Source: Methylophaga nitratireducenticrescens
Lineage (GTDB): Bacteria; Pseudomonadota; Gammaproteobacteria; Nitrosococcales; Methylophagaceae
Assembly (NCBI RefSeq): GCF_000260985.4
Contig: NC_017857.3
Span: forward strand, 1,798,001 to 1,862,000
Direction of reading: 5' to 3'
Length of the DNA: 64,000 nt
In this document: positions 1-64,000 of the stretch, piece after piece
How the letters are laid out: every line of letters starts with the position of its first letter
How positions within the stretch are numbered: the stretch's first letter is position 1
Notes under the pieces: generated by a model
The model's database searches: none
The model's input: only the letters and a program-made list of their open reading frames with translations
Told to the model about the DNA's origin: nothing
Program-made: the position numbers and the translations under genes

Positions 1-14
1 AGTTACCTGGTGTT

Positions 15-806
15 ATGTATCACGCAATGGCTTTAGATAATTTAATGGTTGATGGAGAGAAATATTTAAGGGTGAGTGATGCTTTCTCTCAAAAGGTCTC
101 TCTAATTGCATGGAGTGTTATTGCTTTCTTTATTACTTTCTTAGTTTCAAAGCGTAGTGAATTTGATGACTATTTTAATGGATATTATTCAACATTCATC
201 TTAAGTGTAAATGCGCTTTTAATTTGGTTATATGGATATTTTATGTTCAGATTTTTTGGTTATGAACCCGGTCATTCAGCAAGCTTTATTCTCGCACTTT
301 TGGGTGCCGTAACACTCGGAAATAAGTTAGATGAGTTAACTATAAGACTCAGTTCGATAATGACTTCCTCGGCTCAAACCCGACAATTTATTAAAGCACC
401 TTGTTCAGTGTTTAAAAAACCATTACCCATACCACAACTAAAGGAGAACGTTATGCGTCTACTAATATTAGGGCTCATTACTTGGGCAGTTTTTTCATCA
501 CAAGTTAATGCGGAAGAAACTCAAGTACTTAGTTTTAGTTTCGAGGAGGTTGAGGTGAAACTTAATGGTCAATATAAATATATAGAGAGTAATGTTATTG
601 GTGAGCTTCCCATTAGAGTGCTTGAAGAAAATAAAAAAGGTTGGCTCAAATTAGATTCTGAAGTTTCTGATGATCTTTGGATTTCAAAAAGTACTGTTAC
701 GTTGAATACCGATAAACCAGTAATTGATTGTAAATCTATGGCAATTGGCAAAAACCAACATACGCAACAGCATGGAACCAGGGGAGCAGGCGAAGGATGT
801 CAATAA
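15..806 (+). CDS. Membrane / SH3-like hypothetical protein, possibly 5'-partial
   Basis: Not recognised. The frame is already open at the window edge, so the true start may lie upstream of the ATG at 15. Residues 1-146 hold about three hydrophobic segments (WSVIAFFITFLV, FILSVNALLIWLYGYF, FILALLGAVTLG). Residue 147 is a Met at 453 with its own strong ribosome site and a clean signal peptide (MRLLILGLITW...VNA), followed by a roughly 95-residue beta-rich part resembling a bacterial SH3-like domain. Either this is one membrane-anchored protein, or a separate exported protein (453-806, 117 aa) starts inside the frame; no stop separates the halves. The end overlaps the next gene by 10 bases, implying translational coupling with the M48 protease. 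Confidence 0.5.
   Translation: MYHAMALDNLMVDGEKYLRVSDAFSQKVSLIAWSVIAFFITFLVSKRSEFDDYFNGYYSTFILSVNALLIWLYGYFMFRFFGYEPGHSASFILALLGAVTLGNKLDELTIRLSSIMTSSAQTRQFIKAPCSVFKKPLPIPQLKENVMRLLILGLITWAVFSSQVNAEETQVLSFSFEEVEVKLNGQYKYIESNVIGELPIRVLEENKKGWLKLDSEVSDDLWISKSTVTLNTDKPVIDCKSMAIGKNQHTQQHGTRGAGEGCQ
441..455 (+). promoter_or_regulatory. Internal ribosome site and candidate start
   Basis: AAGGAGA at 441-447 sits 5 bases before an in-frame ATG (453) that opens a textbook signal peptide. This favours a separate exported 117-aa product rather than, or in addition to, the long fusion. Confidence 0.45.
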
Positions 807-2350
807 GAATAGTTATACCAATTTTTTTTGTTTTATTTAGCACAAGTACTTCAGCAGGCTTTTTGGATGGTGTGAAAAACTTTGGGGGCACAGTTGCCGA
901 TACAGGAAAGAATGTTTTTAATAAAACAAAATCTGTGGTCGGTGTTGGTGATGTTGTTGATACTTTGGAATATCCATTTATCCAGAGCCTGGAAATAGAT
1001 GCTCAAGAACATAATATTACGCAGCAAGAAAATTATTCATATGTTGATGCACTTAAGCAAGATGTTTTAATGTCACGTCGAGCAGGTGAATCAATCGAGC
1101 CTCTCGAAAACGTTAATATTTATTTGAATAAAATTGCAGCAAAATTGCTAATTAGCTGGAAAGGCTATGAGGTAAATACATCAATATATGTAGTAAGTGC
1201 AGAAGGATATACGGCTGTTGCGAGATCTAATGGAGGAATTTTTATTCCTATCGAAACATTAAATCTAATCGAATCAGAAGATGAGTTAGCTGCACTGATT
1301 GCTCATGAAATTTCGCATGTAATACTGAAGCATCACGTTGTTGATAACTTAGATATTACCCTCGATAAAACAATGCAATACGCACAAATCGGATTAGCTT
1401 TAAAGGGTGGTTTTAATCAAGATAATATATCTAAAGATCTTCTGAATTTTCAAATTGCAAATTTTTTGATTACAGATGCTTTTTTTCCAAAATGGAACCG
1501 TGGTCAGGAAAATGAAGCTGATTTATTAGGTACGGATTTATTGTTAAACGCTGGCTATAGTTTAAACGGCATGATGTCTGTACTCAAAAAGTTAGCTGCT
1601 TATGAAAACGAAAAAGAAGAAATTATTTTTGCGAATTATGCGAAGAGTGAAGGGGAAGGAATGAATGCTTCTTTCAGCCTTGATATAGGTGGATTAGTTG
1701 AGCAATCAGCTAATAAGTTGCAGGATAGTCTTGCTAAGAGGCACCAAGACACAGATAAACGATTAAATCGCTTAAATAATTATGTAAAAAAGTTTTATCG
1801 TGACCGTCAACGACCTGATATATCAACAGAACGTTACATAATGATGGTAAAAAAAGATAAGCAATTTATTGAACATATTGAAGGATTTCAAGCTTCCAAA
1901 ACAGCTAGGAATCAAATGACTAAAGTAGGTACAAACTTTACTGAAATTGAATCAAACGCAATAAAAGGTGTTAGTGGCAACAATTCTTCAGATAGCTTTG
2001 CACGGTTAGCAATGTTCGAATTAAGAAAAGCCCAAGGCGATATACCAACAGCCCTGAAAAATCTAGATATAGCGATGGAATCAGGTAGTGCCAGTTACCA
2101 TATTTATTATCAAAAATACATAACTTATTTGCAGGCTGGTGACTTCGACGCTGCCATTAATCAGCTCAACCTGATTGATAATGAGTTTGGAAAAGAGGAT
2201 ATCCGCTTACCTAATAGAATTGATGTGGTTCGAAAGAGTGGCAATCCAGTGGAACTTATGGTTGCTGAATGTTTAACCAAAGGTAATATGGATCTATTCC
2301 AAATGTGTCAACAAGCGGCTAATGGACAATATAGCCCAATTGGAATTTGA
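797..2350 (+). CDS. Periplasmic M48 family metalloprotease with C-terminal TPR region
   Basis: Zinc endopeptidase of the M48 (HtpX/BepA-like) family, probably acting on misfolded envelope proteins. The sequence shows a signal peptide (about residues 1-20), the zinc motif HEISH at 170-174, and the downstream ligand motif NEADLLG with Glu240. The C-terminal third (about 395-470) has helix-turn-helix repeats typical of TPRs (AQGDIPTALKNLDIAM, AGDFDAAINQL). Length 517 aa is in the BepA range. The ATG at 797 overlaps the upstream gene and has GAAGG before it. Metalloprotease assignment is firm; the specific substrate is unknown. Confidence 0.87.
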   Translation: MSIRIVIPIFFVLFSTSTSAGFLDGVKNFGGTVADTGKNVFNKTKSVVGVGDVVDTLEYPFIQSLEIDAQEHNITQQENYSYVDALKQDVLMSRRAGESIEPLENVNIYLNKIAAKLLISWKGYEVNTSIYVVSAEGYTAVARSNGGIFIPIETLNLIESEDELAALIAHEISHVILKHHVVDNLDITLDKTMQYAQIGLALKGGFNQDNISKDLLNFQIANFLITDAFFPKWNRGQENEADLLGTDLLLNAGYSLNGMMSVLKKLAAYENEKEEIIFANYAKSEGEGMNASFSLDIGGLVEQSANKLQDSLAKRHQDTDKRLNRLNNYVKKFYRDRQRPDISTERYIMMVKKDKQFIEHIEGFQASKTARNQMTKVGTNFTEIESNAIKGVSGNNSSDSFARLAMFELRKAQGDIPTALKNLDIAMESGSASYHIYYQKYITYLQAGDFDAAINQLNLIDNEFGKEDIRLPNRIDVVRKSGNPVELMVAECLTKGNMDLFQMCQQAANGQYSPIGI

Positions 2351-2397
2351 ATCACTTTTACTCGAATGAATTTTGAGAGAGCTAGTTCTGTTTCACC

Positions 2398-2886
2398 CCC
2401 ATGCGTTTGCGTGGGAATGCAAACCTAATCAATAAACTCGTACTTCCAGCGAATCTCATCCGGCTTCATCATCTGCCTGACACTAAAACGGATCATGTTG
2501 GTTGGATCTGAAGCTTTGCCCAAGACAACATAACGACTGCCATCACGATCAAATCCCACGCCAGTTTTATCGTTGAATTCCGATATGGCGCCACTGTTTT
2601 GCAGGATAAAAGGCATTAAATCATCTGCTGCACCGGGTGGCGCAAACGGTGGAACAGTTTCAGGTCGATTGCACAAACCAACAAAGATTTCTTCATCGGT
2701 TGGCAGGATCAGAATATTCCAGTTGAACAGGGTATAGACCGATTTAGCTGTATTATTCATTAGATGGACAGCTCAGTTAAGTGTTTTCCACAGAAAGTCG
2801 GGGAATCAGATTCAAACAGGCTCCCACGCAGAGCGTGGGAGCCTGCTTTGTCATTGAAACTCGTTCCCATGCTTCTGCGTGGGAAC
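2398..2886. repeat. Three REP-like palindromes flanking a small gene
   Basis: Related hairpins occur at 2398-2415 (CCCATGC/GCGTGGG), 2817-2845 (a perfect 13-bp stem CAGGCTCCCACGC with a 3-base loop) and 2863-2886 (GTTCCCATGC/GCGTGGGAAC). They lie on both sides of the minus-strand gene at 2425-2760 and share the CCCAYGC...GCGTGGG core seen in dispersed intergenic palindromes of many gammaproteobacteria. They could serve as transcript 3' ends for the converging genes. Confidence 0.65.
2425..2760 (-). CDS. Hypothetical protein, 111 aa
   Basis: Not recognised. A soluble-looking 111-aa protein without signal peptide or membrane segment. Visible features are a Pro-rich stretch (RPETVPPFAPPGAADDL) and a basic/aromatic C-terminus (RQMMKPDEIRWKYEFID). 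It is isolated between REP-like palindromes and transcribed like the downstream hydrolase on the same strand, but 130 bases separate them. Start ATG at 2760 is the first in frame; no strong ribosome site was seen. Confidence 0.5.
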   Translation of the reverse strand: MNNTAKSVYTLFNWNILILPTDEEIFVGLCNRPETVPPFAPPGAADDLMPFILQNSGAISEFNDKTGVGFDRDGSRYVVLGKASDPTNMIRFSVRQMMKPDEIRWKYEFID

Positions 2887-2893
2887 ACGGACT

Positions 2894-3637
2894 TTAACAC
2901 AGCGTCCGACTAAATAAATTTAGCGCCAGTTGATAACCAATCTGTGCTGTCTGAGCATCATATCGACCGCCATCACCTTCATCACGCATAAACGCATGTT
3001 CGGCATTGAATTCATGCCAGGTAAAAGGAATATCGGTTTCATTCAATTTGCTGTATATCAAGGTGCGGCCTTCAGATGGAACATGGTTGTCCTGTTTGCC
3101 CCAGATCATCAGCAACTCACCTTTGATATCAGCCAGCCGTTCCATGCTGTGTTGCCCCGGTTTATTCGGGATTTTCTGGATATGTAAATCGGTGGCATAA
3201 AAACAGGCAGTGCCTTTGACTTCAGGTTGCAGGGCTGCACGAAATGCCAGATGGCCACCAATACAATAACCCATTGCGCCGAACTGACCGTTACACCAAG
3301 ATTGTTGTTTTGCATACTTGATTAACGCTTCGTTATCAGTGTCATAGCCCTGCACATCTTTGTTTTCTTTATCGGCATTGCCTTTATCACGACCGGCATC
3401 GTCATAGCTCAATACCGTGCCGATAGGATTCAATTCATGGAATACTTCAGGGACCAGTACCACATAGCCGTGGCTGGCCATTAATCTGGCAGCACGTTCA
3501 ATCGGGCCGGTTTGCTGGAAAATTTCGGAATAAAACAAAATGACAGGGTAGCTGCCTTCGCCAACCGGGCGGTGAATGTAAGTACGCATAATACCGGTTG
3601 GTGTATCAAGATCGGCAAAATGGCTTTGAATCTTCAT
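2894..3637 (-). CDS. Dienelactone hydrolase family protein
   Basis: Alpha/beta hydrolase of the dienelactone hydrolase family, cytoplasmic. The nucleophile motif GYCIGGH places Cys125 where carboxymethylenebutenolidase has its catalytic Cys; Asp183 (WGKQDNHVP) and His214 (NAEHAF) complete the triad, and Glu38 (YSEIF) matches the conserved Glu that gates the Cys. Length 247 aa is typical. The ribosome site is an AGGGAG stretch upstream of the ATG at 3637. No aromatic-degradation genes lie nearby, so the real substrate is open. Confidence 0.87.
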   Translation of the reverse strand: MKIQSHFADLDTPTGIMRTYIHRPVGEGSYPVILFYSEIFQQTGPIERAARLMASHGYVVLVPEVFHELNPIGTVLSYDDAGRDKGNADKENKDVQGYDTDNEALIKYAKQQSWCNGQFGAMGYCIGGHLAFRAALQPEVKGTACFYATDLHIQKIPNKPGQHSMERLADIKGELLMIWGKQDNHVPSEGRTLIYSKLNETDIPFTWHEFNAEHAFMRDEGDGGRYDAQTAQIGYQLALNLFSRTLC

Positions 3638-3697
3638 GAAAGCTCCCTTGAAATGTTAGTTGGAAAATAAAACTGCCATTGTACAACGACTCAATGA

Positions 3698-4483
3698 CTA
3701 AATGATTTCCTGGCTAACGGGAAGCATCAAGCGGCATTTTGGAAATTCAGAACAGCCCCAAAACTGCTTGCCAGCATTAACGCCTTTTTTTGTTTCTCTT
3801 AAGATCATTTCACTGCCACATTTCGGGCAAAGATGCTGGTTTTCTTTGTTTGTAATGATTCTTTGAACATGACGCACATGTTGACGATTTGTTTTAAAAG
3901 AAGGGGTTAAGCGTCCGGCCTCAATGGCACGGGTGATGTCCATTACCTGAAGTGGATTTAACACTTCATCAGTTTTGGACAAGATGTAGCGGATATAATC
4001 CATACCGCATGTTACGTTATCCGGTATTTCAGTTTTAAACGTACTTTCACCGATAAACACTATCACTGAATGTATCTGATTATCTTCCAGACTTAAAAGT
4101 GATTGGAGTGTTTTGCAGTGTTTGTAATTTTGATGCAGCGGATTTTGAAATTTATTTTTATGTTTGTAGATTTGCTGTGTCCACATTTTCTGCTTGTCTG
4201 ATCCAAAAATCCATCCCCGAAGGTTTTTGGTTTCCACCACAAATACGCCATACACCGACACGATGATATGATCGATCTGAGTTGTTCCATCCTCGGTTGG
4301 TAACGTCACATTCTTGATTAAATGATAAACCTCCTTATCCAGTTTCCATTTTGCAAAAAGATTGATGATAAATTCACCGAATAAACCTTTAAACCAGGCG
4401 GATTTAAAAATGGCAACAACGATAAAAATGGGTATGAAAGACCAAAAGCTGAAGAGGGAATAAAACAGAGGTGAAAAATCCAT
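3698..4483 (-). CDS. NERD domain protein with C-terminal topoisomerase-type zinc finger
   Basis: An N-terminal membrane segment (FSFWSFIPIFIVVAIF) is followed by a NERD (nuclease-related) domain: the core DHIIVSVYGVFVVETKN carries the PD-(D/E)xK-like residues Asp, Glu and Lys. The C-terminus has a four-Cys finger (CPKCG ... WGCSEFPKC) like those of topoisomerase I. This NERD-TM-zinc architecture is common and its function is poorly known; nucleic acid binding or cleavage at the membrane is inferred. The stop lies 5 bases downstream-side from the next gene's end region, so it may be cotranscribed with the EAL gene upstream. Confidence 0.8.
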   Translation of the reverse strand: MDFSPLFYSLFSFWSFIPIFIVVAIFKSAWFKGLFGEFIINLFAKWKLDKEVYHLIKNVTLPTEDGTTQIDHIIVSVYGVFVVETKNLRGWIFGSDKQKMWTQQIYKHKNKFQNPLHQNYKHCKTLQSLLSLEDNQIHSVIVFIGESTFKTEIPDNVTCGMDYIRYILSKTDEVLNPLQVMDITRAIEAGRLTPSFKTNRQHVRHVQRIITNKENQHLCPKCGSEMILRETKKGVNAGKQFWGCSEFPKCRLMLPVSQEII

Positions 4484-4488
4484 CTTAG

Positions 4489-6591
4489 TTACGTTTTGTA
4501 ATTTAGTTCAAATTGTTTCACAGGCTTATCGAGCTGAGTCTGAAAGTAGTTCAGACAATCCGCTTCTGCTATCGGCTGGCTATGGTAATAACCCTGAAAG
4601 ATATCACAGCCCATTTCCGCCAGTGCATCACGTTGTTCACTGGTTTCAACATACTCCGCCACCACATGTACATTTTGTGCCTGTCCCAGTGAACAGATTG
4701 TTCTGACGATATCGGCGTTGGTTGAGTTGATCAGGACATCTCTGGTGATAGAGCCATCTATTTTGATCGCATGCACCTGAAAACGACGCATATATAACAG
4801 TGAAGAATAGCCCATGCCAAAATCATCCATAGCCAGATTTACGCCGGTATCGACAAGTTGTTGCAAGATTAGATCAGTCAGGTTGGTGTCCGGTATTTCA
4901 GAAGATTCTGTGATTTCCAATTCGAGTTCTTGGGCCGAAATTCCATAGTCCTGGATATATTTTGAAATATAAAAGGGTAGCTCCTTGTCGGTTAACTGTA
5001 TCGGAGAAATATTGACAGCCATGGTTAATGATTTGTATCCGGCTTCATTCCAGCGTGCTTTACAGGCGCAGGCTTGCTGGATAACCCACCGTCCCAGCTG
5101 ATGTATCACATCACAATCTTCAGCGACAGTGATGATAACTACTGGGGAAATAAAACCATATCTGGGATGCGTCCAGCGGATCAGAGCCTCCACTCCGACA
5201 ATATGCTCATCCCCGTCATGTTTGGGTTGATATACCAGGGTCATGGCATTCTGTTTAATGGCATTCTGCATTTCAACAGCCAGATCCCGGGCAATCATGC
5301 CAACTTTATCCTGTCGGGTGACAATTTTTTGTTTACTGTTTCCTACTTTGATGATCGTATCAGTGGTCAGTTGAAATGCTTCCATGGCTTTTTGGTGACG
5401 CTTTTCTTCGGCTTTCCTGACAAAGGGGATATAACACACACTGCTGAGTGCGATTAACAGGATTTGCAAGGCAACCCCACGCCATGATTCGGTAAGTAAC
5501 CAGCCAGACAGTAACGGAGGTGTTGTCCAACTGACGATAGCGTTCTCATAAATAGTGATAAAACCAAACTGTAATGCCAGCAAAGAGATCACCATCAGCA
5601 GCACTGGAATAAGCACAAACGGGATCAGGTAAAACGGGTTGAATACAATTGGCAGGCCATAGATCAATATGTCGTTAATATTGAACAGGGAAGGGATAAT
5701 CGATATTTTTGCGATTTTATTCTGTGAACCTCGCCGGGTGACGATAAAAATGGCTATTAATAATCCTAATGTGGCTCCTGAACCGCCAATCAGCACAAAA
5801 TTACTGAGCATGGTTGGTAATGCCAGATTGGACTCAAATCCGGCAACGGTCGAGGTCGCGAATAATGCACCATCAGCAGCACCTTGCAAAAAGACACTGC
5901 CATGAAGCCCAATAAACCAGAACAGCTGGTTCACCAGTACCACAAAGGTACTCAAAATCCAGGTGCCATTTCCATCGGATTGTGCCCAAGTAATAATCCA
6001 ACGGGTTACATCAGGCAATTCGGGTGTGGTGGCCAAAAGCATGCCGGTGCTAAAAAAGACAAGCCCATTCAGAATAATCGCAGGACTCAAGCGCATGGCA
6101 TGGTAAAAAGTAGTATCACTGTCAACGGGCAGATTTAACCAATCAAGATAAGATTGTTTTGCTGCCCAAAGCATCAGTTCGGCAGAGAGTAAACCGATGA
6201 TAATACCTAAAAGAATAATCTCAGCACTGAATTCAACTGGTGAGACATTTGGCAGTAAAACGGTAATGATCAGATAGTTAATAACAGCGCTGAGCGCCAC
6301 CATCAACGGCGGAGCGATTTGACGCTGCCTGGTTAAGCTTGGAAGACGAAAAACAAGTTGTGCCGAGACGATAGCGGCCAGTAACAAACCAAACAGGGTA
6401 AATGAACTATCAATGATTTGTCTTAATGGTTCACGCCAATCTGGTCCGAGCCAATAAGCCATTGACTGCTGATAATAAAGCCAGGGAAAACTCAGTATAA
6501 GTTCGGCAATAACACGAAGAAATGTGAGCGGTAATAGTGCAACAAAGCTGTTTCTCGTCGCTATCATCCATAAAAGCAAACGTGCTTTCAA
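4489..6591 (-). CDS. PTS EIIC-like membrane domain fused to EAL phosphodiesterase
   Basis: Predicted cyclic-di-GMP phosphodiesterase of the inner membrane. Residues about 1-405 are a multi-segment domain resembling the lactose/cellobiose PTS EIIC permease (FWFIGLHG; FNINDILIYGLPIVFNPF). Residues about 440-690 form an EAL domain with all landmark motifs: VEALIRW, NIS, ELEITES, DDFGMGYSSL, KID, AEYVET, QGYYHSQP, so activity is expected. In EIIC transporters the second loop usually reads FNINEP; here the Glu-Pro is Asp-Ile, so transport may be lost and the domain may act as a sugar sensor (inference). Transcribed with the NERD gene, only 5 bases apart. Confidence 0.87.
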   Translation of the reverse strand: MKARLLLWMIATRNSFVALLPLTFLRVIAELILSFPWLYYQQSMAYWLGPDWREPLRQIIDSSFTLFGLLLAAIVSAQLVFRLPSLTRQRQIAPPLMVALSAVINYLIITVLLPNVSPVEFSAEIILLGIIIGLLSAELMLWAAKQSYLDWLNLPVDSDTTFYHAMRLSPAIILNGLVFFSTGMLLATTPELPDVTRWIITWAQSDGNGTWILSTFVVLVNQLFWFIGLHGSVFLQGAADGALFATSTVAGFESNLALPTMLSNFVLIGGSGATLGLLIAIFIVTRRGSQNKIAKISIIPSLFNINDILIYGLPIVFNPFYLIPFVLIPVLLMVISLLALQFGFITIYENAIVSWTTPPLLSGWLLTESWRGVALQILLIALSSVCYIPFVRKAEEKRHQKAMEAFQLTTDTIIKVGNSKQKIVTRQDKVGMIARDLAVEMQNAIKQNAMTLVYQPKHDGDEHIVGVEALIRWTHPRYGFISPVVIITVAEDCDVIHQLGRWVIQQACACKARWNEAGYKSLTMAVNISPIQLTDKELPFYISKYIQDYGISAQELELEITESSEIPDTNLTDLILQQLVDTGVNLAMDDFGMGYSSLLYMRRFQVHAIKIDGSITRDVLINSTNADIVRTICSLGQAQNVHVVAEYVETSEQRDALAEMGCDIFQGYYHSQPIAEADCLNYFQTQLDKPVKQFELNYKT

Positions 6592-6682
6592 TCCCAGCTC
6601 CTTTTTCTCAGATTCATCAGGTCAGGTTTAGAATGGAGATCTGAAACGTGACAACCATTGATAATAACCTGATGTTCTTGGG

Positions 6683-6734
6683 TCTGCTTATCTTTAACCT
6701 GCACCGCTATCGGTGCAGGTTAAAGATAAGCAGA
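6683..6734. repeat. Perfect 24-bp inverted repeat with 4-base loop
   Basis: The arms at 6683-6706 and 6711-6734 are exact reverse complements around CTAT. No T-tract follows directly on either strand, so a simple intrinsic terminator is not obvious. It lies in the 509-base gap between the divergent EAL and lipoprotein genes (6592-7100); nothing else clear was seen in that gap apart from AT-rich stretches near 6880-6960 and a purine-rich run at 6984-7001. Confidence 0.9.
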
Positions 6735-7100
6735 ACTTAATAATCCCTTTATATTTACATAGAACCAGATCGGCAATCAATTTATATGCACAGACTGAAG
6801 AAATAAGCTTAGGAGGTCCTGGATAAGAGATCAAAAATCCAATTTACCAATCCTGTGTTTTTATATAAATAAGGTGAGACTTCTTTTGAAAGTATTTTAT
6901 TTTAATTAAATCGTTATTCATCTTTTTTATCATTTTCTCTTTGATCTTCTTGTTCCTTGGTTAACAATTTTTCAAATCACAACAGAAGGAGGAGGAGAGA
7001 TAAACCAGCCCTAAGCAGATGATTCAGGTTTTGAAACAAACTGTTTTCAAGGTATCCTCATCCGCAGCATTATTTGTCCCCACGAAGGAATTCTAACTTA

Positions 7101-7733
7101 ATGAAACAAGCATTACTTATTGCCTTAACTCTCTCACTATTACTCGCAGGCTGTGGCTATGAGTCATTTCAAGGTCGATTTATCGGGCCAGCAGGTCATC
7201 TCAGTTATACGTTTCAGCCGGATGGAACCCTTAAAATTCATCAGGGTGAGGATGTTACGGTTGTTAAGTATGAATACTACAGTAGCGATCAATTCATTAA
7301 ACTGAAATCTGATCAGGATTTACCTGCAAAGATCCTCAATGTTAAAGATAAGGATCACCTGCAAAGCAACGGTATTTTACTGACACGAGGTGTCGATTAT
7401 ACAATGCTCGCAGATACCACCTGGATTGGTGAGCAAGGCCAATATACCTTTGCTTTATCCTTCACCATGACAGATAAAGGAATGGAAACACTTTCTGAAC
7501 TGGTCACTTATCATGATGAGGACATGACGTATGTTTCGCAAACAGATGACAGCATTACTCGCCTTCGTGGCAATATGCTGTTACTTGATCTTACTCCCTA
7601 CAAGGTTTCGGAGGTTACACATGATAGTTTCAAAATTACGATTGGTGAGAACAGCATGACTCTGGAAAAATTCCCAAAAAATACACAAATCACCATTCAA
7701 GAAGGTTACCAATCAGAGGATACGTTGCGTTAA
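7101..7733 (+). CDS. Hypothetical lipoprotein, 210 aa
   Basis: Function not recognised. The ATG at 7101 is chosen over an upstream TTG because it has GAAGGA at 7084-7089 and opens a lipoprotein signal (MKQALLIALTLSLLLAGC) with a clear LAGC lipobox. The mature part is beta-rich and soluble (GRFIGPAGHLSYTFQPDG ... YEYYSSDQFIKL), in the style of small envelope lipoproteins. It stands alone: the gene on the left is divergent and the response regulator on the right is on the other strand. Confidence 0.75.
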   Translation: MKQALLIALTLSLLLAGCGYESFQGRFIGPAGHLSYTFQPDGTLKIHQGEDVTVVKYEYYSSDQFIKLKSDQDLPAKILNVKDKDHLQSNGILLTRGVDYTMLADTTWIGEQGQYTFALSFTMTDKGMETLSELVTYHDEDMTYVSQTDDSITRLRGNMLLLDLTPYKVSEVTHDSFKITIGENSMTLEKFPKNTQITIQEGYQSEDTLR

Positions 7734-7936
7734 TTTTTCTCATCTTAGTCAGCATCAACATAGCGGTTGTAATACGAGATAAATGCTCTATTCCTACTTA
7801 TATAAATAGAAGCTTTGTTACTTACTGCTGAAATGGTACTTTTATTGTACGTTGCTGAAATACTTAGTGATCTGAAAACAAAATCACCAGCAGTATTGTC
7901 GCTGAAAGAATACTCGGCTTTTATCTTTTTATAAAA

Positions 7937-8575
7937 TTAATTTAACACACCTTGTTGCATGGCAATTTTGACTAAATCGATTGGATTTTGAATATTTAAT
8001 TTACGTTTAAGACGCGTTTGATAGGTAGCTACAGTTTTATGACTGATACTTAAAAGGTTAGCAATATCATTCACCGATAATCCTTTTGCAATCAGCCTGA
8101 AAACTTCAAACTCTCTTGAGGTCAGCGTTTCCATAGAGGATAATTCCCCCGTTAAACTGTGGATAGCAACTTTCTGGGCGATTTCACTACACATGAAGGG
8201 TTTGCCGTTTAGGGCGTGAGTAATGGCCTGAAACAGGTTTTCTGGCGGGGACGATTTAAGCACATACCCCAGGGCTCCAGCTGATAAAGCTTGGACGGCA
8301 TAAAAATGTTCTTCATGCATCGAATACACAATAATTTTTGCATGTGGATTTCTGCGTCGTATTTTATTAATTAGTTCTAACCCACCCACATCTGATAACG
8401 ATAAATCGGTAATCAAAATATCTGGCATATACTTAATGTAAAGCTCATAACCTTGATTGGCATTGTCGGCTTCATTGATTTCTTCTATATGCAATTTATT
8501 TTTTAGTATTTCTTTTAATCCTTTACGTAAAACTTGATGGTCATCAACTAATAATATACTGATTTTTTTGTTCAT
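7937..8575 (-). CDS. NarL/FixJ family response regulator
   Basis: Two-component DNA-binding regulator. Receiver domain (about 1-120) with the acidic pair Asp11-Asp12, phospho-acceptor Asp57 (ILITDLSL) and Lys107 (YVLKSS); C-terminal LuxR-type helix-turn-helix (about 147-210: LTSREFEVFRLIAKGLS, ISHKTVATYQTRLKRKL). Length 212 aa is standard. It is 11 bases from the kinase gene at 8587-9276, which it follows on the same strand, so the two are a cognate pair. The target is unknown; the aldolase gene just upstream in the same orientation is an obvious candidate. Confidence 0.93.
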   Translation of the reverse strand: MNKKISILLVDDHQVLRKGLKEILKNKLHIEEINEADNANQGYELYIKYMPDILITDLSLSDVGGLELINKIRRRNPHAKIIVYSMHEEHFYAVQALSAGALGYVLKSSPPENLFQAITHALNGKPFMCSEIAQKVAIHSLTGELSSMETLTSREFEVFRLIAKGLSVNDIANLLSISHKTVATYQTRLKRKLNIQNPIDLVKIAMQQGVLN

Positions 8576-8586
8576 ATTATAACTAC

Positions 8587-9276
8587 TTACAAAGGTACAT
8601 TAATCTGAATAGACGTTCCATGATTCGGAGCGCTACTTATATTGATAAAAGCATTAATTTTTTTGGCTCGTTCTTTCATGCCAATTACCCCAAATTTAAA
8701 ATTATCAGTCTGAGATGTATTGAATCCTAATCCATCATCTGAAATCGAAATTTGAAAGGTATTATTATTTCTACCAATTTTTACTTGTACGTGTTTTGCC
8801 TTTGCATGACGGCTGATATTTACTAAAGCTTCTTTCACTATCTGATAACATTGAGATAAAACAGAATCATTAATACAGGCGATTAAACCAAGCTGGTAAT
8901 TGAAAGATATTGATGGATTAAGCTCTTCCCATTTAGATAATAACGTTTGATAATCTTCTCTCGTTAAATGATGTGAATCGTTAGAAGCGATTTTTTTGGT
9001 TCTCAAAGAGGCTAATAATTTTTTCAAACTATCATTCATGTCATTACTGACAGATTTCATCTCATTTGCATAATGATAAGCTGATTTTAATTTTTTACTG
9101 GCAAGGATCTCTGAAATATAAAGCGTCATAGTAGTAATGTATTGGCTTAAATCATCATGCAAATCACGTGCTAAATTTTCTTGTAATGCTGTAATTTCTT
9201 TAATTATTTCCATTTCAGATTGATCATTAATAACATTATAAGGTTGAGTATTTTCGATTTGTAATGGAAGTTTCAT
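8587..9276 (-). CDS. Soluble HisKA_3 sensor histidine kinase, no sensory domain
   Basis: Short NarX/DegS-type kinase, 229 aa. The dimerisation/phospho-acceptor helix has His40 (ARDLHDDLSQ); the ATPase domain shows the N-box around Asn153 (EALVNISRHAKA) and the G-box DDGLGF. No membrane segment and only about 30 residues precede the H-box, so the signal must be cytoplasmic or come through a partner protein. It lies between the aldolase gene (32 bases upstream) and its response regulator, which suggests a three-gene operon. Confidence 0.9.
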   Translation of the reverse strand: MKLPLQIENTQPYNVINDQSEMEIIKEITALQENLARDLHDDLSQYITTMTLYISEILASKKLKSAYHYANEMKSVSNDMNDSLKKLLASLRTKKIASNDSHHLTREDYQTLLSKWEELNPSISFNYQLGLIACINDSVLSQCYQIVKEALVNISRHAKAKHVQVKIGRNNNTFQISISDDGLGFNTSQTDNFKFGVIGMKERAKKINAFINISSAPNHGTSIQINVPL

Positions 9277-9308
9277 TAGATTACTCCAAAAGGGCGACTT
9301 ATGGTGAT

Positions 9309-10181
9309 TTATAATTTATTCAATAATTCTATTAGTTCTGTTTTTTTATCATCACTGAGTTTTCCTAAAGGTTTTCGTGGCTCTCCTACAGCTTGACCAA
9401 AATAATTTAAACCTGCTTTAACGACGGAAGATAAGCCATTATTGACCATAAATTCAAACAACAACCGATATTTTTCAAATAGCTGTATAGCTTCAATTTT
9501 GTTTCCATTTTTAACAAGTTTATAAATGGATTTTGCTTTATTGCCAATTAAGCTGGGCGATACAGTACACCAACCGTCTGCACCTGCTAATAAAGCTTCT
9601 ACAGCGATAAAGTTGCAACCACAAAGAACGTTGGCTTTGCCATTAAGTGCTTTAATTAAATGGTCAACCTTTTCAACACTGCTACTACTTTCTTTGATCA
9701 TGACGATGGAAGGGATTTGTTCGACTAATTTACAAAGTAATTCGATGGAAATGTCTGTTCCGGTTACTGCAGGATTGTTGTAGACCATTATTGGTATAAT
9801 CAATGATTCTGAAATAGCTCGATAATGCTCAATTAACTCATCATCTGAAGCGTAATTCAGTGCAGGGCTAATCATGAGAACATCTGCACCTTGAGATTGA
9901 GCAAACTCTGCCATAACAGTACTTTCCTGAGGTGTCGACTCACAAATGCCTACCACAACGGGCACTCGTGACTTCACACAATCAACAGCCAGGGAAATAG
10001 CCAGTTTTTTTTCATCATTTGTCAGGGATGAACATTCGCCAGCACAGCCAAGAATAGCAATTGCATCCGCACCATCATGTATTAATTCATTGATGATAAT
10101 TGACATTTTTACAACATCAAGGTTACCAAGAGCGTTGTAAGGGGTAATAACATAGCTGATAACTCCGGAGAGTTTTTTCAT
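9309..10181 (-). CDS. Dihydrodipicolinate synthase family aldolase/lyase
   Basis: Class I aldolase-fold enzyme of the DapA/NanA superfamily, 290 aa. The Schiff-base Lys is 163 (VMIKESSS) and the catalytic Tyr is 134 (MVYNNPAVTG). The pyruvate-carboxylate loop reads GCAGECSSL in place of the DapA GTTGE(S/A) motif, so this is probably not the lysine-pathway enzyme. Likely substrates are a 2-keto acid aldol or sugar acid. It is the first gene of a run with the two-component pair and is divergent from a LysR regulator, which probably controls it through the site at 10305-10321. Confidence 0.83.
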   Translation of the reverse strand: MKKLSGVISYVITPYNALGNLDVVKMSIIINELIHDGADAIAILGCAGECSSLTNDEKKLAISLAVDCVKSRVPVVVGICESTPQESTVMAEFAQSQGADVLMISPALNYASDDELIEHYRAISESLIIPIMVYNNPAVTGTDISIELLCKLVEQIPSIVMIKESSSSVEKVDHLIKALNGKANVLCGCNFIAVEALLAGADGWCTVSPSLIGNKAKSIYKLVKNGNKIEAIQLFEKYRLLFEFMVNNGLSSVVKAGLNYFGQAVGEPRKPLGKLSDDKKTELIELLNKL

Positions 10182-10295
10182 CTTTCGTACCTATTCTGTA
10201 TAAAAGCAAAGCCTTACGCTGAGTTCTGACGGGATGTTTTTCCCGATGAGGTATATGCTTACATATCTAAACAGAAAATAATAAGTGTAAATTTC

Positions 10296-10321
10296 TATCA
10301 TAATGATAACATTTAGTTATC
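10296..10321. promoter_or_regulatory. LysR-type operator candidate
   Basis: GATAAC-ATTTA-GTTATC (10305-10321) is a perfect dyad with the T-N11-A form of LysR recognition boxes. It overlaps a second palindrome, TATCATAATGATA (10296-10308). Both lie in the 242-base gap between the divergent aldolase and lysR genes, about 100 bases from each start, as expected for a shared autoregulated promoter. Confidence 0.6.
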
Positions 10322-10423
10322 AATTAAAAATGTTGAATTGAATATCCTTATCGATCTTCAAATTTAGCCGGTTAAACGTCATATTGCTGTTTATTTGTGA
10401 TCTTTGTTATGTAAGAGTTGGTT

Positions 10424-11326
10424 ATGGAATTACGCCATTTGAGGTATTTTAAAATCGTTGCTGAATTACAGCATTTTCACAATGCAGCTAAAGTGTTATG
10501 TATCACACAACCTGCTTTATCAAATCAGATCAAACAGTTAGAAGAAGAACTTGGTACAAAGCTGTTTAACAGAGTAGGTCGAAGGGTACTGCTCTCAGAG
10601 AGTGGTGAAGCTGTGCTCTCCGCAGCTAATCAAATTCTGAGCGAGGTTGCAGAACTCACTAATGCCGTTACCAATATCGAAAAAGGTAATTCCGGTACTA
10701 TAAAAGTCGGAGTTTTGCAGTCAATTAATGCGTTGTATATCCGGAAGATAGTCACTGAGTTTGATCGCCAGCACTCCGGTATATCTTTAAATATTATGGA
10801 ACTTCCCAATATTGAAATTGAACATGGAGTAGCAAATGGAACGCTTGATATTGGAATAGGGTTTTTGTTGAGACAAAATTATCAGAATTTACTGTTCGAA
10901 AAGCTTTTTGATGAAAATTGGAAGTTAGTTTTGTCATCACAAAGCGCGCACTATGCAGAAGACATTATGATGGGAAAAAAACATCCACTTAAAGCCGTTT
11001 TACTGCCTAGAGAATTCGAAACAAGGGCAATAGTGGATGCTTATTTTGTAACCAATAAAATTCAACATTCGAATATAACCGAAGTGAATAGCATTGCGTT
11101 TATACTTGAATTAATTGAAGCAGGCAGTTCGTTTAGTATACTTCCAGCAATATTTACAGAAATGAATTTAGGCACAAAACTTGTTGCCATTGATCTTGAG
11201 CCTGCGATACCACCGCGCACAATTGGTTTATTCATGGACAAAGACAAGCTTCAAAAAATATCTGTAAATAATTTTAGTTCTCTAATAAGAAACTTTCTTA
11301 AAGACAAATCTTTTACCATGCCATAA
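10424..11326 (+). CDS. LysR family transcriptional regulator
   Basis: Typical 300-aa LysR protein. The winged helix-turn-helix is at about 1-60 (MELRHLRYFKIVAEL, NAAKVLCITQPALSNQIKQL, LFNRVGRRVLLSESG) and the periplasmic-binding-like effector domain follows from about 90. The ATG at 10424 is preferred over a TTG at 10418. Divergent from the DapA-family gene; regulation of that gene is inferred from position and the dyad between them. Confidence 0.9.
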   Translation: MELRHLRYFKIVAELQHFHNAAKVLCITQPALSNQIKQLEEELGTKLFNRVGRRVLLSESGEAVLSAANQILSEVAELTNAVTNIEKGNSGTIKVGVLQSINALYIRKIVTEFDRQHSGISLNIMELPNIEIEHGVANGTLDIGIGFLLRQNYQNLLFEKLFDENWKLVLSSQSAHYAEDIMMGKKHPLKAVLLPREFETRAIVDAYFVTNKIQHSNITEVNSIAFILELIEAGSSFSILPAIFTEMNLGTKLVAIDLEPAIPPRTIGLFMDKDKLQKISVNNFSSLIRNFLKDKSFTMP

Positions 11327-11477
11327 AGACATTATGCATTTACGTCAGATATCAAGACAGTTTACAAAAATGCACAAAATGGGGCTCGGCAGGTACGTTG
11401 TGCCATCATATGCTCAATCAACGCAACATGAAAAACCTTTGCGTTTTGGTTAAAAATTATTGAAATCAAGGATTTAA

Positions 11478-12692
11478 ATGATGACGAAACAAAACCTACT
11501 AACGGAAAATGAAAAAGCCATTGTGCCCTTATTTCGCCAGGCATTTAGACCACTTTTTTTGTTTGGGGCGTTTTTTAGTGTGATTGCCATATTGCTGTGG
11601 GGCTTAACCATATCCGGTCATATTAATAATCTCAACTTTGTTGGCAACCAACTGTTTTGGCATAGCCACGAAATGATCTTCGGGTTTGTCACAGCGATAG
11701 TAATCGGATTTTTATTAACCGCTGTCCAGAATTGGACGGGGCAGCGAGCGCCGCACGGCAGGACACTGATATTCATTGTTATGTTATGGCTGATGGGAAG
11801 GCTTGCCATGCTCTTTGGGGCCGATTTATCGATATGGCTGGTAATTGGGATTGATTTAAGTTTTTTACCCGTTTGCGCATATTTATTAGCGAAGCCCATC
11901 GTGCGAGCCAAACAAACTAAAAACCTTTTTTTCATTCCGGTGTTGTTATTACTCACGATATGTAATGCGTTTATGTATATAGGGCTGATGGTGGAACGCC
12001 CGGATATTCAACAAACAGGCAGTCTTAGCGCTGTTTTACTTATCACCTTATTGATGACAGTGATTGGTGGCCGGGTTATTCCTATGTTTACCGCAAACGG
12101 AACTCAGACATCCAAAGTTAACAATATTTTATGGTTGGATATAAGCGCTCTTATAAGTGTTTGGCTATTGTTTGCCTTACATTTTTTTATGCTCACATCC
12201 TTCCTTCCCTCTAGCATTCTGAGTGTGTTGTTCGCCATTTCAGCAATATTAGTCTTTATTCGTGGATTTAGATGGAAGATTTGGATCACCTTGCGAGTAC
12301 CATTGTTATGGTCTTTGCACATCGGTTATTGGTTTATTCCATTAGGGTTGATGATGTTTTCTGCACATTATGCAGGTCTTGATATTCCTTATAGTGTTGC
12401 CTTACATGCATTAACAGCTGGCGCAATGGGGTCAATGATACTCAGTATGATGTCCCGCGTATCATTGGGTCATAGCGGCAGATCCTTAACCCCTAAACGT
12501 CTAATGTCATTGGCATTTATGTTGATAATTGTCGTTGGGTTCATTCGAACATTATTGATTTGGCTGTTACCTGCACAATTATCTTTATGGTTATGGGTTA
12601 GCATCCTTGCTTGGGCTGCGGCTTATACCCTGTATACCATCATTTACTTTCCGGTATTAACCACCCCCAGACCCGATGGACGACCAGGCTAA
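11478..12692 (+). CDS. nnrS: NnrS family protein
   Basis: Polytopic inner-membrane haem-copper protein linked to the nitric oxide response. It has about 12 hydrophobic segments and NnrS hallmarks: FRPLFLFGAFF near the N-terminus, WHSHEMIFGFVTA with candidate haem/copper His ligands, AVQNWTG, and the C-terminal LHALTAGAMGSMILSMMSR. Length 404 aa fits the family. AGGA lies just upstream of the ATG at 11478. No NO reductase or Fnr/NnrR gene is in the window, so it is a lone member here. Confidence 0.9.
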   Translation: MMTKQNLLTENEKAIVPLFRQAFRPLFLFGAFFSVIAILLWGLTISGHINNLNFVGNQLFWHSHEMIFGFVTAIVIGFLLTAVQNWTGQRAPHGRTLIFIVMLWLMGRLAMLFGADLSIWLVIGIDLSFLPVCAYLLAKPIVRAKQTKNLFFIPVLLLLTICNAFMYIGLMVERPDIQQTGSLSAVLLITLLMTVIGGRVIPMFTANGTQTSKVNNILWLDISALISVWLLFALHFFMLTSFLPSSILSVLFAISAILVFIRGFRWKIWITLRVPLLWSLHIGYWFIPLGLMMFSAHYAGLDIPYSVALHALTAGAMGSMILSMMSRVSLGHSGRSLTPKRLMSLAFMLIIVVGFIRTLLIWLLPAQLSLWLWVSILAWAAAYTLYTIIYFPVLTTPRPDGRPG

Positions 12693-12715
12693 ACGGCATT
12701 GCGACACCATTGTTA

Positions 12716-13024
12716 TTATTTACGCCAATAATCGTTGGCAATAGCTATCGTTTTGAATTCTATTGCCACAAGCTCAGCAGCATCTATTAGAAGTGCAGGA
12801 TCTTCAGCATATTTGGCTCTCACACGATGTTTTGCTGCAGCGTCAGTTTGAATTGTTCCAATCGTTTTACGCACTAATTTAATGGCTAACTGACGGCCTT
12901 CATACGGTGTTTCCGTGATTAAAGTAGGAACATAGTTATCATCAGCGGCCATTTCATTGGCAGACAGAGTAACAGGCATTAAAAATGGCAGTGTCATCAA
13001 GATTATTGAATAAAGTGGTTTCAT
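12716..13024 (-). CDS. Small exported hypothetical protein
   Basis: Not recognised. A 102-aa protein with a signal peptide (about 1-22, ending VTLSANE) and a short helical mature domain with Lys/Arg-rich helices (GRQLAIKLVRKTIGTIQ, AAAKHRVRAKYAEDPALL). No Cys. It is divergent from the OhrR-type regulator and may be its target, as the two share about 100 bases of promoter region. Confidence 0.6.
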   Translation of the reverse strand: MKPLYSIILMTLPFLMPVTLSANEMAADDNYVPTLITETPYEGRQLAIKLVRKTIGTIQTDAAAKHRVRAKYAEDPALLIDAAELVAIEFKTIAIANDYWRK

Positions 13025-13040
13025 TTGAGTTATCCTATTG

Positions 13041-13090
13041 TTCGTTAACGAAATGTACGTACGCTAACAATAATAGCCATAACTAAGTTA
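13041..13090. promoter_or_regulatory. Palindrome cluster in divergent promoter
   Basis: Between the small exported gene and the MarR gene lie TTCGTTAACGAA (13041-13052), GTACGTAC (13055-13062) and TAACTAAGTTA (13080-13090), plus a minus-strand -35-like TTGACT overlapping the last. MarR proteins bind such dyads and usually repress their own gene, so one of these is a plausible operator. Which one is not resolved. Confidence 0.4.
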
Positions 13091-13123
13091 GTCAAGTACC
13101 TAATTTAAGGTTACAGGATACCA

Positions 13124-13540
13124 ATGGGCCCGTTATTACAAGATCAAGTGTGCTTTGCTTTGTACTCAACAAGTGGGGAGGTCACCAAAGCGTATGGAAA
13201 GCTGTTAAAACAGCATCGGCTGACCTATCCACAGTTTGTTGTGATGATGGCATTATGGAAAAATGATGGTGCTTCCCCCACACAGCTTGCCAGCGTAGTT
13301 GGCTTAAGCAAAGCGACATTGTCTCCCATCTTAAAAAAGCTGGAAGCGACCGGATACCTTCTGAGAAAAAGTGTGCCAGATAATGAGAAAACCAAATCCA
13401 TGGTTTTGACCCAAAAGGGACGCGAGTTTGCGGGAGAGGGAGAAGCCATTGCCAAAATGGCATTATGTGCAACTGGCTTGAATGAGACAGAGGTTAACCA
13501 GTTAATAGCTATCTGCAATAAAATCAAAAACAATCTGTAA
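13124..13540 (+). CDS. ohrR: MarR family regulator, OhrR type
   Basis: Winged-helix regulator, 138 aa. The N-terminus DQVCFALYSTS matches OhrR, where this Cys (residue 10 here) is the peroxide-sensing residue; the winged helix follows (YPQFVVMMALW, PTQLASVVGLSKATLSPILKKLE, VPDNEKTKSMVLTQKG). OhrR normally represses the organic hydroperoxide reductase gene ohr, but no ohr is adjacent; the divergent neighbour is a small exported protein. Family call firm, regulon unknown. Confidence 0.82.
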   Translation: MGPLLQDQVCFALYSTSGEVTKAYGKLLKQHRLTYPQFVVMMALWKNDGASPTQLASVVGLSKATLSPILKKLEATGYLLRKSVPDNEKTKSMVLTQKGREFAGEGEAIAKMALCATGLNETEVNQLIAICNKIKNNL

Positions 13541-13686
13541 CTATACTAATCAGCCTTTAGCCGTTCCAATAAATTTGAGTTATACAAACTTAAACTATGT
13601 TCAAGTTGTGACTTAATATCAATAGTGCTGAGGAGATCTTATGAATCAGATTAAACAATTGTTTTAAAGTTTATTAAATGAAAAAA

Positions 13687-13714
13687 CCGGTCAATGATGA
13701 ATTTCATTGACCGG
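13687..13714 (-). terminator. Hairpin with adjacent A/T tract
   Basis: CCGGTCAATGA and TCATTGACCGG form a perfect 11-bp stem with a 6-base loop. AAAAAA lies directly on the left, which gives a U-tract if read on the minus strand. It could terminate leftward transcription coming from the Tn7-like operon, or be bidirectional. Confidence 0.6.
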
Positions 13715-13929
13715 CTATAATTGCTCAAATACATATAAGATACAAAATATGCAGTATAAAGAGTTTTACCTATTATTGGAGGTAAAACCTGTTGAAGACC
13801 CTTTGCAGCTTATGGTTGTGATGACAAAATCTGTCGTGCAACTGATGTAATGACCCTTGGAATCTATATATATCAATGGGTTACATTTTTACTATAGCAT
13901 CTGCTAACCATTGATTTATAAGCAACAGG

Positions 13930-14001
13930 TGACCGTGTACCGATAAAAATAACTGATCAACTGACCGTGAATGGCCCCAAATAACGGATCCGGTGACCGT
14001 G
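13930..14001 (+). repeat. Three TGACCGTG motifs at exact 32-bp spacing
   Basis: TGACCGTG occurs at 13930-13937, 13962-13969 and 13994-14001. The second and third copies also share the upstream AAATAAC-GATC segment. They lie in the 695-base gap (13541-14235) left of tniQ. Candidate TnsB-binding sites of a transposon end, but no matching inverted copy was found upstream of the operon on the right, so the role is unproven. Confidence 0.5.
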
Positions 14002-14235
14002 GATAATGGTAGAGGAGGGTCTAGATTGTTTACTAAGTATGAATTTTTACAGACAGATAATCGTTTTAATGGAATAACTTGATTATAAGATCAGGTTAGA
14101 ATTTTCCGCTTTGAGATGAAGCTAAAAGCAGATACCCCATTTTTTTTGGCTCTGGAACTATTTTTGTTATTGAGAGAGACTCAAATGTGTAAACCTCAGA
14201 ATCGGTTTTTAGTGGAATAATCCGATTTGAAATTA

Positions 14236-16092
14236 TTATTTGAATTTACTACTGTCATTATTTCTGGAGTCAAACCAGCCTTCTGGGAGGCCAACTTTTT
14301 TCTCCATACGCCTTACTGCAAGATTACCAAAGCTTTTTCTTTCCCTAAGCATCATTGACAGGGTACCCTCTGAACCACCAAATTTTCTGGTGAAATCAGT
14401 GATTCCTCCATGTTTATCAATAAGCAAAATTAAATTTTTAACCCTTAAGGAGGAAACATTTTCTTGGTTGTATGATGGTTTTCTTCCTGTTTTAGTGTCA
14501 TAAGAAGCCATTGACTTAATCCTTTGTATATCGAGATCCTTTAATTTCTTTTTCAGATAAATCTTAACCAAAGTATTATCCGGCTGAGGCGTAATACCGA
14601 CAGCAGCAAGTTTTTCGGCAAGGTTTGTCGCATTCTCTCCCAATTCTTCAGCGATACTCCCGATCACAATAAATTTATCTTTAAATCGATCTAGTGAATC
14701 CCTTTTAATCAAAAGTCTTCTACTCCCTGAGGAGTCATGTTCCAGTAAAAAACCATGATTTATCAAATCAACTACTACAGAATGGTAAGTGTGCAATACC
14801 TCGCCAGCCTCTTTTACCGTTAATGCGTCATCAGGTCTGAGCTCTTTCCTTTTAGCCTTTTCAGTATCTATGTTAAGAACATATAGTTGATTGATTAAAT
14901 TTTTTCCTTTGAAGTAGATGGGTAACTTTTCTGAAAGAACGCCATGAACAATTTCTTCAATAGGGTAGTGCTTAATGCTTGTTAGGCTAATTTTCCCATT
15001 ATATGGCTGTGCTTTTTGAATAAGTTTGCCAATCAGCTCATTAACCGAATCAAGATTGACCATTAGAAATTTATGCTGCTTTTTGTCATCACCTGTATCG
15101 TTGAATACTTTGGATGCTATATATTTTTCCTCGATTAGCTTTTTGAGTACAAAGGCAGAAATGCCAGCACTCCTCGCTGTCTCATTGATAGGTGCCCACC
15201 AGACAGAAACTGGTAGTTCGAATGTGCGGTTTTCATTATCAGGAACTGTATTGTTGAATTTCCCCCCAGCAGATAGCGCTCTTTCTTTGATTGCACTCGG
15301 CAGATTTGGTAGGTATTGCCATTTTGCAACAACCTGATTCTGGAAATTTGCAAGAGACTGAGTGAACGTAGGTTCGTCAGAACAATATGGCCATAACCTA
15401 TCGATTAGGTCTCTCATTTCTGAAACAGATTTGAGTTGTGGACTTAGTCTATGATGTGGACGAAGACAATCTGGACTCGTTAAAAGCCATCCAAGCATCA
15501 ATCGATCAAGTAACTTTTCAATTGCATTCACATTATCAATTTTGTCCATAAGTGCTTCTGTGCATTCTAACTCTTGTTCTGAAGCAATAATTTTATTTGC
15601 TGGCTTATGACATACTAAACAGAACCTGGATAGCATATGAGCGGTTGAGTATGTCGTCCCACAAGCATGGCAGCTATCCACTAATTGACATTGATGTTCT
15701 GGACACGCAGTTACAAACGAAATCAACCAAGCTCTTTGATGGGGACGACCTTCTCTGACACATGATGGGCAAAATCGCCAGCTGTTAAATGAGATATAGT
15801 CGTCCGAGACTGTACCAGGCATCGGACTTCGAAGTGTTAGAGCAGCTTGTTTTACTCGAAGAGGTTCTTCACCAGTAAAACTTGCCAGTGCCTCTATGTT
15901 GACATTACCTTTTGCCAGCATACGCATATGATTTTTTGTTAAACCATTTCCGCTTGTTTCCATACCGAAATAATTAGCAATTGAAAACATGCTGGCGTAT
16001 GAATTTACATGCGTTGCACGTGATAATAGGCCAGGCAGTGATTCACCCTCCAACAGCAAACACTGCACTGGCAAGTGATATTTATTTTCCAA
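14236..16092 (-). CDS. tniQ: TniQ/TnsD family target-selection protein with C-terminal HTH
   Basis: Target-selector protein of Tn7-like transposition. The N-terminal TniQ domain has LPGLLSRATHVN and a zinc-binding set Cys108, Cys111, Cys130, His133, Cys141, Cys144 (CPSC ... CPEH ... CHAC). At 618 aa it is longer than minimal TniQ proteins and in the TnsD range. The last 70 residues look like a cI/LexA-like helix-turn-helix (GGITDFTRKFGGSEGTLSMM, RRMEKKVGLPEGWFD), which may help recognise the insertion site (inference). The start overlaps the end of tnsC by 11 bases. Confidence 0.85.
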   Translation of the reverse strand: MENKYHLPVQCLLLEGESLPGLLSRATHVNSYASMFSIANYFGMETSGNGLTKNHMRMLAKGNVNIEALASFTGEEPLRVKQAALTLRSPMPGTVSDDYISFNSWRFCPSCVREGRPHQRAWLISFVTACPEHQCQLVDSCHACGTTYSTAHMLSRFCLVCHKPANKIIASEQELECTEALMDKIDNVNAIEKLLDRLMLGWLLTSPDCLRPHHRLSPQLKSVSEMRDLIDRLWPYCSDEPTFTQSLANFQNQVVAKWQYLPNLPSAIKERALSAGGKFNNTVPDNENRTFELPVSVWWAPINETARSAGISAFVLKKLIEEKYIASKVFNDTGDDKKQHKFLMVNLDSVNELIGKLIQKAQPYNGKISLTSIKHYPIEEIVHGVLSEKLPIYFKGKNLINQLYVLNIDTEKAKRKELRPDDALTVKEAGEVLHTYHSVVVDLINHGFLLEHDSSGSRRLLIKRDSLDRFKDKFIVIGSIAEELGENATNLAEKLAAVGITPQPDNTLVKIYLKKKLKDLDIQRIKSMASYDTKTGRKPSYNQENVSSLRVKNLILLIDKHGGITDFTRKFGGSEGTLSMMLRERKSFGNLAVRRMEKKVGLPEGWFDSRNNDSSKFK

Positions 16093-17041
16093 AAATCTCT
16101 CCCATGCCTCTGGCTGTTGGGGCCAGTGTTCGTTTCGTCTCTAAATTTACAGAGAAGTTCAACACCTTCTCTAAGCTCACATCAAAAGCATCAGTCAGCC
16201 CATCTTGGCTATCAATTTGTTTAATTGTGGCACTATGAAGATGCTCAGCAGTTATCGTCTCACTTCCTGACTTAAGCGCATTATTGATCGCCGTTGTGAG
16301 AATGAGAACCAAAGGGCGCATCGCACCTGATGTGGCCGCATAACATCTGTCTTCAAAATCAGGACATTCAACTTGGATCCCATGTTGGCCTATTGTTTGG
16401 ACATATTTGAGGGTAACTGCTCGCCATGACGATCTGTCCTTCGGATAGAGAAAATGACTAAGATAATAGTGAGTTTGGAATCGGCTTCGAATTTGTTCAT
16501 CGGCATTCCACAAAACCATCACCGAACTCATTCCAGACAAAACAAATGAAACGCCCGTCTCGTCCAGTATTTTAAAGGCATTCAGAATGTTATCGATGAC
16601 TTTTTGGGAGGGGTTACCACCAGGGATTAAATGTTGAATTTCATCAATGATTATCAAACGACACTTTCTCTCTGAAATTGTCGCAATTAACCTTCGTTCT
16701 AAATCTTTTGTTGTAGAACGCCTCGCAAGTGGGTCTCCAAACCCTACCAGTAATTCAGAAAACATGCCTTTCACAGTAGAACCAGAGGTTAACTGGGTTC
16801 TTATCACAGCGTCCTCGCCATAAAGTTTTGTGCCATGCTTCAATAAAGCTTTGGTTAAAGTTGTTTTACCCACACCGCTGTTACCATGAACAATCATGCC
16901 ACTTCCAGGCATCCCTTCATCTTTCAGTGTCATCAAGCTCATGCCGCGATCAAAAGCTTTCTGAAAATTACCATGCGGGATACATCTTGAGAGGATCGCT
17001 TCATTTAACGTTTTGATTTTTTCATTATTGTTTACAGTCAT
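16082..17041 (-). CDS. tnsC: TnsC/TniB family AAA+ transposition ATPase
   Basis: AAA+ ATPase that links the target-bound TniQ protein to the transposase. Walker A is GNSGVGKT (53-60), Walker B LIIIDEIQH (about 129-137), followed by a sensor region VLSGMSS. Length 319 aa is that of the shorter TniB-like class rather than Tn7 TnsC (over 500 aa). Third gene of the operon, 9 bases after tnsB and overlapping tniQ. Confidence 0.9.
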   Translation of the reverse strand: MTVNNNEKIKTLNEAILSRCIPHGNFQKAFDRGMSLMTLKDEGMPGSGMIVHGNSGVGKTTLTKALLKHGTKLYGEDAVIRTQLTSGSTVKGMFSELLVGFGDPLARRSTTKDLERRLIATISERKCRLIIIDEIQHLIPGGNPSQKVIDNILNAFKILDETGVSFVLSGMSSVMVLWNADEQIRSRFQTHYYLSHFLYPKDRSSWRAVTLKYVQTIGQHGIQVECPDFEDRCYAATSGAMRPLVLILTTAINNALKSGSETITAEHLHSATIKQIDSQDGLTDAFDVSLEKVLNFSVNLETKRTLAPTARGMGEIFGK

Positions 17042-17050
17042 AATTTTTCC

Positions 17051-19075
17051 TTAAAATTCAATTTCATCAGGGATATTTTCAATTTCATCTGTTAATTCGT
17101 CTTTCATTGTCCGAAACTCATCTGCACCTTCTTCCGAATGAGATTGGTTAGAGAGCGTTCTGGGAAGTTCAGGTTGACTTGGTTTGTTTATTTTTCGTTT
17201 AGATTTATTTGGTCCTCCTTTGATATATCTGGCAGCTTTTGCCGGTAGTTTCTTTGTTCCTTTAGCTTGGGTGAATTCATCAATTTTGTTTTCAAGTGCC
17301 AATACCGCATCATGGTATTCATGGCGAGATAGGTTGGCTTTCTTGCGGTTATTCTTTTCTCTTAGCACAACTTTGTGATTGAAAAAGCTTCGGCCATGGG
17401 CGATCTTTTCTTTAGATTTAACCTCAAAAAATGTGTGATTGAGCTCATCAAAAACCCAAATCACGCCCACATCAGATTCAGACCACTTGAATTCGACGGT
17501 AGGGTTTTTACCATCATAATGAGACACGATTTGGTTTCTGTATCGAGACAGCCACTCATTGTTGAATGTGAGAGAGTTGAAGTGGACCCCGTCCGGTTGA
17601 ATACTAAAACGCTTTCTGCTGGACTTTGATAAACATAGTTTTACGTAGTCCTCTTCAAGTCCAGAACCTGCAAAACCATTCTTTTGTATTGAATTAGCCC
17701 ATAATTGATTAGGGGTATAACCATCCTTGTTAGGCGTTATATGCCGTAGAGTTACAATCCACTGTAAAAAAAGTTCTTTAAATTCATCAAACGATAAGTG
17801 AGGATAATCTAAGCCGTGTTTCTCTGGTTCGTATTTGTATACCTGACCGTTGTACTTGGAAAATAAACGTTTGTTTGTTTTACCAAACTCTCGCTCAACT
17901 TCAGCTTTATAAAAGGCCTGTCGGGGAGGCGAATAGCTAAGAGTAATACCTAATTCGATAGCAGCTTGTTCAAGATCTCGACCAAGAAAGTCCTTACCAT
18001 TGTCTAGGATTAATTCATCAGGGATCCCAAACATAGGCCACTGCCAAGTTGTATTGCCGCCCATTTCACTCATGATCTTTGGACTAATAGCCATCTTCAA
18101 CGCATTCATGACCGTGTCAGCATTTGGTGCGTATGGAGAAATCCAAAACCCCAGAATCGCCTCACTGTAACGATCAACTAACAGTGTTACCCATGGTCTT
18201 ACCAGCACACCTAAACCGAGATCGACATAAACATCTGCTTGTGTGTGATCTGCCTGGACAAGTTCAAGGTGTTTACTGACGATCGGTGACATTCTCTGGT
18301 GACGAGTCATTTTGTAGGCGTATTCATGGCTGAAACGCGAAGTTAAAACTTCGTATTTATCAAGTTTTTGAATGTGGCGACATAGCGTGTTATAACTCGG
18401 TGTGTCGATTAACTTCTGCCCGTTGGCACTACGCTGCCTATTTTCTAAATCAATTTTCGCAGCCATGAGCTCATGAACATTTCTGGCCGAACGGCGATGT
18501 TTATTCAAATAAACTGACTTAATAATTTCTTCAAGAAGCTCTAATTGCTCTGGACTCAATTTGGAATGAGTGTTGCCTGATGGCGATCTAATAAGGCTCA
18601 GGACATTCCCACCAGACTTTTGCCAATAGCGATACCAGCGTCTCACTGTAGCTTCGCTGGGGCTGTTTTTGATAGCTGTTCTATCAAGCTCGTGGCAGTT
18701 TTTTAGATATTTTTTGTGAGTTTGAATTACAAAATTAGTTACAGGTTTTTCAGAGAGTTTGCCTCCATTTCGCCGATAGGCATCCATTTCTGTCATATAA
18801 AAATGACGCATCAATACTTCATCAAGTTGATTTTCTGGAATAGTAGAGAGATTCACCTGAAAATTTGGCATTTCCCGGTAATAATCTGAGGTTTCATGCA
18901 GTTCAATTTTGTTTCGAAGAGATAAGTCATACAACTCATCTGCTGATAGATATTTGTCTACTCGACCTTTATGCGGAATCAACTTATATCTGCCGCCGGG
19001 ACCTTTCCCAGCACATGAATAAGTTTTGCCGTTTATTGAGAGACTTTCACCTTTTGAAAGACTTAAGCCAGCCAT
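17051..19075 (-). CDS. tnsB: TnsB/TniA family DDE transposase
   Basis: RNase H-fold transposase that binds the element ends and does strand transfer. The catalytic triad is readable: Asp276 (VQADHTQAD), Asp358 (LILDNGKDF) and Glu394 (KAEVEREFGKTN). N-terminal helix-turn-helix segments (about 80-260) and a C-terminal Mu-type beta domain (from about 500) surround the core; the acidic tail after 640 probably contacts TnsC. 674 aa is normal. It overlaps tnsA by 13 bases. Confidence 0.93.
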   Translation of the reverse strand: MAGLSLSKGESLSINGKTYSCAGKGPGGRYKLIPHKGRVDKYLSADELYDLSLRNKIELHETSDYYREMPNFQVNLSTIPENQLDEVLMRHFYMTEMDAYRRNGGKLSEKPVTNFVIQTHKKYLKNCHELDRTAIKNSPSEATVRRWYRYWQKSGGNVLSLIRSPSGNTHSKLSPEQLELLEEIIKSVYLNKHRRSARNVHELMAAKIDLENRQRSANGQKLIDTPSYNTLCRHIQKLDKYEVLTSRFSHEYAYKMTRHQRMSPIVSKHLELVQADHTQADVYVDLGLGVLVRPWVTLLVDRYSEAILGFWISPYAPNADTVMNALKMAISPKIMSEMGGNTTWQWPMFGIPDELILDNGKDFLGRDLEQAAIELGITLSYSPPRQAFYKAEVEREFGKTNKRLFSKYNGQVYKYEPEKHGLDYPHLSFDEFKELFLQWIVTLRHITPNKDGYTPNQLWANSIQKNGFAGSGLEEDYVKLCLSKSSRKRFSIQPDGVHFNSLTFNNEWLSRYRNQIVSHYDGKNPTVEFKWSESDVGVIWVFDELNHTFFEVKSKEKIAHGRSFFNHKVVLREKNNRKKANLSRHEYHDAVLALENKIDEFTQAKGTKKLPAKAARYIKGGPNKSKRKINKPSQPELPRTLSNQSHSEEGADEFRTMKDELTDEIENIPDEIEF

Positions 19076-19830
19076 GAGTCATTTCCGAAATGGACGGATT
19101 GGCTTTGAATTGGCAGATCCCAATCAATCAATAAGGCGCCATCTAAAATCATGCCCGCCAGCACTGCTCGCACTGAAGGGTAGGCTGAGGTTAATCTCAC
19201 TAGTTCATTGAAATCCATCGGCAATGAGCTGTTTAACCAAGTCTTTACATCATCAATCAGTCTTGTATGGGGAGAACCCTTACAAAAGCTGAGTAACAGT
19301 TTTGAATTATCAGTTCTGGTCGTGATGAGCTCCTGCTCTGTCAAAAGTGTATAGCTATATCCACGCTGCGCTGCGTATTGCTTCAATGCCGCGCAACGTG
19401 CCTTAAATTTTGGAGATTTAGTGTTATCGATATAGCGAATATCGATCAGTGCGTGCCCACTTTTTAAAGTCAACTCAAAATCCGGATAAACAGTTCTGAA
19501 CTTATCAAAAAAATACACGTTCACAGGATAAGGCTGAGTCTTATAGGAAAGAATTTCAGAGTAAGACTCAAAATATCTGCAGGCGTGTTTTTCAAGTGCA
19601 CTTTCAAAAGTCACCAACGCTTGATTAACTCTACTTGCGAAATAGCCAATAAAATGTGTTCTGAAACCCGAACGAAATACTTCCCTTGATACAGCCTGCT
19701 TGGTTAGCTTAGTTGGAATAAGGAGCTCACACGACGGATCATCCACAAATAGCGCATCAAACGCTTCGAGACGTGGCACATCTGGGGGGATTTCTGAATA
19801 ACCTAAGATTTTCTTTTTCGTTTCATTCAT
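19063..19830 (-). CDS. tnsA: TnsA-like endonuclease subunit with altered active site
   Basis: Partner of TnsB that cuts the 5' strands so the element moves by cut-and-paste. The PD-(D/E)xK core is visible: the Glu region YFESYSEILSYKTQPYPV, then YPDFELTL with the conserved Asp, then HALIDIRY where the usual (E/Q)-V-K should be. Thus the motif Lys is Arg and the preceding acid is Asp. No long TnsC-binding C-terminal domain is evident beyond about residue 170, but the length, 255 aa, is near Tn7 TnsA. The ATG at 19830 follows AAGG 12 bases upstream. Confidence 0.8.
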   Translation of the reverse strand: MNETKKKILGYSEIPPDVPRLEAFDALFVDDPSCELLIPTKLTKQAVSREVFRSGFRTHFIGYFASRVNQALVTFESALEKHACRYFESYSEILSYKTQPYPVNVYFFDKFRTVYPDFELTLKSGHALIDIRYIDNTKSPKFKARCAALKQYAAQRGYSYTLLTEQELITTRTDNSKLLLSFCKGSPHTRLIDDVKTWLNSSLPMDFNELVRLTSAYPSVRAVLAGMILDGALLIDWDLPIQSQSVHFGNDSWLA

Positions 19831-19845
19831 TTTTAATCAACCTTA

Positions 19846-19873
19846 TGTCTATACGTATGGACAAATATAGACA
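19846..19873. promoter_or_regulatory. TGTCTATA / TATAGACA inverted repeat upstream of tnsA
   Basis: TGTCTATA (19846-19853) and TATAGACA (19866-19873) are exact reverse complements with a 12-base spacer that holds a third related box, TGGACAAATA. This fills the 52-base gap before tnsA. It is either an operator for tnsABC-tniQ or part of a right-end TnsB site; in Tn7 the right end overlaps the tnsA promoter. Confidence 0.45.
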
Positions 19874-19882
19874 AATAAAAAG

Positions 19883-20890
19883 TTATTTCCTCAAAGCCAA
19901 TTTCAATAGTTCTTTCATAAAAGGTTCCGCTCCTGGTGAGTGATTAATTGCTGATGCGCTACGATGAATATAAAGCTCACCTGCTCTAACACCTATAATA
20001 CCGAACTTGGGATCAACTAATAATTCTGAAGATACAGCGTCTTTTTCTTGAAGTATAATCCAGCAATAGTCCACGTATGCTTCAGGTAAACTAGTTTCAA
20101 TGTTAGTTGCAGCATCAAATTCGTAATGTATTTCAAAAGTATGTATCTGGACTGGTGAGTCCAGCTTCAATTGAACTAGTGCTATTGCGTCATAAGTTAG
20201 ATTTTTTTGTTTATCATAAATTTTAGGATAGACATAACAACGAGCAGGGCTATTGACCTTAGTCCAAGAATGATTTTGCGATAGCACGAGAATGCTTTCA
20301 GCCTCAAAGCGATCAGCTTCATTTAAGCTAGCTACGAGTAGATCATCACCTCGTCCCCGGTTAGTTGCTCCTTGAAGGGCCGGACGATAAGCTTCCCAAG
20401 TTTGCTTGACTGAACGTATGGATGCTTTACCTGTAAGAATTTGTTCCGATAATTTAGTTGTAATGTCAGTAGGAGCCACACGTTCCAAACGTTCAAGAAT
20501 CTCTAATGCCTCAGCTGAGATAAAATCCGGAAGTTCTTCTAATTCACATAAAGTTTGATTATGTGATCTGAGTTTATTGTAATAGCTTCCAGCTTTTTTG
20601 TAACGCCAACATCTTGCTCTAGAGATATTGTAAGTGGTTGATATAAAGGACATCCATTCAGAAAAATTTGCAAATCCATAACGCCAGAGTTGATCGCGTT
20701 GAACTTTATCAATTACAGCAGCAAATGGCCCCCACAGTCTATCATCTAACTGGCTAACGGCTTTAGCAGTTATTTGAGGTAGGGTTTTCTCATTAATATC
20801 CATTTGTGTATCATATATCATGTTTGTCCATTCGTCAAGACTAAGATGAAAATTACGATTGGCTGTTAATACTGGACCATGTAGAGACAA
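19883..20890 (-). CDS. Unknown protein heading the Tn7-like operon
   Basis: Not recognised. 335 aa if the TTG at 20890 is used, which has TAGGAC seven bases upstream; an ATG at 20824 gives 313 aa. The N-terminal half is helical and rich in Trp/Tyr (DQLWRYGFANFSEWMSF, YNISRARCWRYKKAG), resembling a DNA-binding or partition-type helix bundle; the C-terminal half is beta-rich. It has no Walker or nuclease motif. Its position upstream of tnsA on the same strand suggests a transposition accessory or regulator, but it could equally be a neighbour outside the right end. Confidence 0.65.
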   Translation of the reverse strand: MSLHGPVLTANRNFHLSLDEWTNMIYDTQMDINEKTLPQITAKAVSQLDDRLWGPFAAVIDKVQRDQLWRYGFANFSEWMSFISTTYNISRARCWRYKKAGSYYNKLRSHNQTLCELEELPDFISAEALEILERLERVAPTDITTKLSEQILTGKASIRSVKQTWEAYRPALQGATNRGRGDDLLVASLNEADRFEAESILVLSQNHSWTKVNSPARCYVYPKIYDKQKNLTYDAIALVQLKLDSPVQIHTFEIHYEFDAATNIETSLPEAYVDYCWIILQEKDAVSSELLVDPKFGIIGVRAGELYIHRSASAINHSPGAEPFMKELLKLALRK

Positions 20891-20932
20891 GTAAAGTCCT
20901 AAAAAGGTATATATGACGTAAGAGCGGATTGA

Positions 20933-20952
20933 ATAGTTAGCAATTTAACTAT
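20933..20952. promoter_or_regulatory. Dyad in the divergent gap of two unknown genes
   Basis: ATAGTTA-GCAATT-TAACTAT is a perfect 7-bp dyad with a 6-base spacer in the 123-base gap between the 335-aa gene and the divergent 339-aa gene. It suggests a shared operator. Confidence 0.45.
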
Positions 20953-21013
20953 GATAAGCGGTGTATGAGATTGAACATAGTAATCATACCATGACCAGTT
21001 TAAGGTGGACTAA

Positions 21014-22033
21014 TTGCCAAATAATACGGTTAAATATATGAATGATGATAATAATAAAACCACTATTAACAATATAATAATAGATATTTTCAGGTACATG
21101 CATAATACTGAAAACATACCTGAAATCAATGATCAGATTTTAGAAATATATTATGAATCTGCAAACTTGAAAACTCATCGGCAAGATATTTCAGTAAGTG
21201 GTTACACAGGATTTACTCATGAAGATTTGAGTTTAATCTGGGAGGAGGTGCTAAGTAGGTTTAAAGAAAGTGTTGAGAATAAAAATTCTTCATTTTCTTT
21301 ACTGTTGTTCGACTATTTTACTGATATGGCAACGAACGATGAAGAGCATTCTAATCTGACTTCATTCTACTTATTAGTTAAACATACCAAATATCCGAAT
21401 GCTGTTTACAAAATAACTCCCTCGATGAATTCTGAAGTAGCGTTATCACATACCTTAAAAAGCCATGAGTTATGTCATTATAAATTCATACGCTACGATC
21501 TTTCTCTAGAAGACCAACTACATACGGATACCAAAAAGATTAGAGATATTCTTACTGAAGAAATACTTGATGACTATTTAGGTCAGGATAAAACAAGGCT
21601 ACTCTCTCAGTTATACAATAACTCTTGCCTTACAGAGTTAGTTGAGCTAAAAAAACTTAATGAACAATGTATTAATGAGGCCGGTGAGAAAGAATTCCAA
21701 TTTTTAGACCAATTTTTGTCAGCTACCCCTTTACCAGTGATTGAAATTTTGGCGAACGAAAATACAAATTTAACCAATCTTAAGCTTTATATGGATACTT
21801 CATCCCCTCTGTTAGCTACATTTATACTCGATTTTGAGGATGGCCCCATTCATATTAAAGTGAAAGATATTGTGGAATTACATCCAATGTCTTATCTTTA
21901 TTCGTCTTATTGGAATAAATTGTTGACATGCACAACTCCTTCACTTAAGAAAATTTATTTTGATGCGTTAACTCAGATGTACTACCGTGGTGAGATTAAT
22001 CTCAAATTAACTGTTGTTTCTCTACAAACATAG
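21014..22033 (+). CDS. Unknown protein, 339 aa, divergent from Tn7-like operon
   Basis: Not recognised. The TTG at 21014 has AAGGTGG (21002-21008) at good spacing; an ATG at 21038 is the alternative. The protein is acidic, soluble and AT-rich in codon use (long Asn/Ile/Lys runs near the N-terminus), unlike the genes to the right. A central segment SHTLKSHELCHYKFIRYDL could hold metal-binding His/Cys, but no known motif is complete. Low GC and isolation suggest cargo or recently acquired DNA. Confidence 0.6.
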   Translation: MPNNTVKYMNDDNNKTTINNIIIDIFRYMHNTENIPEINDQILEIYYESANLKTHRQDISVSGYTGFTHEDLSLIWEEVLSRFKESVENKNSSFSLLLFDYFTDMATNDEEHSNLTSFYLLVKHTKYPNAVYKITPSMNSEVALSHTLKSHELCHYKFIRYDLSLEDQLHTDTKKIRDILTEEILDDYLGQDKTRLLSQLYNNSCLTELVELKKLNEQCINEAGEKEFQFLDQFLSATPLPVIEILANENTNLTNLKLYMDTSSPLLATFILDFEDGPIHIKVKDIVELHPMSYLYSSYWNKLLTCTTPSLKKIYFDALTQMYYRGEINLKLTVVSLQT

Positions 22034-22289
22034 CAATACCTGATTTAACACAGTCCCGAAGTAAATTATTACTTGCATGAAAGCTCCGTCGCTTAGCTCA
22101 ACAGACACAGTCATAAATTTAATAAGAATTTAATGTGTGAGGACTAGTACTTCGGTGTTGGGGAATACACAAATACCACCTGTATATCCTAATAAACAAA
22201 AACCACATATAAAAACGACTATTAACTTAAATATTTTATCTGGCGGAGTCTGCCTCCTAGATAGTTCTGACTCTGAGTACGTTTCATCC

Positions 22290-22530
22290 GCAGCAGTTGC
22301 ACAGATTAGTGGCGCTAAAGATGTGCGCATGGAACAAGTGACCGGTTTGCCGATGTTATCAATTAATCCGCAGCGAGAACATCTGACCCTGCTGGGACTG
22401 GACATTGCAACCTTACAAAATGCCTAGCAAATGGTCATTGGCGGTCAGGATCTGGGGCTGATTTATGAGGGCGATAAACTCTTCCGGCTGGTGATGCGGC
22501 TCGATAAACAATTACGCCGAGATGTTGATT
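22290..22530 (+). pseudogene. Relic of an HME-RND pump gene (czcA/cusA family)
   Basis: The frame GAKDVRMEQVTGLPMLSIN ... HLTLLGLDIATLQ followed, after an in-frame TAG (22425-22427), by IGGQDLGLIYEGDKLFRL matches the periplasmic part of CzcA/CusA proteins (V-x-x-E-Q-V-T-G-L-P, then G-L-I-Y-E-G-D). Only about 80 codons remain out of over 1000. The ORF start upstream at 22137 is unrelated sequence. The fragment runs into the end of the convergent ATP-grasp gene. Confidence 0.8.
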
Positions 22531-22539
22531 CACATTCTT

Positions 22540-23817
22540 CTAACTTTGCTGCAAAAGTAGAGGTGCAAATCCACCACCCGGTGTACGTAAGTTGGTAGCT
22601 TGACCTCGATAAAGTCTTGCTGCAGCAAGTAATAATTCCCCTCGGTAGGTATACAATCGCACATCAACCTTAAGCATTTCACGTTCGTTATCAACCATCA
22701 CAACACGTTCTGAGGGTGGCACATAGGCCTGTGCAACATAATCACTTTCAAGAATACATGCAAATGTGCTTTTGGTCAGCTTGCTGCCGCGATAGACACC
22801 CTTGCTGCCATGACCTGCCACCGGTTTAAAAAACCACTGCCGCCGTTGTTGCCAGAGTGATTGCTCATCATGGGCGGTAACCTGAATGGTGTGGGGAATA
22901 CCCTTTTTTAAAAGTTCAGCATTTTCAGTACTTAACCCCCAATCTAGTAGAGTCTGCTGATCTGACATTAAGGCCAAGTTTCGCTTATCAGCAAATAGGG
23001 CGTGTGTATAAGGATTCGGGGTGATAACTGCTCCACATTCTAACCAAGCAAAACGCAAAGCAGCATGTTCAGGTGCATCTAGTCCAAAGTCGACCAGACG
23101 GTTGTAAACCAAATCGATTTTCTGGTTATCACCATACAAGACTCCTGATTCGTATTTGAGATCCGTTGGTGAAAGTATGACGGCATCAATGCCATGTTGG
23201 ATGAATAGCTGTTGCGCGAGTTTGAACTCCGGATAGAGATGTTGTTCTTCCGGTGCATCGTCGATGATTGCAATTCGCTCAGGTTGTCCGCTACCTCTCT
23301 GGGCCCGCCATTCACTTATAAATTGCGCAATGACTGCTTCATCGAAATCTTTTGCCCAAGACGCCTGTGTATTGCCGCTACAACATTTTAGTTGGGCGCG
23401 AGTCAGGATGGCATTAAGAAAAGCGCCACCGGCATTGGTATTGATTTCGATAAGACGAGGACCATCCTCACTGAGGTGGAAATCATAGCCCATAAAAGCG
23501 CCTACTGGACCGGGATTATGCCGTGCACTCTCAGGTGCCCAAGACATGATCTGTTGCTGATATTCTGCAAGTGAAGCAGCGGATTCGATTGCCTTAACAA
23601 TCGCCTGCATTTGTTCAAGATCAGAACTTGGAACAAAAATCGCGGCATTTGAGAAGAATTGGCGCATGCCCGAAGTAGACAGGATGCCTTCAGCGTTATC
23701 GCCCAATTGGTTGTTGAGATCGCGAATAATCGCTGACCAATCTAGAGTAACGCAGGTACAGTGATGGTTTAGCCGTTGTGATCTTGTCTGCTCTTGAGAA
23801 CTATCGATTTTTTTCAT
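22540..23817 (-). CDS. ATP-grasp-like protein of the copper island
   Basis: Probable ATP-dependent ligase or related enzyme, 425 aa. ATG at 23817 chosen: AGGAG lies 7 bases upstream; an in-frame TTG further up lacks this. Visible ATP-grasp features are FFKPVAGHGSKGVY (nucleotide Lys and Gly-rich loop), KVDVRLYTYRGELLLAAARL and RGQATNLRTPGGGF in the C-terminal half. The metal-type motif RLIEINTNAGGAF lies in the N-terminal half, before the ATP site, unlike the usual order, which suggests circular permutation. Substrate unknown. A broken second copy lies at 34984-35203. Confidence 0.7.
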   Translation of the reverse strand: MKKIDSSQEQTRSQRLNHHCTCVTLDWSAIIRDLNNQLGDNAEGILSTSGMRQFFSNAAIFVPSSDLEQMQAIVKAIESAASLAEYQQQIMSWAPESARHNPGPVGAFMGYDFHLSEDGPRLIEINTNAGGAFLNAILTRAQLKCCSGNTQASWAKDFDEAVIAQFISEWRAQRGSGQPERIAIIDDAPEEQHLYPEFKLAQQLFIQHGIDAVILSPTDLKYESGVLYGDNQKIDLVYNRLVDFGLDAPEHAALRFAWLECGAVITPNPYTHALFADKRNLALMSDQQTLLDWGLSTENAELLKKGIPHTIQVTAHDEQSLWQQRRQWFFKPVAGHGSKGVYRGSKLTKSTFACILESDYVAQAYVPPSERVVMVDNEREMLKVDVRLYTYRGELLLAAARLYRGQATNLRTPGGGFAPLLLQQS

Positions 23818-23999
23818 TGATTCTCCTCTGTCGGAAAACGTTATATTAATGTCCAACGGTTAACTTTAAATCATAGGTGTTTAGTTTGATTAGTGACCGT
23901 TATTGCAATCTTTACCAGCCTGCTTAAAGCCCCTTTGTTGGACGTCCTCTATAGTTTAAACAGGATGAACATTCTGCCTGAGGCTTCCATAATCCTTGT

Positions 24000-24135
24000 A
24001 ATAAGCAAAGGAAATCGTGAACACAAAAGAATAATTAACAAAGGCAGGTAGGGCAGAATATAGTTCGTATGCTCTACAAACGGTAAAAAAATGCCACTCC
24101 AATAAGTAAAAGTGTTGAAGCTGCGTGAAGCTTTA
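24000..24135 (-). pseudogene. Frameshifted DUF2933 gene relic
   Basis: Read on the minus strand, one frame gives LHAASTLLLIGVAFFY and the next gives EHTNYILPYLPLLIILLCS. Together they match the intact DUF2933 protein at 37654-37935 (SLHGMATLILIGVALYF then DHSAHILPYLPFLIILLC). A frameshift separates the halves and neither end is preserved. It lies in the 392-base gap before copS; nothing else was seen there. Confidence 0.75.
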
Positions 24136-24209
24136 TCTAGTATCTGAAATTGTTAATCACATTATATTTAATGTCGCTGATAGGAATAACCACCGACATA
24201 TCCCAACCA

Positions 24210-25622
24210 TCATTGAATAGCTTTAATCGTCGTGGGTAAATAGATGATGAATGCAGTCTTATCGCTTTTAGATGTGACTTCTACCCGCCCACCATGGGCA
24301 TCAATAATAGAACGAGCAATGGCGAGACCAAGACCGGCACCTTCACCTTGTCTTGACCTAGAAGGATTTGCTCGATAAAAACGGTCAAAGAGATATGGCA
24401 AATGTTCAACTGGAATTTCAGGCCCAGGATTCTCAACTGTCAGGGAAACCTCGTTGTCTGAGAGATTTTTCAGTCGAACTAGTACTGATCCCCCAGATTT
24501 CGTATAACGAATGGCGTTGGAAAGTAGATTAGAAATTGCTCTGCGTAACATGGCTTTATCGCCTTGAATTTGCTGCACCTGACCTTCCAAGCTTAGTACT
24601 ATATTTTTGTCCTCTGCTAAAGCTTCAAAAAAGCCAAATAATTTACTGACTTCATCGGATAAATCCAGCGGTGTTTGCTCAAGTTTGATTAAACCGTGGT
24701 CACTTTTTGCTAACCACAATATATCATTAATCATCTTTGCCAAACGTTCTTGTTCTTCCAAATTTGAGTACAATAATTCACGGTATTCTTCGAGTGTTCT
24801 GGATTTGCCTAAGCCTACCTGTGTCTGGATGATGAGATTAGTCAGAGGCGTTCGTAGCTCATGTGCAATATCGGCTGAAAAATGTGATAGCTGATTAAAG
24901 CTATCCTCTAGTCGACCTATCATGTGGTTGAATGAAGTCACCAAGTCCTGTAATTCCGATGGGACAAAAGATGGGGCAAGTCGCATATCTAGACGATCTG
25001 CTTGTATGTCACCCATTTTGTTCGAAAGTCTTCTTATTGGTGCGTGCGCTTTGTGCACGCCATACCAAGCAGCCAACAGGGTAACGGCCCAAGTAAGGAC
25101 CATTATTAACCATAGCGTTAGACGAAATTTATGGAGAAATTGAAGGTGAAAGCCAATATCGATGGCAGTAATAACCAAGTAGTTATGACCCGCTATCGCA
25201 TTGTGCGTGAGGACACCCCGAAATGTCTTATCGTCCGCATGCCAGACTTGTAGGTTACCGGCACTAATTTCTGTAACGTGGCGAAGGCTGTCCTTCACTA
25301 TTGAAAGGTTTGCGCCGGCACTTTCGAAAACCACCTTATCTTGTTGATTACGTACTTGATAATAGACGCCATGATGTCCAGAGACAGCACCGAACAGCGC
25401 TTTACTAAGTTGTAAATTGCTGTCGTTATTATTTCGCAATACGTCTATGACAGCCTTATTAATAACGGCAACTTCTTCTGCATCCTGTTCAGCAAAATGG
25501 CGTTCGACCGCATTCAGTACAAGGATGCCAATTAAAAGTAAGCTTAAACCTACAGATGCGCCAACGAAAAACATTACCCTTGCAGCGAGCGAAAGGGGTT
25601 TTTGATTATAAGGCTTCATCAA
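24210..25622 (-). CDS. copS: Heavy-metal sensor histidine kinase CopS/CusS
   Basis: Inner-membrane sensor kinase, 470 aa. Two membrane segments (about 14-36 and 168-188) flank a roughly 130-residue periplasmic sensor; HAMP at about 190-242; phospho-acceptor His254 ([12 protein letters not shown]); ATPase motifs [10 protein letters not shown] (N-box) and [10 protein letters not shown]. The layout is that of the CusS/IrlS heavy-metal kinase family. Its start overlaps copR by 17 bases. By context it senses periplasmic copper or silver. Confidence 0.93.
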
Positions 25623-26298
25623 CGGGCTCTACGTCAAGTTTGTAACCCATACCGCGAACCGTATGGATAAGTTTCGGTTCAAAATCGTCATCAACTTTTG
25701 CTCGCAGGCGGCGTATTGCCACATCTATCACGTTGGTGTCAGAGTCAAAATTCATGTCCCATACCTGAGAGGCAATCAAAGAGCGTGGTAGAACCTCACC
25801 TTGGCGACGTGCCAATAACTCTAAAAGACAAAACTCTTTGTGGCTAAGATTTATTTTTTTACCTGCCCGCGTAACGCGATGCTTAGGTAAATCTAAAGTC
25901 AGATCTGCTACTTTAAGAAGCTCAGAAAAAGTTGAGGGACTGCCTCGGCGCAATAATGTTCTTATCCTTGCTAGAAGTTCGGCAAAGGCAAAGGGCTTAA
26001 CTAAATAGTCATCTGCGCCTAATTCTAGGCCTTTAACGCGATCATCCACCGTGTCACGAGCCGTGAGGAATAGTACCGGCGTTTGGCATTCTGCTTCACG
26101 TAACGACTGCAAGATCCGCCACCCGTCAACATCCGGCAACATAACATCCAGAACGATCAAATCAAACGCTTCTGTCATTGCCAAATGATGACCATCTAGG
26201 CCATTTCGAACAAGATTGACCTGAAACCCGGCCTCGCTTAGTCCTTTTTGTAAGTAGTCGCCTGTTTTTACCTCATCTTCCACTAATAATAATCGCAT
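25606..26298 (-). CDS. copR: OmpR-type copper response regulator CopR/CusR
   Basis: 230-aa regulator: receiver with phospho-acceptor Asp51 ([14 protein letters not shown]) and Lys ([11 protein letters not shown]), then a winged helix ([49 protein letters not shown]). This is the CopR/CusR subgroup of OmpR regulators. Divergent from the copper protein and copA/copB genes at 26617 onward; the box at 26371-26386 between them is a likely binding site, and the same box precedes the cus genes. Confidence 0.94.
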
Positions 26299-26370
26299 AG
26301 ACGAATACTCTCCCTAAATTATTTTCCAACAATGCTATTTGTTCAGAAATAACTACAGGATTACATAAGG

Positions 26371-26386
26371 ATTACGTTTTTGTAAT
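26371..26386. promoter_or_regulatory. Candidate CopR box in the copR-cop divergent region
   Basis: ATTAC-GTTTTT-GTAAT (minus strand ATTACAAAAACGTAAT) differs at one base from the box at 40868-40883 before the cus genes. An extra half-site ATTACAT precedes it at 26360-26366. It sits in the 318-base gap between copR and the copper gene cluster and could serve both directions. Confidence 0.7.
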
Positions 26387-26616
26387 GTCTAGGTCATCAA
26401 GGTGACAGAATCGTCCGGTTAATCTTCAAAGTAGGTTGATTTAATAGTTGAGCCAACGCTGGTCAAGCGGAAATCAAATTTAATTTATCGTGATGTTGGC
26501 TCATCCAATTAAATGTAGCTTAAGAGGCAATGACAAGATTTAACTATGTGTTGCCGCTAATAATTTTTGCTTTAATCAAGTTATTCATACTTTTAATACT
26601 ATTTAGGACTAACTTT

Positions 26617-26895
26617 ATGAAATTTCAAACCTTGCCATATTTTGTTGCGTTGCCAGCATTAATGTTGGCTCTATCTGCTCAAGCTCATAACCCTGAAGAG
26701 CATATTAACAAAGGAGAAGCACCTAACTGTGCAGCTATGAAAGATATGGATCATTCTAAAATGGATATGAATGATCCAGTCATGCAAGCCATGATGCAGA
26801 AATGTATGCCTAAAGATGAAGTAATGTCTAAAGATGGTGATGCTGGCCATGATATGGAAGCAGGTGTTAAAAAACCTTCTGAGCATCAACATTAA
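26617..26895 (+). CDS. Small Met/His-rich periplasmic protein
   Basis: 92-aa exported protein. ATG at 26617 is chosen since it follows AGGA (26605-26608) and opens a signal peptide ending LSAQAHN. The mature part has the Met/His/Asp-rich metal-binding style of copper proteins (MKDMDHSKMDMND, MQAMMQKCMP, HDMEAG) and two Cys. Probably a periplasmic copper buffer. First gene of the cop cluster, directly after the CopR box region. Confidence 0.75.
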   Translation: MKFQTLPYFVALPALMLALSAQAHNPEEHINKGEAPNCAAMKDMDHSKMDMNDPVMQAMMQKCMPKDEVMSKDGDAGHDMEAGVKKPSEHQH

Positions 26896-26918
26896 TTTCA
26901 GATAGCTGTTATAACTAA

Positions 26919-27491
26919 GTGATTAGTGTGCCATCTTCTAAGTTATTGAAATGCTTTAAATGTATTGTTGTTGTGTCAGGTCTGGTCGTATTGGCTGGAT
27001 TAGGGTTCATTTATTCAGGCTATTACCCAATGGGGGCTGACAGTAAGCACACAAAGCTTACGTACTGGGCATTAGAAATCTTACGTGAACGCTCCATCAG
27101 TCGGGCTGCTCAGAATATTGAGGTGCCAACTGATCTTGATATACCTGCGCGATTACTTCGTGGTGGTTCAGATTATGCTGCTATGTGTGCAGGCTGTCAT
27201 CTTGTGCCAGACAAAATGAATTCAGATTTCACTTTGGGACTGTATCCTGAACCACCTAATTTGACGGTGAAGCACTCAGGGCATGATGAGCCAAAAGTAG
27301 TCCAAGCCAGAGAATATTTTTGGATTATTAAACACGGCATTAAGGGCTCTGGAATGCCAGCCTGGGGGCCGGGCCATACTGACGAACAGATATGGAACCT
27401 AGTCGCTTTCTTGCAGCGACTTCCTGAATTGTCCCCCGAGCAATACCAGATTCTTACGGCTCAGGGATCTTCAAGTTCCCATAACCATTGA
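26919..27491 (+). CDS. Membrane-anchored class I cytochrome c
   Basis: 190-aa c-type cytochrome. An N-terminal signal/anchor (about 15-35) precedes the haem motif CAGCH at 90-94; a Met in GSGMPAWGPGH is the likely sixth ligand, followed by the conserved helix DEQIWNLVAFLQRLPEL. It starts with GTG at 26919, with no better start. Placed between a copper buffer protein and copA, it may take electrons from copper oxidation or supply redox power to the oxidase; such cytochromes recur in copper islands. Exact role inferred. Confidence 0.85.
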   Translation: MISVPSSKLLKCFKCIVVVSGLVVLAGLGFIYSGYYPMGADSKHTKLTYWALEILRERSISRAAQNIEVPTDLDIPARLLRGGSDYAAMCAGCHLVPDKMNSDFTLGLYPEPPNLTVKHSGHDEPKVVQAREYFWIIKHGIKGSGMPAWGPGHTDEQIWNLVAFLQRLPELSPEQYQILTAQGSSSSHNH

Positions 27492-27553
27492 CTGTAATGT
27501 GTAATACAGGCTTACGTTTAAGTTAAATCCAATTTTGTTAGGAGACGAATTCC

Positions 27554-29332
27554 ATGGCAAATTCAATTGAAGAGAATCGTAGACGCTTTATTAAATCTGC
27601 CATTGGGACAGCATCAGCCCTTGTTTTAGCCAAAATGGCGCCGGCATGGGCTTATCCACTGGGTCGAAGCTATGGTGATGTTATTCATACGCAGAATGTG
27701 GTCGATCTGCATATTCGCCGCGAAGATATGAATGTTGCTGGAAGAATTGCTAGACCGATAACTATCAACGGTAGTATGCCAGGGCCTTTGCTCAGGTTGA
27801 AAGAAGGGCAGCTAGCCAGTTTACGTGTCAGTAATGCTTTGAATGAATCTACCTCCATCCATTGGCACGGCATTATTCTGCCGGAGAATATGGACGGTGT
27901 GCCCGGCGTCAGTTTTCTGGGTATCGACCCCGGCGAAACTTTTCACTACGAATATGATGTTAATCAGAACGGAACCTACTGGTATCACAGCCATTCTGGA
28001 TTGCAGGAACAGTTAGGTCACTTAGGGCCGATTGTAATAGACCCTGAGGATGGTGATATTGGCGCAGATCGGGAACATGTGATTATCCTCAGCGACTGGA
28101 CCTTTGAAGATCCCGACGAGGTTTTCCGAAATCTCAAGGTAGCCGAGGGTTATTACAACTATCAGCAGCGAACCTTGGGTGACACTTTCGACGATATTCG
28201 CCGACAAGGGCTTGCAAAAACATGGCAAGAGCGGTCCATGTGGAACAAAATGCGCATGAGCGCCAGGGATCTATTGGATGTAACCGGATCTACCTATACC
28301 TACCTGATAAACGGCCGCGATAATTCGACCAACTGGACAGCACTTTACAAGCCCGGAGAAAAAATTCGTCTGAGAGTTATAAACGGCTCTGCCATGACGT
28401 TCTTCGATTTTCGTATTCCGGGTCTCGAGATGACGGTTGTCTCTGCAGACGGCCAGCCGATCAAGCCCGTTACAGTAGATGAATTTCGAATTGGTGTGGC
28501 TGAGACATACGATGTCATCGTAACGCCGAAAAACGATCGTCCTTATACGCTTTTTGCGGAAAGCATGGATCGTAGCGGTTATGTGCGAGGTACGCTAGCA
28601 ACAGAATTGGGGCAGGAAGCCCCAGTGCCCGAATTGCGACCAGTGCCTGAACGAGGGATGGCAGCGATGGGGATGCGTCATGAAATGGATGGGATGGACA
28701 TGCAATCCACCAATAAAGAACAGCCTGGAATGGATGACCAACAAGAAATGGCCGAGGGCGGCCATGCTGGGCATAAGGCTGTGACGCAACAGCGACCTTC
28801 GGCGCCCGATCTTGGCATTGAACACGCGCCAGGTGGGCATGGTCCCGGTGCTGCCATGATTGCCAGAAACCCAGTCAGCCGTCTAAATGAGCCGGGTGTT
28901 GGCCTTGAAAATGTCGACCACCGAGTTCTGGTCTATGGCGACCTCATTGGAGCTCATCCTTGGCCTGATGATAGGGAGCCGGAGCGTGACATCGAGCTGC
29001 ATCTCACCGGTAATATGGAAAAATATATGTGGTCTTTTGATGGTGTGAAATACACTGAAGTCGATGGGCCAGTGGAGTTTCATCATGGTGAGCGTCTGCG
29101 TTTGATAATGGTAAACGACACGATGATGGATCATCCGATTCATCTGCATGGCATGTGGATGGAACTTGAAAATGGCCAATATCCCCGTCCTCGAAAGCAC
29201 ACTATCAGTATCAAACCCAGTGAGGTCGTTTCATTGCAAATAAGTGCCGATGCTCCTGGTAGCTGGGCCTTCCATTGTCATCTTCTTTATCACATGAAAG
29301 CAGGAATGTTTCGAGTTGTCAGGGTCAGCTAA
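27554..29332 (+). CDS. copA: CopA/PcoA-type multicopper oxidase
   Basis: Periplasmic multicopper oxidase, 592 aa. Twin-Arg signal (NRRRFIKSAIGTASALV) for folded export. Copper ligand motifs are all present: IHWHG, YWYHSHSG, HPIHLHGMW and the C-terminal HCHLLYHMKAGMFRVV. The Met/His-rich insert (about 372-435; MGMRHEMDGMDM, GHAGHKA) is typical of CopA. It oxidises Cu(I) and binds excess copper in the periplasm. AGGAGA precedes the ATG; copB follows after 9 bases. Confidence 0.95.
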   Translation: MANSIEENRRRFIKSAIGTASALVLAKMAPAWAYPLGRSYGDVIHTQNVVDLHIRREDMNVAGRIARPITINGSMPGPLLRLKEGQLASLRVSNALNESTSIHWHGIILPENMDGVPGVSFLGIDPGETFHYEYDVNQNGTYWYHSHSGLQEQLGHLGPIVIDPEDGDIGADREHVIILSDWTFEDPDEVFRNLKVAEGYYNYQQRTLGDTFDDIRRQGLAKTWQERSMWNKMRMSARDLLDVTGSTYTYLINGRDNSTNWTALYKPGEKIRLRVINGSAMTFFDFRIPGLEMTVVSADGQPIKPVTVDEFRIGVAETYDVIVTPKNDRPYTLFAESMDRSGYVRGTLATELGQEAPVPELRPVPERGMAAMGMRHEMDGMDMQSTNKEQPGMDDQQEMAEGGHAGHKAVTQQRPSAPDLGIEHAPGGHGPGAAMIARNPVSRLNEPGVGLENVDHRVLVYGDLIGAHPWPDDREPERDIELHLTGNMEKYMWSFDGVKYTEVDGPVEFHHGERLRLIMVNDTMMDHPIHLHGMWMELENGQYPRPRKHTISIKPSEVVSLQISADAPGSWAFHCHLLYHMKAGMFRVVRVS

Positions 29333-29341
29333 GGAGATGAT

Positions 29342-30091
29342 ATGAACAAACTTACAATCATGACAATGCTCGTTTTTATAGGAATGAGCACCACGGTCTC
29401 TGCCGATCACGCTGAGGATCACTGGCCCGAACCCATTGAGTCTTACCGAACCGGGCAGGTTTTATTTGATCGGCTGGAATTCACCCGTACAGACAATAAT
29501 GAGAACCTAATCGTCTGGGATATGTTGGCTTGGTACGGTGGGGACACAAATCGGGTTTATTTTAAAAGTGAAGGTGAGAATAAACAAAATGATGGTGAAC
29601 CCACAGAACTGGAAAGTACGGAGGTGTTAGCGAGCCGGTTAATTGCTCCTTTTTGGGAAATACAGGGCGGCGTTGGACTTCGTGGATCAATGGCATCGGA
29701 TGCCGATCATGAACACTATCTAGTATTCAGTCTGTTTGGCATGGCTCCCTATCGATTTGAAATGGATAATTCACTTACCATTAATGAAGATGGCGACATA
29801 GCAGCATCACTTGAAGCCGAATACGACATACGCCTCAGTCAAGTTTCGTACTTACAGCCACGCTTGGAAGTTTCTGCTGGACTCACAGATGCCCAAGCGT
29901 TCGATCGCCCCAGTGGATTCAACGATGTTCGAATAGGACTGCGTTATCGCTATGAAATCTCTAGAGAGTTTGCGCCATATATAGGTGTTTATTGGAGCCG
30001 AGCCTTAGGTCAAAAGGCTAATCAAATCGCTGATGACGGGGGGGATAAAATCGAAACAGGTTTTGTTGCCGGGGTTCGGATGTGGTTTTAA
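29342..30091 (+). CDS. copB: CopB/PcoB outer-membrane copper resistance protein
   Basis: 249-aa outer-membrane beta-barrel partner of CopA. Signal peptide (about 1-21, STTVSA), then the CopB core: DRLEFTRTDNNENLIVWD, WYGGDTNRVYFKSEGE, PFWEIQGGVG, and a C-terminal strand ending VAGVRMWF with terminal Phe. The long Met-rich repeat region of many CopB proteins is missing, so this is the short form. AAGGAGATGAT overlaps the spacer from copA, indicating one operon. Confidence 0.93.
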   Translation: MNKLTIMTMLVFIGMSTTVSADHAEDHWPEPIESYRTGQVLFDRLEFTRTDNNENLIVWDMLAWYGGDTNRVYFKSEGENKQNDGEPTELESTEVLASRLIAPFWEIQGGVGLRGSMASDADHEHYLVFSLFGMAPYRFEMDNSLTINEDGDIAASLEAEYDIRLSQVSYLQPRLEVSAGLTDAQAFDRPSGFNDVRIGLRYRYEISREFAPYIGVYWSRALGQKANQIADDGGDKIETGFVAGVRMWF

Positions 30092-30131
30092 CTAGAGTAA
30101 CAAAATTAGTAAAACTGAAGAGGGAGAGTTA

Positions 30132-31457
30132 ATGACTAACAATGACGACAGAACAACGCATTATAAGGAGGGAAGTCTCACTTTAGCGGGAACAGTTATG
30201 CTCGGTACCGGGGTGATGATTGGTGCTGGTATCTTTGCGCTCACTGGGCAAATGGCGCAGATGACAGGTGTTTTATTTCCTTTAGCGTTTCTAGCCGCCG
30301 CAGTAATCGTTAGTTTTAGTGCCTATTCATACATCAAAATTTCTAACGCTTATCCCTCAGCCGGTGGCATCGGCATGTATCTGCATAAGGCATATGGTGA
30401 CCGATTGCCAACTGCTTTCAATGCTTTACTGATGTACTTCTCAATGGTTATCGCGCAGAGCTTTTTGGCGCGGACATTTGGCTCTTATACCATGCAACTT
30501 TTTGGTGGTGATGATAGCGGCATGATGGTGCCTATACTTGGTGTGTCACTGATTTTGGCAGCTTTTTTGATTAATCTTTCAGACAATAGACTTATCGAGG
30601 GCGTGGCCTCTTTTATTGGTGTTTTGAAAATCGTGGGCATTCTCGTCTTTGGATTAGTAGGTATTTGGATCGCCGACAGTATATCAGTCGACTTCTCAAG
30701 CCCAGGAGAGGCGGGAACTTTTGGCAACTTCCTCGGTGCAACTGCACTGGGAATACTGGCCTTTAAGGGGTTCACCACCATTACCAACAGCGGTTCTGAG
30801 GTAAAAGATCCTAAACGCAACGTGGGTCGCGCCATTGTTATTTCCATCGCGGCCTGCGTGGTGATTTATAGCTTGGTCGGTTTTGCTGTGGCGAGTAATT
30901 TGTCGTTGGCAGAAATCATCAAAACACAGGACTATTCCCTTGCTGCAGCAGCACGGCCTGCCTTAGGTGAATATGGTGTGTGGTTTACGGTTGCTATTGC
31001 CATGATGGCGACTGCCGGCGGTATTCTGGCCAGCATTTTTGCTGTCTCAAGAATGCTGGCAATGCTGACGGAAATGAAACTGGTTCCGCATCGGCATTTC
31101 GGTATGCCGGGTAGTATTCAAAAACATACGCTGGTCTACACGGTCGTTTTAGGACTTATTCTGACGGCATTTTTTGATCTGTCTCGAATTGCTGCACTGG
31201 GTATCGTGTTTTACCTAATTATGGACATTGCCATTCATTGGGGCGTTCTTCGTTATTTGCGAGAAGACATTAACGCCAATAGATGGGTGCCAACTACCGC
31301 GATTATTTTAGATTTGCTCGCGCTAGGGGGCTTTGTCTGGGTAAAACTGAATACTGATCCATTTGTGATTGGTGTGGCGGTTGTTACTATGATTATTATC
31401 GCAGTTGCTGAGCAGATTTTCCTGAAAAGATCCGCTGAATTACATCATCATCATTAA
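30132..31457 (+). CDS. APC superfamily amino acid permease
   Basis: 441-aa inner-membrane transporter with about 12 segments and the APC signature early on (GTVMLGTGVMIGAGIFALTG). Conserved loop NSGSEVKDPKRNVGRAI supports the family. C-terminus ends in four His (HHHH), unusual and possibly metal-binding. Fourth gene after the CopR box region, 40 bases from copB, so probably copper-induced; its substrate (amino acid or a copper-chelating one) is unknown. Confidence 0.87.
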   Translation: MTNNDDRTTHYKEGSLTLAGTVMLGTGVMIGAGIFALTGQMAQMTGVLFPLAFLAAAVIVSFSAYSYIKISNAYPSAGGIGMYLHKAYGDRLPTAFNALLMYFSMVIAQSFLARTFGSYTMQLFGGDDSGMMVPILGVSLILAAFLINLSDNRLIEGVASFIGVLKIVGILVFGLVGIWIADSISVDFSSPGEAGTFGNFLGATALGILAFKGFTTITNSGSEVKDPKRNVGRAIVISIAACVVIYSLVGFAVASNLSLAEIIKTQDYSLAAAARPALGEYGVWFTVAIAMMATAGGILASIFAVSRMLAMLTEMKLVPHRHFGMPGSIQKHTLVYTVVLGLILTAFFDLSRIAALGIVFYLIMDIAIHWGVLRYLREDINANRWVPTTAIILDLLALGGFVWVKLNTDPFVIGVAVVTMIIIAVAEQIFLKRSAELHHHH

Positions 31458-31486
31458 TTACAATATTTTACGTGGAGGGCAGTACC

Positions 31487-31681
31487 ATGATGACTGATAA
31501 TATTTTTGGTAACACCATGTACGCATGATATTGGTAGTGGATGCTGGTGTTTGCCATTGTCGTTGTTATTCCGGTTTGGCGTTTTTGTCAGCGTACAGAG
31601 TGCCCAGGTTGGATGGGAATACTGATATTGATTCCTTTCATTAATCAGGCATTACTGTATTTCATTGCGTTTACCGATTAG
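31487..31681 (+). pseudogene. Small membrane protein gene with two in-frame stops
   Basis: The ATG at 31487 follows GGAGG (31473-31479) and opens MTDNIFGNTMYA, then TGA (31526) and TAG (31535), after which the same frame continues YW-WMLVFAIVVVIPVWRF and on to ILIPFINQALLYFIAFTD with a normal stop at 31679. The pattern of small two-segment inner-membrane proteins is kept throughout. The rest (31541-31681) could still be expressed as a 46-aa peptide. No other feature was seen in 31682-31852. Confidence 0.6.
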
Positions 31682-31852
31682 CCAGTAGAAAAAAGATTGA
31701 GATAAAGGCAGCCGAACACTGGTATGTTCACCATCAGGATTTATTGAGGGTCTAAGCTTATGGTCATCTTCAGTAGACATAAGTGCTGGTATTTTTGCTG
31801 TGACTAACAATCTTTTCTAGCGTTTCATATCTAATAGAAGAGCGAGGTTCTG

Positions 31853-32341
31853 ATGTTTCCGTCAAAAAATTGTCCTGTTTGTGAAATGTCCGTCGCAGAT
31901 AACAAATTATCTGTAAATTTCCGTGGCATTGATCTTTGGTTTTGTTCTCAACAATGTCAGGACAGATTCAACCAACGGCCAAGCTTATACATTGGTGATC
32001 CCAAGCATGGTAAATCAGTCAAGCAACATGGTGTAAGGGTTAATAAACAGAGACTTATTAAGCTTGAACTGCCTGACAATGAGGAGTTTAAAATTAAATT
32101 GATTAATGGTTTAAATTCATTGATGGGGGTGACGCAAGCTAAAATTAATCAAAAAGTGCTTGAAATTGAATACGATTTGGTTCAAATATCACTTGATGAA
32201 ATTGAGCATTATATTTTGGCCTCGGGGGTAGATATGGAGCAGTCGTGGCTTGATAAGGTTCACGATGCTCTCCTTCATCTCAGTGAGGAAGGTGAATTGG
32301 GTAATCTCGGACACCCCTATAAAGACGATAGCAGTCATTAA
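31853..32341 (+). CDS. YHS-domain metal protein with HMA-like C-terminus
   Basis: 162-aa cytoplasmic protein. The N-terminus is a YHS/TRASH metal-binding domain (CPVCEMSV ... LWFCSQQCQDRFNQRP) with paired Cys, usual in copper-handling proteins. Residues about 75-135 resemble a heavy-metal-associated fold without the CxxC pair (LINGLNSLMGVTQAKIN, LDEIEHYILASG). Likely a copper chaperone or scavenger. It overlaps the convergent gene's end by 4 bases. Confidence 0.78.
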   Translation: MFPSKNCPVCEMSVADNKLSVNFRGIDLWFCSQQCQDRFNQRPSLYIGDPKHGKSVKQHGVRVNKQRLIKLELPDNEEFKIKLINGLNSLMGVTQAKINQKVLEIEYDLVQISLDEIEHYILASGVDMEQSWLDKVHDALLHLSEEGELGNLGHPYKDDSSH

Positions 32342-33036
32342 TTAAATCTGACTTGGTTTTTCCAAGTCAAATGTTCATAAATGCCCGTCCAGTAATATCC
32401 AAAACTGGCTGCAAAAAGTAACTCTTCCAAGGGTGTACCAATAAGAAACAGGCCACTCAGTGCATCCAGGTTCCATACACGTTCGATGTATCCCGGTGCA
32501 ATGCTTTCAAGACCAAGGACAAAAATCGCGTAATAAACAAGAAATAGAACGCTTCCCCAAAAACTCTTGAGTGCAAGGTCTGGTCTGCACCAGCTATTGG
32601 CAATGCCTCCCGCGATCATCGCCATAATGGCCGGATAAATTGGATTCCAGTCGAAGAGCATCAAAACGGGAAAGACAATAAATGGGACCGTGATTGCGAA
32701 TAGGTGGTGATTATGTCTTTGAGACAAACGTGCGGTTAGTGGGATTGGCTGCAACCTTTGTCGGGTCACCACATTATAGGCAACAGCCCCAATACCCCCG
32801 ATGCCAAAGCAGAAAATCAAGCTCTCTATATCAAACCCGGTTTCAATCGCAAGGTTAAATAAGCTGGGAGGACTCCAATATTCTGGTACAAAGATCGGTT
32901 CAGTGAGTCCAAACAGCATAGTAATCAAACTTGCTTTCAACATCACTGACCTATATGTGGGAGCTGTCCAGTACACTGCTACCCAAGGAATAAGAAATGC
33001 AAGAGACCAAATTAACCAGACATATTGATCATTCAT
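32338..33036 (-). CDS. Lycopene cyclase-domain membrane protein
   Basis: 232-aa inner-membrane protein with about 6-7 hydrophobic segments. The start at 33036 is chosen because CAGGAA lies upstream and the protein then opens MNDQYVWLIWSLAFL. It has the CrtY-type cyclase-domain pattern (PEYWSPPSLF, GFDIESLIFCFG, FLIGTPLEELLF with paired acids). No carotenoid genes are nearby, so a true cyclase role is doubtful. Same-island relatives are thought to be membrane proteins of unknown use. Confidence 0.72.
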   Translation of the reverse strand: MNDQYVWLIWSLAFLIPWVAVYWTAPTYRSVMLKASLITMLFGLTEPIFVPEYWSPPSLFNLAIETGFDIESLIFCFGIGGIGAVAYNVVTRQRLQPIPLTARLSQRHNHHLFAITVPFIVFPVLMLFDWNPIYPAIMAMIAGGIANSWCRPDLALKSFWGSVLFLVYYAIFVLGLESIAPGYIERVWNLDALSGLFLIGTPLEELLFAASFGYYWTGIYEHLTWKNQVRFN

Positions 33037-33120
33037 GACACATAATTCCTGATAATCGAAATTTGATTTAATTTGTAAGACGAACAACCAAATTTTTCTG
33101 TTGGGTTGAACTATAGAGTT

Positions 33121-33150
33121 AATTACAAAATCTTGATGTTAATTGTAATT
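33121..33150. promoter_or_regulatory. AATTACAA/TTGTAATT dyad, possible CopR-like site
   Basis: AATTACAA (33121-33128) and TTGTAATT (33143-33150) are exact reverse complements with a 14-base spacer. The left half extends to ATTACAAAATC, identical to the left half of the box before the cus genes, but the right half is spaced differently. It lies in the 308-base gap between the cyclase-domain gene and the 152-aa gene. Confidence 0.45.
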
Positions 33151-33344
33151 GAAGTTTAAATTTTTTTATGTTATTTCTTACATTGATAGTAATTTTTATA
33201 AAAAAATATGTCTGTTGTAAGAGGGATTACCAAGCATTTTTAAGATCAATCCTCGCTTTTAAGTGAAGTAGTTCAACAATGAACCGCTTTACGTTTAACA
33301 AGCGATTTAAATAATGGCAACAACCAAAAAACCAGGAGTTTATT

Positions 33345-33803
33345 ATGCAGGTTGAAACGTTAAGAGATGTCCTTCATTGGACAAGCGAGTTTCATCAACA
33401 CCTTACTGAGTGTTTGAAACATTGTGCCGACAAGAATGAGAATGCTCGAGCACAAATGCTTCTCAAGTATTTATCAGAACATGAAGAAAAGCTTGGACAT
33501 GTTGTTCACCAGTTTGAAGTCACAGGTAATGAACACGCGTTAAATACCTGGTGTTATGAGTATTTAAATAAACATCCAATTGTTCAACATCATGATTGTG
33601 ATGCACCATTTTCTCAGCTATCGACTAGAGAAATCATGCAGGTAATTATTGATCAGCATAAACAGGTCATTGACCTGTATCGTTATCTACATGAACGCGC
33701 AGATATACCTTCGGCAAAAGAGCTGATGGAGACACTCAAATCCTTTGAAGAACATGAAATAATGCAGATGGTGCAGTCAGCAAATCGGCTGGAGGATTTA
33801 TGA
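33345..33803 (+). CDS. Helical hypothetical protein, hemerythrin/ferritin-like
   Basis: 152-aa soluble protein, not firmly assigned. It is a His/Glu-rich helical bundle (SEFHQHLTECLKHCADK, HEEKLGHVVHQFE, IIDQHKQVIDLYRYLHE, SFEEHEIMQMVQSANRLE), reminiscent of hemerythrin/ferritin-like folds, and could bind a metal. AGGAG (33332-33336) supports the start. It sits alone downstream of a CopR-like dyad in the copper island, which suggests copper induction. Confidence 0.7.
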   Translation: MQVETLRDVLHWTSEFHQHLTECLKHCADKNENARAQMLLKYLSEHEEKLGHVVHQFEVTGNEHALNTWCYEYLNKHPIVQHHDCDAPFSQLSTREIMQVIIDQHKQVIDLYRYLHERADIPSAKELMETLKSFEEHEIMQMVQSANRLEDL

Positions 33804-33938
33804 AACAACAGTCTTGAAAGAGAATGTCCTGCATCATTTTCATTACTGGCAATGAACAGAATACAGGTTTGTGCTCCATACAAATATAATCATGCTTAAC
33901 TGAAATGTTAAGTATTAATAAAATAGAGGCACTCAACG

Positions 33939-33974
33939 ATAAAACCTGAAGCCGTGTTAATGAGCAGGTTTTAT
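33939..33974 (+). terminator. Bidirectional hairpin between convergent genes
   Basis: ATAAAACCTG and CAGGTTTTAT form a perfect 10-bp stem with a 16-base loop, followed on the plus strand by a T-run. It overlaps the last codons of the EamA transporter gene and lies 136 bases after the 152-aa gene. Confidence 0.5.
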
Positions 33975-34859
33975 TTTTCCATTTATGACCGTGACTAAGA
34001 AGATAGCTGTAATAATGAATGTAGCTCCAAGCCATTGAATGGTAGTTAATGACTCTGAAAATACGGTATGACCAAGGTATATTCCAAACACAGGGGTGAG
34101 GAAGTTATATACGTTAAGCTTAAAAAGTGGTGCATGTTGCATTAGCCAGAACCACAAAATAAACGGTAGCGCAGTTCCCAATAATGCCAATGCAAGAAGA
34201 ATTAAGGTGTAATCCATTTTCCAGTCTAAAGAGTCCAGATTGGTGGTGTAAAAAGCCAAAATACCAAGAGGTATGGCACCAATGAATAACTGGAATCCCA
34301 TTGCAAAAAGCACGTCTACTTGACCAGCAATTTTCTTAAGCAAGACATTGCTAACAGCACCGCCAAACGAAGCCATGAGCACAAAGATTATTCCCAATAG
34401 AACTTGCTTTTCTGTCTGCACCAGACTGTTCAAAGAAATTATGACTATTCCTGTAAATCCAATAACACTACCAATTAAATGTACTCCGGTCATTCTCTCC
34501 TTGAGAAAATACCAGCCCAAAATACCAGCAATAAGTGGTTGCATATTAGTAATGACTGTTGCAAGCCCGGGATTAAGCAAGCTGCCAGCATAAAACATGC
34601 CCCACAATCCCAGACTTGTCGCAGATAGACCTATGATCGTTATATATATCCAGAGCCTATAACCTCTTGGAAAAGGTCGATTTGTGAAATGAGCAATGAG
34701 CACGAGTACACAGCCTGCTATTACGGCACGCAAAAAAGCTGTCAACATAACGGGGGCATAAGGCAGACTGAGCTTAATAAGCGGATAACAAAGTGCCCAC
34801 ATCATCATCACCATGATTGCAGCAGAGCTCACAAATTTCAGGTGAAGGTTAAGTAACAT
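33957..34859 (-). CDS. EamA/DMT family transporter
   Basis: 300-aa inner-membrane drug/metabolite transporter: ten hydrophobic segments in two EamA repeats (AVIAGCVLVLIAHF ... TNMQPLIAGILGWYFLKERM in the first; GTALPFILWFWLM ... FLTPVFGIYLGHTVFSESL in the second). Substrate unknown. It is transcribed leftward, and no obvious partner gene lies upstream; only the relic of an ATP-grasp gene precedes it. Confidence 0.88.
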   Translation of the reverse strand: MLLNLHLKFVSSAAIMVMMMWALCYPLIKLSLPYAPVMLTAFLRAVIAGCVLVLIAHFTNRPFPRGYRLWIYITIIGLSATSLGLWGMFYAGSLLNPGLATVITNMQPLIAGILGWYFLKERMTGVHLIGSVIGFTGIVIISLNSLVQTEKQVLLGIIFVLMASFGGAVSNVLLKKIAGQVDVLFAMGFQLFIGAIPLGILAFYTTNLDSLDWKMDYTLILLALALLGTALPFILWFWLMQHAPLFKLNVYNFLTPVFGIYLGHTVFSESLTTIQWLGATFIITAIFLVTVINGKIKPAH

Positions 34860-34983
34860 GATAGAAAACCCTCAGATAGTGCATTGTCATCATAATGGCC
34901 TACAGATTCCTTTTTCTCAGAGCTATTTAAGCTTTTGTACTTCGCTGGGTTGGATTTTTCTAGTGGGACCTGATCACATACAC

Positions 34984-35203
34984 TGTCCGAACAATAGCTA
35001 GCATTTGTTCCAGATCTGAGTTGGGAACACAAACAGCACTGTTTGAGAAGAGTTGATGCATTGCAGAACTGGTCAGGATCTCATCGGTATTTTTCACCGA
35101 GCTGATTAGCAAGATTATGAGCAATTTGGGGGCAATCAAGAATGACACAGACGCAATGCTGATTTAGCCTTTCCGCTTCGGTCTGTCGCGAGGAATTTGA
35201 TGA
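34984..35203 (-). pseudogene. Frameshifted relic of the ATP-grasp gene
   Basis: Read on the minus strand, one frame gives SSRQTEAERLNQHCVCVILD and on to LANQLGEKYR; after a one-base shift the next frame gives TDEILTSSAMHQLFSNSAVC and VPNSDLEQMLAIVR. This matches the N-terminus of the intact protein at 22540-23817 (RLNHHCTCVTLD ... GILSTSGMRQFFSNAAIF, VPSSDLEQMQAIVK). The remaining gene body is absent. The divergence shows an old paralogue or a second acquisition, not a fresh duplication. No other gene was seen in 34860-35216. Confidence 0.82.
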
Positions 35204-35216
35204 TATGGTCACGGAT

Positions 35217-35504
35217 TTACTCCGAGTTGTGGCTTTTGGAGAACCACCGATACAAGGGAACGAACAAAAGTGCTATATACCAACCATAAAGATAGGCTTC
35301 CACCAAGCCAATTAAAAATCCCGACCACGTCAACCACTCAAAACCTGGCAGCAATGGTGCCCATGCCTCATACATGCGTATTTGTTGTGGGACAAGAAGA
35401 CCGAAGCCCACACACAACAAATAACTGATTGCCAATAATAATGACAGACTTTTCCCCACCGGAACGACCCGTATCCTACATTCGTCTGAGTTCGAATTCT
35501 GCAT
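35217..35504 (-). CDS. DUF5676-type small membrane protein
   Basis: 95-aa inner-membrane protein with two segments (LLLAISYLLCVGFGLLV and GFLIGLVEAYLYGWYIALLFV) and the pattern MYEAWAPLLPGFEWLTW common to DUF5676 members of copper/heavy-metal islands. Function unknown. AGGAG stands about 10 bases before the ATG. Same strand as the methyltransferase-like gene upstream but 250 bases away. Confidence 0.72.
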   Translation of the reverse strand: MQNSNSDECRIRVVPVGKSLSLLLAISYLLCVGFGLLVPQQIRMYEAWAPLLPGFEWLTWSGFLIGLVEAYLYGWYIALLFVPLYRWFSKSHNSE

Positions 35505-35758
35505 GTTCTGTGTTCTCCTTTAGCTGACATAATACGAATGAACGATTTATTCCTCATGGGTATCGGGAGAGGCGGTAAGATTGAAAGCCAAAGCTTCGCG
35601 TCCTCACTGTACAACCCCGAATCGACCACCCCAAGCTACAACAGAAAATTGAGCCGGTAAATTTAGTCGGCTACCCCAAACTACTTATTTTCATTGATTC
35701 TAACTTGACGTCCCAAGTGAAAACCAGCAAGTCGAGAAACCGTCATTCTGGCAACTGT

Positions 35759-36418
35759 CTAGCCGTTTGTGCTGGTCGTTTTACGCCAGAAGGGGATAAA
35801 CCGGGACGTCTTTTGAGCGTATTGTCGCCACAGCTCCCCGAATTCGGCTTCAGCAGCTCTCTCCTCACGTTTGGCGAGTCGCACGTACATGTAAACAAGC
35901 ACGGGGTACATTGCAAGTGTCAGCAGTGTTGGCCATTGGAACAAAAAACCGGTCATGATCAAGATAAAGCCAAGATATTGTGGGTGCTGCATCCTGGCAT
36001 ATAATCCATGTGTGGCCAGGGTTTTTGCCTTTTGGGCGGCGTAGAGCTCTTGCCATCCTTTCGAGATTAGCCAGAATCCTCCACCGATCAGCGCGAAGCT
36101 GAGCAAGTGAAATGGACCAAAATGCGGGTTGGCTTCCCATCCGAACATCATCTCCAGCAAGTGGCCGGCATCGTGGGACAGCCAGTCCACTTGAGGGAAA
36201 CGGGACTGCAGCCAACCCGACAGCAGGTAGATGGTCAGTGGAAATCCATACATCTCTGCAAATAAAGCAACAAGGAAAGCACTGAATGCGCTGAAACTAC
36301 GCCAATCCGTGCGAGTTTTCGGTTTGAAAAAACTCAATGCAAAGAAAATGAAAACCGCCGAGTTGACAATGACCAAGCCCCACAAGCCGTAAGCCTGCAT
36401 ACTTTCATGATTCATCAT
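35759..36418 (-). CDS. Isoprenylcysteine methyltransferase-like membrane protein
   Basis: 219-aa inner-membrane protein of the ICMT/PEMT-type methyltransferase family; about five segments, with the AdoMet-binding C-terminal motif GLYARMQHPQYLGFILI and the conserved tail RLAKREERAAEAEFGELWRQY. Such proteins recur in heavy-metal islands with DUF2933 proteins; the methyl acceptor is unknown. The start overlaps the DUF2933 gene (ATGA), so the two are translationally coupled. Confidence 0.83.
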   Translation of the reverse strand: MMNHESMQAYGLWGLVIVNSAVFIFFALSFFKPKTRTDWRSFSAFSAFLVALFAEMYGFPLTIYLLSGWLQSRFPQVDWLSHDAGHLLEMMFGWEANPHFGPFHLLSFALIGGGFWLISKGWQELYAAQKAKTLATHGLYARMQHPQYLGFILIMTGFLFQWPTLLTLAMYPVLVYMYVRLAKREERAAEAEFGELWRQYAQKTSRFIPFWRKTTSTNG

Positions 36419-36681
36419 TTTTGCTCCTCATCGTCTTCGGCCTTTTTGCCGAACAATCGGTCCATCGATCTGCCCTCTCGATAGAGGACGAAAAACATCA
36501 GCGGACACAGAATCAGAATCAAGTAAAGCGCCATTCCCCATAAATGGGCTCTATGCTCCTGTAGGAGAAGTAGTGCAGCAAATGCGGTAAAACCACACAG
36601 AACAAACCAGTATCGCCAATTGACATGCTTGTTCGGCTTTTCCATTTGGGAGTTATTTCTCTGGTGTGATTTCGGGTTCAT
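36415..36681 (-). CDS. DUF2933 family membrane protein
   Basis: 88-aa protein with two membrane segments (WFVLCGFTAFAALLLL and ALYLILILCPLMFF) and the DUF2933 hallmark ILCPLM. An acidic tail follows (KKAEDDEEQK). A Met at 36645 is an alternative start that trims 12 polar residues. It is the first gene of a pair with the methyltransferase-like gene. Function unknown; the family is typical of copper islands. Confidence 0.75.
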   Translation of the reverse strand: MNPKSHQRNNSQMEKPNKHVNWRYWFVLCGFTAFAALLLLQEHRAHLWGMALYLILILCPLMFFVLYREGRSMDRLFGKKAEDDEEQK

Positions 36682-37167
36682 TTTGGGTACCTGTCTTCGC
36701 TATGTGGGAATGTTGGCGTTTTGCTTCAGATCCTATTTTCAAGACTGAATGTGTACGCGGTGAAAACGCCAAGATTGATGCTAAGAATTGTCCGTGGCGT
36801 TCTGATCGACGGATCGGTAATACTCTTCTTTGAAGTCCATCCACCCGTCATGCATAGGTTGATACAGTGTTTTGTCAAAATTTCCACCATGCCGTCGATA
36901 CATAAATGCGATGCGTCGTAGGAAAAACGAGCCTAGCGAATTTCTCATCAAAAGCGACTTCATCCAGACCGTATAGCTGGTCAATCTATGCAATGGCTCC
37001 GTTCACTTATTTATCCTTGGTCTGCCTCAAAGCCCGTGTGATGACTCACCAAACTGACTACTAAAACGCCCATTCGATGTACTAAGTGTTTCATCGCATT
37101 GCGCTATTTGTTTGAGAGATGGGGTGTCCCAGCATCGTGAAATTCGGATGCTGAACACCTAAACCAG
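36682..37167. other. Gap with one doubtful small frame
   Basis: 486 bases without a supported gene. A minus-strand frame at 36781-36963 (60 aa from a Met; RRIAFMYRRHGGNFDKTLY, MHDGWMDFKEEYYRS) may be a real small protein or a gene remnant, but has no ribosome site and no family I recognise. A 7-bp hairpin (CAGCATC/GATGCTG, 37131-37154) lies just beyond the next minus-strand gene and may act as its 3' end. Confidence 0.35.
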
Positions 37168-37584
37168 CTATTTCTTGTGAATATGCTTGCGGAGTTTTTT
37201 CTCTTCCATCTGATGTTCTCCCATCTGGTTCATCATCATCTGCATCATATTCATTCGTTCATCCATCATGCTCATGCAGTCTTCCTTGCCTTTGTGTTCC
37301 ATGGTTTTACCTTTCATGCCCCCATGCATCATTTTCATTCCTTTCTGCATGGCGGTCATATGATCCTCCATCATTTTGTGGCGTTTCTCATGGTCTTGTT
37401 CTTGTTGAATTTGATCCATCAGAGCTTGCATTTCCTGCATATGATCATGCATGGCAGTCATACCCTTATCCTGCATTTTCATGGTGTTGTCTTGCATTTT
37501 GTCATTATGCTGGTGGTCATCCTGGGCGAAAGCTGGCGCAGTAAGGATGGCGGTGATGATGAGTGATCGGGTAAGATTTTTCAT
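37168..37584 (-). CDS. Met/His-rich periplasmic metal-binding protein
   Basis: 138-aa exported protein with a signal peptide (about 1-20, ending PAFAQDD) and AGGAGATAACC before the ATG. The mature chain is almost entirely Met, His, Lys, Glu and Asp in helical repeats (MKMQDKGMTAMHDHMQEMQ, MKMMHGGMKGKTMEH), ending HIHKK. Such chains bind Cu(I) through Met and Cu(II) through His. A periplasmic copper sponge is inferred. It follows the DUF2933 and P-ATPase genes on the same strand. Confidence 0.83.
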   Translation of the reverse strand: MKNLTRSLIITAILTAPAFAQDDHQHNDKMQDNTMKMQDKGMTAMHDHMQEMQALMDQIQQEQDHEKRHKMMEDHMTAMQKGMKMMHGGMKGKTMEHKGKEDCMSMMDERMNMMQMMMNQMGEHQMEEKKLRKHIHKK

Positions 37585-37653
37585 GGTTATCTCCTAGGTT
37601 TACTTCAAGGGGAGGATTCCCCTCTGGTTTAACGGTTGTGACCTGACATGACA

Positions 37654-37935
37654 CTACAGCCGGTCATTCGTTTTTTTTCGCCCATCTTCCAGACCACGGC
37701 GATAGGCTTCTTCCGCATCTTGGTGTTGATGTTCGTCTTTACTGTTTTCTCCATGATCGCCATGCCCCTTATGCATGAATATATGCATCAGTGGACACAA
37801 CAAAATAATCAGAAATGGAAGATATGGAAGGATGTGGGCACTGTGATCAACGAAAATAAAATAGAGCGCCACTCCAATAAGTATAAGAGTTGCCATACCA
37901 TGAAGGCTGGTCCAAAAACCGGGTTTGCTTGCCAT
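37654..37935 (-). CDS. DUF2933 family membrane protein
   Basis: 93-aa protein with two hydrophobic segments (LHGMATLILIGVALYF and ILPYLPFLIILLCPLMHIF), the DUF2933 LLCPLM motif, and a His-rich end (HKGHGDH, DEHQHQD). AGGAGAAACTAG before the ATG is a good ribosome site. It lies between the P-ATPase and the Met/His-rich gene, probably in one leftward operon. A frameshifted relative remains at 24000-24135. Confidence 0.82.
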   Translation of the reverse strand: MASKPGFWTSLHGMATLILIGVALYFIFVDHSAHILPYLPFLIILLCPLMHIFMHKGHGDHGENSKDEHQHQDAEEAYRRGLEDGRKKTNDRL

Positions 37936-37987
37936 CTAGTTTCTCCTATGCCGCCTTATAGACAGCGCTGTTAGATGTATGTCAGGG

Positions 37988-40534
37988 TCATTTATCAATA
38001 TTCAGTTTCACCCGCTTAAGGCGCAGTGAGTTGCCAATCACCGACAAAGAGCTGGTTGTCATGGCGATCACCCCGATCATCGGATGAAGTAGGCCGACAG
38101 CTGCAATGGGTATCGCGGCCACATTGTAAAACCAGGCCCAAAACAGGTTTTCAACGATTTTCCGAAAAGTTGCACGGGACAGGCGAATAGCCTCCACCAC
38201 CTTGGTTAGTTCACCTTTAACCAAGGTGACATCCGCAGCTTCAATGGCAACATCGGCGCCAGCACCGATAGCGATACCCACATTGGCCTGTTTCAGTGCC
38301 GGGGCGTCGTTGATTCCATCGCCCACCATGGCCACCAGTTGCCCATATTTTTCCTGCAGCCGCTTAATTGCATCCACCTTGCCTTCAGGCAAAACGCCCG
38401 CCATAACTTCGTCGATCCCCACCTGGTTCGCGACGTGGCGAGCTGTGCGTTCGTTGTCGCCTGTGATCATGACAGTGTGAATGCCCATCTCATGAAGCGC
38501 GGCAATGGCAGCTTTCGAGTCCTCTTTAATGGTGTCGGCCACGGCGACAATACCGGCTGCCTGGTCTCCGGCGGCAACCAGCATGGCGGTCTTACCCTCG
38601 TTTTCAAGACGGATCATGACTTCTTCGAGGTCGCCCAACTCTATATTGGCTTCGCTGAGAAGACGGCGGCTGCCCACGCGAATGAGCTGGTCGTCGACAC
38701 GGCCTTCCACTCCTCGCGCAGTAATCGCTCGGAAGTCCACCACTGTAGGAACCTCCAGTCCCTTTTCCCGGGCGCCATTCACGATGGATTGCCCCAGAGG
38801 ATGTTCGGAGCCGGCTTCCACAGATGCCGCGAACCTAAGTACATCGCTTTCATTGAAGCCGGCGGTAGCAATCACATCTGTGAGCGCGGGCTCGCCTCTG
38901 GTGATGGTGCCGGTTTTGTCGAGTACAACGGCCTTGATGTCCTTAAGAGACTGAATGGCCTCGCCGGAGCGGATAAGCACACCTAATTCTGCGCCCAGTC
39001 CCGAGCCCACCATGATGGCAGTGGGAGTGGCGAGCCCCAAAGCACAGGGACAGGCTATCACCAGTACGGAAATTGCCGAAAGTGTACCCAGCATCAATGG
39101 TGAAAGTTCCGGGTTAACCCATGGCAGGAACTCGGCACCCCAGTAAAGAATCGGCCGAAGCGACTCGGCGAAAATTAGCCAGATTACAAAGCTAGCAAGG
39201 CTGATCATGATAACCGCCGGGACAAACTTTGCGGTCACTCTGTCGGCGAATTCCTGGATGGGTATTTTAGAGCCTTGTGCCTGTTCCACCAGTCGGACAA
39301 CTTGTGACAAAAAGGTATCGGCACCTACCCGAGTGGCGCGAACTTGCAGCATGCCTTCCTTATTAATGGTGGCTCCAATCACTGCTTCGCCGGGTCCTTT
39401 CTCCACCGGCACGGACTCGCCCGTGGCGATGGATTCATCCAGATGACTATTACCTTCGACAATTTCGCCGTCGGTAGGTACCTTGCCGCCAGGCCTAACC
39501 ACCATGATGTCTCCGACCTGAAGCTCCGCAACCGCTACTTCAACTTCATGTCCTTCCCGTAGTACGGAGGCGGTTTTAGCACCCAGTTTTAGTAGTTTTT
39601 TGATCGCCTGTGATGCCCGCCCCTTGGCACGAGTTTCCAGGTAGCGGCCAAGCATATGGAAGGTCATGATGGTGGCGGCCATTTCAATAAAAGATGTCAT
39701 GGGGTAGATAAATCCCACAAGCCCAATCAGGTAAGGGGGCAGGCTTCCCAAGGAAATAAGGACATCCATGTTGGCGGTGCGATTGGTAAGGGAACGCCAG
39801 GATGAGCGGTGGGTTGCCCACCCGCCTTGCAGGAAGACCACAGGAAAGCCAAGTAAAGCAACCCAAGTGAGATAGTTTGGCACCGGCACCCAGAACATAT
39901 GCACCATCATCAATACCATAATCAATGTGGTTGGGATGGCGGCGAACCATAAACGCCTCCAAGCCTGTTCAAGGTAACGCTCTTCAACCGCCGCGTCGGC
40001 TTCCGCATTTCCCTGCGAACGACTTTCACTGATGGCTGCTACATCGTATCCCGCTTGCTCAATAGCTTCTTTGATGTTTTTTGTGTTTACTGTTACCGGA
40101 TCGAAACTAACCGTCACCTTATGATTGGCAATGTTAGTTGAAATATCATTAATGCCGGTAAGGCGTTTGATGGAGGTTGAGACTAGCCCAGCACAATGAT
40201 CGCTGCCCATGCTAGGTACTGTGAACAAGGCTTCGCTAGTTCCGCTAGACATTGGTGATGACATACTATCTACATCGTAGCCGGCCTTTTCGATTGCGTC
40301 CCAAATGTTCTTATCACTTAGCTGGTTTGGATCGAACTCCACAGTGACATGGTGGTTAGCTATGTTGGTACTGATATTGATGATGCCTGATAGTCGATTA
40401 ATAGAAGCTGTTATGAGGCCAGCGCAGTGATTGCTGCCCATGCCGGACACCAAAAACTGTGTTGTTTCAACATCCGAAGTAGTTTTCGTAAGTTTAGATT
40501 TTGAGGGTTGTTCAGGTATGTCCATAGCTATCAT
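37988..40534 (-). CDS. Copper-type P1B-ATPase with two atypical metal-binding domains
   Basis: 848-aa inner-membrane cation pump. The pump core is complete: ACPCALGLATPTA (membrane metal site), DKTGTITRGEP (phosphorylation Asp), SEHPLGQ (HP motif) and GDGINDAPAL. Two N-terminal heavy-metal domains precede it, but where the usual M-x-C-x-x-C stands they read GMGSNHC (31-37) and SMGSDHC (109-114), leaving a single Cys each. The CPC core and context suggest Cu(I)/Ag(I) export. GGAG lies 5 bases before the ATG at 40534. Divergent from the cus genes. Confidence 0.93.
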   Translation of the reverse strand: MIAMDIPEQPSKSKLTKTTSDVETTQFLVSGMGSNHCAGLITASINRLSGIINISTNIANHHVTVEFDPNQLSDKNIWDAIEKAGYDVDSMSSPMSSGTSEALFTVPSMGSDHCAGLVSTSIKRLTGINDISTNIANHKVTVSFDPVTVNTKNIKEAIEQAGYDVAAISESRSQGNAEADAAVEERYLEQAWRRLWFAAIPTTLIMVLMMVHMFWVPVPNYLTWVALLGFPVVFLQGGWATHRSSWRSLTNRTANMDVLISLGSLPPYLIGLVGFIYPMTSFIEMAATIMTFHMLGRYLETRAKGRASQAIKKLLKLGAKTASVLREGHEVEVAVAELQVGDIMVVRPGGKVPTDGEIVEGNSHLDESIATGESVPVEKGPGEAVIGATINKEGMLQVRATRVGADTFLSQVVRLVEQAQGSKIPIQEFADRVTAKFVPAVIMISLASFVIWLIFAESLRPILYWGAEFLPWVNPELSPLMLGTLSAISVLVIACPCALGLATPTAIMVGSGLGAELGVLIRSGEAIQSLKDIKAVVLDKTGTITRGEPALTDVIATAGFNESDVLRFAASVEAGSEHPLGQSIVNGAREKGLEVPTVVDFRAITARGVEGRVDDQLIRVGSRRLLSEANIELGDLEEVMIRLENEGKTAMLVAAGDQAAGIVAVADTIKEDSKAAIAALHEMGIHTVMITGDNERTARHVANQVGIDEVMAGVLPEGKVDAIKRLQEKYGQLVAMVGDGINDAPALKQANVGIAIGAGADVAIEAADVTLVKGELTKVVEAIRLSRATFRKIVENLFWAWFYNVAAIPIAAVGLLHPMIGVIAMTTSSLSVIGNSLRLKRVKLNIDK

Positions 40535-40867
40535 CTAACTCCAATTTAGTATGCAAATAGTTAAGATGTTGTTGGGCAATTCAATCAGATTGATTTGCCA
40601 TTATCTGGGAATTTTCCAGACAGTTAACATCAAATTTCGGAAACTGAGTTCGAACATTCCAGCATACTTACATCGATATGCATCTCGTGATTTATCAAAA
40701 AACCCGTCAACAAATATAGCTCCAATTTATCTTGTTGTAGAATCAATCTCGCTAACTAATATATGACGGCTAGGATCTCTAAGTTAGAGTTTCTAGCAGT
40801 AGAACAAAATAGATACTACACCTATAAGAAGATACTTAGATGCCTCTTTCAATATCATTACGTTTAG

Positions 40868-40910
40868 ATTACAAAATCGTAATCATAAATTTCATAAAGT
40901 TGCGTATAAT
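40868..40910 (+). promoter_or_regulatory. CopR box and promoter of the cus operon
   Basis: GATTAC-AAAATC-GTAATC (40867-40884) is a perfect dyad and matches the box at 26371-26386 in 15 of 16 core bases. TATAAT at 40905-40910 sits 21 bases beyond the core, so the box covers the -35 position, as in CusR-type activation. It lies in the 491-base gap between the divergent P-ATPase and the cus genes; a short frame at 40551-40766 there is not credible. Confidence 0.72.
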
Positions 40911-41025
40911 TGGATTTATGGATGATCTGTTTAGAAAGCTTTGATGCCATGTGGCGCTTGAAACTTGGATTATGGTGTGCAGGTCATTTTGTTATTAATT
41001 TAGACAATAAAGTATTATTGAAAAA

Positions 41026-41367
41026 ATGCGCATAGTAAGTCTATTACTGCTTTGTTTTTCGTTGGCTTTCGCCAATGTTAGTTATGCGCAGAACCATGAA
41101 AAAAATTGCCCTATGGAGCAAGACGGCAGCATGAGTAATATGGATCATGCCAATATGCCAGACTGCTGTAATGATGCCGAGACTGCCGCTAAAACAGGTA
41201 AATCCTGTAAAGCAGATCAAGATTGCAGCATCTCTAATGTGGTTATCCTTTTTTCTGTTCCATCATGGAACTTCGTTTTCACTGATAGGCGTTTGGCACG
41301 AGCGGGTATACCGTTTGTGCCTACCTTGGCGCCTACTGACCTTTGGCGTCCGCCAACCTTAAGCTGA
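41026..41367 (+). CDS. Small Cys/Met-rich exported protein heading the cus operon
   Basis: 113-aa exported protein; signal peptide about 1-21 (ending VSYAQN). The mature N-terminal part has paired Cys and Met/His (NCPMEQDGSMSNMDHANMPD, CCNDAETAAKTGKSCKADQD), then a short aromatic tail ending WRPPTLS. Similar small leaders stand at the front of RND metal-efflux operons; function is not established, metal binding is likely. It follows the CopR box and TATAAT by about 115 bases. Confidence 0.7.
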   Translation: MRIVSLLLLCFSLAFANVSYAQNHEKNCPMEQDGSMSNMDHANMPDCCNDAETAAKTGKSCKADQDCSISNVVILFSVPSWNFVFTDRRLARAGIPFVPTLAPTDLWRPPTLS

Positions 41368-41467
41368 TCCCATTTTTCCGTAGCGTTTCAAGCTGCGACT
41401 TATCTCCATGCTTGAAACATTTGCGTTGCATTTGCTGCAACGCCTCTGAATTCATCGGATCCAGCTT

Positions 41468-42820
41468 ATGTCAAACTTATTTACCAGAGCCGTTGTGCTC
41501 AAAAGTTATTCGCCACCAATCTGGCGAATTCACTGGCTAAGCTTTATTGCATTATTGACTGCCAGTTTTGCAACTGCCGTCATGGCGCAACCACAAGTTT
41601 CATCTGAGTCACTAAGCCTTGAGAATGCATTGCAACTTGCTGAGCATCGCTCTCAGGCCTTGTTAGCGCAAGATGCTGCAGCGCAAGCCTCCCAAGAGCT
41701 GGCCATTGAAGCCGGTCAACTTCCCGATCCCATGCTGGAGTTATCTGTAAATAACCTGCCAGTCAATGGTCCCATGGCTTATAGCCTTACGGAAGATTTT
41801 ATGACCTCTCGCAATATTGGCATTTCTCAGACATATACCCGTGAAGCCAAGCGCCATGCTCGTGCCAACGTGTTTGAACTTAAAGCAGATAAGGCGCAGA
41901 TAACTAAAAAACTGACACTTACTGAAATTCGCCAAAACACTGCATTGGCCTGGTTTGATGGTTACTACCAGCAGCAAATGGTGGAACTTTTAACACGTGA
42001 GCAGCAAGAAGCAAGCTTACAAGTAGAGGCTGCCGAAGCTATTTATCGTGCAGGGACTGGCCCGCAGTCCGATATTTTTCTGGCCAAAACAACTGTGGCT
42101 GAAATCCAGGATCGTATTCATCAGGCTCAAGCACGTCTTGAAAATGCCAAAACGACGCTGTCGCGTTGGGTCGGAGATATTAACAATATCTCTTTAGACG
42201 CCGCGCCTGACATCACTCAGTCTCCGCTCGACACTCAGCATTTATATCATCAGGTAAGTGAACATCCAGATATTGCTGTAATGAGGGCTGAGGAGGCGGT
42301 TGCAATGGCTGAAGCCAAGGTCGCACGTCAAGAAAAACAGTCTGATTGGACTTGGTCAGTAATGTATGGCGAACGAAGTTCAGGTTTTTCGGACATGATT
42401 TCGATTGGTGTCAGCGTGCCGCTGCAATGGAATCAGGAGAGCCGCCAGGATCGTGTGGTAGCTGCCAAATTGGCCCAAGCGGACCAGGTGCGAGCAGAAC
42501 GCGAAGAAATGACCCGAGAACATATTGCTGAGACAGCGCGCTGGCTCGATACCTGGAAAAGTAATTTAGTCCGACTCAGTGACTATGAAACGGCTTTGAT
42601 CCCCCTTGCCAGCCAGCGCACTAATGCGGCACTCGCCGAATATCGTGGCGGTAAAGGTGAGTTACAGACGGTATTTGATGCCCGAAAAATGGAAATCGCT
42701 ACGCGTCTAGAAAAACTGCGGATCGAAATGGAAACCGCAGCGCTTTGGGCCACATTGGAATATCTGATATTGCCCGATAGTACCGTCATTCCTTCATCCC
42801 GCACCATGGAGTTCAAATAA
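41468..42820 (+). CDS. cusC: CusC/CzcC-type outer-membrane efflux protein
   Basis: 450-aa TolC-family channel for the tripartite copper/silver pump. Signal segment about 22-41 (ending VMAQP), then the two TolC-type coiled repeats (LENALQLAEHRSQALLAQDA, LPDPMLELSVNNLP; later HPDIAVMRAEEAVAMAEAKV, SIGVSVPLQWNQESRQ). Ends where cusB begins: the stop and start share TAATG, so translation is coupled. Confidence 0.9.
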   Translation: MSNLFTRAVVLKSYSPPIWRIHWLSFIALLTASFATAVMAQPQVSSESLSLENALQLAEHRSQALLAQDAAAQASQELAIEAGQLPDPMLELSVNNLPVNGPMAYSLTEDFMTSRNIGISQTYTREAKRHARANVFELKADKAQITKKLTLTEIRQNTALAWFDGYYQQQMVELLTREQQEASLQVEAAEAIYRAGTGPQSDIFLAKTTVAEIQDRIHQAQARLENAKTTLSRWVGDINNISLDAAPDITQSPLDTQHLYHQVSEHPDIAVMRAEEAVAMAEAKVARQEKQSDWTWSVMYGERSSGFSDMISIGVSVPLQWNQESRQDRVVAAKLAQADQVRAEREEMTREHIAETARWLDTWKSNLVRLSDYETALIPLASQRTNAALAEYRGGKGELQTVFDARKMEIATRLEKLRIEMETAALWATLEYLILPDSTVIPSSRTMEFK

Positions 42821-44715
42821 TGAATCGCAAATACATTTTTTTATTTTTAGTCATGGCTCTGATGACGCTTATTGCTGGTTATGCTGCTTATCAATGGGGG
42901 ATGCAGCAAGAGATGGACATGTCTTCATCGAGCTCAGAGAGCATGGCGGGTAATGCCAAGACCACTGAAGATCCTTCAAGTTGGGGGATTGCCGAAGGCG
43001 AAAAAGCGACCCGCCGTCATATCGACGCTGGGATTAAAGCCGGTGATATTGATCCGGTCACGGGCCAAAAGATTCTTTTTTACCAAGATCCGATGGTCCC
43101 CGGCAATAAATTCGAGACGCCCGGTAAGTCACCTTATATGGATATGATGCTGGTGCCAGTTTATAAGGGTAGCGCGGGTGGTGAGAGTGCAACCGATGAG
43201 CCCGGCGTTAGCATTAACTCCCGCCTACAACAAAATATTGGCATACGGACGGCTTTGGTAACCAAACAGGACATAGCGACGCAGGTGACAGCGGTAGGCG
43301 CTATTGCATGGAACGAGCGCGAGGAAGTGAATGTTCAAGCCCGTGCGCTGGGTTATGTGGAAAAACTTTTCGTAAAGGCCACCCTGGAGCAGGTCAATAA
43401 AGGCCAGCCGCTTTTGGCTATCTATGTACCTGACTGGGTGGCCGTACAAGAAGAATTTCTGGCTCTTAACAATATGCAAGGTGAAGGATTAGATGAACTG
43501 ATAGCAGCCTCAATTGCCCGCATGCGCCAAGTGGGGATGAGCGAAGCACAAATCCGTCAGGTAAAAAGCACCGGCAGACTTCAAACGCAGCTGATTATTA
43601 CCGCCCCCATTGATGGCGTCATCACAGAATTAGTTGCCCGCGAAGGCATGACCATATCAACCGGTTCCACATTGATGCGTATTAATGGATTAGACCCCGT
43701 CTGGGCGAATGCTGAGGTACCGGAGAGTCAGATTGCATTACTCAATCCTGGTGATCCCATCACCGCCAGCAGCCCGGCTTTTCCCGGCAAACAATTTAAA
43801 GGTCAAATACAAAGATTATTACCGGAAGTGAACCCTATAACACGCACCCTTAAGGCGCGTGTGGTGTTGGACAATCCACAGGGTGAATTGGCGCCGGGAA
43901 TGTTCGTCAATATGCAGTTGGCAGGCAAACAAATTAACGATGCGCTGATGGTGCCAACCGAAGCGCTTATCCGAACGGGCAAACGCACCTTAATCATGCT
44001 GGCGCTCGATAACGGCAGTTTTCGCCCGGTTGAAGTCATAACCGGACGCGTAACTGATGATAAAACCCAAATCCAGCAAGGACTGCAGGAAGGTGAACGG
44101 GTTGTGGTATCAGGTCAGTTTTTGGTGGATTCAGAAGCCAGCCTGAGAGGTGTTGAAGCGCGACTAAGTGACGATAACACGTCGAAAGTCGATGACCATT
44201 CAATGTCTGAGATGACAATGGAAACTCATCAGACCGAGGCACAAATCGAAGCCATAAACGGGCAGATATTGACTTTGACCCATCCGGATATTCCCAGCCT
44301 GGAGTGGCCGGGTATGACCATGGACTTTGAACTTTCGTCATCATTCAATCCAGATGAACTGACGGTGGGTGAGCAAATTGAAATTGCCTTTCGTTTAGAA
44401 AAAGGCGCGGCGCCATTGATTGTGGAGTTACAACCGCGCTCAGCAGATCTTGAAATGGTAATGGAGAGTCATCAGACGCAGGCAAAAATCGAAGCTATAG
44501 ACGGGCAGATTTTAACGCTGACCCATCCAGATATTCCCAGCTTAAATTGGCCGGGCATGACCATGGACTTTGAACTGTCATCCTCGCTGGATCCCGACGG
44601 GCTAAAAGTGGGCGAGCAAATAGCAATTGAGTTTCGCTTAGAAAAAGGCTCGGCACCTAAAATTATCGACCTGCAGCCTTTGTCAGCCGAGACTGAAATG
44701 GAAGGTGCAAAATGA
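42820..44715 (+). CDS. cusB: CusB-type adaptor fused to two CusF-like domains
   Basis: 631-aa periplasmic adaptor. N-terminal anchor (about 5-25), a heavy-metal binding segment ([29 protein letters not shown]), then the barrel-sandwich and beta-barrel core (about 125-450). The C-terminus adds two 81-residue CusF-like domains in tandem (about 467-547 and 548-628), each with His, Trp and two Met in the CusF pattern ([18 protein letters not shown]). Stand-alone CusF normally hands Cu(I) to CusB; here the donor is built in, twice. ATGA overlap with cusA. Confidence 0.93.
44218..44703 (+). repeat. 243-bp tandem duplication encoding the CusF-like domains
   Basis: Units at 44218-44460 and 44461-44703 have the same length and encode nearly parallel domains ([19 protein letters not shown] versus [19 protein letters not shown]). 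The nucleotide copies have diverged mainly at third positions, so the duplication is not recent. Confidence 0.88.
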
Positions 44716-47700
44716 TTGCTAGACTCATACGTTGGTCGATCGACAACCGTTTTCTGGTGTTATTGGCGACGCTGATGATGCTTGCCTGGAGCTTGGTATC
44801 TTTATCACGCACGCCGCTGGATGCGCTGCCTGATCTCTCGGATGTTCAGGTGATAATTAAAACGAGCTGGCCGGGACAAGCACCACAATTGGTCGAGGAT
44901 CAGGTGACTTATCCATTAACCACGACCATGTTATCGGTGCCCGGTGCCAAAGTGGTTCGTGGTTTATCATTCTTCGGCGATAGCTATGTCTATGTCTTGT
45001 TCGAAGAGGGTACCGATCTGTATTGGGCCCGCAGTCGGGTGCTGGAATACCTTAATCAGGCGCAGTCAAGGCTGCCGGATACGGCAAGTTCCTCAATCGG
45101 TCCGGATGCCACCGGTGTGGGTTGGATCTATCAGTATGCTTTGGTAGATAAATCCGGTACTCAGGATATTTCGCAGCTGCGCGCTTTGCAGGATTGGTTT
45201 CTTAAATTCGAACTGAAAACCGTCGCCAATGTAGCAGAGGTCGCAACTGTCGGCGGCATGGTCAAGCAGTACCAGGTGGTTGTCGATCCCGACAAATTAG
45301 CCACTTATCGCATACCGCTTTCCCGTGTTATTGAGGCTATCAATAATGGTAATCAAGAGACCGGCGGCGCGGTGCTGGAGATGGGGGAAGCGGAATATAT
45401 GGTTCGCGCCTCGGGCTATTTGCAAAGCTTGGAAGATTTTCAATCTATTCCCTTACTAACCACTGATGCTGGTATATCAGTGACATTGGGCGATGTCGCG
45501 CATATTCAAATCGGCCCTGAAATTAGGCGGGCTATCAGCGAGCTAAACGGAGTCGGTGAAGCTGTGGGGGGCATCATCGTGATGCGTTCTGGCAAAAACG
45601 CCCTGACCACCATTGCTGCTGTGAAAGACAAATTGAAAACGCTGCAAAAGAGTTTGCCCGAGGGTGTTGAGATTGTGACGGTTTATGATCGCTCTGGGCT
45701 AATAGAACGCGCTGTCGATAATCTCACAGAAAAGCTTATTGAAGAATTCATTGTGGTGGCATTAGTGTGCCTTATTTTCTTATTCCATCTTCGTTCAGCC
45801 TTGGTGGCGATTGTTTCACTGCCACTGGGGATCTTGATGGCTTTTATTGTGATGCACTGGCAGGGGATCAACGCTAATATCATGTCACTTGGCGGTATTG
45901 CCATCGCTGTCGGTGCTATGGTCGATGCAGCGGTGGTGATGATTGAAAATGCCCATAAACATTTAGAACGCTGGTACGAAAAATATCCCGGATTAAAGCT
46001 TGAGGGCGAAAGACGCTGGAAGGTGATAGGTGATTCTGCCGTCGAGGTGGGCCCCGCGCTGTTTTTCTCGTTGTTGATTATTACACTGTCTTTTATCCCA
46101 ATTTTCACTTTGGAAGCTCAGGAAGGCCGACTATTCTCTCCATTAGCATTTACCAAGACTTATGCAATGGCCGCAGCAGCTGGCCTTGCTGTAACGCTTA
46201 TCCCGGTACTAATGGGCTACCTTATCCGGGGCAAAATTCCGGCTGAACAGGCTAATCCACTAAACCGTTTTTTAATTGCTTTGTATCGACCTTTATTGGC
46301 AGGCGTACTCAAGTTTCCAAAGATGACCTTAGTGGTCGCTAGCGTATTATTACTGACAAGTTTATGGCCTTTACAACATATCGGCAGTGAGTTTATGCCA
46401 CCGTTGGATGAAGGGGATCTGCTTTACATGCCTAGTGCTTTACCCAGTCTATCTGCCGGTAAAGTAGCCGAATTGTTACAGCAGACTAATCGAATGATCA
46501 AAAGCGTGCCGGAGGTAAAAACCGTCTATGGCAAAGCCGGACGTGCGGATACGGCAACTGATCCTGCGCCACTGGTTATGTTTGAAACTACCATTCAGTT
46601 CAAACCCCGTGAAGAGTGGCGGCCGGGTATGACCAAAGAAAAATTGATCGCCGAATTAGATCGGACAGTAAAGGTGCCTGGCCTGACCAATATCTGGGTA
46701 CCACCGATTCGTAACAGACTTGATATGCTGGCTACCGGTATCAAGAGTCCTGTGGGCGTAAAAGTTTTGGGGGAAGACTTAAACGTTATTGATGGCATTG
46801 CTGGCGACATTGAAAAAGTCCTCAAAGATGTACCTGGGGTCACCAGTGTTTTTGCTGAGCGCCTCACCGGTGGTCGTTACGTCGATGTTGATATTAAACG
46901 TGATGCCGCGGCGCGTTATGGCCTTAATATTAATGATGTGCAGTTGATTATCAGTTCGGCTGTGGGAGGCATGAATATTGGCGAAACGGTGGAGGGATTG
47001 CAGCGCTTTCCCATTAATGTTCGCTACCCCCGAGAGATCCGGGATTCACTAGCCTCGTTACGGACCTTGCCTATCGTGACTATTAGCGGCCAGCAGTTGA
47101 TACTGTCAGATGTTGCGAACATTAGCATCAGTGACGGTCCACCCATGGTGCGCAGTGAAAACTCGCGGTTAGCGGGGTTTGTGTATGTTGATATTCGGGA
47201 TCGGGATTTGGGTTCGGCGGTAACCGATATGCAGCAAATCGTCTCGGAGCAAGTGGATTTGCCGACCGGCTATTCAATCACCTGGTCCGGACAATTTGAG
47301 TATCTTGAACGCGCCACTGCCAAGCTCAAGCTAGTTGTGCCTTTCACTTTGCTTATTATCTTTGTGTTGTTCTACCTCACGTTTAAGAATTTTGGCGAAG
47401 CATTGCTGTTGATGGTGACTTTGCCATTTTCTTTAGTGGGCGGCATCTGGCTGCTCTATCTGTTGGGCCATAACTTGTCAGTGGCAAGTGTGGTGGGTTT
47501 TATTGCGCTAGCCGGGGTCGCAGCTGAATTTGGCGTCATTATGCTGCTCTATCTAAAGCAAGCCTGGCAAAAACGGTTGGATGAACAAAAAGATACGGAG
47601 GCTGATCTGCTTGATGCCATCGCTGAGGGCGCAGTACTCAGGGTTAGACCCAAGGCCATGACAGCGACCGTTATCTTGGCCGGCCTGTTACCGATAATGT

Positions 47701-47882
47701 TTGGTAGCGGCACTGGTAGTGAAGTGATGCAGCGCATTGCGGCACCAATGGTAGGCGGCATGGTGACGGCACCGCTGTTGTCGATGCTAGTGATCCCGGT
47801 GATTTATCTACTGATTCATAAAAAGCGTGCACAGCGGCAGACGAAAAACCAACCAATTCAATCACAAACAAATAACGAGTGA
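44712..47882 (+). CDS. cusA: CusA-type HME-RND copper/silver efflux pump
   Basis: 1056-aa inner-membrane proton-driven pump of the heavy-metal RND family. The N-terminal segment [20 protein letters not shown] and the conserved periplasmic motif [18 protein letters not shown] are typical; membrane-helix 4 has the charged [20 protein letters not shown] needed for proton relay. Twelve segments in two halves with large loops fit. Works with CusB and CusC to move Cu(I)/Ag(I) from the periplasm outward. Confidence 0.95.
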
Positions 47883-47953
47883 TGAATCACGCCGGGACAT
47901 TTAACGTGCTTTGACCTAGCTTTTTATTTTTTAACGCACTGGAGAAAATTAAA

Positions 47954-48304
47954 ATGAAAAAATTATTAGTAAGTTCTTTGACGATCATTCTGTCCTTTTC
48001 GGCAACGTCGATATTAGCGGAGCAGAAAATGAATCATGACGAAATGAAGAAGATGGATCCTAAAGTCGAGACATCGGATCAACCGAACAGCCACTCCGCT
48101 ATAGGTACCGTCACTAAAGTCGATGCCAGCTTAAAAAAAGTAACTTTGGCTCATGCACCGGTTGAAAGCCTCAACTGGCCGGCCATGACCATGGGATTTT
48201 CAGTTCAGGATGATAAATTATTCAACAAGCTTAAGGTGGGCGAAACGGTTGATTTCGAGTTTATTAAAGCAGAACAAGGTTATGTCATCACTTGTGTGAA
48301 ATAA
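47954..48304 (+). CDS. cusF: CusF-type periplasmic copper chaperone
   Basis: 116-aa exported protein with a signal peptide (about 1-22, ending SILAEQ). The CusF fold has the ligand set His50-type, Trp and two Met: TLAHAPVESLNWPAMTMGF. It hands Cu(I)/Ag(I) to the adaptor. Placed 71 bases after cusA, it is the third CusF-like domain of this operon, the first two being fused to CusB. Confidence 0.92.
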   Translation: MKKLLVSSLTIILSFSATSILAEQKMNHDEMKKMDPKVETSDQPNSHSAIGTVTKVDASLKKVTLAHAPVESLNWPAMTMGFSVQDDKLFNKLKVGETVDFEFIKAEQGYVITCVK

Positions 48305-48407
48305 CTTATGAAACTGAAAGACTATTATGGAGTACATATGGATACTGTGAATTGTCTAAATGCAGGTTCCAACCAAAGCGAACTTAAAATTACCAAAGGA
48401 GATTATT

Positions 48408-48542
48408 ATGAACATACATCTAGGCGATACCGCCCTAGACTTCGAAGCGAATACCACTGAAGGGATTATCAATTTCCATGATTGGCTTGGTGACGGATGG
48501 GGCATACTTTTCTCCCATCCGACCGATTTTACTCCCTTGTAA
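48408..48542 (+). pseudogene. Peroxiredoxin gene truncated before the catalytic Cys
   Basis: AAAGGAG at 48395-48401 leads to ATG 48408 and a 44-aa frame MNIHLGDTALDFEANTTEG ... GILFSHPTDFTPL that matches the start of 1-Cys peroxiredoxins (Prx6/AhpC type). The family continues PTDFTPVCTTELG; here a TAA follows Leu at the point where Val-Cys should be, so the catalytic Cys is lost. Non-homologous sequence follows at once, as from a recombination or insertion joint. Confidence 0.85.
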
Positions 48543-48546
48543 AACT

Positions 48547-48569
48547 GGTCAGCACCTAAAGTGCTGACC
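48547..48569. terminator. Perfect 9-bp hairpin after the cus operon
   Basis: GGTCAGCAC-CTAAA-GTGCTGACC is a perfect inverted repeat just 5 bases after the truncated peroxiredoxin frame. No strong T-run follows, so terminator function is weakly supported; it could mark a joint. Confidence 0.45.
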
Positions 48570-49245
48570 CAAACATTTTAATTTCTGATAATACCAATCC
48601 TACATTTTTTGTTCTTCTCAGATAAAACGATGTCGTTATATGAAATTACGCATTTTTGTCCACCGGCTTCGCTGCGACTAAATGTCTTGTAGCAAGCGGT
48701 TTCCAGTACTTGAAATCATCCTTGGACTCATGTTTTTAAGCCTATCAACCACCGTATCAGATAACTGTCGAACAAAAGCTTTGACCCAACTCTTTCTGAT
48801 AAGTATCTCATTATCGACATTGCGTACAATTAACTCGTTTTCTTTTGGTGTCGGCTCAACTTACCTGCCTCCAACTTTGGCTGTGCACGGCAAAAAGACT
48901 TCGAGGGACACAGTCACTGGTATGACCTGCAGAAAGGACAATACATTCAAGGCTTGGTAGCGTAGGAGGGCAACGAGCGTTGTGTATATGTGGTGACGCT
49001 GGAGCCGGAACCCGAAGATGCCCAGATCCATAGTCGCTGGCCAAGAGTGGTTCAATTAGGGGAAAGAAGTATCAAAATCTCTTAAAAACGTAACGGTTAC
49101 TAACTACACAAACTACGCATAAAATATAATGTAACATATTACTATTGCGAAATAAGTGTATGATATATATAATAAAATAACTTGACATCCCGATTCATCC
49201 TTCATTATTCTCTGCTTCAAAGTTGGAGTGGTTTAGGAGAATGAA
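48570..49245. other. Joint region with decayed coding traces
   Basis: About 680 bases with no supported gene. A plus-strand stretch near 48897-49057 reads as protein-like sequence (FEGHSHWYDLQKGQYIQGL, then after a stop NERCVYVVTLEPEPEDAQI), perhaps a gene remnant of unknown origin. AT-rich sequence at 49100-49180 and TTGACA at 49183-49188 may hold the promoter for the next operon. Confidence 0.3.
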
Positions 49246-50190
49246 GTGGAAGAAGAAGAGACGGTAGGGAAGCTTATAAAATTTGAAGATTGGGCTTTTG
49301 TCAGGTTCAGTTCGGAGTTATCAGTTGCTGGCTTTGATGTAGAGAAAGAACAAGCGAGGGTGAGTACTCCTGTGGTTGCAATAGATATTGAATCGCATAT
49401 AGCAACAACCCAATCTGGCTCTCGATATAAACTTGGAAAAACGTCCAGTGGTTTACATCGTCTGGCCAAAATTATTTTAGCCACCAGATTTTCAAATCGA
49501 CGCTTCACCATCATGTCACCTGGAGAGGAGGGGGATAATAAGTCAAGAGGCTCTGTTCTTCATCAAGCTAGAAGCCTTATCAATGCTTTCCAACAAAATC
49601 CCTATCCGCCTTATCAGAGTAAAGCCAGCAAATTGTTAAGAAAAGAATTTACGAGCACTTCTGATTGTTTTCATGTTCTTTCTTTTTGTCGTCATAATTT
49701 TCTATTCATTGGCAAATCCCACGATGAATTTACGCTTTGGAATGAATTTGCTTTGAGTCATCCTTGCAGTCAAGAAGTTGAAGAGATTTTCACTCAACAA
49801 AACTATCAGCGCTTCTTAGCCACCGAGAAAGCGAGTCAGCATTTAGAACGAGATGAGCTTTCTAAAGTCGTCATCGATTCTGATTTCCCCATCATTTTTT
49901 CAAGATCACTTTGGGATGAAATGTGTCGTCTATCGACGGTAATGATGAACAAACTCGTTGATTTAACCAATCAGAAAAACGCATCCCCATTAGCATTATC
50001 CCCGCCGACCAAGGAGGCAAGGATAAGTTGGGCACTAGATAACCGGACATCTTTCCACTCCAGAAAAAGTGCTAAAGATGATCTAATCGAGACTTTCAAT
50101 AGCAATTATTACCTTCTAAGCATATTGGATAGACATTATCGGGCTGTTCAGGCTATTTATGACTTAAAAGGAGAGCAGGAAAATGACTAA
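49246..50190 (+). CDS. Unknown protein, 314 aa, first gene of a five-gene cluster
   Basis: Not recognised. GTG start at 49246 with AGGAG (49235-49239) at good spacing; an ATG at 49241 is in another frame. Soluble. The N-terminal 75 residues hold a beta-rich element with STPVVAIDIESHIATTQSGSRYKLG; a similar TTTGSRYxL core reappears in the 97-aa gene two genes on, hinting at a shared small domain. The rest is helical with no visible catalytic motif. Overlaps the AAA+ gene by 8 bases, so the two are probably coupled partners. Confidence 0.7.
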   Translation: MEEEETVGKLIKFEDWAFVRFSSELSVAGFDVEKEQARVSTPVVAIDIESHIATTQSGSRYKLGKTSSGLHRLAKIILATRFSNRRFTIMSPGEEGDNKSRGSVLHQARSLINAFQQNPYPPYQSKASKLLRKEFTSTSDCFHVLSFCRHNFLFIGKSHDEFTLWNEFALSHPCSQEVEEIFTQQNYQRFLATEKASQHLERDELSKVVIDSDFPIIFSRSLWDEMCRLSTVMMNKLVDLTNQKNASPLALSPPTKEARISWALDNRTSFHSRKSAKDDLIETFNSNYYLLSILDRHYRAVQAIYDLKGEQEND

Positions 50191-51166
50191 GAAAACGCCA
50201 TTTATCCGTTTATACGATAAACAAGCCTTATTAAAGCGACGCGAAACTCTCTCCAAGGATGTTGTCCAGCAGACCAAAATGATGTTTGAGCGATTACCTG
50301 AGGTCCGAATTCGGTCGCAGCTCAGTATCGAACAAATAAAAGAAATTGTGTCTCAATTACGGCGTGAATTCCCCAACTTTTCTGAAGCAACAGACTACAT
50401 TAATCAACAACTCATACTCTCTGCTGCGAGCACTTCAAAGGGCAGCTATTTCTCGCCTTTGTTATTGCTGGGTCCACCAGGGATAGGAAAAACGCATTAT
50501 GCAAGAGAACTGGCCAACCTATTAGGGGTGGGATTTGAAAAAATAGATCTGTCGACAACCACCGCTGTAATGGTGTTGTCTGGTTCATCTTCGCAATGGG
50601 GTAATTCCAAGCCCGGTATCGTTGCATCGCATCTTTTGCAAAATCACAGGGCTAATCCTGTGTTGGTTTTAGATGAGATTGATAAAGCAGGTCAGAAAAC
50701 GGGTGATGCTACTAATGCCTTGTTGACGCTACTTGAGCCTGAAGCGGCAAGAGAGTTTCAGGATGAGTTTGTGCAAGTGCCAATGGATGCCTCACATATT
50801 TGCGTTATCGCCACCGCCAATAACGTCGATCCTATTGAAGAGCCGATTTTAAGTCGATTTAAGAAGATCACCGTTTCTGAACCAACACCAGATCAATTGA
50901 GACAAATTGCCCCTTATGCACTTGATAGTTTGATCAAGCAGTCTGAAATTGAACCTATTATGACTGCGACTCTAGGTACGGATGCACTCAATGCCTTACA
51001 GCTACAACAAATAAACGTTCGTCAGTTGAATGAGATATTGCGATTAGCTATGTTTTATGGCGTGCAAGATAAGTCTCGTCAGTTAACTGAATTTCACATC
51101 ACCAAAGCCGTTAAACATATACAGGGTGATAGTGCAAAGCCCAAACCGAAAAAAAACCTTCATTAA
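50183..51166 (+). CDS. Lon-type AAA+ ATPase without protease domain
   Basis: 327-aa AAA+ ATPase with Walker A GPPGIGKTH (about 98-106), Walker B PVLVLDEIDKA (about 152-162), sensor 1 IATAN and Arg finger ILSRF. The sequence around these, including LLTLLEPEAAREFQDEFV, is that of the Lon ATPase module, but the Ser-Lys protease domain and the N-terminal LON domain are missing. It therefore acts as a remodelling motor for its partner. ATGA-like overlap with the upstream gene. Confidence 0.85.
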   Translation: MTKKTPFIRLYDKQALLKRRETLSKDVVQQTKMMFERLPEVRIRSQLSIEQIKEIVSQLRREFPNFSEATDYINQQLILSAASTSKGSYFSPLLLLGPPGIGKTHYARELANLLGVGFEKIDLSTTTAVMVLSGSSSQWGNSKPGIVASHLLQNHRANPVLVLDEIDKAGQKTGDATNALLTLLEPEAAREFQDEFVQVPMDASHICVIATANNVDPIEEPILSRFKKITVSEPTPDQLRQIAPYALDSLIKQSEIEPIMTATLGTDALNALQLQQINVRQLNEILRLAMFYGVQDKSRQLTEFHITKAVKHIQGDSAKPKPKKNLH

Positions 51167-51194
51167 TCGGTCACATTTTAGCAGAGGCAATCAT

Positions 51195-51488
51195 ATGATT
51201 AACGTCCCCCCAGGAAGTATTGTAATGACAGACTGGAACATTCTGATCATTGAGTATGAGAGCGACGTTATCGAGAAATTTTTGGGTTACGACATAAATA
51301 CAGGAGAGTTTCGTTTTAGCTCTGCCATAAAAGAGTATGACCCCCATACCAATAGAGGAACCACGACGACGGGTTCTCGATATTGTTTTCTGACGCCGCC
51401 CGGAAGGCTTCACCCGAAGGCTCAGAAGGCCTATGACGATTTCTGCAAAGTGAAAGAAGTGAACATCAAATTAAAATACGAGTTTTAG
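51195..51488 (+). CDS. Small hypothetical protein, 97 aa
   Basis: Not recognised. ATG at 51195 chosen over earlier in-frame codons because GAGG (51184-51187) precedes it and the 23 extra residues upstream look like read-through. Beta-rich, containing TTTTGSRYCFLTPPGRLHP, similar to TTQSGSRYKLG in the 314-aa gene; the rest is acidic and helical. 2 bases before the next gene, so in the same operon. Confidence 0.6.
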   Translation: MINVPPGSIVMTDWNILIIEYESDVIEKFLGYDINTGEFRFSSAIKEYDPHTNRGTTTTGSRYCFLTPPGRLHPKAQKAYDDFCKVKEVNIKLKYEF

Positions 51489-51490
51489 CC

Positions 51491-51904
51491 ATGCATAAGA
51501 CGTTAACGGATGCACTCTATTCAAATTGTCCTATCATTTACCGAAATCGAGATGCAGCAGACACGGAAAATCGAACGTTGATGGTTTGGGGCTTTCTCTG
51601 CGGCTCAGGCTGGTTCGATTTACTCTTAAACCTCTCAGATTCACTAGAAAAAAACGCTCGTAGGCAACAACAGATGGGCATTCCAGAAAGTAAACTGCCA
51701 ATGATCAGTCAGGTGAAAGAAAAATTTGGCGGGCTGAGGGTCTATATGAAAAATGGCAGCCCAGAGTTATATGCATTGATTGAAAAAGCTCAACATGCTT
51801 CTACATCAATCTGTGAGTGTTGTGGCGATGATGGAAAGATGGTGGTTGTAGACGGTTGTGTGATGACACGCTGTAACAATCACATCGGTCACGTCGCTAA
51901 TTAA
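51491..51904 (+). CDS. Zinc-ribbon-like hypothetical protein, 137 aa
   Basis: Family seen in phages and mobile DNA, function unknown. The central pattern SQVKEKFGGLRVYMKNG and a C-terminal four-ligand cluster (CECCG ... CVMTRCNNHIGH) suggest zinc binding. The N-terminal part is helical (GWFDLLLNLSDSLEKNARR). Between the 97-aa gene and the phosphoesterase; likely same operon. Confidence 0.65.
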   Translation: MHKTLTDALYSNCPIIYRNRDAADTENRTLMVWGFLCGSGWFDLLLNLSDSLEKNARRQQQMGIPESKLPMISQVKEKFGGLRVYMKNGSPELYALIEKAQHASTSICECCGDDGKMVVVDGCVMTRCNNHIGHVAN

Positions 51905-51925
51905 TCGTAACACTTCAAGGTTTTT

Positions 51926-52693
51926 ATGAAATTTCAACTTTTTTCTGACTTACATCTTGAGATGGGGGACAGCTTCATCCCACCGGACTCCGATGCCGAC
52001 GTCATCATTTTGGCAGGCGATATTAATACTGGATTAAAAGGGCTTGAATATGCTGTCGAGCTTATTAAGCACTTGGGTAAAGATGTTATTTATGTGCCTG
52101 GCAATCATGAATTTTACCGTTATGACATCGGGTTACTGCGTGAAGAGATGGCGTTATTAGCCAAAGCGCATTCTAAGCTTCACTTGCTTGATAACGATAT
52201 AGTCAAAATACATGGTGTACGTTTTATAGGGTCCACCTTATGGACAGACTATGCACTTGATGGAAGTCTCGATAAACAGAAAACAATGGACTTTATCGGC
52301 TTTTACTTAAACGATCACCGGTTGATAAAAACTGGCGATAAACGTTTTAAACCACAAGATGCACTTGTACTTCATCAAGAATCAAAGTTATTTCTGCAGC
52401 AGAAGCTTAGTGAGCTATTTGATGGTAAAACCGTGGTGGTGACACACCATGCACCGAGCTTACTTTGTCATCATCCTGATTTTGAGATGGATGACATGGC
52501 TGCCGCCTTTATTTCGGATTGTGATGATTTACTTAACCATTCTGATGTCTGGTGTTTTGGCCATACGCATGCAAACATTGATATGGATATTAATGGGTGT
52601 AGAGTGCTGAGCAATCAAAAGGGGTATTTTCGTGAGAGGATGCCACATCCTTTCAGGCCAAATTTAATAATTCAAGTAGATGATTTAGATTAA
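51926..52693 (+). CDS. Calcineurin-like metallophosphoesterase
   Basis: 255-aa two-metal phosphoesterase. The metal-binding motifs are all visible: FSDLHLE, LAGDINTG, VPGNHEFY, VVVTHHAPS and CFGHTHANID. Soluble. Substrates in the family include phosphodiesters, nucleotides and cyclic nucleotides; being beside a CBASS operon raises the possibility of cutting a cyclic oligonucleotide, but it is on the other strand and in its own operon, so this is conjecture. Confidence 0.85.
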   Translation: MKFQLFSDLHLEMGDSFIPPDSDADVIILAGDINTGLKGLEYAVELIKHLGKDVIYVPGNHEFYRYDIGLLREEMALLAKAHSKLHLLDNDIVKIHGVRFIGSTLWTDYALDGSLDKQKTMDFIGFYLNDHRLIKTGDKRFKPQDALVLHQESKLFLQQKLSELFDGKTVVVTHHAPSLLCHHPDFEMDDMAAAFISDCDDLLNHSDVWCFGHTHANIDMDINGCRVLSNQKGYFRERMPHPFRPNLIIQVDDLD

Positions 52694-52730
52694 CTTTGCT
52701 CAACGTCACGATCTGGCACATTACATAATT

Positions 52731-53258
52731 CTAACTTTCTTCTTTAAGTTGGATCCACTGGTCAGAAACATAGTTACTAGCTAACCACACAGTTATATTA
52801 GATGATGACATTGTATTGCCAATAATTATTTGAAGAAACCCATTCATTTCTCCTTTTGATGCACTTAGATACTTCTGTGTAGTAATTTTGTCTTCATGCG
52901 ATGGCTTTGGATGGAGTTGTGGATGGGTGTGCCAGAGACCTACGGCGTAAAGCCCTTTATTGAAAAAGTATTCTCTATCTTTATTAATATTATTTAAACA
53001 TGGGTTAAAACTGTTTCTAGATCGAAAATCTTCTTTGTAGGGGCCGGTAGCGACTGAAACTGAAACTACGGAACTATCAGGGTTTTCACTAAAAATTTGG
53101 CCTCCCGCTTCTTTGTCTGACTTTCTGACTTGTGCATACTTGAATATATGTTCAAGTACTTTTCCTGTCAGATGAATCAGTCCTGCTTGATTAGGCAAAA
53201 TAAAATACCGATCATTCAAAATCAAATTCCGTAATGATGCCATCATAGTCGCGAGCAA
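52731..53258 (-). CDS. cap3: Cap3, JAMM/JAB isopeptidase of CBASS
   Basis: 175-aa Zn-isopeptidase that removes Cap2-conjugated CD-NTase from its targets. JAMM motif complete: Glu50 (EAGGQIF), His110 and His112 with Ser120 and Asp123 (WHTHPQLHPKPSHED). The frame opens inside cap2 (overlap up to 47 bases); starts at 53246, 53243 or a downstream TTG are also possible, so the first 10-15 residues are uncertain. Last gene of the CBASS operon. Confidence 0.88.
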   Translation of the reverse strand: MLATMMASLRNLILNDRYFILPNQAGLIHLTGKVLEHIFKYAQVRKSDKEAGGQIFSENPDSSVVSVSVATGPYKEDFRSRNSFNPCLNNINKDREYFFNKGLYAVGLWHTHPQLHPKPSHEDKITTQKYLSASKGEMNGFLQIIIGNTMSSSNITVWLASNYVSDQWIQLKEES

Positions 53259-54873
53259 AAGACGCCCATTGTTTGAGTTTTAGACCGGGATAACATTTAT
53301 CAAGGTAGTTTTGGCCCCTAATCCAATGCCTAACGATGGGGTGTACTACTTTTAGGTCTATAACATCCAATGCTGCCTCCGTTATTAATGCTACTGCATG
53401 TGAAGCTGATGCAGATGTATAACATTGAAAGCTGCTGCTACAGGCTGGTTCATTGACTATAACTTCGTTGGGCCAATCAACTACGTTCAAACTATTTAGT
53501 CTGTCTATATTGTCTGTTATCCAAAAATTATCAGTTGGCAAAATACATGCGTGAGCAGAAGCAGCATATGGTTCCATCCACCCAATTAAAAGGTTTACCT
53601 TATACTTTTTCCGCTCTTGATTGACTATAAGTCGAACACTTGGCTCCCCGGTGAGATCTAGGATAATATCAATATTTCTCAACGTGTGATTTTTAAGCCA
53701 TTGTTGAATAGACATAGAAAACCCATGTGCATCACAGCTAACCCATCTCACAGCTATACTTTCTGCCAATCGCTCTACTTTATAAAAACCGATTGAGTCT
53801 GCTCCTAATGTGTGACGACCAATATTGGCAGAATTTAAAGTGTCACCATCAACTAATGTCAGCTTGCCAATTCCAGATTTTGCAAGCTGTTCTGCTACAG
53901 GACTACCCAAAGCACCTGCGCCAATGATTAATGCGTGTTTTTGCTGTCTATCGAGATATTCTGGATGTTGATCCCTTCCAGTAGTCCAGCTTACATCCAA
54001 TCGCTCGACCTTAAGAGGAATTAGTCTTTTGCTAGGAAATGATTTGTTGGAGTAGCCTTTCTTAATCTTTAAAGCTGGACCATCGGGTAAAAGATACCCA
54101 AAGGAACAGTCAGCTGCTCTAAAAACGACAATTTTATGAATACTCCTTTTTTTTCTCCCTACAGATTCTAAATACTTATCTGCATCAATAGATCCTAGTT
54201 TAGCTTTGATTAGTCTTTGTATATCTTTTAAGTTTTTGGGCCAAGTTTCTGGAGTGAAAGGGAATGAAATAGGTATTTCACATACCATCACACTTGATAT
54301 GTTACTTCCGCAACTAATTGCATTAACGTAGCGATTTCGTATTGATGAGTCATTACCGGCGATGACAATGCGTATACTTTCTATGTAAGGCGATTTATAC
54401 ACTCTCGGTAAATCAACTTTATGATCTGTTGTATAAATTTTCACTACGGGTTGAGTTGATGTTAAATATCTTGAGTAATGTATTGCCCAATAATTCATTG
54501 CCTCTTTGGCAAAGTGGTCGTCCAAATCCCCTCTTGACCATGGCTCTATAAACGAGGAATAAAATAGATCAATGATTTGCTCAATTCGCTCTTCTGGTGA
54601 ACATCCGCTTAATGGGCCAGGGTCACCATCAATACAAAGGTTCCCATGGTTTTCTATATGAGGAATTTTCAGAATATATTTTTCTGGAAGCGAAATTTTT
54701 GCTAATCCCTTGTCAGCAAAGTCACTAGGAATCTCGATCCAAGCTGTATCAATAGCTCTTTCATTAGATAAATCTGGAATCCAAAGTGGAAATCGTCGAG
54801 AGGAATTGGATGTTTCTATTTCATCCAATAGATACTTATGCTCACGAAGAAATTGATCAAACCCTTTCTGCAA
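53212..54873 (-). CDS. cap2: Cap2, E1/E2-type ubiquitin-like conjugation enzyme of CBASS
   Basis: 553-aa fusion. N-terminal E2-like domain with candidate Cys80 (HGNLCIDGDPGP). Then a linker and a C-terminal ThiF/E1 adenylation domain from about 310: nucleotide loop IIGAGALGSPVAEQL, LVDGDTLNSANIGRHTLG, and an active-site Cys region NEPACSSSFQCYTSAS (Cys478 or Cys484). In CBASS it attaches the CD-NTase C-terminus to target proteins, priming cyclase activity. The start lies 2 bases after the CD-NTase gene. Confidence 0.92.
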   Translation of the reverse strand: MQKGFDQFLREHKYLLDEIETSNSSRRFPLWIPDLSNERAIDTAWIEIPSDFADKGLAKISLPEKYILKIPHIENHGNLCIDGDPGPLSGCSPEERIEQIIDLFYSSFIEPWSRGDLDDHFAKEAMNYWAIHYSRYLTSTQPVVKIYTTDHKVDLPRVYKSPYIESIRIVIAGNDSSIRNRYVNAISCGSNISSVMVCEIPISFPFTPETWPKNLKDIQRLIKAKLGSIDADKYLESVGRKKRSIHKIVVFRAADCSFGYLLPDGPALKIKKGYSNKSFPSKRLIPLKVERLDVSWTTGRDQHPEYLDRQQKHALIIGAGALGSPVAEQLAKSGIGKLTLVDGDTLNSANIGRHTLGADSIGFYKVERLAESIAVRWVSCDAHGFSMSIQQWLKNHTLRNIDIILDLTGEPSVRLIVNQERKKYKVNLLIGWMEPYAASAHACILPTDNFWITDNIDRLNSLNVVDWPNEVIVNEPACSSSFQCYTSASASHAVALITEAALDVIDLKVVHPIVRHWIRGQNYLDKCYPGLKLKQWASFARDYDGIITEFDFE

Positions 54874-54874
54874 T

Positions 54875-56158
54875 TTAAGCTAAGCCTTTGGTTGGTGGCG
54901 CTTTGTGAGCTTGAGTTGGTCTGTTTTGAGCCAAACCACTTATAATTGGGGATGGTGGGCTCTGAGTAGCTGTGCAGCCGAAGACCTCCTTAATTATTTG
55001 TCTTCTGGAATCTAGATTATCGGCGGCAAGAATTTCATTCAAATTTTCTTTTAATAGATTTGTCCATATATCAAAAGAATTCTTCAATTGTGGATTTTCA
55101 TTCCACTTTTCAGCAAAATTTTCACCTTCAACTGTTGGATTAGAAATCCAATAATCATTAGCTCGATGTTCGATCATATATGGCATCAACTCCACCAGGT
55201 CGAGGAGGAGCTCAATCGGATGTGTGTAAACTGCTCCTTTATCAGCCAAGCCTTCGTAGCACTGTGTTAACAGAGTCACGATAATTATCGAGATAGGTTT
55301 TAAATTAGGTTCAATATAGTTACGTTTAACGGACATATCCCTATGCCTTTTTAAGAGTCGAATTGCTACGCGTAAGGTGTCCGAAATTTCAACTTCTTGT
55401 GCAGGAACAGGAATAACACTATCTAAGCTATAGCTTTCTTGCATCGAATTTTCTATAAGCCATCGCAGTAAAGGTCTGGAAGACTGATCATTTACCCAGC
55501 TTGAGAATCCTTCAGGGTTTGAGGTCTTCCACTGTCTAGAAGGAGTATTGACAACAGCTAAAGCTTTGTCTCTGTAACGATTACTTGGAGAAAGAGCGAT
55601 TTGATTGGTAGCTGTCTGGGGCACCTTATTTAGCGGCGTCGAAGGTGTAAACTCGATATAGTATCTGCGTCCTTTAAAATCTACTTTCCAGCATCTCCTT
55701 TTAGCTTCAGGCTCCCACTCTTCAATAGCAAGACCAACTTTATCGAAAAAATCCATTGGATCATTAACTTCAATCATGGATAAATCGACAGAACAAACCG
55801 CATCAATGTCAAATTTTGAATTGTCTGGTGATCTAATTAAAGTTTTAGTGCTCACTGAACCCTGAGGGATAATACGTATGGACTCATTCGGCCAATGTAA
55901 TTTTTCAACTAATTTATTAGCGATTTTGTCATAATCGACTGATGCTTCACCGAAAATACTTTCATCAACCTTTATGTGGTCATTAACCATCTTTATGTCT
56001 AGAGCTAACGCTTCAAGATGACGTCTCGAGTCTTGAATGCTATCCATGACAAGAGATTCTCGCAAAGTTTTAGTTATTTGCGTGTTGTTTTTACGTCTAG
56101 CCATAGCCTCATTTACGAGGTATGAATAATGTGTATCTGCCATTTTAATATCCTTCAT
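54875..56158 (-). CDS. cdn: CD-NTase (CBASS cyclic oligonucleotide synthase)
   Basis: 427-aa nucleotidyltransferase that makes the alarm molecule on infection. Active site: GS at 100-101 (IIPQGSVSTKT), then Asp117-x-Asp119 (KFDIDAVCSVD); a third acid may be Glu169 (YYIEFTPS) rather than the usual Asp. The C-terminus is a flexible Pro-rich tail ending TKGLA, the form Cap2 needs as donor. The ATG overlaps the effector's stop (ATGA). Clade D/G-like by its partner; not determined here. Confidence 0.92.
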   Translation of the reverse strand: MKDIKMADTHYSYLVNEAMARRKNNTQITKTLRESLVMDSIQDSRRHLEALALDIKMVNDHIKVDESIFGEASVDYDKIANKLVEKLHWPNESIRIIPQGSVSTKTLIRSPDNSKFDIDAVCSVDLSMIEVNDPMDFFDKVGLAIEEWEPEAKRRCWKVDFKGRRYYIEFTPSTPLNKVPQTATNQIALSPSNRYRDKALAVVNTPSRQWKTSNPEGFSSWVNDQSSRPLLRWLIENSMQESYSLDSVIPVPAQEVEISDTLRVAIRLLKRHRDMSVKRNYIEPNLKPISIIIVTLLTQCYEGLADKGAVYTHPIELLLDLVELMPYMIEHRANDYWISNPTVEGENFAEKWNENPQLKNSFDIWTNLLKENLNEILAADNLDSRRQIIKEVFGCTATQSPPSPIISGLAQNRPTQAHKAPPTKGLA

Positions 56159-57744
56159 CTGAGACTAATGCTATGTTGCAGTTCGCTTTCAAAATCAACT
56201 GACAAAACTTCGTTTCCAGTTATATCGAGAGCTGGTACGAATGGCTTTGAACCATCAGGTCTATCATAGACTCTGTATGTTGAATGGTTACCGGCTTGTA
56301 ACATCTGACCAAATTTAAAAAGTGAACTGGCAGGAGATACCCCAAACACATGTATCATCTTTGAACGCCAGGAATCTTGAATCGTGTTTATGGCTTGCCG
56401 TGCTAAGCTTGAAAAAGACTCTAGTCGCTCTTGAGAATGGATGCAGTTTGGATTTGGATTGCTGTTGGTAATTCTGACCCACCCAATTTTCTTTTCTTGA
56501 ATTGCCTTTACAAGCTCCTCAGGCAGTGACCTCATGTCGAGAGTAGCTGTGAGCTCTAATGATAGGATCGTCTCTGTAGAATTAATGGGATTAGCTACTT
56601 CATATGAAATATCGAATGTAGAAGTTATGTTCAAATCTTGGTTTTGCCACTGCCATGATGACCTTTCACGGTCATACTGAAAAAGTTGTATATTTCTAGC
56701 TTCACCGATAACCCTACCGGAAAGAACCAGCACAGGAACTAAATGGAGTGGAAAGATGGCTAAATAATCAGGTGAAATAACTGATGACTGAGAAGGCTTA
56801 TTGCTTGTGAAGGCAATCAATTCTCGAATGTCTGACTCATGCTCATGTAAAAAGTGTCCCCAAAAACCAGGGCGACCTCGATCATCCCTCTGTGTTCTTC
56901 GAATCATATGTCTGATTTCGGGTAAAGGACTGAGCTCTCGTCTCAGAACTGATTCACGTAGTTCAGCCAAAGATACATTTGTGGGAATTTGTGCTAAGTC
57001 TGCAAGCAGCGTTATTATCTGTGCAGTTGGATAGCGCAAACTATCCAGGAGCTTAGCAACACGAACTGTATGGTCTTCCCTCATTTGCTTTAAATATGAG
57101 ACAGAATGTTTATTAACATCGATTCTATCTACAAGCCTATGATGTGCATCGCACATTAACATGATGTTTTCAGGGTCGTCTGATGAGTTATGGGAATGTT
57201 CATTCCCTCTTGGACCATCAGGGTCAGAAGCTACTATATGTGCTAAATATGCAACTCTTGCAATTTTTGTCGTTAGTGGGGTAGACCCAAGATCTTGTCC
57301 ACACCCGCGATACATACATCTTCCTGCAGCATCATGCCAAACCATAGCAGCCGTATGGTTTGATATGGCTTTCCCACGACCTTTAAGAAATAATTTATCT
57401 CTTGAAGCCTTTAGATCAGTAATATCCCTGACCTGAGCTTCAAGCAATACCCAATCAGGTTTTGAAGTATAAATGTTATCCAATTCTTTAAATGGAAGCT
57501 CTATACGTTGCAGAAGTTTCGATTTTGATAACAATTTTAGGGTTTTTACGGTCTCAGCGCCTAAGTCACCAATAAACAATGGTGTAGGCTTTGAGCATAC
57601 CTCAAATACCTTGAATAAATAGTTCGCATGAGCATAAGCTACGCGTGACTCATTAGAGTGGTGTAAACAAAGCCATGCTGCCAGTTCAAGGTCAGAAAAA
57701 CCTTCCGGCAGCTTTTCCTCAGGCTTCAACGTATTTCCTTGCAT
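56155..57744 (-). CDS. cap5: Cap5-like HNH-SAVED nuclease effector with N-terminal extension
   Basis: 529-aa CBASS effector that cuts DNA when its SAVED domain binds the cyclic oligonucleotide. HNH nuclease at about 135-205: CMYRGCG, AHIVASDPDGPRG with His169, then PENIMLMCDAHHRLVD (Asn193, His201/202). SAVED domain in the C-terminal part (about 300-525; IHVFGVSPASSLFKFGQML). Known Cap5 proteins are about 380-400 aa with HNH near the start; here about 130 residues of unknown helical sequence precede it. Operon head after the 82-aa gene. Confidence 0.9.
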   Translation of the reverse strand: MQGNTLKPEEKLPEGFSDLELAAWLCLHHSNESRVAYAHANYLFKVFEVCSKPTPLFIGDLGAETVKTLKLLSKSKLLQRIELPFKELDNIYTSKPDWVLLEAQVRDITDLKASRDKLFLKGRGKAISNHTAAMVWHDAAGRCMYRGCGQDLGSTPLTTKIARVAYLAHIVASDPDGPRGNEHSHNSSDDPENIMLMCDAHHRLVDRIDVNKHSVSYLKQMREDHTVRVAKLLDSLRYPTAQIITLLADLAQIPTNVSLAELRESVLRRELSPLPEIRHMIRRTQRDDRGRPGFWGHFLHEHESDIRELIAFTSNKPSQSSVISPDYLAIFPLHLVPVLVLSGRVIGEARNIQLFQYDRERSSWQWQNQDLNITSTFDISYEVANPINSTETILSLELTATLDMRSLPEELVKAIQEKKIGWVRITNSNPNPNCIHSQERLESFSSLARQAINTIQDSWRSKMIHVFGVSPASSLFKFGQMLQAGNHSTYRVYDRPDGSKPFVPALDITGNEVLSVDFESELQHSISLR

Positions 57745-57801
57745 TTGTGTTTAGGTTCATCACGCGGTTATAAGTAAGTTAACCACAATCGTATAACTCT
57801 C

Positions 57802-58050
57802 TTATCGCTTCTTATTGGACTGGGATAAAACAGATCCAGCGAGAGTTTTAGTTTCATTACTATACTTAGAACTGCTAAGCACTCTTGATGCTAGATCTTC
57901 CATTTCAGCCCCTGTTTGGTTCTTATTTCTACTCTGAGATAGAGCAGATGCAGCTAGGCTCTTTGCAATATTAGAAGCATTTTTATCACGAAGCGTTTTA
58001 GCTGCAAGAAACGAGACGTCATTAGAAGTTTGTTTATTATTACTTGCCAT
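57802..58050 (-). CDS. 82-aa repeat protein upstream of the CBASS genes
   Basis: Function unknown. An Ala/Ser/Lys-rich helical protein of about four degenerate repeats built on LA(A/S/G)xxLSxS: FLAAKTLRDKN, KSLAASALSQSRNK, DLASRVLSSSK, KTLAGSVLSQSNKK. No Cys, no membrane segment. It is 57 bases upstream of cap5 on the same strand, so it may be part of the CBASS operon as a regulator, decoy or leader protein, or an independent small gene. Confidence 0.65.
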   Translation of the reverse strand: MASNNKQTSNDVSFLAAKTLRDKNASNIAKSLAASALSQSRNKNQTGAEMEDLASRVLSSSKYSNETKTLAGSVLSQSNKKR

Positions 58051-58477
58051 ATGGATTCAACCCCGTTTTCAACTAAAACTGTTATTAAATAACCATAAAC
58101 GAATGAGAATAAGTCTCAGGGTCACCGATGGTTACATTTCGGTCACTAAATTAGTTACGTAAGGAAATGAATACAACTATATTCGATTCCATTTAATAAC
58201 AATCACTTAACAATATGCATACTTAGAGTTCCTAGATTAAACGAACATTAATAATTGGATTTGAAAGAAAAATCATCACTAATATTTGGATTTGCCTAAA
58301 TATGGATAACTAAATGTTCTCAAACCCTATATTTAGATTTGCCAACTGATGCCTCATGATGATTCCTACAAGAAAAGTAAATCATTTGCTATGCTTTACT
58401 TTGTCTATGAGCTGTTCCCTTAATAAACGTTGAATTAACAGAGTTCAGCATCTACATATTTTATGAAAAGGGGGATC
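58051..58477. other. Gap before the defence operon, AT-rich
   Basis: 427 bases without a gene. It should hold the promoter of the leftward CBASS operon and of the 100-aa gene on the right. A near-identical 15-base pair, ATATTTGGATTTGCC (58282-58296) and ATATTTAGATTTGCC (58329-58343), is the only repeat I noticed. Confidence 0.4.
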
Positions 58478-58780
58478 ATGAGTACAAAGGAATGGATATA
58501 TCGCTCGAATACTCAATATGAGACAACTTTATTTCAAGAGGTGTCATCTGATGATGACAATGTAAACACAGCAACATTAAGTATTGAAAATCCAGCTAAA
58601 TTTTCTGTAAGTTATTCAGAAAATAATAATTCAAGTGCTATGGGGCATTTGATAGTGGAAATTCCTGTGTCTGTGCTTGATGAAATGGCTATTGCTTGGT
58701 GCAAACAGCGAAAGCTCCAGGGAGCATTGGGCGGGCCGGTTGGACAAGAATGGGGTTCTCCAGATGCTGACTATAAATAG
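58478..58780 (+). CDS. Hypothetical protein, 100 aa
   Basis: Not recognised. ATG at 58478 preferred: AAGGGGG lies just upstream, whereas an earlier ATG at 58463 has none. Acidic, mostly soluble, with Ser/Asn-rich middle (YSENNNSSAMGHLIVEIP) and a basic helix (AWCKQRKLQGALGG). Stands between the CBASS operon and the secretion operon with no clear partner. Confidence 0.5.
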   Translation: MSTKEWIYRSNTQYETTLFQEVSSDDDNVNTATLSIENPAKFSVSYSENNNSSAMGHLIVEIPVSVLDEMAIAWCKQRKLQGALGGPVGQEWGSPDADYK

Positions 58781-59273
58781 CTTTTATCAACAATCATTCA
58801 GTTTCAAGGAGGCTATAAGCAATATGGATTGGGACTTTAAAAAAAATGGACTGCTCCAGCAGTCTTAGCGGTTGAAGATGGAAACCCTTATTGAGTACAT
58901 AGATAGCTAAGCTTGGTATTCCTCGTTTAGAAACGATTTTAACTGACTATGCAGGCAGAATTGAAATGACCCGCAAACGCCCAGATTGTGCCAAGGCAAT
59001 GCCGAAAATGCATGAAGCAGCTCCACATGACCGGTGATTCTCCTAAGTCTGTACACATTTAGTCTCACAATTAACCGATACTAAAGGACTAATCCCAGAC
59101 TTTGTAAACTGTTAGTAATGAGTGGTTGTCAATTTCCATAGTATGTATTTTTAAATCTGATTTGTGACGTAGTTAAAGTTTTTTGAATTACGCTGTGCGG
59201 GGGGATATTTTCCTATTGTTAATCCAAAAGAGTAGTAGTAAGTTCCCTACAGGATTTCTAGGAAAACCTCAGT
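58781..59273. other. Gap with a possible gene remnant and the secretion promoter
   Basis: 493 bases with no supported gene. The plus strand at 58909-59034 keeps an open frame without a start (KLGIPRLETILTDYAG ... MTRKRPDCAKAMPK) that looks like the tail of a lost gene. The secretion operon promoter is expected on the right side. Confidence 0.3.
59183..59211 (+). promoter_or_regulatory. Candidate sigma-70 promoter of the secretion operon
   Basis: TTGAAT (59183-59188), 17 bases, then TATTTT (59206-59211), ending 62 bases before the exporter ATG. Fair match to both hexamers with ideal spacing; not otherwise supported. Confidence 0.35.
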
Positions 59274-61475
59274 ATGGATACTGGACTCAATACTCTAGTC
59301 GCAATAGCGCGATTCCATCGGCTCCCCGCCGAAGCTGAGCAGCTATCTCATGAGTATGGTGTTCCCGGTGAAGTCTTTACTGATACGCAAATTCTGCAAG
59401 CATCCAAAGCACTTACGCTAAAAGCCAAAATTCTCTCCCCAAAATTCGCTCAAATTACTAACGGCATGTTGCCGGCGATTGCCAAAGCAAAAGATGGCAG
59501 TTATTTCATTCTGGCGCGTATTTCAAATGCAATAAAAGAAGGTGATTCCGCTCGTCCGGGCGTATTGATCCACGATTTACGTGAAAAAGCTCCAGAGAGT
59601 CTAGATCAGGAAGCTTTTGAACTGCGCTGGAGTGGTGAAATCATTGCCATTACCAGACGCCAAGGTCTCGGTGAAAGTCTTCAACAAAAATTTGATATCT
59701 CCTGGTTTATTCCTTCACTTGTAAAATATCGAAAGCTTTTCGGTGAAGTGCTATTGGCTTCATTTTTCCTGCAACTATTTGCCTTAATGACGCCACTGTT
59801 TTTTCAGGTCGTTATGGATAAGGTTTTAGTGCATCGTGGTTTCACCACACTGGATGTGCTCGCTGTCGGTTTCTTTGTTGTCGTGGTGTTTGAAGCTCTG
59901 CTGGGCGGAATACGAAACTACGTGTTATCGCATACAACCAATCGGGTTGATGTTGAACTGGGCTCACGGTTATTTACACATCTTATGGCCTTGCCTATGG
60001 CCTATTTTGAATCCAGACAAGTAGGGCAAAATGTAGCCAGGGTCAGAGAGCTTGATACTATCCGTAACTTCATTACAGGTACAGCACTGACACTGGTTAT
60101 TGATTTATTCTTTGTTTTCGTCTTTTTGGCGGTCATGTGGTACTACAGCTCTGCACTTACCTGGATAGTACTCGCCACTATCCCGTTTTATATCCTTCTT
60201 TCCATTTTCATTACCCCGATATTACGTAAACGTCTGGATGATAAATTCACCCATGGTGCTGCGAATACGGCTTTTCTGACCGAATCAATGACCGGGATTG
60301 GTACCGTTAAATCCATGGCCGTTGAACCTCAAATGAAACGAAAGCTGGAAGACCATCTTTCCAGCTATGTGCATTCATCTTTCAAAAGTCAGAACCTGAA
60401 CAATGTTGCCAATCAGATAGCCGGTTTAATCAATAAACTGATGACATTGGGCATTATCTGGTGGGGTGCACATCTGGTTATCGATAATCAAATCACCGTC
60501 GGGCAATTAATCGCCTTTAATATGCTCGCTGGTAGAGTGAGCGGTCCTATTCTTAAATTGGTCCAGCTATGGCAAGACTTTCAGCAAGCGGGGATTTCTA
60601 TTAAACGCTTAGGCGATATCCTCAACACGCCGAGAGAGCCAGGCTTTAATCCCAATCGTTCACGACTGCCAGCTTTACAGGGCGCAGTCACCTTTGACCA
60701 TATTCGTTTTCGCTATCGTACTGATGGCGCCACCATTCTGGATGACGTTAGCTTGCAAGTGAAGCCCGGTGAAGTTATCGGTATTGTTGGCCGTAGTGGC
60801 AGTGGCAAAAGTACGATTACCAAACTCATTCAACGATTGTATATCCCAGAATCAGGTCGCATTGCTATTGATGGTGTGGATTTATCTGTTGTGGATACAG
60901 TTTGGTTGCGTAAACAAATTGGTGTGGTATTACAGGAAAACTTTCTGTTTAACCGAAGTATCAGAGAAAATATAGCCTTAAGCGATCCCTCTATTCCGAT
61001 GGAACGCGTTATCGCTGCAGCCAAAACGTCTGGAGCACATGAATTTATCGTTGATTTGCCCGAAGGCTATGACAACCTGGTCGGTGAGCAAGGCAGTAAT
61101 TTATCAGGTGGCCAAAGACAGCGGTTGGCAATAGCCCGCGCTCTTATCAACAATCCTCGAATATTGATTTTTGATGAAGCGACCAGTGCGCTTGATTACG
61201 AGTCTGAACGATTAATTCAGGACAATATGGCCAGCATTTGTAAAGGTCGTACCGTGTTTATCATCGCTCATCGGTTAACCACTGTCAGACAATGCAATCG
61301 TATTTTTGTGATGGACAAAGGTCGCATCGTAGAGGAAGGAAACCATGATGAGTTGATAGCCAAAAATGGCTACTATGCCAAACTCTATAGCTATCAAAGT
61401 CACACACCCGTTTTACATCCTGTTACAGAGAGCAAGGCCAAAGAAAATCCCAACCTTGAAAAGGCCTACTCATGA
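59274..61475 (+). CDS. HlyB-type type I secretion ABC exporter
   Basis: 733-aa inner-membrane exporter. N-terminal C39-like domain (about 1-130, NTLVAIARFHRLPAEAEQL) lacks the catalytic Cys, as in HlyB, so it binds rather than cuts its cargo. Membrane domain about 150-440. ATPase domain with Walker A GRSGSGKST, signature LSGGQRQRLAIARA, Walker B ILIFDEATSALD and H-loop IAHRL. GGAAAA precedes the ATG. ATGA overlap with the adaptor gene. Confidence 0.93.
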   Translation: MDTGLNTLVAIARFHRLPAEAEQLSHEYGVPGEVFTDTQILQASKALTLKAKILSPKFAQITNGMLPAIAKAKDGSYFILARISNAIKEGDSARPGVLIHDLREKAPESLDQEAFELRWSGEIIAITRRQGLGESLQQKFDISWFIPSLVKYRKLFGEVLLASFFLQLFALMTPLFFQVVMDKVLVHRGFTTLDVLAVGFFVVVVFEALLGGIRNYVLSHTTNRVDVELGSRLFTHLMALPMAYFESRQVGQNVARVRELDTIRNFITGTALTLVIDLFFVFVFLAVMWYYSSALTWIVLATIPFYILLSIFITPILRKRLDDKFTHGAANTAFLTESMTGIGTVKSMAVEPQMKRKLEDHLSSYVHSSFKSQNLNNVANQIAGLINKLMTLGIIWWGAHLVIDNQITVGQLIAFNMLAGRVSGPILKLVQLWQDFQQAGISIKRLGDILNTPREPGFNPNRSRLPALQGAVTFDHIRFRYRTDGATILDDVSLQVKPGEVIGIVGRSGSGKSTITKLIQRLYIPESGRIAIDGVDLSVVDTVWLRKQIGVVLQENFLFNRSIRENIALSDPSIPMERVIAAAKTSGAHEFIVDLPEGYDNLVGEQGSNLSGGQRQRLAIARALINNPRILIFDEATSALDYESERLIQDNMASICKGRTVFIIAHRLTTVRQCNRIFVMDKGRIVEEGNHDELIAKNGYYAKLYSYQSHTPVLHPVTESKAKENPNLEKAYS

Positions 61476-62872
61476 GCTGGCTAACCGTGTTTGGCGATGC
61501 CTGGCGTAATCGTCATAACATGGGCGAAGGCAGTAAAACTCAGGAGCTGGCTGCATTTTTACCAGCCGCGTTGGAAATACAAGAAGCACCACCCAATCCC
61601 ATTGCTAAATGGCTAGGACGTAGTCTGATTATCCTTTTTCTAATAGGCATTGTCTGGGTCTGTATTGGCGAGATAGACATTGTTTCCAGTGCTGAAGGCA
61701 AAATCATTCCCAGTTCGCGCGTGAAACAAATCCAACCCCTGGAAAAAGCTGTAGTAAAAACCATCTTGGTCCATGAAGGACAGCAAGTTGATAAAGGCCA
61801 ACCGTTAATTGAGCTGGATAGCACCTTAACTTCTGCAGATGAAAACCGTCTGGAATATGAACGTCATAGTATGGCTATGCAGCTCGCCATCAAAAAAACG
61901 TTATTGGAGATGCTGACCAGTAAAACGGATATTAAACAGGTTTCAATTCAACCGTTATTTCCTGCTGACATTACTGAGCTGGACAAAACACTTTATTTGG
62001 AACTGCTCTGGCAGCAATGGCAAGACTATCAAAGCCAGATGCATACCTTGCAGAACACCTTAAGTAAAACCCGATTTGAACAATCTGCCAGTCAGGCGGT
62101 TATCCATAAGTTGGAGCAGACCTTGCCAATCATCACGAAGCGGACTGAAAAGATAAATACATTACAGAAGAAAAAACTTGTTACCGAAACCGAATACCTT
62201 GAGCTTGAACAACAGCGTATCGAGCAAACTCAGGATTTAGTCGCCGAAAGACAGCGTCGCCAACAACTGCTGGCAGCTGAGTCTGAAGTCAAATATCAAC
62301 TGCAGACCCTCACGGCTCAAACAAAAGCCAAAACATTACAGGAAATTGCTGAGTATCAACGTCAGCTCGCCTCATTAGACGAAGAGCTCGCCAAAGCCAC
62401 CGATTTAAATGAAAAACAAATTCTCTATGCACCTGTTTCAGGTCAAGTACAAGAGCTTGCCATCAATACTGTGGGTGGGGTCGTGACGGAGGCCCAGCAA
62501 CTCATGCTTATCGTCCCAAATGAAGAGCAGCTCGAAGTCGAGGTGTTTCTAGAAAATAAAGACATTGGCTTTGTGGCAGAAGGGATGAATGCTGAGATTA
62601 AAATTCACACCTTCCCATTTACCAAATACGGTGTGATTGATGGGCAAGTCACCACCGTATCGGATGATGCCACGGTTGATGAAAAGCGTGGGCTCATCTA
62701 TGGCATGCATTTATTGATGCATAAGAACACCATATGGGTAGATAACAAAGAAGTCAGACTCATGCCTGGGATGGCTGTCACTGCTGAAGTTAAAACAGGT
62801 ACGAGACGTATTGTAGAGTTCTTCTTAGCACCGTTGCTGAGACATGGGAATGAGAGTTTAAGGGAAAGGTAA
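61472..62872 (+). CDS. HlyD-type periplasmic adaptor
   Basis: 466-aa membrane fusion protein of the type I system. One membrane segment (about 50-70, SLIILFLIGIVWVCIGEIDI), lipoyl-like motif GKIIPSSRVKQIQPLEKAVV, a long coiled-coil hairpin (about 130-320, rich in Gln/Leu/Lys), and a beta-barrel end (VFLENKDIGFVAEGMNAEI). Works with the exporter upstream and a TolC channel encoded elsewhere. Confidence 0.93.
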   Translation: MSWLTVFGDAWRNRHNMGEGSKTQELAAFLPAALEIQEAPPNPIAKWLGRSLIILFLIGIVWVCIGEIDIVSSAEGKIIPSSRVKQIQPLEKAVVKTILVHEGQQVDKGQPLIELDSTLTSADENRLEYERHSMAMQLAIKKTLLEMLTSKTDIKQVSIQPLFPADITELDKTLYLELLWQQWQDYQSQMHTLQNTLSKTRFEQSASQAVIHKLEQTLPIITKRTEKINTLQKKKLVTETEYLELEQQRIEQTQDLVAERQRRQQLLAAESEVKYQLQTLTAQTKAKTLQEIAEYQRQLASLDEELAKATDLNEKQILYAPVSGQVQELAINTVGGVVTEAQQLMLIVPNEEQLEVEVFLENKDIGFVAEGMNAEIKIHTFPFTKYGVIDGQVTTVSDDATVDEKRGLIYGMHLLMHKNTIWVDNKEVRLMPGMAVTAEVKTGTRRIVEFFLAPLLRHGNESLRER

Positions 62873-62879
62873 TAACAAA

Positions 62880-62999
62880 ATGAATATAGACAATTTGTTA
62901 TCAGAATCAAAAATATTTCTCTTACTGAGGAAGTATGGTCGGCTGTTATTCATTAATGATAAGAATGACCTGTTTCTCAATTTAGGTATCCGAACATGA
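62880..62999 (+). CDS. Tiny ORF, 39 aa, coupled to the next gene
   Basis: Short frame MNIDNLLSESKIFLLLRKYG and on to NDLFLNLGIRT, starting 8 bases after the adaptor stop behind AAAGG, and ending in ATGA shared with the start of the membrane-protein gene. The exact coupling suggests it is translated, perhaps to lead ribosomes into the next gene. No known family. Confidence 0.4.
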   Translation: MNIDNLLSESKIFLLLRKYGRLLFINDKNDLFLNLGIRT

Positions 63000-63625
63000 T
63001 AGGTCTTGTATTACCGGTTCTGATTTTATTTCTGGTTTTCTACATCTGGCTTTCTGTGAAAATAGTCCGAAGTGCAGTCAATTATTCCAAAGAAGTGGGT
63101 GGTAATCATGTGCTTGCAGGCTGGGGGGCCGGCATCTTTATGTACTCATTGATTCTTTGGGATTTTATTCCGACACATGCCATGCATCAATATTACTGTG
63201 CTACAGAGGGTGGCTTCACCGTTTACAAATCTCTGGAGCAGTGGAAGCAGGAAAATCCTGGTGTGGCCGAGACCTTGACACCAATCGACAGAGGGCCTTG
63301 GATAAAGAAAGGCAACTTAACGCAAGTACCCCTCAACCAGCGATTTACTTGGGAATTTGAATCATCTATTCACCCATTGAAAATTCATGAACGTGATGAA
63401 CGACTGATAGATAGTAAAACAGGAGAAGTACTGGCGAGATATGTTGATTTTAATACCGGAGTCGGGAACCCACTCGTGGCAGATGACTCGCTCAGAGATT
63501 ACAAGTGGTGGTTGAAAGTAAACACATGTGAGTCAGGAAATAAAAAAAGGACTAGACCCCAAAAGTACCAGTTTAATAGACAAATGACTTTGTTTAAATT
63601 TTTATATCAAAAGGAGTATAACTAA
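62996..63625 (+). CDS. Membrane protein of the secretion operon, 209 aa
   Basis: Not firmly recognised. Two N-terminal membrane segments (LVLPVLILFLVFYIWLSV and GWGAGIFMYSLILWDFI), then a soluble domain with YYCATEGGFTVYKSLEQWK, a pattern I associate with small proteins next to secreted lipase-like cargo. The stop and the next ATG share TAATG. Possibly an immunity or assembly factor for the cargo; this is inference. Confidence 0.65.
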   Translation: MIGLVLPVLILFLVFYIWLSVKIVRSAVNYSKEVGGNHVLAGWGAGIFMYSLILWDFIPTHAMHQYYCATEGGFTVYKSLEQWKQENPGVAETLTPIDRGPWIKKGNLTQVPLNQRFTWEFESSIHPLKIHERDERLIDSKTGEVLARYVDFNTGVGNPLVADDSLRDYKWWLKVNTCESGNKKRTRPQKYQFNRQMTLFKFLYQKEYN

Positions 63626-64000
63626 TGGCAACACGGATGTTATTTGAGCAAGCTTTATTAGCTGAAGCTTCTTATGCAGACTTTAGTAATGTTGATAATG
63701 AAGAAAACTATATAGCTGCACTTAGAGATAACGGATTTTCGGCAACCCAAGCGAAAGAGTTTGTGGATGAATGGACAATTGTCGCTCATCAACCAAACAC
63801 ATGGTCAGGATTATCGGTTACGGTTTTCGAGAATAAAAGTGGTGAAAAGGCATTGTCTGTTCGGGGAACCGATAACCCATACGATTTTATTACTGATCTT
63901 GGTATTTTTGAAGGTGTAACCCCAGACCAGACTAGTCAATATCAGGAACTCAAAGCACTCGTTGATGGTTGGCTTGGGGATGGCACGCTTGAGCCAGGTT
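63625..64000 (+). CDS. Lipase-like, probably RTX-type cargo protein (3' end beyond window)
   Basis: Start ATG at 63625 follows AAGGAG (63611-63616). The 125 residues in view (MATRMLFEQALLAEASYADF; LSVTVFENKSGEKALSVRGTD; PYDFITDLGIFEGVTPDQ) match the N-terminus of class 3 lipase/Mbeg1-like domains found at the front of type I-secreted RTX proteins. No signal peptide, as expected for this route. RTX repeats and the secretion signal would lie outside the window. Confidence 0.75.
   Translation, partial: MATRMLFEQALLAEASYADFSNVDNEENYIAALRDNGFSATQAKEFVDEWTIVAHQPNTWSGLSVTVFENKSGEKALSVRGTDNPYDFITDLGIFEGVTPDQTSQYQELKALVDGWLGDGTLEPG

What the first reader, a model, noticed from the sequence alone, without database searches (positions are those of the whole stretch)
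49246..52693. Five-gene cluster with a Lon-type AAA+ motor beside CBASS: candidate undescribed system
The sequence shows five closely packed plus-strand genes: unknown 314-aa protein, protease-less Lon-type ATPase (8-base overlap), 97-aa protein, zinc-ribbon-like protein and a metallophosphoesterase. It abuts a complete CBASS operon and a recombination joint. A remodelling ATPase coupled to an unknown partner plus a phosphoesterase is a layout typical of defence or plasmid-maintenance modules. No family I know combines these. Function is inference.
Basis: partly seen in the sequence, partly recalled or inferred. Interest (0 to 1): 0.72.

Follow-up and report, generated by a model that had tools for sequence, protein, structure and literature searches.

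The report
Mobile AAA motor–phosphoesterase gene cassette
A five-gene block in a methanol-using bacterium looks like two mobile gene sets joined together (an ATP-driven motor with a new small partner family, and a phosphate-cutting enzyme with two small partners) whose parts keep turning up side by side in other bacteria, which suggests an undescribed system used in conflicts between microbes and mobile DNA; its function is untested.

Summary
The five genes are real, intact, packed on one strand and, against one congener, under purifying selection. The whole set was found only in Methylophaga: the window and one congener (90% nucleotide identity, different site, no CBASS seen beside it), plus a contig-end copy of the first gene in another. 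CBASS adjacency therefore looks incidental. The cluster is composite. (i) A 97-aa-type protein (P97), a Cys-rich 137-aa-type protein (P137) and a metallophosphoesterase (MPE) stand together without the other two genes in two congeners; tandem P97–P137 arrays occur in more. (ii) The Lon-type, protease-less ATPase has two more copies in this genome, each followed by a P97 gene. The 314-aa protein itself begins with a P97-type domain. In other Proteobacteria the ATPase subfamily often has P137 and/or a metallophosphoesterase close by on the same strand (23 of 56 loci; 0 of 27 in a mostly solitary group set apart afterwards). P137–MPE neighbours also occur in viral contigs. P97 and P137 matched no convincing family model where scanned. 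Best reading: a modular, mobile ATPase–adaptor–phosphohydrolase system for phage/mobile-element conflict. The association is well supported; the defence role is inference.

The parts
48360..48542 (+). Truncated peroxiredoxin fragment, left part of the recombination joint
   Evidence: AhpC-TSA 5.4e-4, below the Pfam cut-off, 60 aa only
48892..49085 (+). Remnant of a gene that is intact (145 aa) upstream of the 314-aa gene in congener G411, next to a umuC-like gene; SRAP-like by eye only
   Evidence: 89% nucleotide match of window 48892-50119 to L015; ORFs of L015; no Pfam match for the 145-aa protein; left end from the alignment, right end read by eye
49246..50190 (+). P314: residues about 3-94 are a P97-type domain; for the remaining ~220 aa no relative outside Methylophaga was found
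   Evidence: dN/dS 0.15
50183..51166 (+). Lon-type AAA+ ATPase without protease domain; a G...W motif between Walker A and B is shared with many relatives (54 of 83 loci by a crude pattern)
   Evidence: dN/dS 0.10
51195..51488 (+). P97: small protein, prototype of a family expanded in Methylophaga
   Evidence: no library match for it; none in Pfam for five relatives
51491..51904 (+). P137: Cys-rich small protein (CExCG...C), member of a family common in viral contigs
   Evidence: only weak, scattered matches among 37 members in PHROGs, Pfam and PADLOC, none for the window protein
51926..52693 (+). MPE: calcineurin-like metallophosphoesterase with the metal-binding motifs
   Evidence: PF00149 9.6e-12, phrog_1649 1.6e-46, PADLOC candidate PDC-S10 2.6e-10, motifs
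52731..57744 (-). Neighbouring CBASS operon (JAB, E1-E2, cyclase, SAVED-HNH); a neighbour, not part of the cassette
2425..2760 (-). P111: solitary paralogue of the P97 family elsewhere in the window
   Evidence: P97-P111 pairwise E 2e-5; profile match

Best explanation
A composite mobile cassette formed by joining two gene sets that also circulate apart: an AAA+ motor with a P97-domain partner, and P97 - P137 - metallophosphoesterase. Shown: the gene pairs recur side by side, nearly always on one strand, in many loci. Inferred: the Lon-type ATPase is an ATP-driven remodelling ring; the P97-domain proteins (P314 is an enlarged one) and the Cys-rich P137 are adaptor or recognition subunits; the exchangeable phosphoester hydrolase is the effector, acting on a nucleotide or on nucleic-acid ends. 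Also inferred: the system serves conflict between host, phage and other mobile elements (defence, or competition between elements), because its genes are mobile, form diversifying paralogue arrays, sit beside several kinds of restriction/CBASS genes in Methylophaga, and swap hydrolase types. Substrate and trigger are unknown.
For: (1) P314-ATPase 8-base overlap; P97-P137 gap 2 bases; P137-MPE gap 21 bases; all five genes intact and in order in G407. (2) This genome holds two more ATPase copies, each followed on the same strand by a P97 gene (57 bases away in L364, 4-base overlap in L365) and preceded by a similar 169-aa gene, LAGLIDADG-type by Pfam in L364; congener G407 has a second such set (L425). 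P97 also directly follows the ATPase in L056 and precedes it in L193 with one 77-aa ORF between. (3) In 83 ATPase loci (80 plus 3 of the 80 viral loci) P137 occurs within 4 kb in 14, MPE-type in 19, either in 23, both in 10; all are among the 56 loci outside L163-L189, where it is 0 of 27 (Fisher p 3.5e-5, descriptive: the group was set apart after the maps were seen, and kin are not corrected for). By distance, P137 lies within 1 kb in 12 of 83, always same strand, none between 1 and 8 kb; MPE 28 of 29 same strand. (4) Second sample: of 31 ATPase places hand-picked from the list, 9 have a same-strand MPE starting from 4 bases inside to 68 bases after the ATPase gene; a tenth (L393, 557 bases) is the same contig stretch as L204 of the first sample. 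(5) On a plasmid (L004) the ATPase is fused behind a segment resembling the Cys-rich end of P137 (34% over 41 aa, E 0.001); a second record (L005) carries nearly the same protein (498 of 525 positions, stop included). (6) Partner hydrolases differ: calcineurin-like (L200, L210), HD (L082; weak in L196), exonuclease (L202), GIY-YIG-like (L208), HAD (L209); a circularly permuted YpsA SLOG protein lies near the ATPase in L204 and L004; a NIF-type phosphatase lies by P97/P137 in L062. (7) Of nine hand-picked neighbours of P97/P137 loci, seven match PADLOC defence models (CBASS cyclase and phospholipase effector in L065; type I R-M in L068 and L064; methyltransferases in L070 and L081), one TniQ (L063), one nothing.
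Against: The full five-gene set is seen only in the window and G407, with a contig-end trace in G411. The nearest ATPase relatives by core identity (45-55%, L163-L189) have no P137 or MPE nearby. On the ATPase tree the window's protein and its G407 copy are an isolated long branch, and the 'linked' label needs 13 changes (7 forced by well-supported branches), so linkage arose or was lost many times; L163-L189 is not one clade there, as L188 falls beside a linked row. Shared hotspots rather than shared function could give both signals. 33 of the 56 other loci, which include Lon proteases and distant relatives, have neither P137 nor MPE within 4 kb; in the second sample 19 of 31 have none of P97, P137 or MPE. 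P137 in viral contigs lies among replication and nucleotide-metabolism genes, which points away from defence. Neighbours for searches were chosen by eye. No structure, complex or phage data.
Confidence: 0.45

Rival explanations
1. Counter-defence or nucleic-acid housekeeping of mobile elements: P137-MPE derives from phage genes that process nucleotides or nucleic-acid ends, is carried by elements for their own benefit, and the ATPase is an add-on chaperone.
For: In 79 viral P137 loci an MPE lies within 200 bases on the same strand in 6. Recurrent neighbours look like DNA ligase, DNA polymerase, exonuclease and deaminase by eye. Passages of PMC7824862 predict that some phage calcineurin-type phosphodiesterases act against nucleotide signals.
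Against: The ATPase is not near P137 in these viral loci (0 of 79 at E below 1e-5); in Methylophaga the genes form arrays, some beside defence genes.
Confidence: 0.25
2. Metalloenzyme activase: the ATPase, with P97/P314 as adaptor, remodels or loads the metallophosphoesterase, as MoxR-type AAA+ proteins with adaptor partners are thought to do for their target enzymes (recalled). The biological role is open.
For: An ATPase next to small partners and a dinuclear-metal type of enzyme, nearly always same strand.
Against: The ATPase is Lon-like; partners include other enzyme types; 27 ATPase loci have no such enzyme nearby.
Confidence: 0.12
3. Hitchhikers: the genes share mobile hotspots and are neighbours by chance of insertion, without acting together.
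For: Arrays vary in content; neighbours include integrase-like, relaxase and Tn7-like genes (mostly by eye); MPE has a different history from the other four genes between window and G407 (dS 1.4 against 0.12-0.23).
Against: Same-strand spacing of tens of bases or overlaps, repeated in distant bacteria; fusion on a plasmid; P97 domain on both sides of the ATPase in the window.
Confidence: 0.18

Closest known systems
Lon protease AAA+ module (TIGR00763; PDB 7krz and others)
   Same: AAA+ domain closest by sequence among solved structures
   Different: No protease domain and no Lon N-terminal domain in the Pfam scan; G...W motif between Walker A and B; cassette partners
DolB of Dodola (PADLOC PDLC03838)
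   Same: Best PADLOC match of the ATPase, 1.6e-9
   Different: Weak match; none of the other four proteins matches a Dodola model
PDC-S10, a PADLOC phage-defence candidate
   Same: MPE matches its N-terminal half, 2.6e-10; MPEs of L226 and L228 match too
   Different: Partial match; a single-gene candidate (recalled); no paper held names it
phrog_1649 phage metallophosphoesterases
   Same: MPE matches over residues 1-237 at 1.6e-46
   Different: Listed as 'other'; no function beyond metallo-phosphoesterase
ARG-centred conflict systems with interchangeable phosphatases (PMC9503650; section 3.8 read, passages)
   Same: Swappable calcineurin-like, HD and HAD phosphatases around a conserved core
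   Different: No ARG domain was identified here; the core here is a Lon-type ATPase with P97/P137
BREX (Lon-like BrxL with PglZ phosphatase; recalled)
   Same: Lon-type ATPase paired with a phosphatase-type enzyme
   Different: No PADLOC match to BREX proteins for the five genes

Membership tests
Lon protease | Lon-type AAA+ domain | tested here: met
   TIGR00763 4.5e-30 over the AAA part; Lon is the best PDB match
Lon protease | C-terminal Ser-Lys protease domain | tested here: not met
   No Lon protease model among Pfam matches up to E 1; the protein ends after the AAA domain
CBASS (cassette as ancillary genes) | Conserved linkage to the cyclase operon | tested here: not met
   No CBASS-like ORF beside the five-gene copy in G407 as read by eye; one P97/P137/MPE array, in L065, is near a CBASS cyclase
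Dodola | DolA plus DolB | tested here: not met
   Weak DolB match only; no DolA match among the five proteins
BREX | BREX core proteins | tested here: not met
   No BREX model for the five proteins
MoxR-VWA type activases | Adaptor with VWA domain | tested here: not met
   No VWA match in the five proteins
SbcCD/Mre11-Rad50 | ABC/SMC-type ATPase with the phosphoesterase | tested here: not met
   ATPase is AAA+
Toxin-antitoxin or plasmid maintenance | Known toxin or antitoxin family, or plasmid location | tested here: inconclusive
   No such family match; 314-aa protein in no record of the plasmid collection; ATPase relatives below 60% identity on 86 plasmid records; toxicity not testable
Calcineurin-like metallophosphoesterase | DxH / GD / GNH(E/D) / H / GHxH motifs | tested here: met
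Anti-phage defence system | Protection against phage | not testable with these tools
   Only neighbourhood evidence

The most novel reading that the evidence does not exclude
A previously undescribed class of mobile conflict system in which a protease-less Lon-type AAA+ ring is directed by a rapidly diversifying family of small P97-domain adaptors (with Cys-rich P137) to deploy interchangeable phosphoester hydrolases. P97/P137 arrays would be the specificity repertoire, and phages would carry the P137-hydrolase half for their own use.
Probability: 0.27. Interest if true: 0.82.

Novelty: new variant of a known kind. Interest (0 to 1): 0.56.

Why it matters
If right, it adds a motor-plus-hydrolase module found in many Proteobacteria, with two protein families not modelled in the libraries scanned (P97; P137, which is common in viral contigs), and gives cheap handles (adaptor arrays, swappable hydrolases) to test how AAA+ rings are coupled to effectors in phage-bacterium conflict. 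It also suggests that the neighbouring CBASS is not the key: the recurring partners are.

Tried and rejected
Rejected: the five genes as a CBASS accessory (no CBASS seen beside the G407 copy); a plasmid-borne maintenance locus (no record of the plasmid collection holds the 314-aa protein); the ATPase as a full Lon. The match of the 314-aa protein in G351 (E 3e-4, 68 aa, four stops in the frame) was set aside as chance. Led nowhere: scans of viral contigs with the 314-aa and 97-aa proteins (no relatives); literature searches for the combination, for PDC-S10, for cpYpsA/PF12694 and for the P137 motif (listings held no paper on this system; two returned none); GMT islands (listing only, not pursued); Methylophaga islands (listing, nothing on this locus); promoter and terminator scans (no more sites than in shuffles); P137 profile against the PDB (best E 0.0036 to Sgf11, not taken as homology). 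The G...W pattern missed members, so it was not used as a filter.

Selection and limits: one search used 3 of the 80 viral loci; the group L163-L189 was set apart after its maps were seen; L211/L212 look like copies and several loci are kin; the MPE label partly rests on a motif pattern; one search used 31 hand-picked places, one of them (L393) also in the first sample; proteins sent to searches were picked by hand; 'SRAP-like', 'umuC-like', most integrase names and the viral neighbour names are read by eye. In one search, P137 in L205 and L209 overlaps the ATPase frame too far to fall into a distance bin, hence 12 against 14; not every locus reaches 8 kb on both sides.
Full report
Setting. 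The window lies at C1:1798001-1862000 of a single-contig genome of 3.135 Mb.

Gene 2 is a Lon-type AAA+ ATPase without a protease domain. Gene 5 is a calcineurin-like metallophosphoesterase (MPE) with the metal-binding motifs. Genes 1, 3 and 4 match no convincing family in Pfam, NCBIfam, PADLOC or PHROGs (gene 4 has weak matches at E 0.04 and above). To the left is a joint of gene fragments; to the right, tail to tail, a CBASS operon.

Conservation. The full-length 314-aa gene occurs in 3 of 63 genomes of the order: own, G407 at 93% and G411 at 85% over 291 residues at a contig end; the two other matches cover only its N-terminal domain. In 369 genomes of the class only the own one has a true match, and there is none in plasmids, phages or viral contigs. 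In G407 all five genes are present in order, 89.8% identical over window 49023-52672, in another setting: polysaccharide-type genes on the left by eye, a LAGLIDADG-type gene on the right, no CBASS seen. Window against G407 gives dN/dS of 0.15, 0.10, 0.14, 0.29 and 0.09 in gene order. MPE has dS 1.4 against 0.12-0.23 for the others, so it was probably replaced by recombination; a second MPE 3' fragment lies downstream in G407.

Two gene sets. In G414 and G415 genes of the 97-aa type (P97), the 137-aa type (P137) and MPE stand together without genes 1 and 2. Tandem P97-P137 arrays, some with MPE, occur in further Methylophaga loci (L063, L065, L067, L068/L069). Conversely, this genome has two more copies of the ATPase (L364, L365). 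Each is followed on the same strand by P97 (57 bases away; 4-base overlap) and preceded by a similar 169-aa gene and a small HTH-like gene; the Pfam matches (LAGLIDADG_1; HTH, about at or below cut-off) were tested for L364 only. L365 lies next to a relaxase gene. G407 has a second copy of that arrangement (L425). The window's cluster thus looks like a joint of two circulating sets.

The P97 family. P314 residues 11-75 align with P97 (pairwise E 3e-5 for a one-sequence search without composition correction); P314 alone finds P97-type proteins of G414 and G415 at 3e-6 and 1e-5. An iterated profile finds 33 members in the loci held, the 314-aa proteins included (later rounds contain them, so those E-values are not independent). 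The family has 67 places in 25 of 63 order genomes, six of them in this genome.

The ATPase elsewhere. With three viral loci added, 83 were mapped. L163-L189, mainly Rhodocyclales-type betaproteobacteria, stood out as solitary once mapped: 0 of 27 have P137 or an MPE within 4 kb. Of the other 56, which include Lon proteases, 14 have P137, 19 an MPE, 23 either, 10 both. Fisher's p for 23/56 against 0/27 is 3.5e-5, but the split was made after seeing the maps, kin are not corrected for, and L163-L189 is not one clade on the tree (L188 falls elsewhere). Distance is the better control: P137 lies within 1 kb in 12 of 83, always same strand, and never between 1 and 8 kb; MPE counts fall from 9 (within 200 bases) to 0 (5-8 kb), 28 of 29 on the same strand (bins differ in width and some loci are short). 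In a second sample of 31 hand-picked places, 9 have an MPE on the same strand starting between 4 bases inside and 68 bases after the ATPase gene, one of them with P137 too; a tenth, L393, is the same as L204 of the first sample; the two own-genome loci have P97; 19 have none of these. On plasmid L004 the ATPase is the C-terminal part of a 524-aa protein whose N-terminal part resembles the Cys-rich end of P137 (E 0.001); L005 carries nearly the same protein. The tree of 67 ATPase domains shows that linkage is clustered but changed often (13 changes, shuffle mean 18.6, 0 of 500 as low; near-copies inflate such clustering).

Partners differ in family but share a theme. Next to or near the ATPase one finds calcineurin-like, HD, exonuclease, GIY-YIG-like or HAD proteins, and a cpYpsA SLOG protein in L204 and L004; next to P97/P137 there is a NIF-type phosphatase in L062 (ten proteins picked by hand). 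In L427 and L430 proteins resembling the SLOG and NIF-type ones by eye lie near P97-MPE-P97. Interchangeable phosphatases around a conserved core are named among the features of ADP-ribose-centred conflict systems in PMC9503650 (section 3.8 read). That section mentions no such ATPase; whether the systems are related was not tested.

Viral contigs. Of 79 loci with P137, 6 have MPE within 200 bases on the same strand. The usual neighbours look like replication and nucleotide-metabolism genes by eye. No ATPase of this subfamily lies near them (0 of 79 at E below 1e-5).

Defence context. Nine hand-picked neighbours of Methylophaga P97/P137 loci were scanned: seven match PADLOC defence models, one TniQ, one nothing. 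With the window's own CBASS this is suggestive only, since defence genes are common in mobile islands.

Reading. What is shown is recurrent same-strand linkage of ATPase, P97, P137 and phosphohydrolase in varying subsets, intact frames under purifying selection in Methylophaga, and changing locations. What is inferred is that they act together, with the ATPase as motor, P97/P137 as adaptors and the hydrolase as effector, and that the purpose is conflict with phages or other elements. The literature searches made listed no description of the system; PMC7824862 was seen in passages only.

Noticed in passing
window 14236-19830 (-): Four genes that read like Tn7-type tnsA, tnsB, tnsC and tniQ, with a 335-aa protein at 19883-20890 on the tnsA side; named by eye, not scanned.
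   Followed up: no
window 19883-20890 and L215:2123-3025: The 335-aa protein beside the Tn7-like genes resembles by eye a 301-aa protein upstream of the ATPase-P137 pair in a Methylomonas contig.
   Followed up: no
L427, L430, L063 and L015: A recurrent Methylophaga island combines umuC-like, SRAP-like, NIF-type phosphatase and P97/P137/MPE genes in varying subsets, some with a SLOG-like gene; one (L063) ends at TniQ/TnsC-like genes.
   Followed up: partly
L014:16285-16580: A second MPE 3' fragment downstream of the G407 cassette matches the window's MPE at about 81%, against 78% for the full MPE of that cassette; suggests recombination between MPE copies.
   Followed up: partly
L068 and L069 (G403): P97/P137 matches of the same sizes and E-values occur twice, near the two ends of one 3.1-Mb contig; the copy in L068 lies beside type I restriction genes.
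   Followed up: no
L163-L189: A protease-less Lon-type ATPase, often about 320-330 aa, is frequent on Rhodocyclales-type chromosomes without P137 or MPE nearby; it may be a separate, housekeeping-like group.
   Followed up: partly
window 24210-48304: Long stretch of metal-resistance-like genes (two-component system, copper oxidase, P-type ATPase, CusBA-like efflux), named by eye.
   Followed up: no
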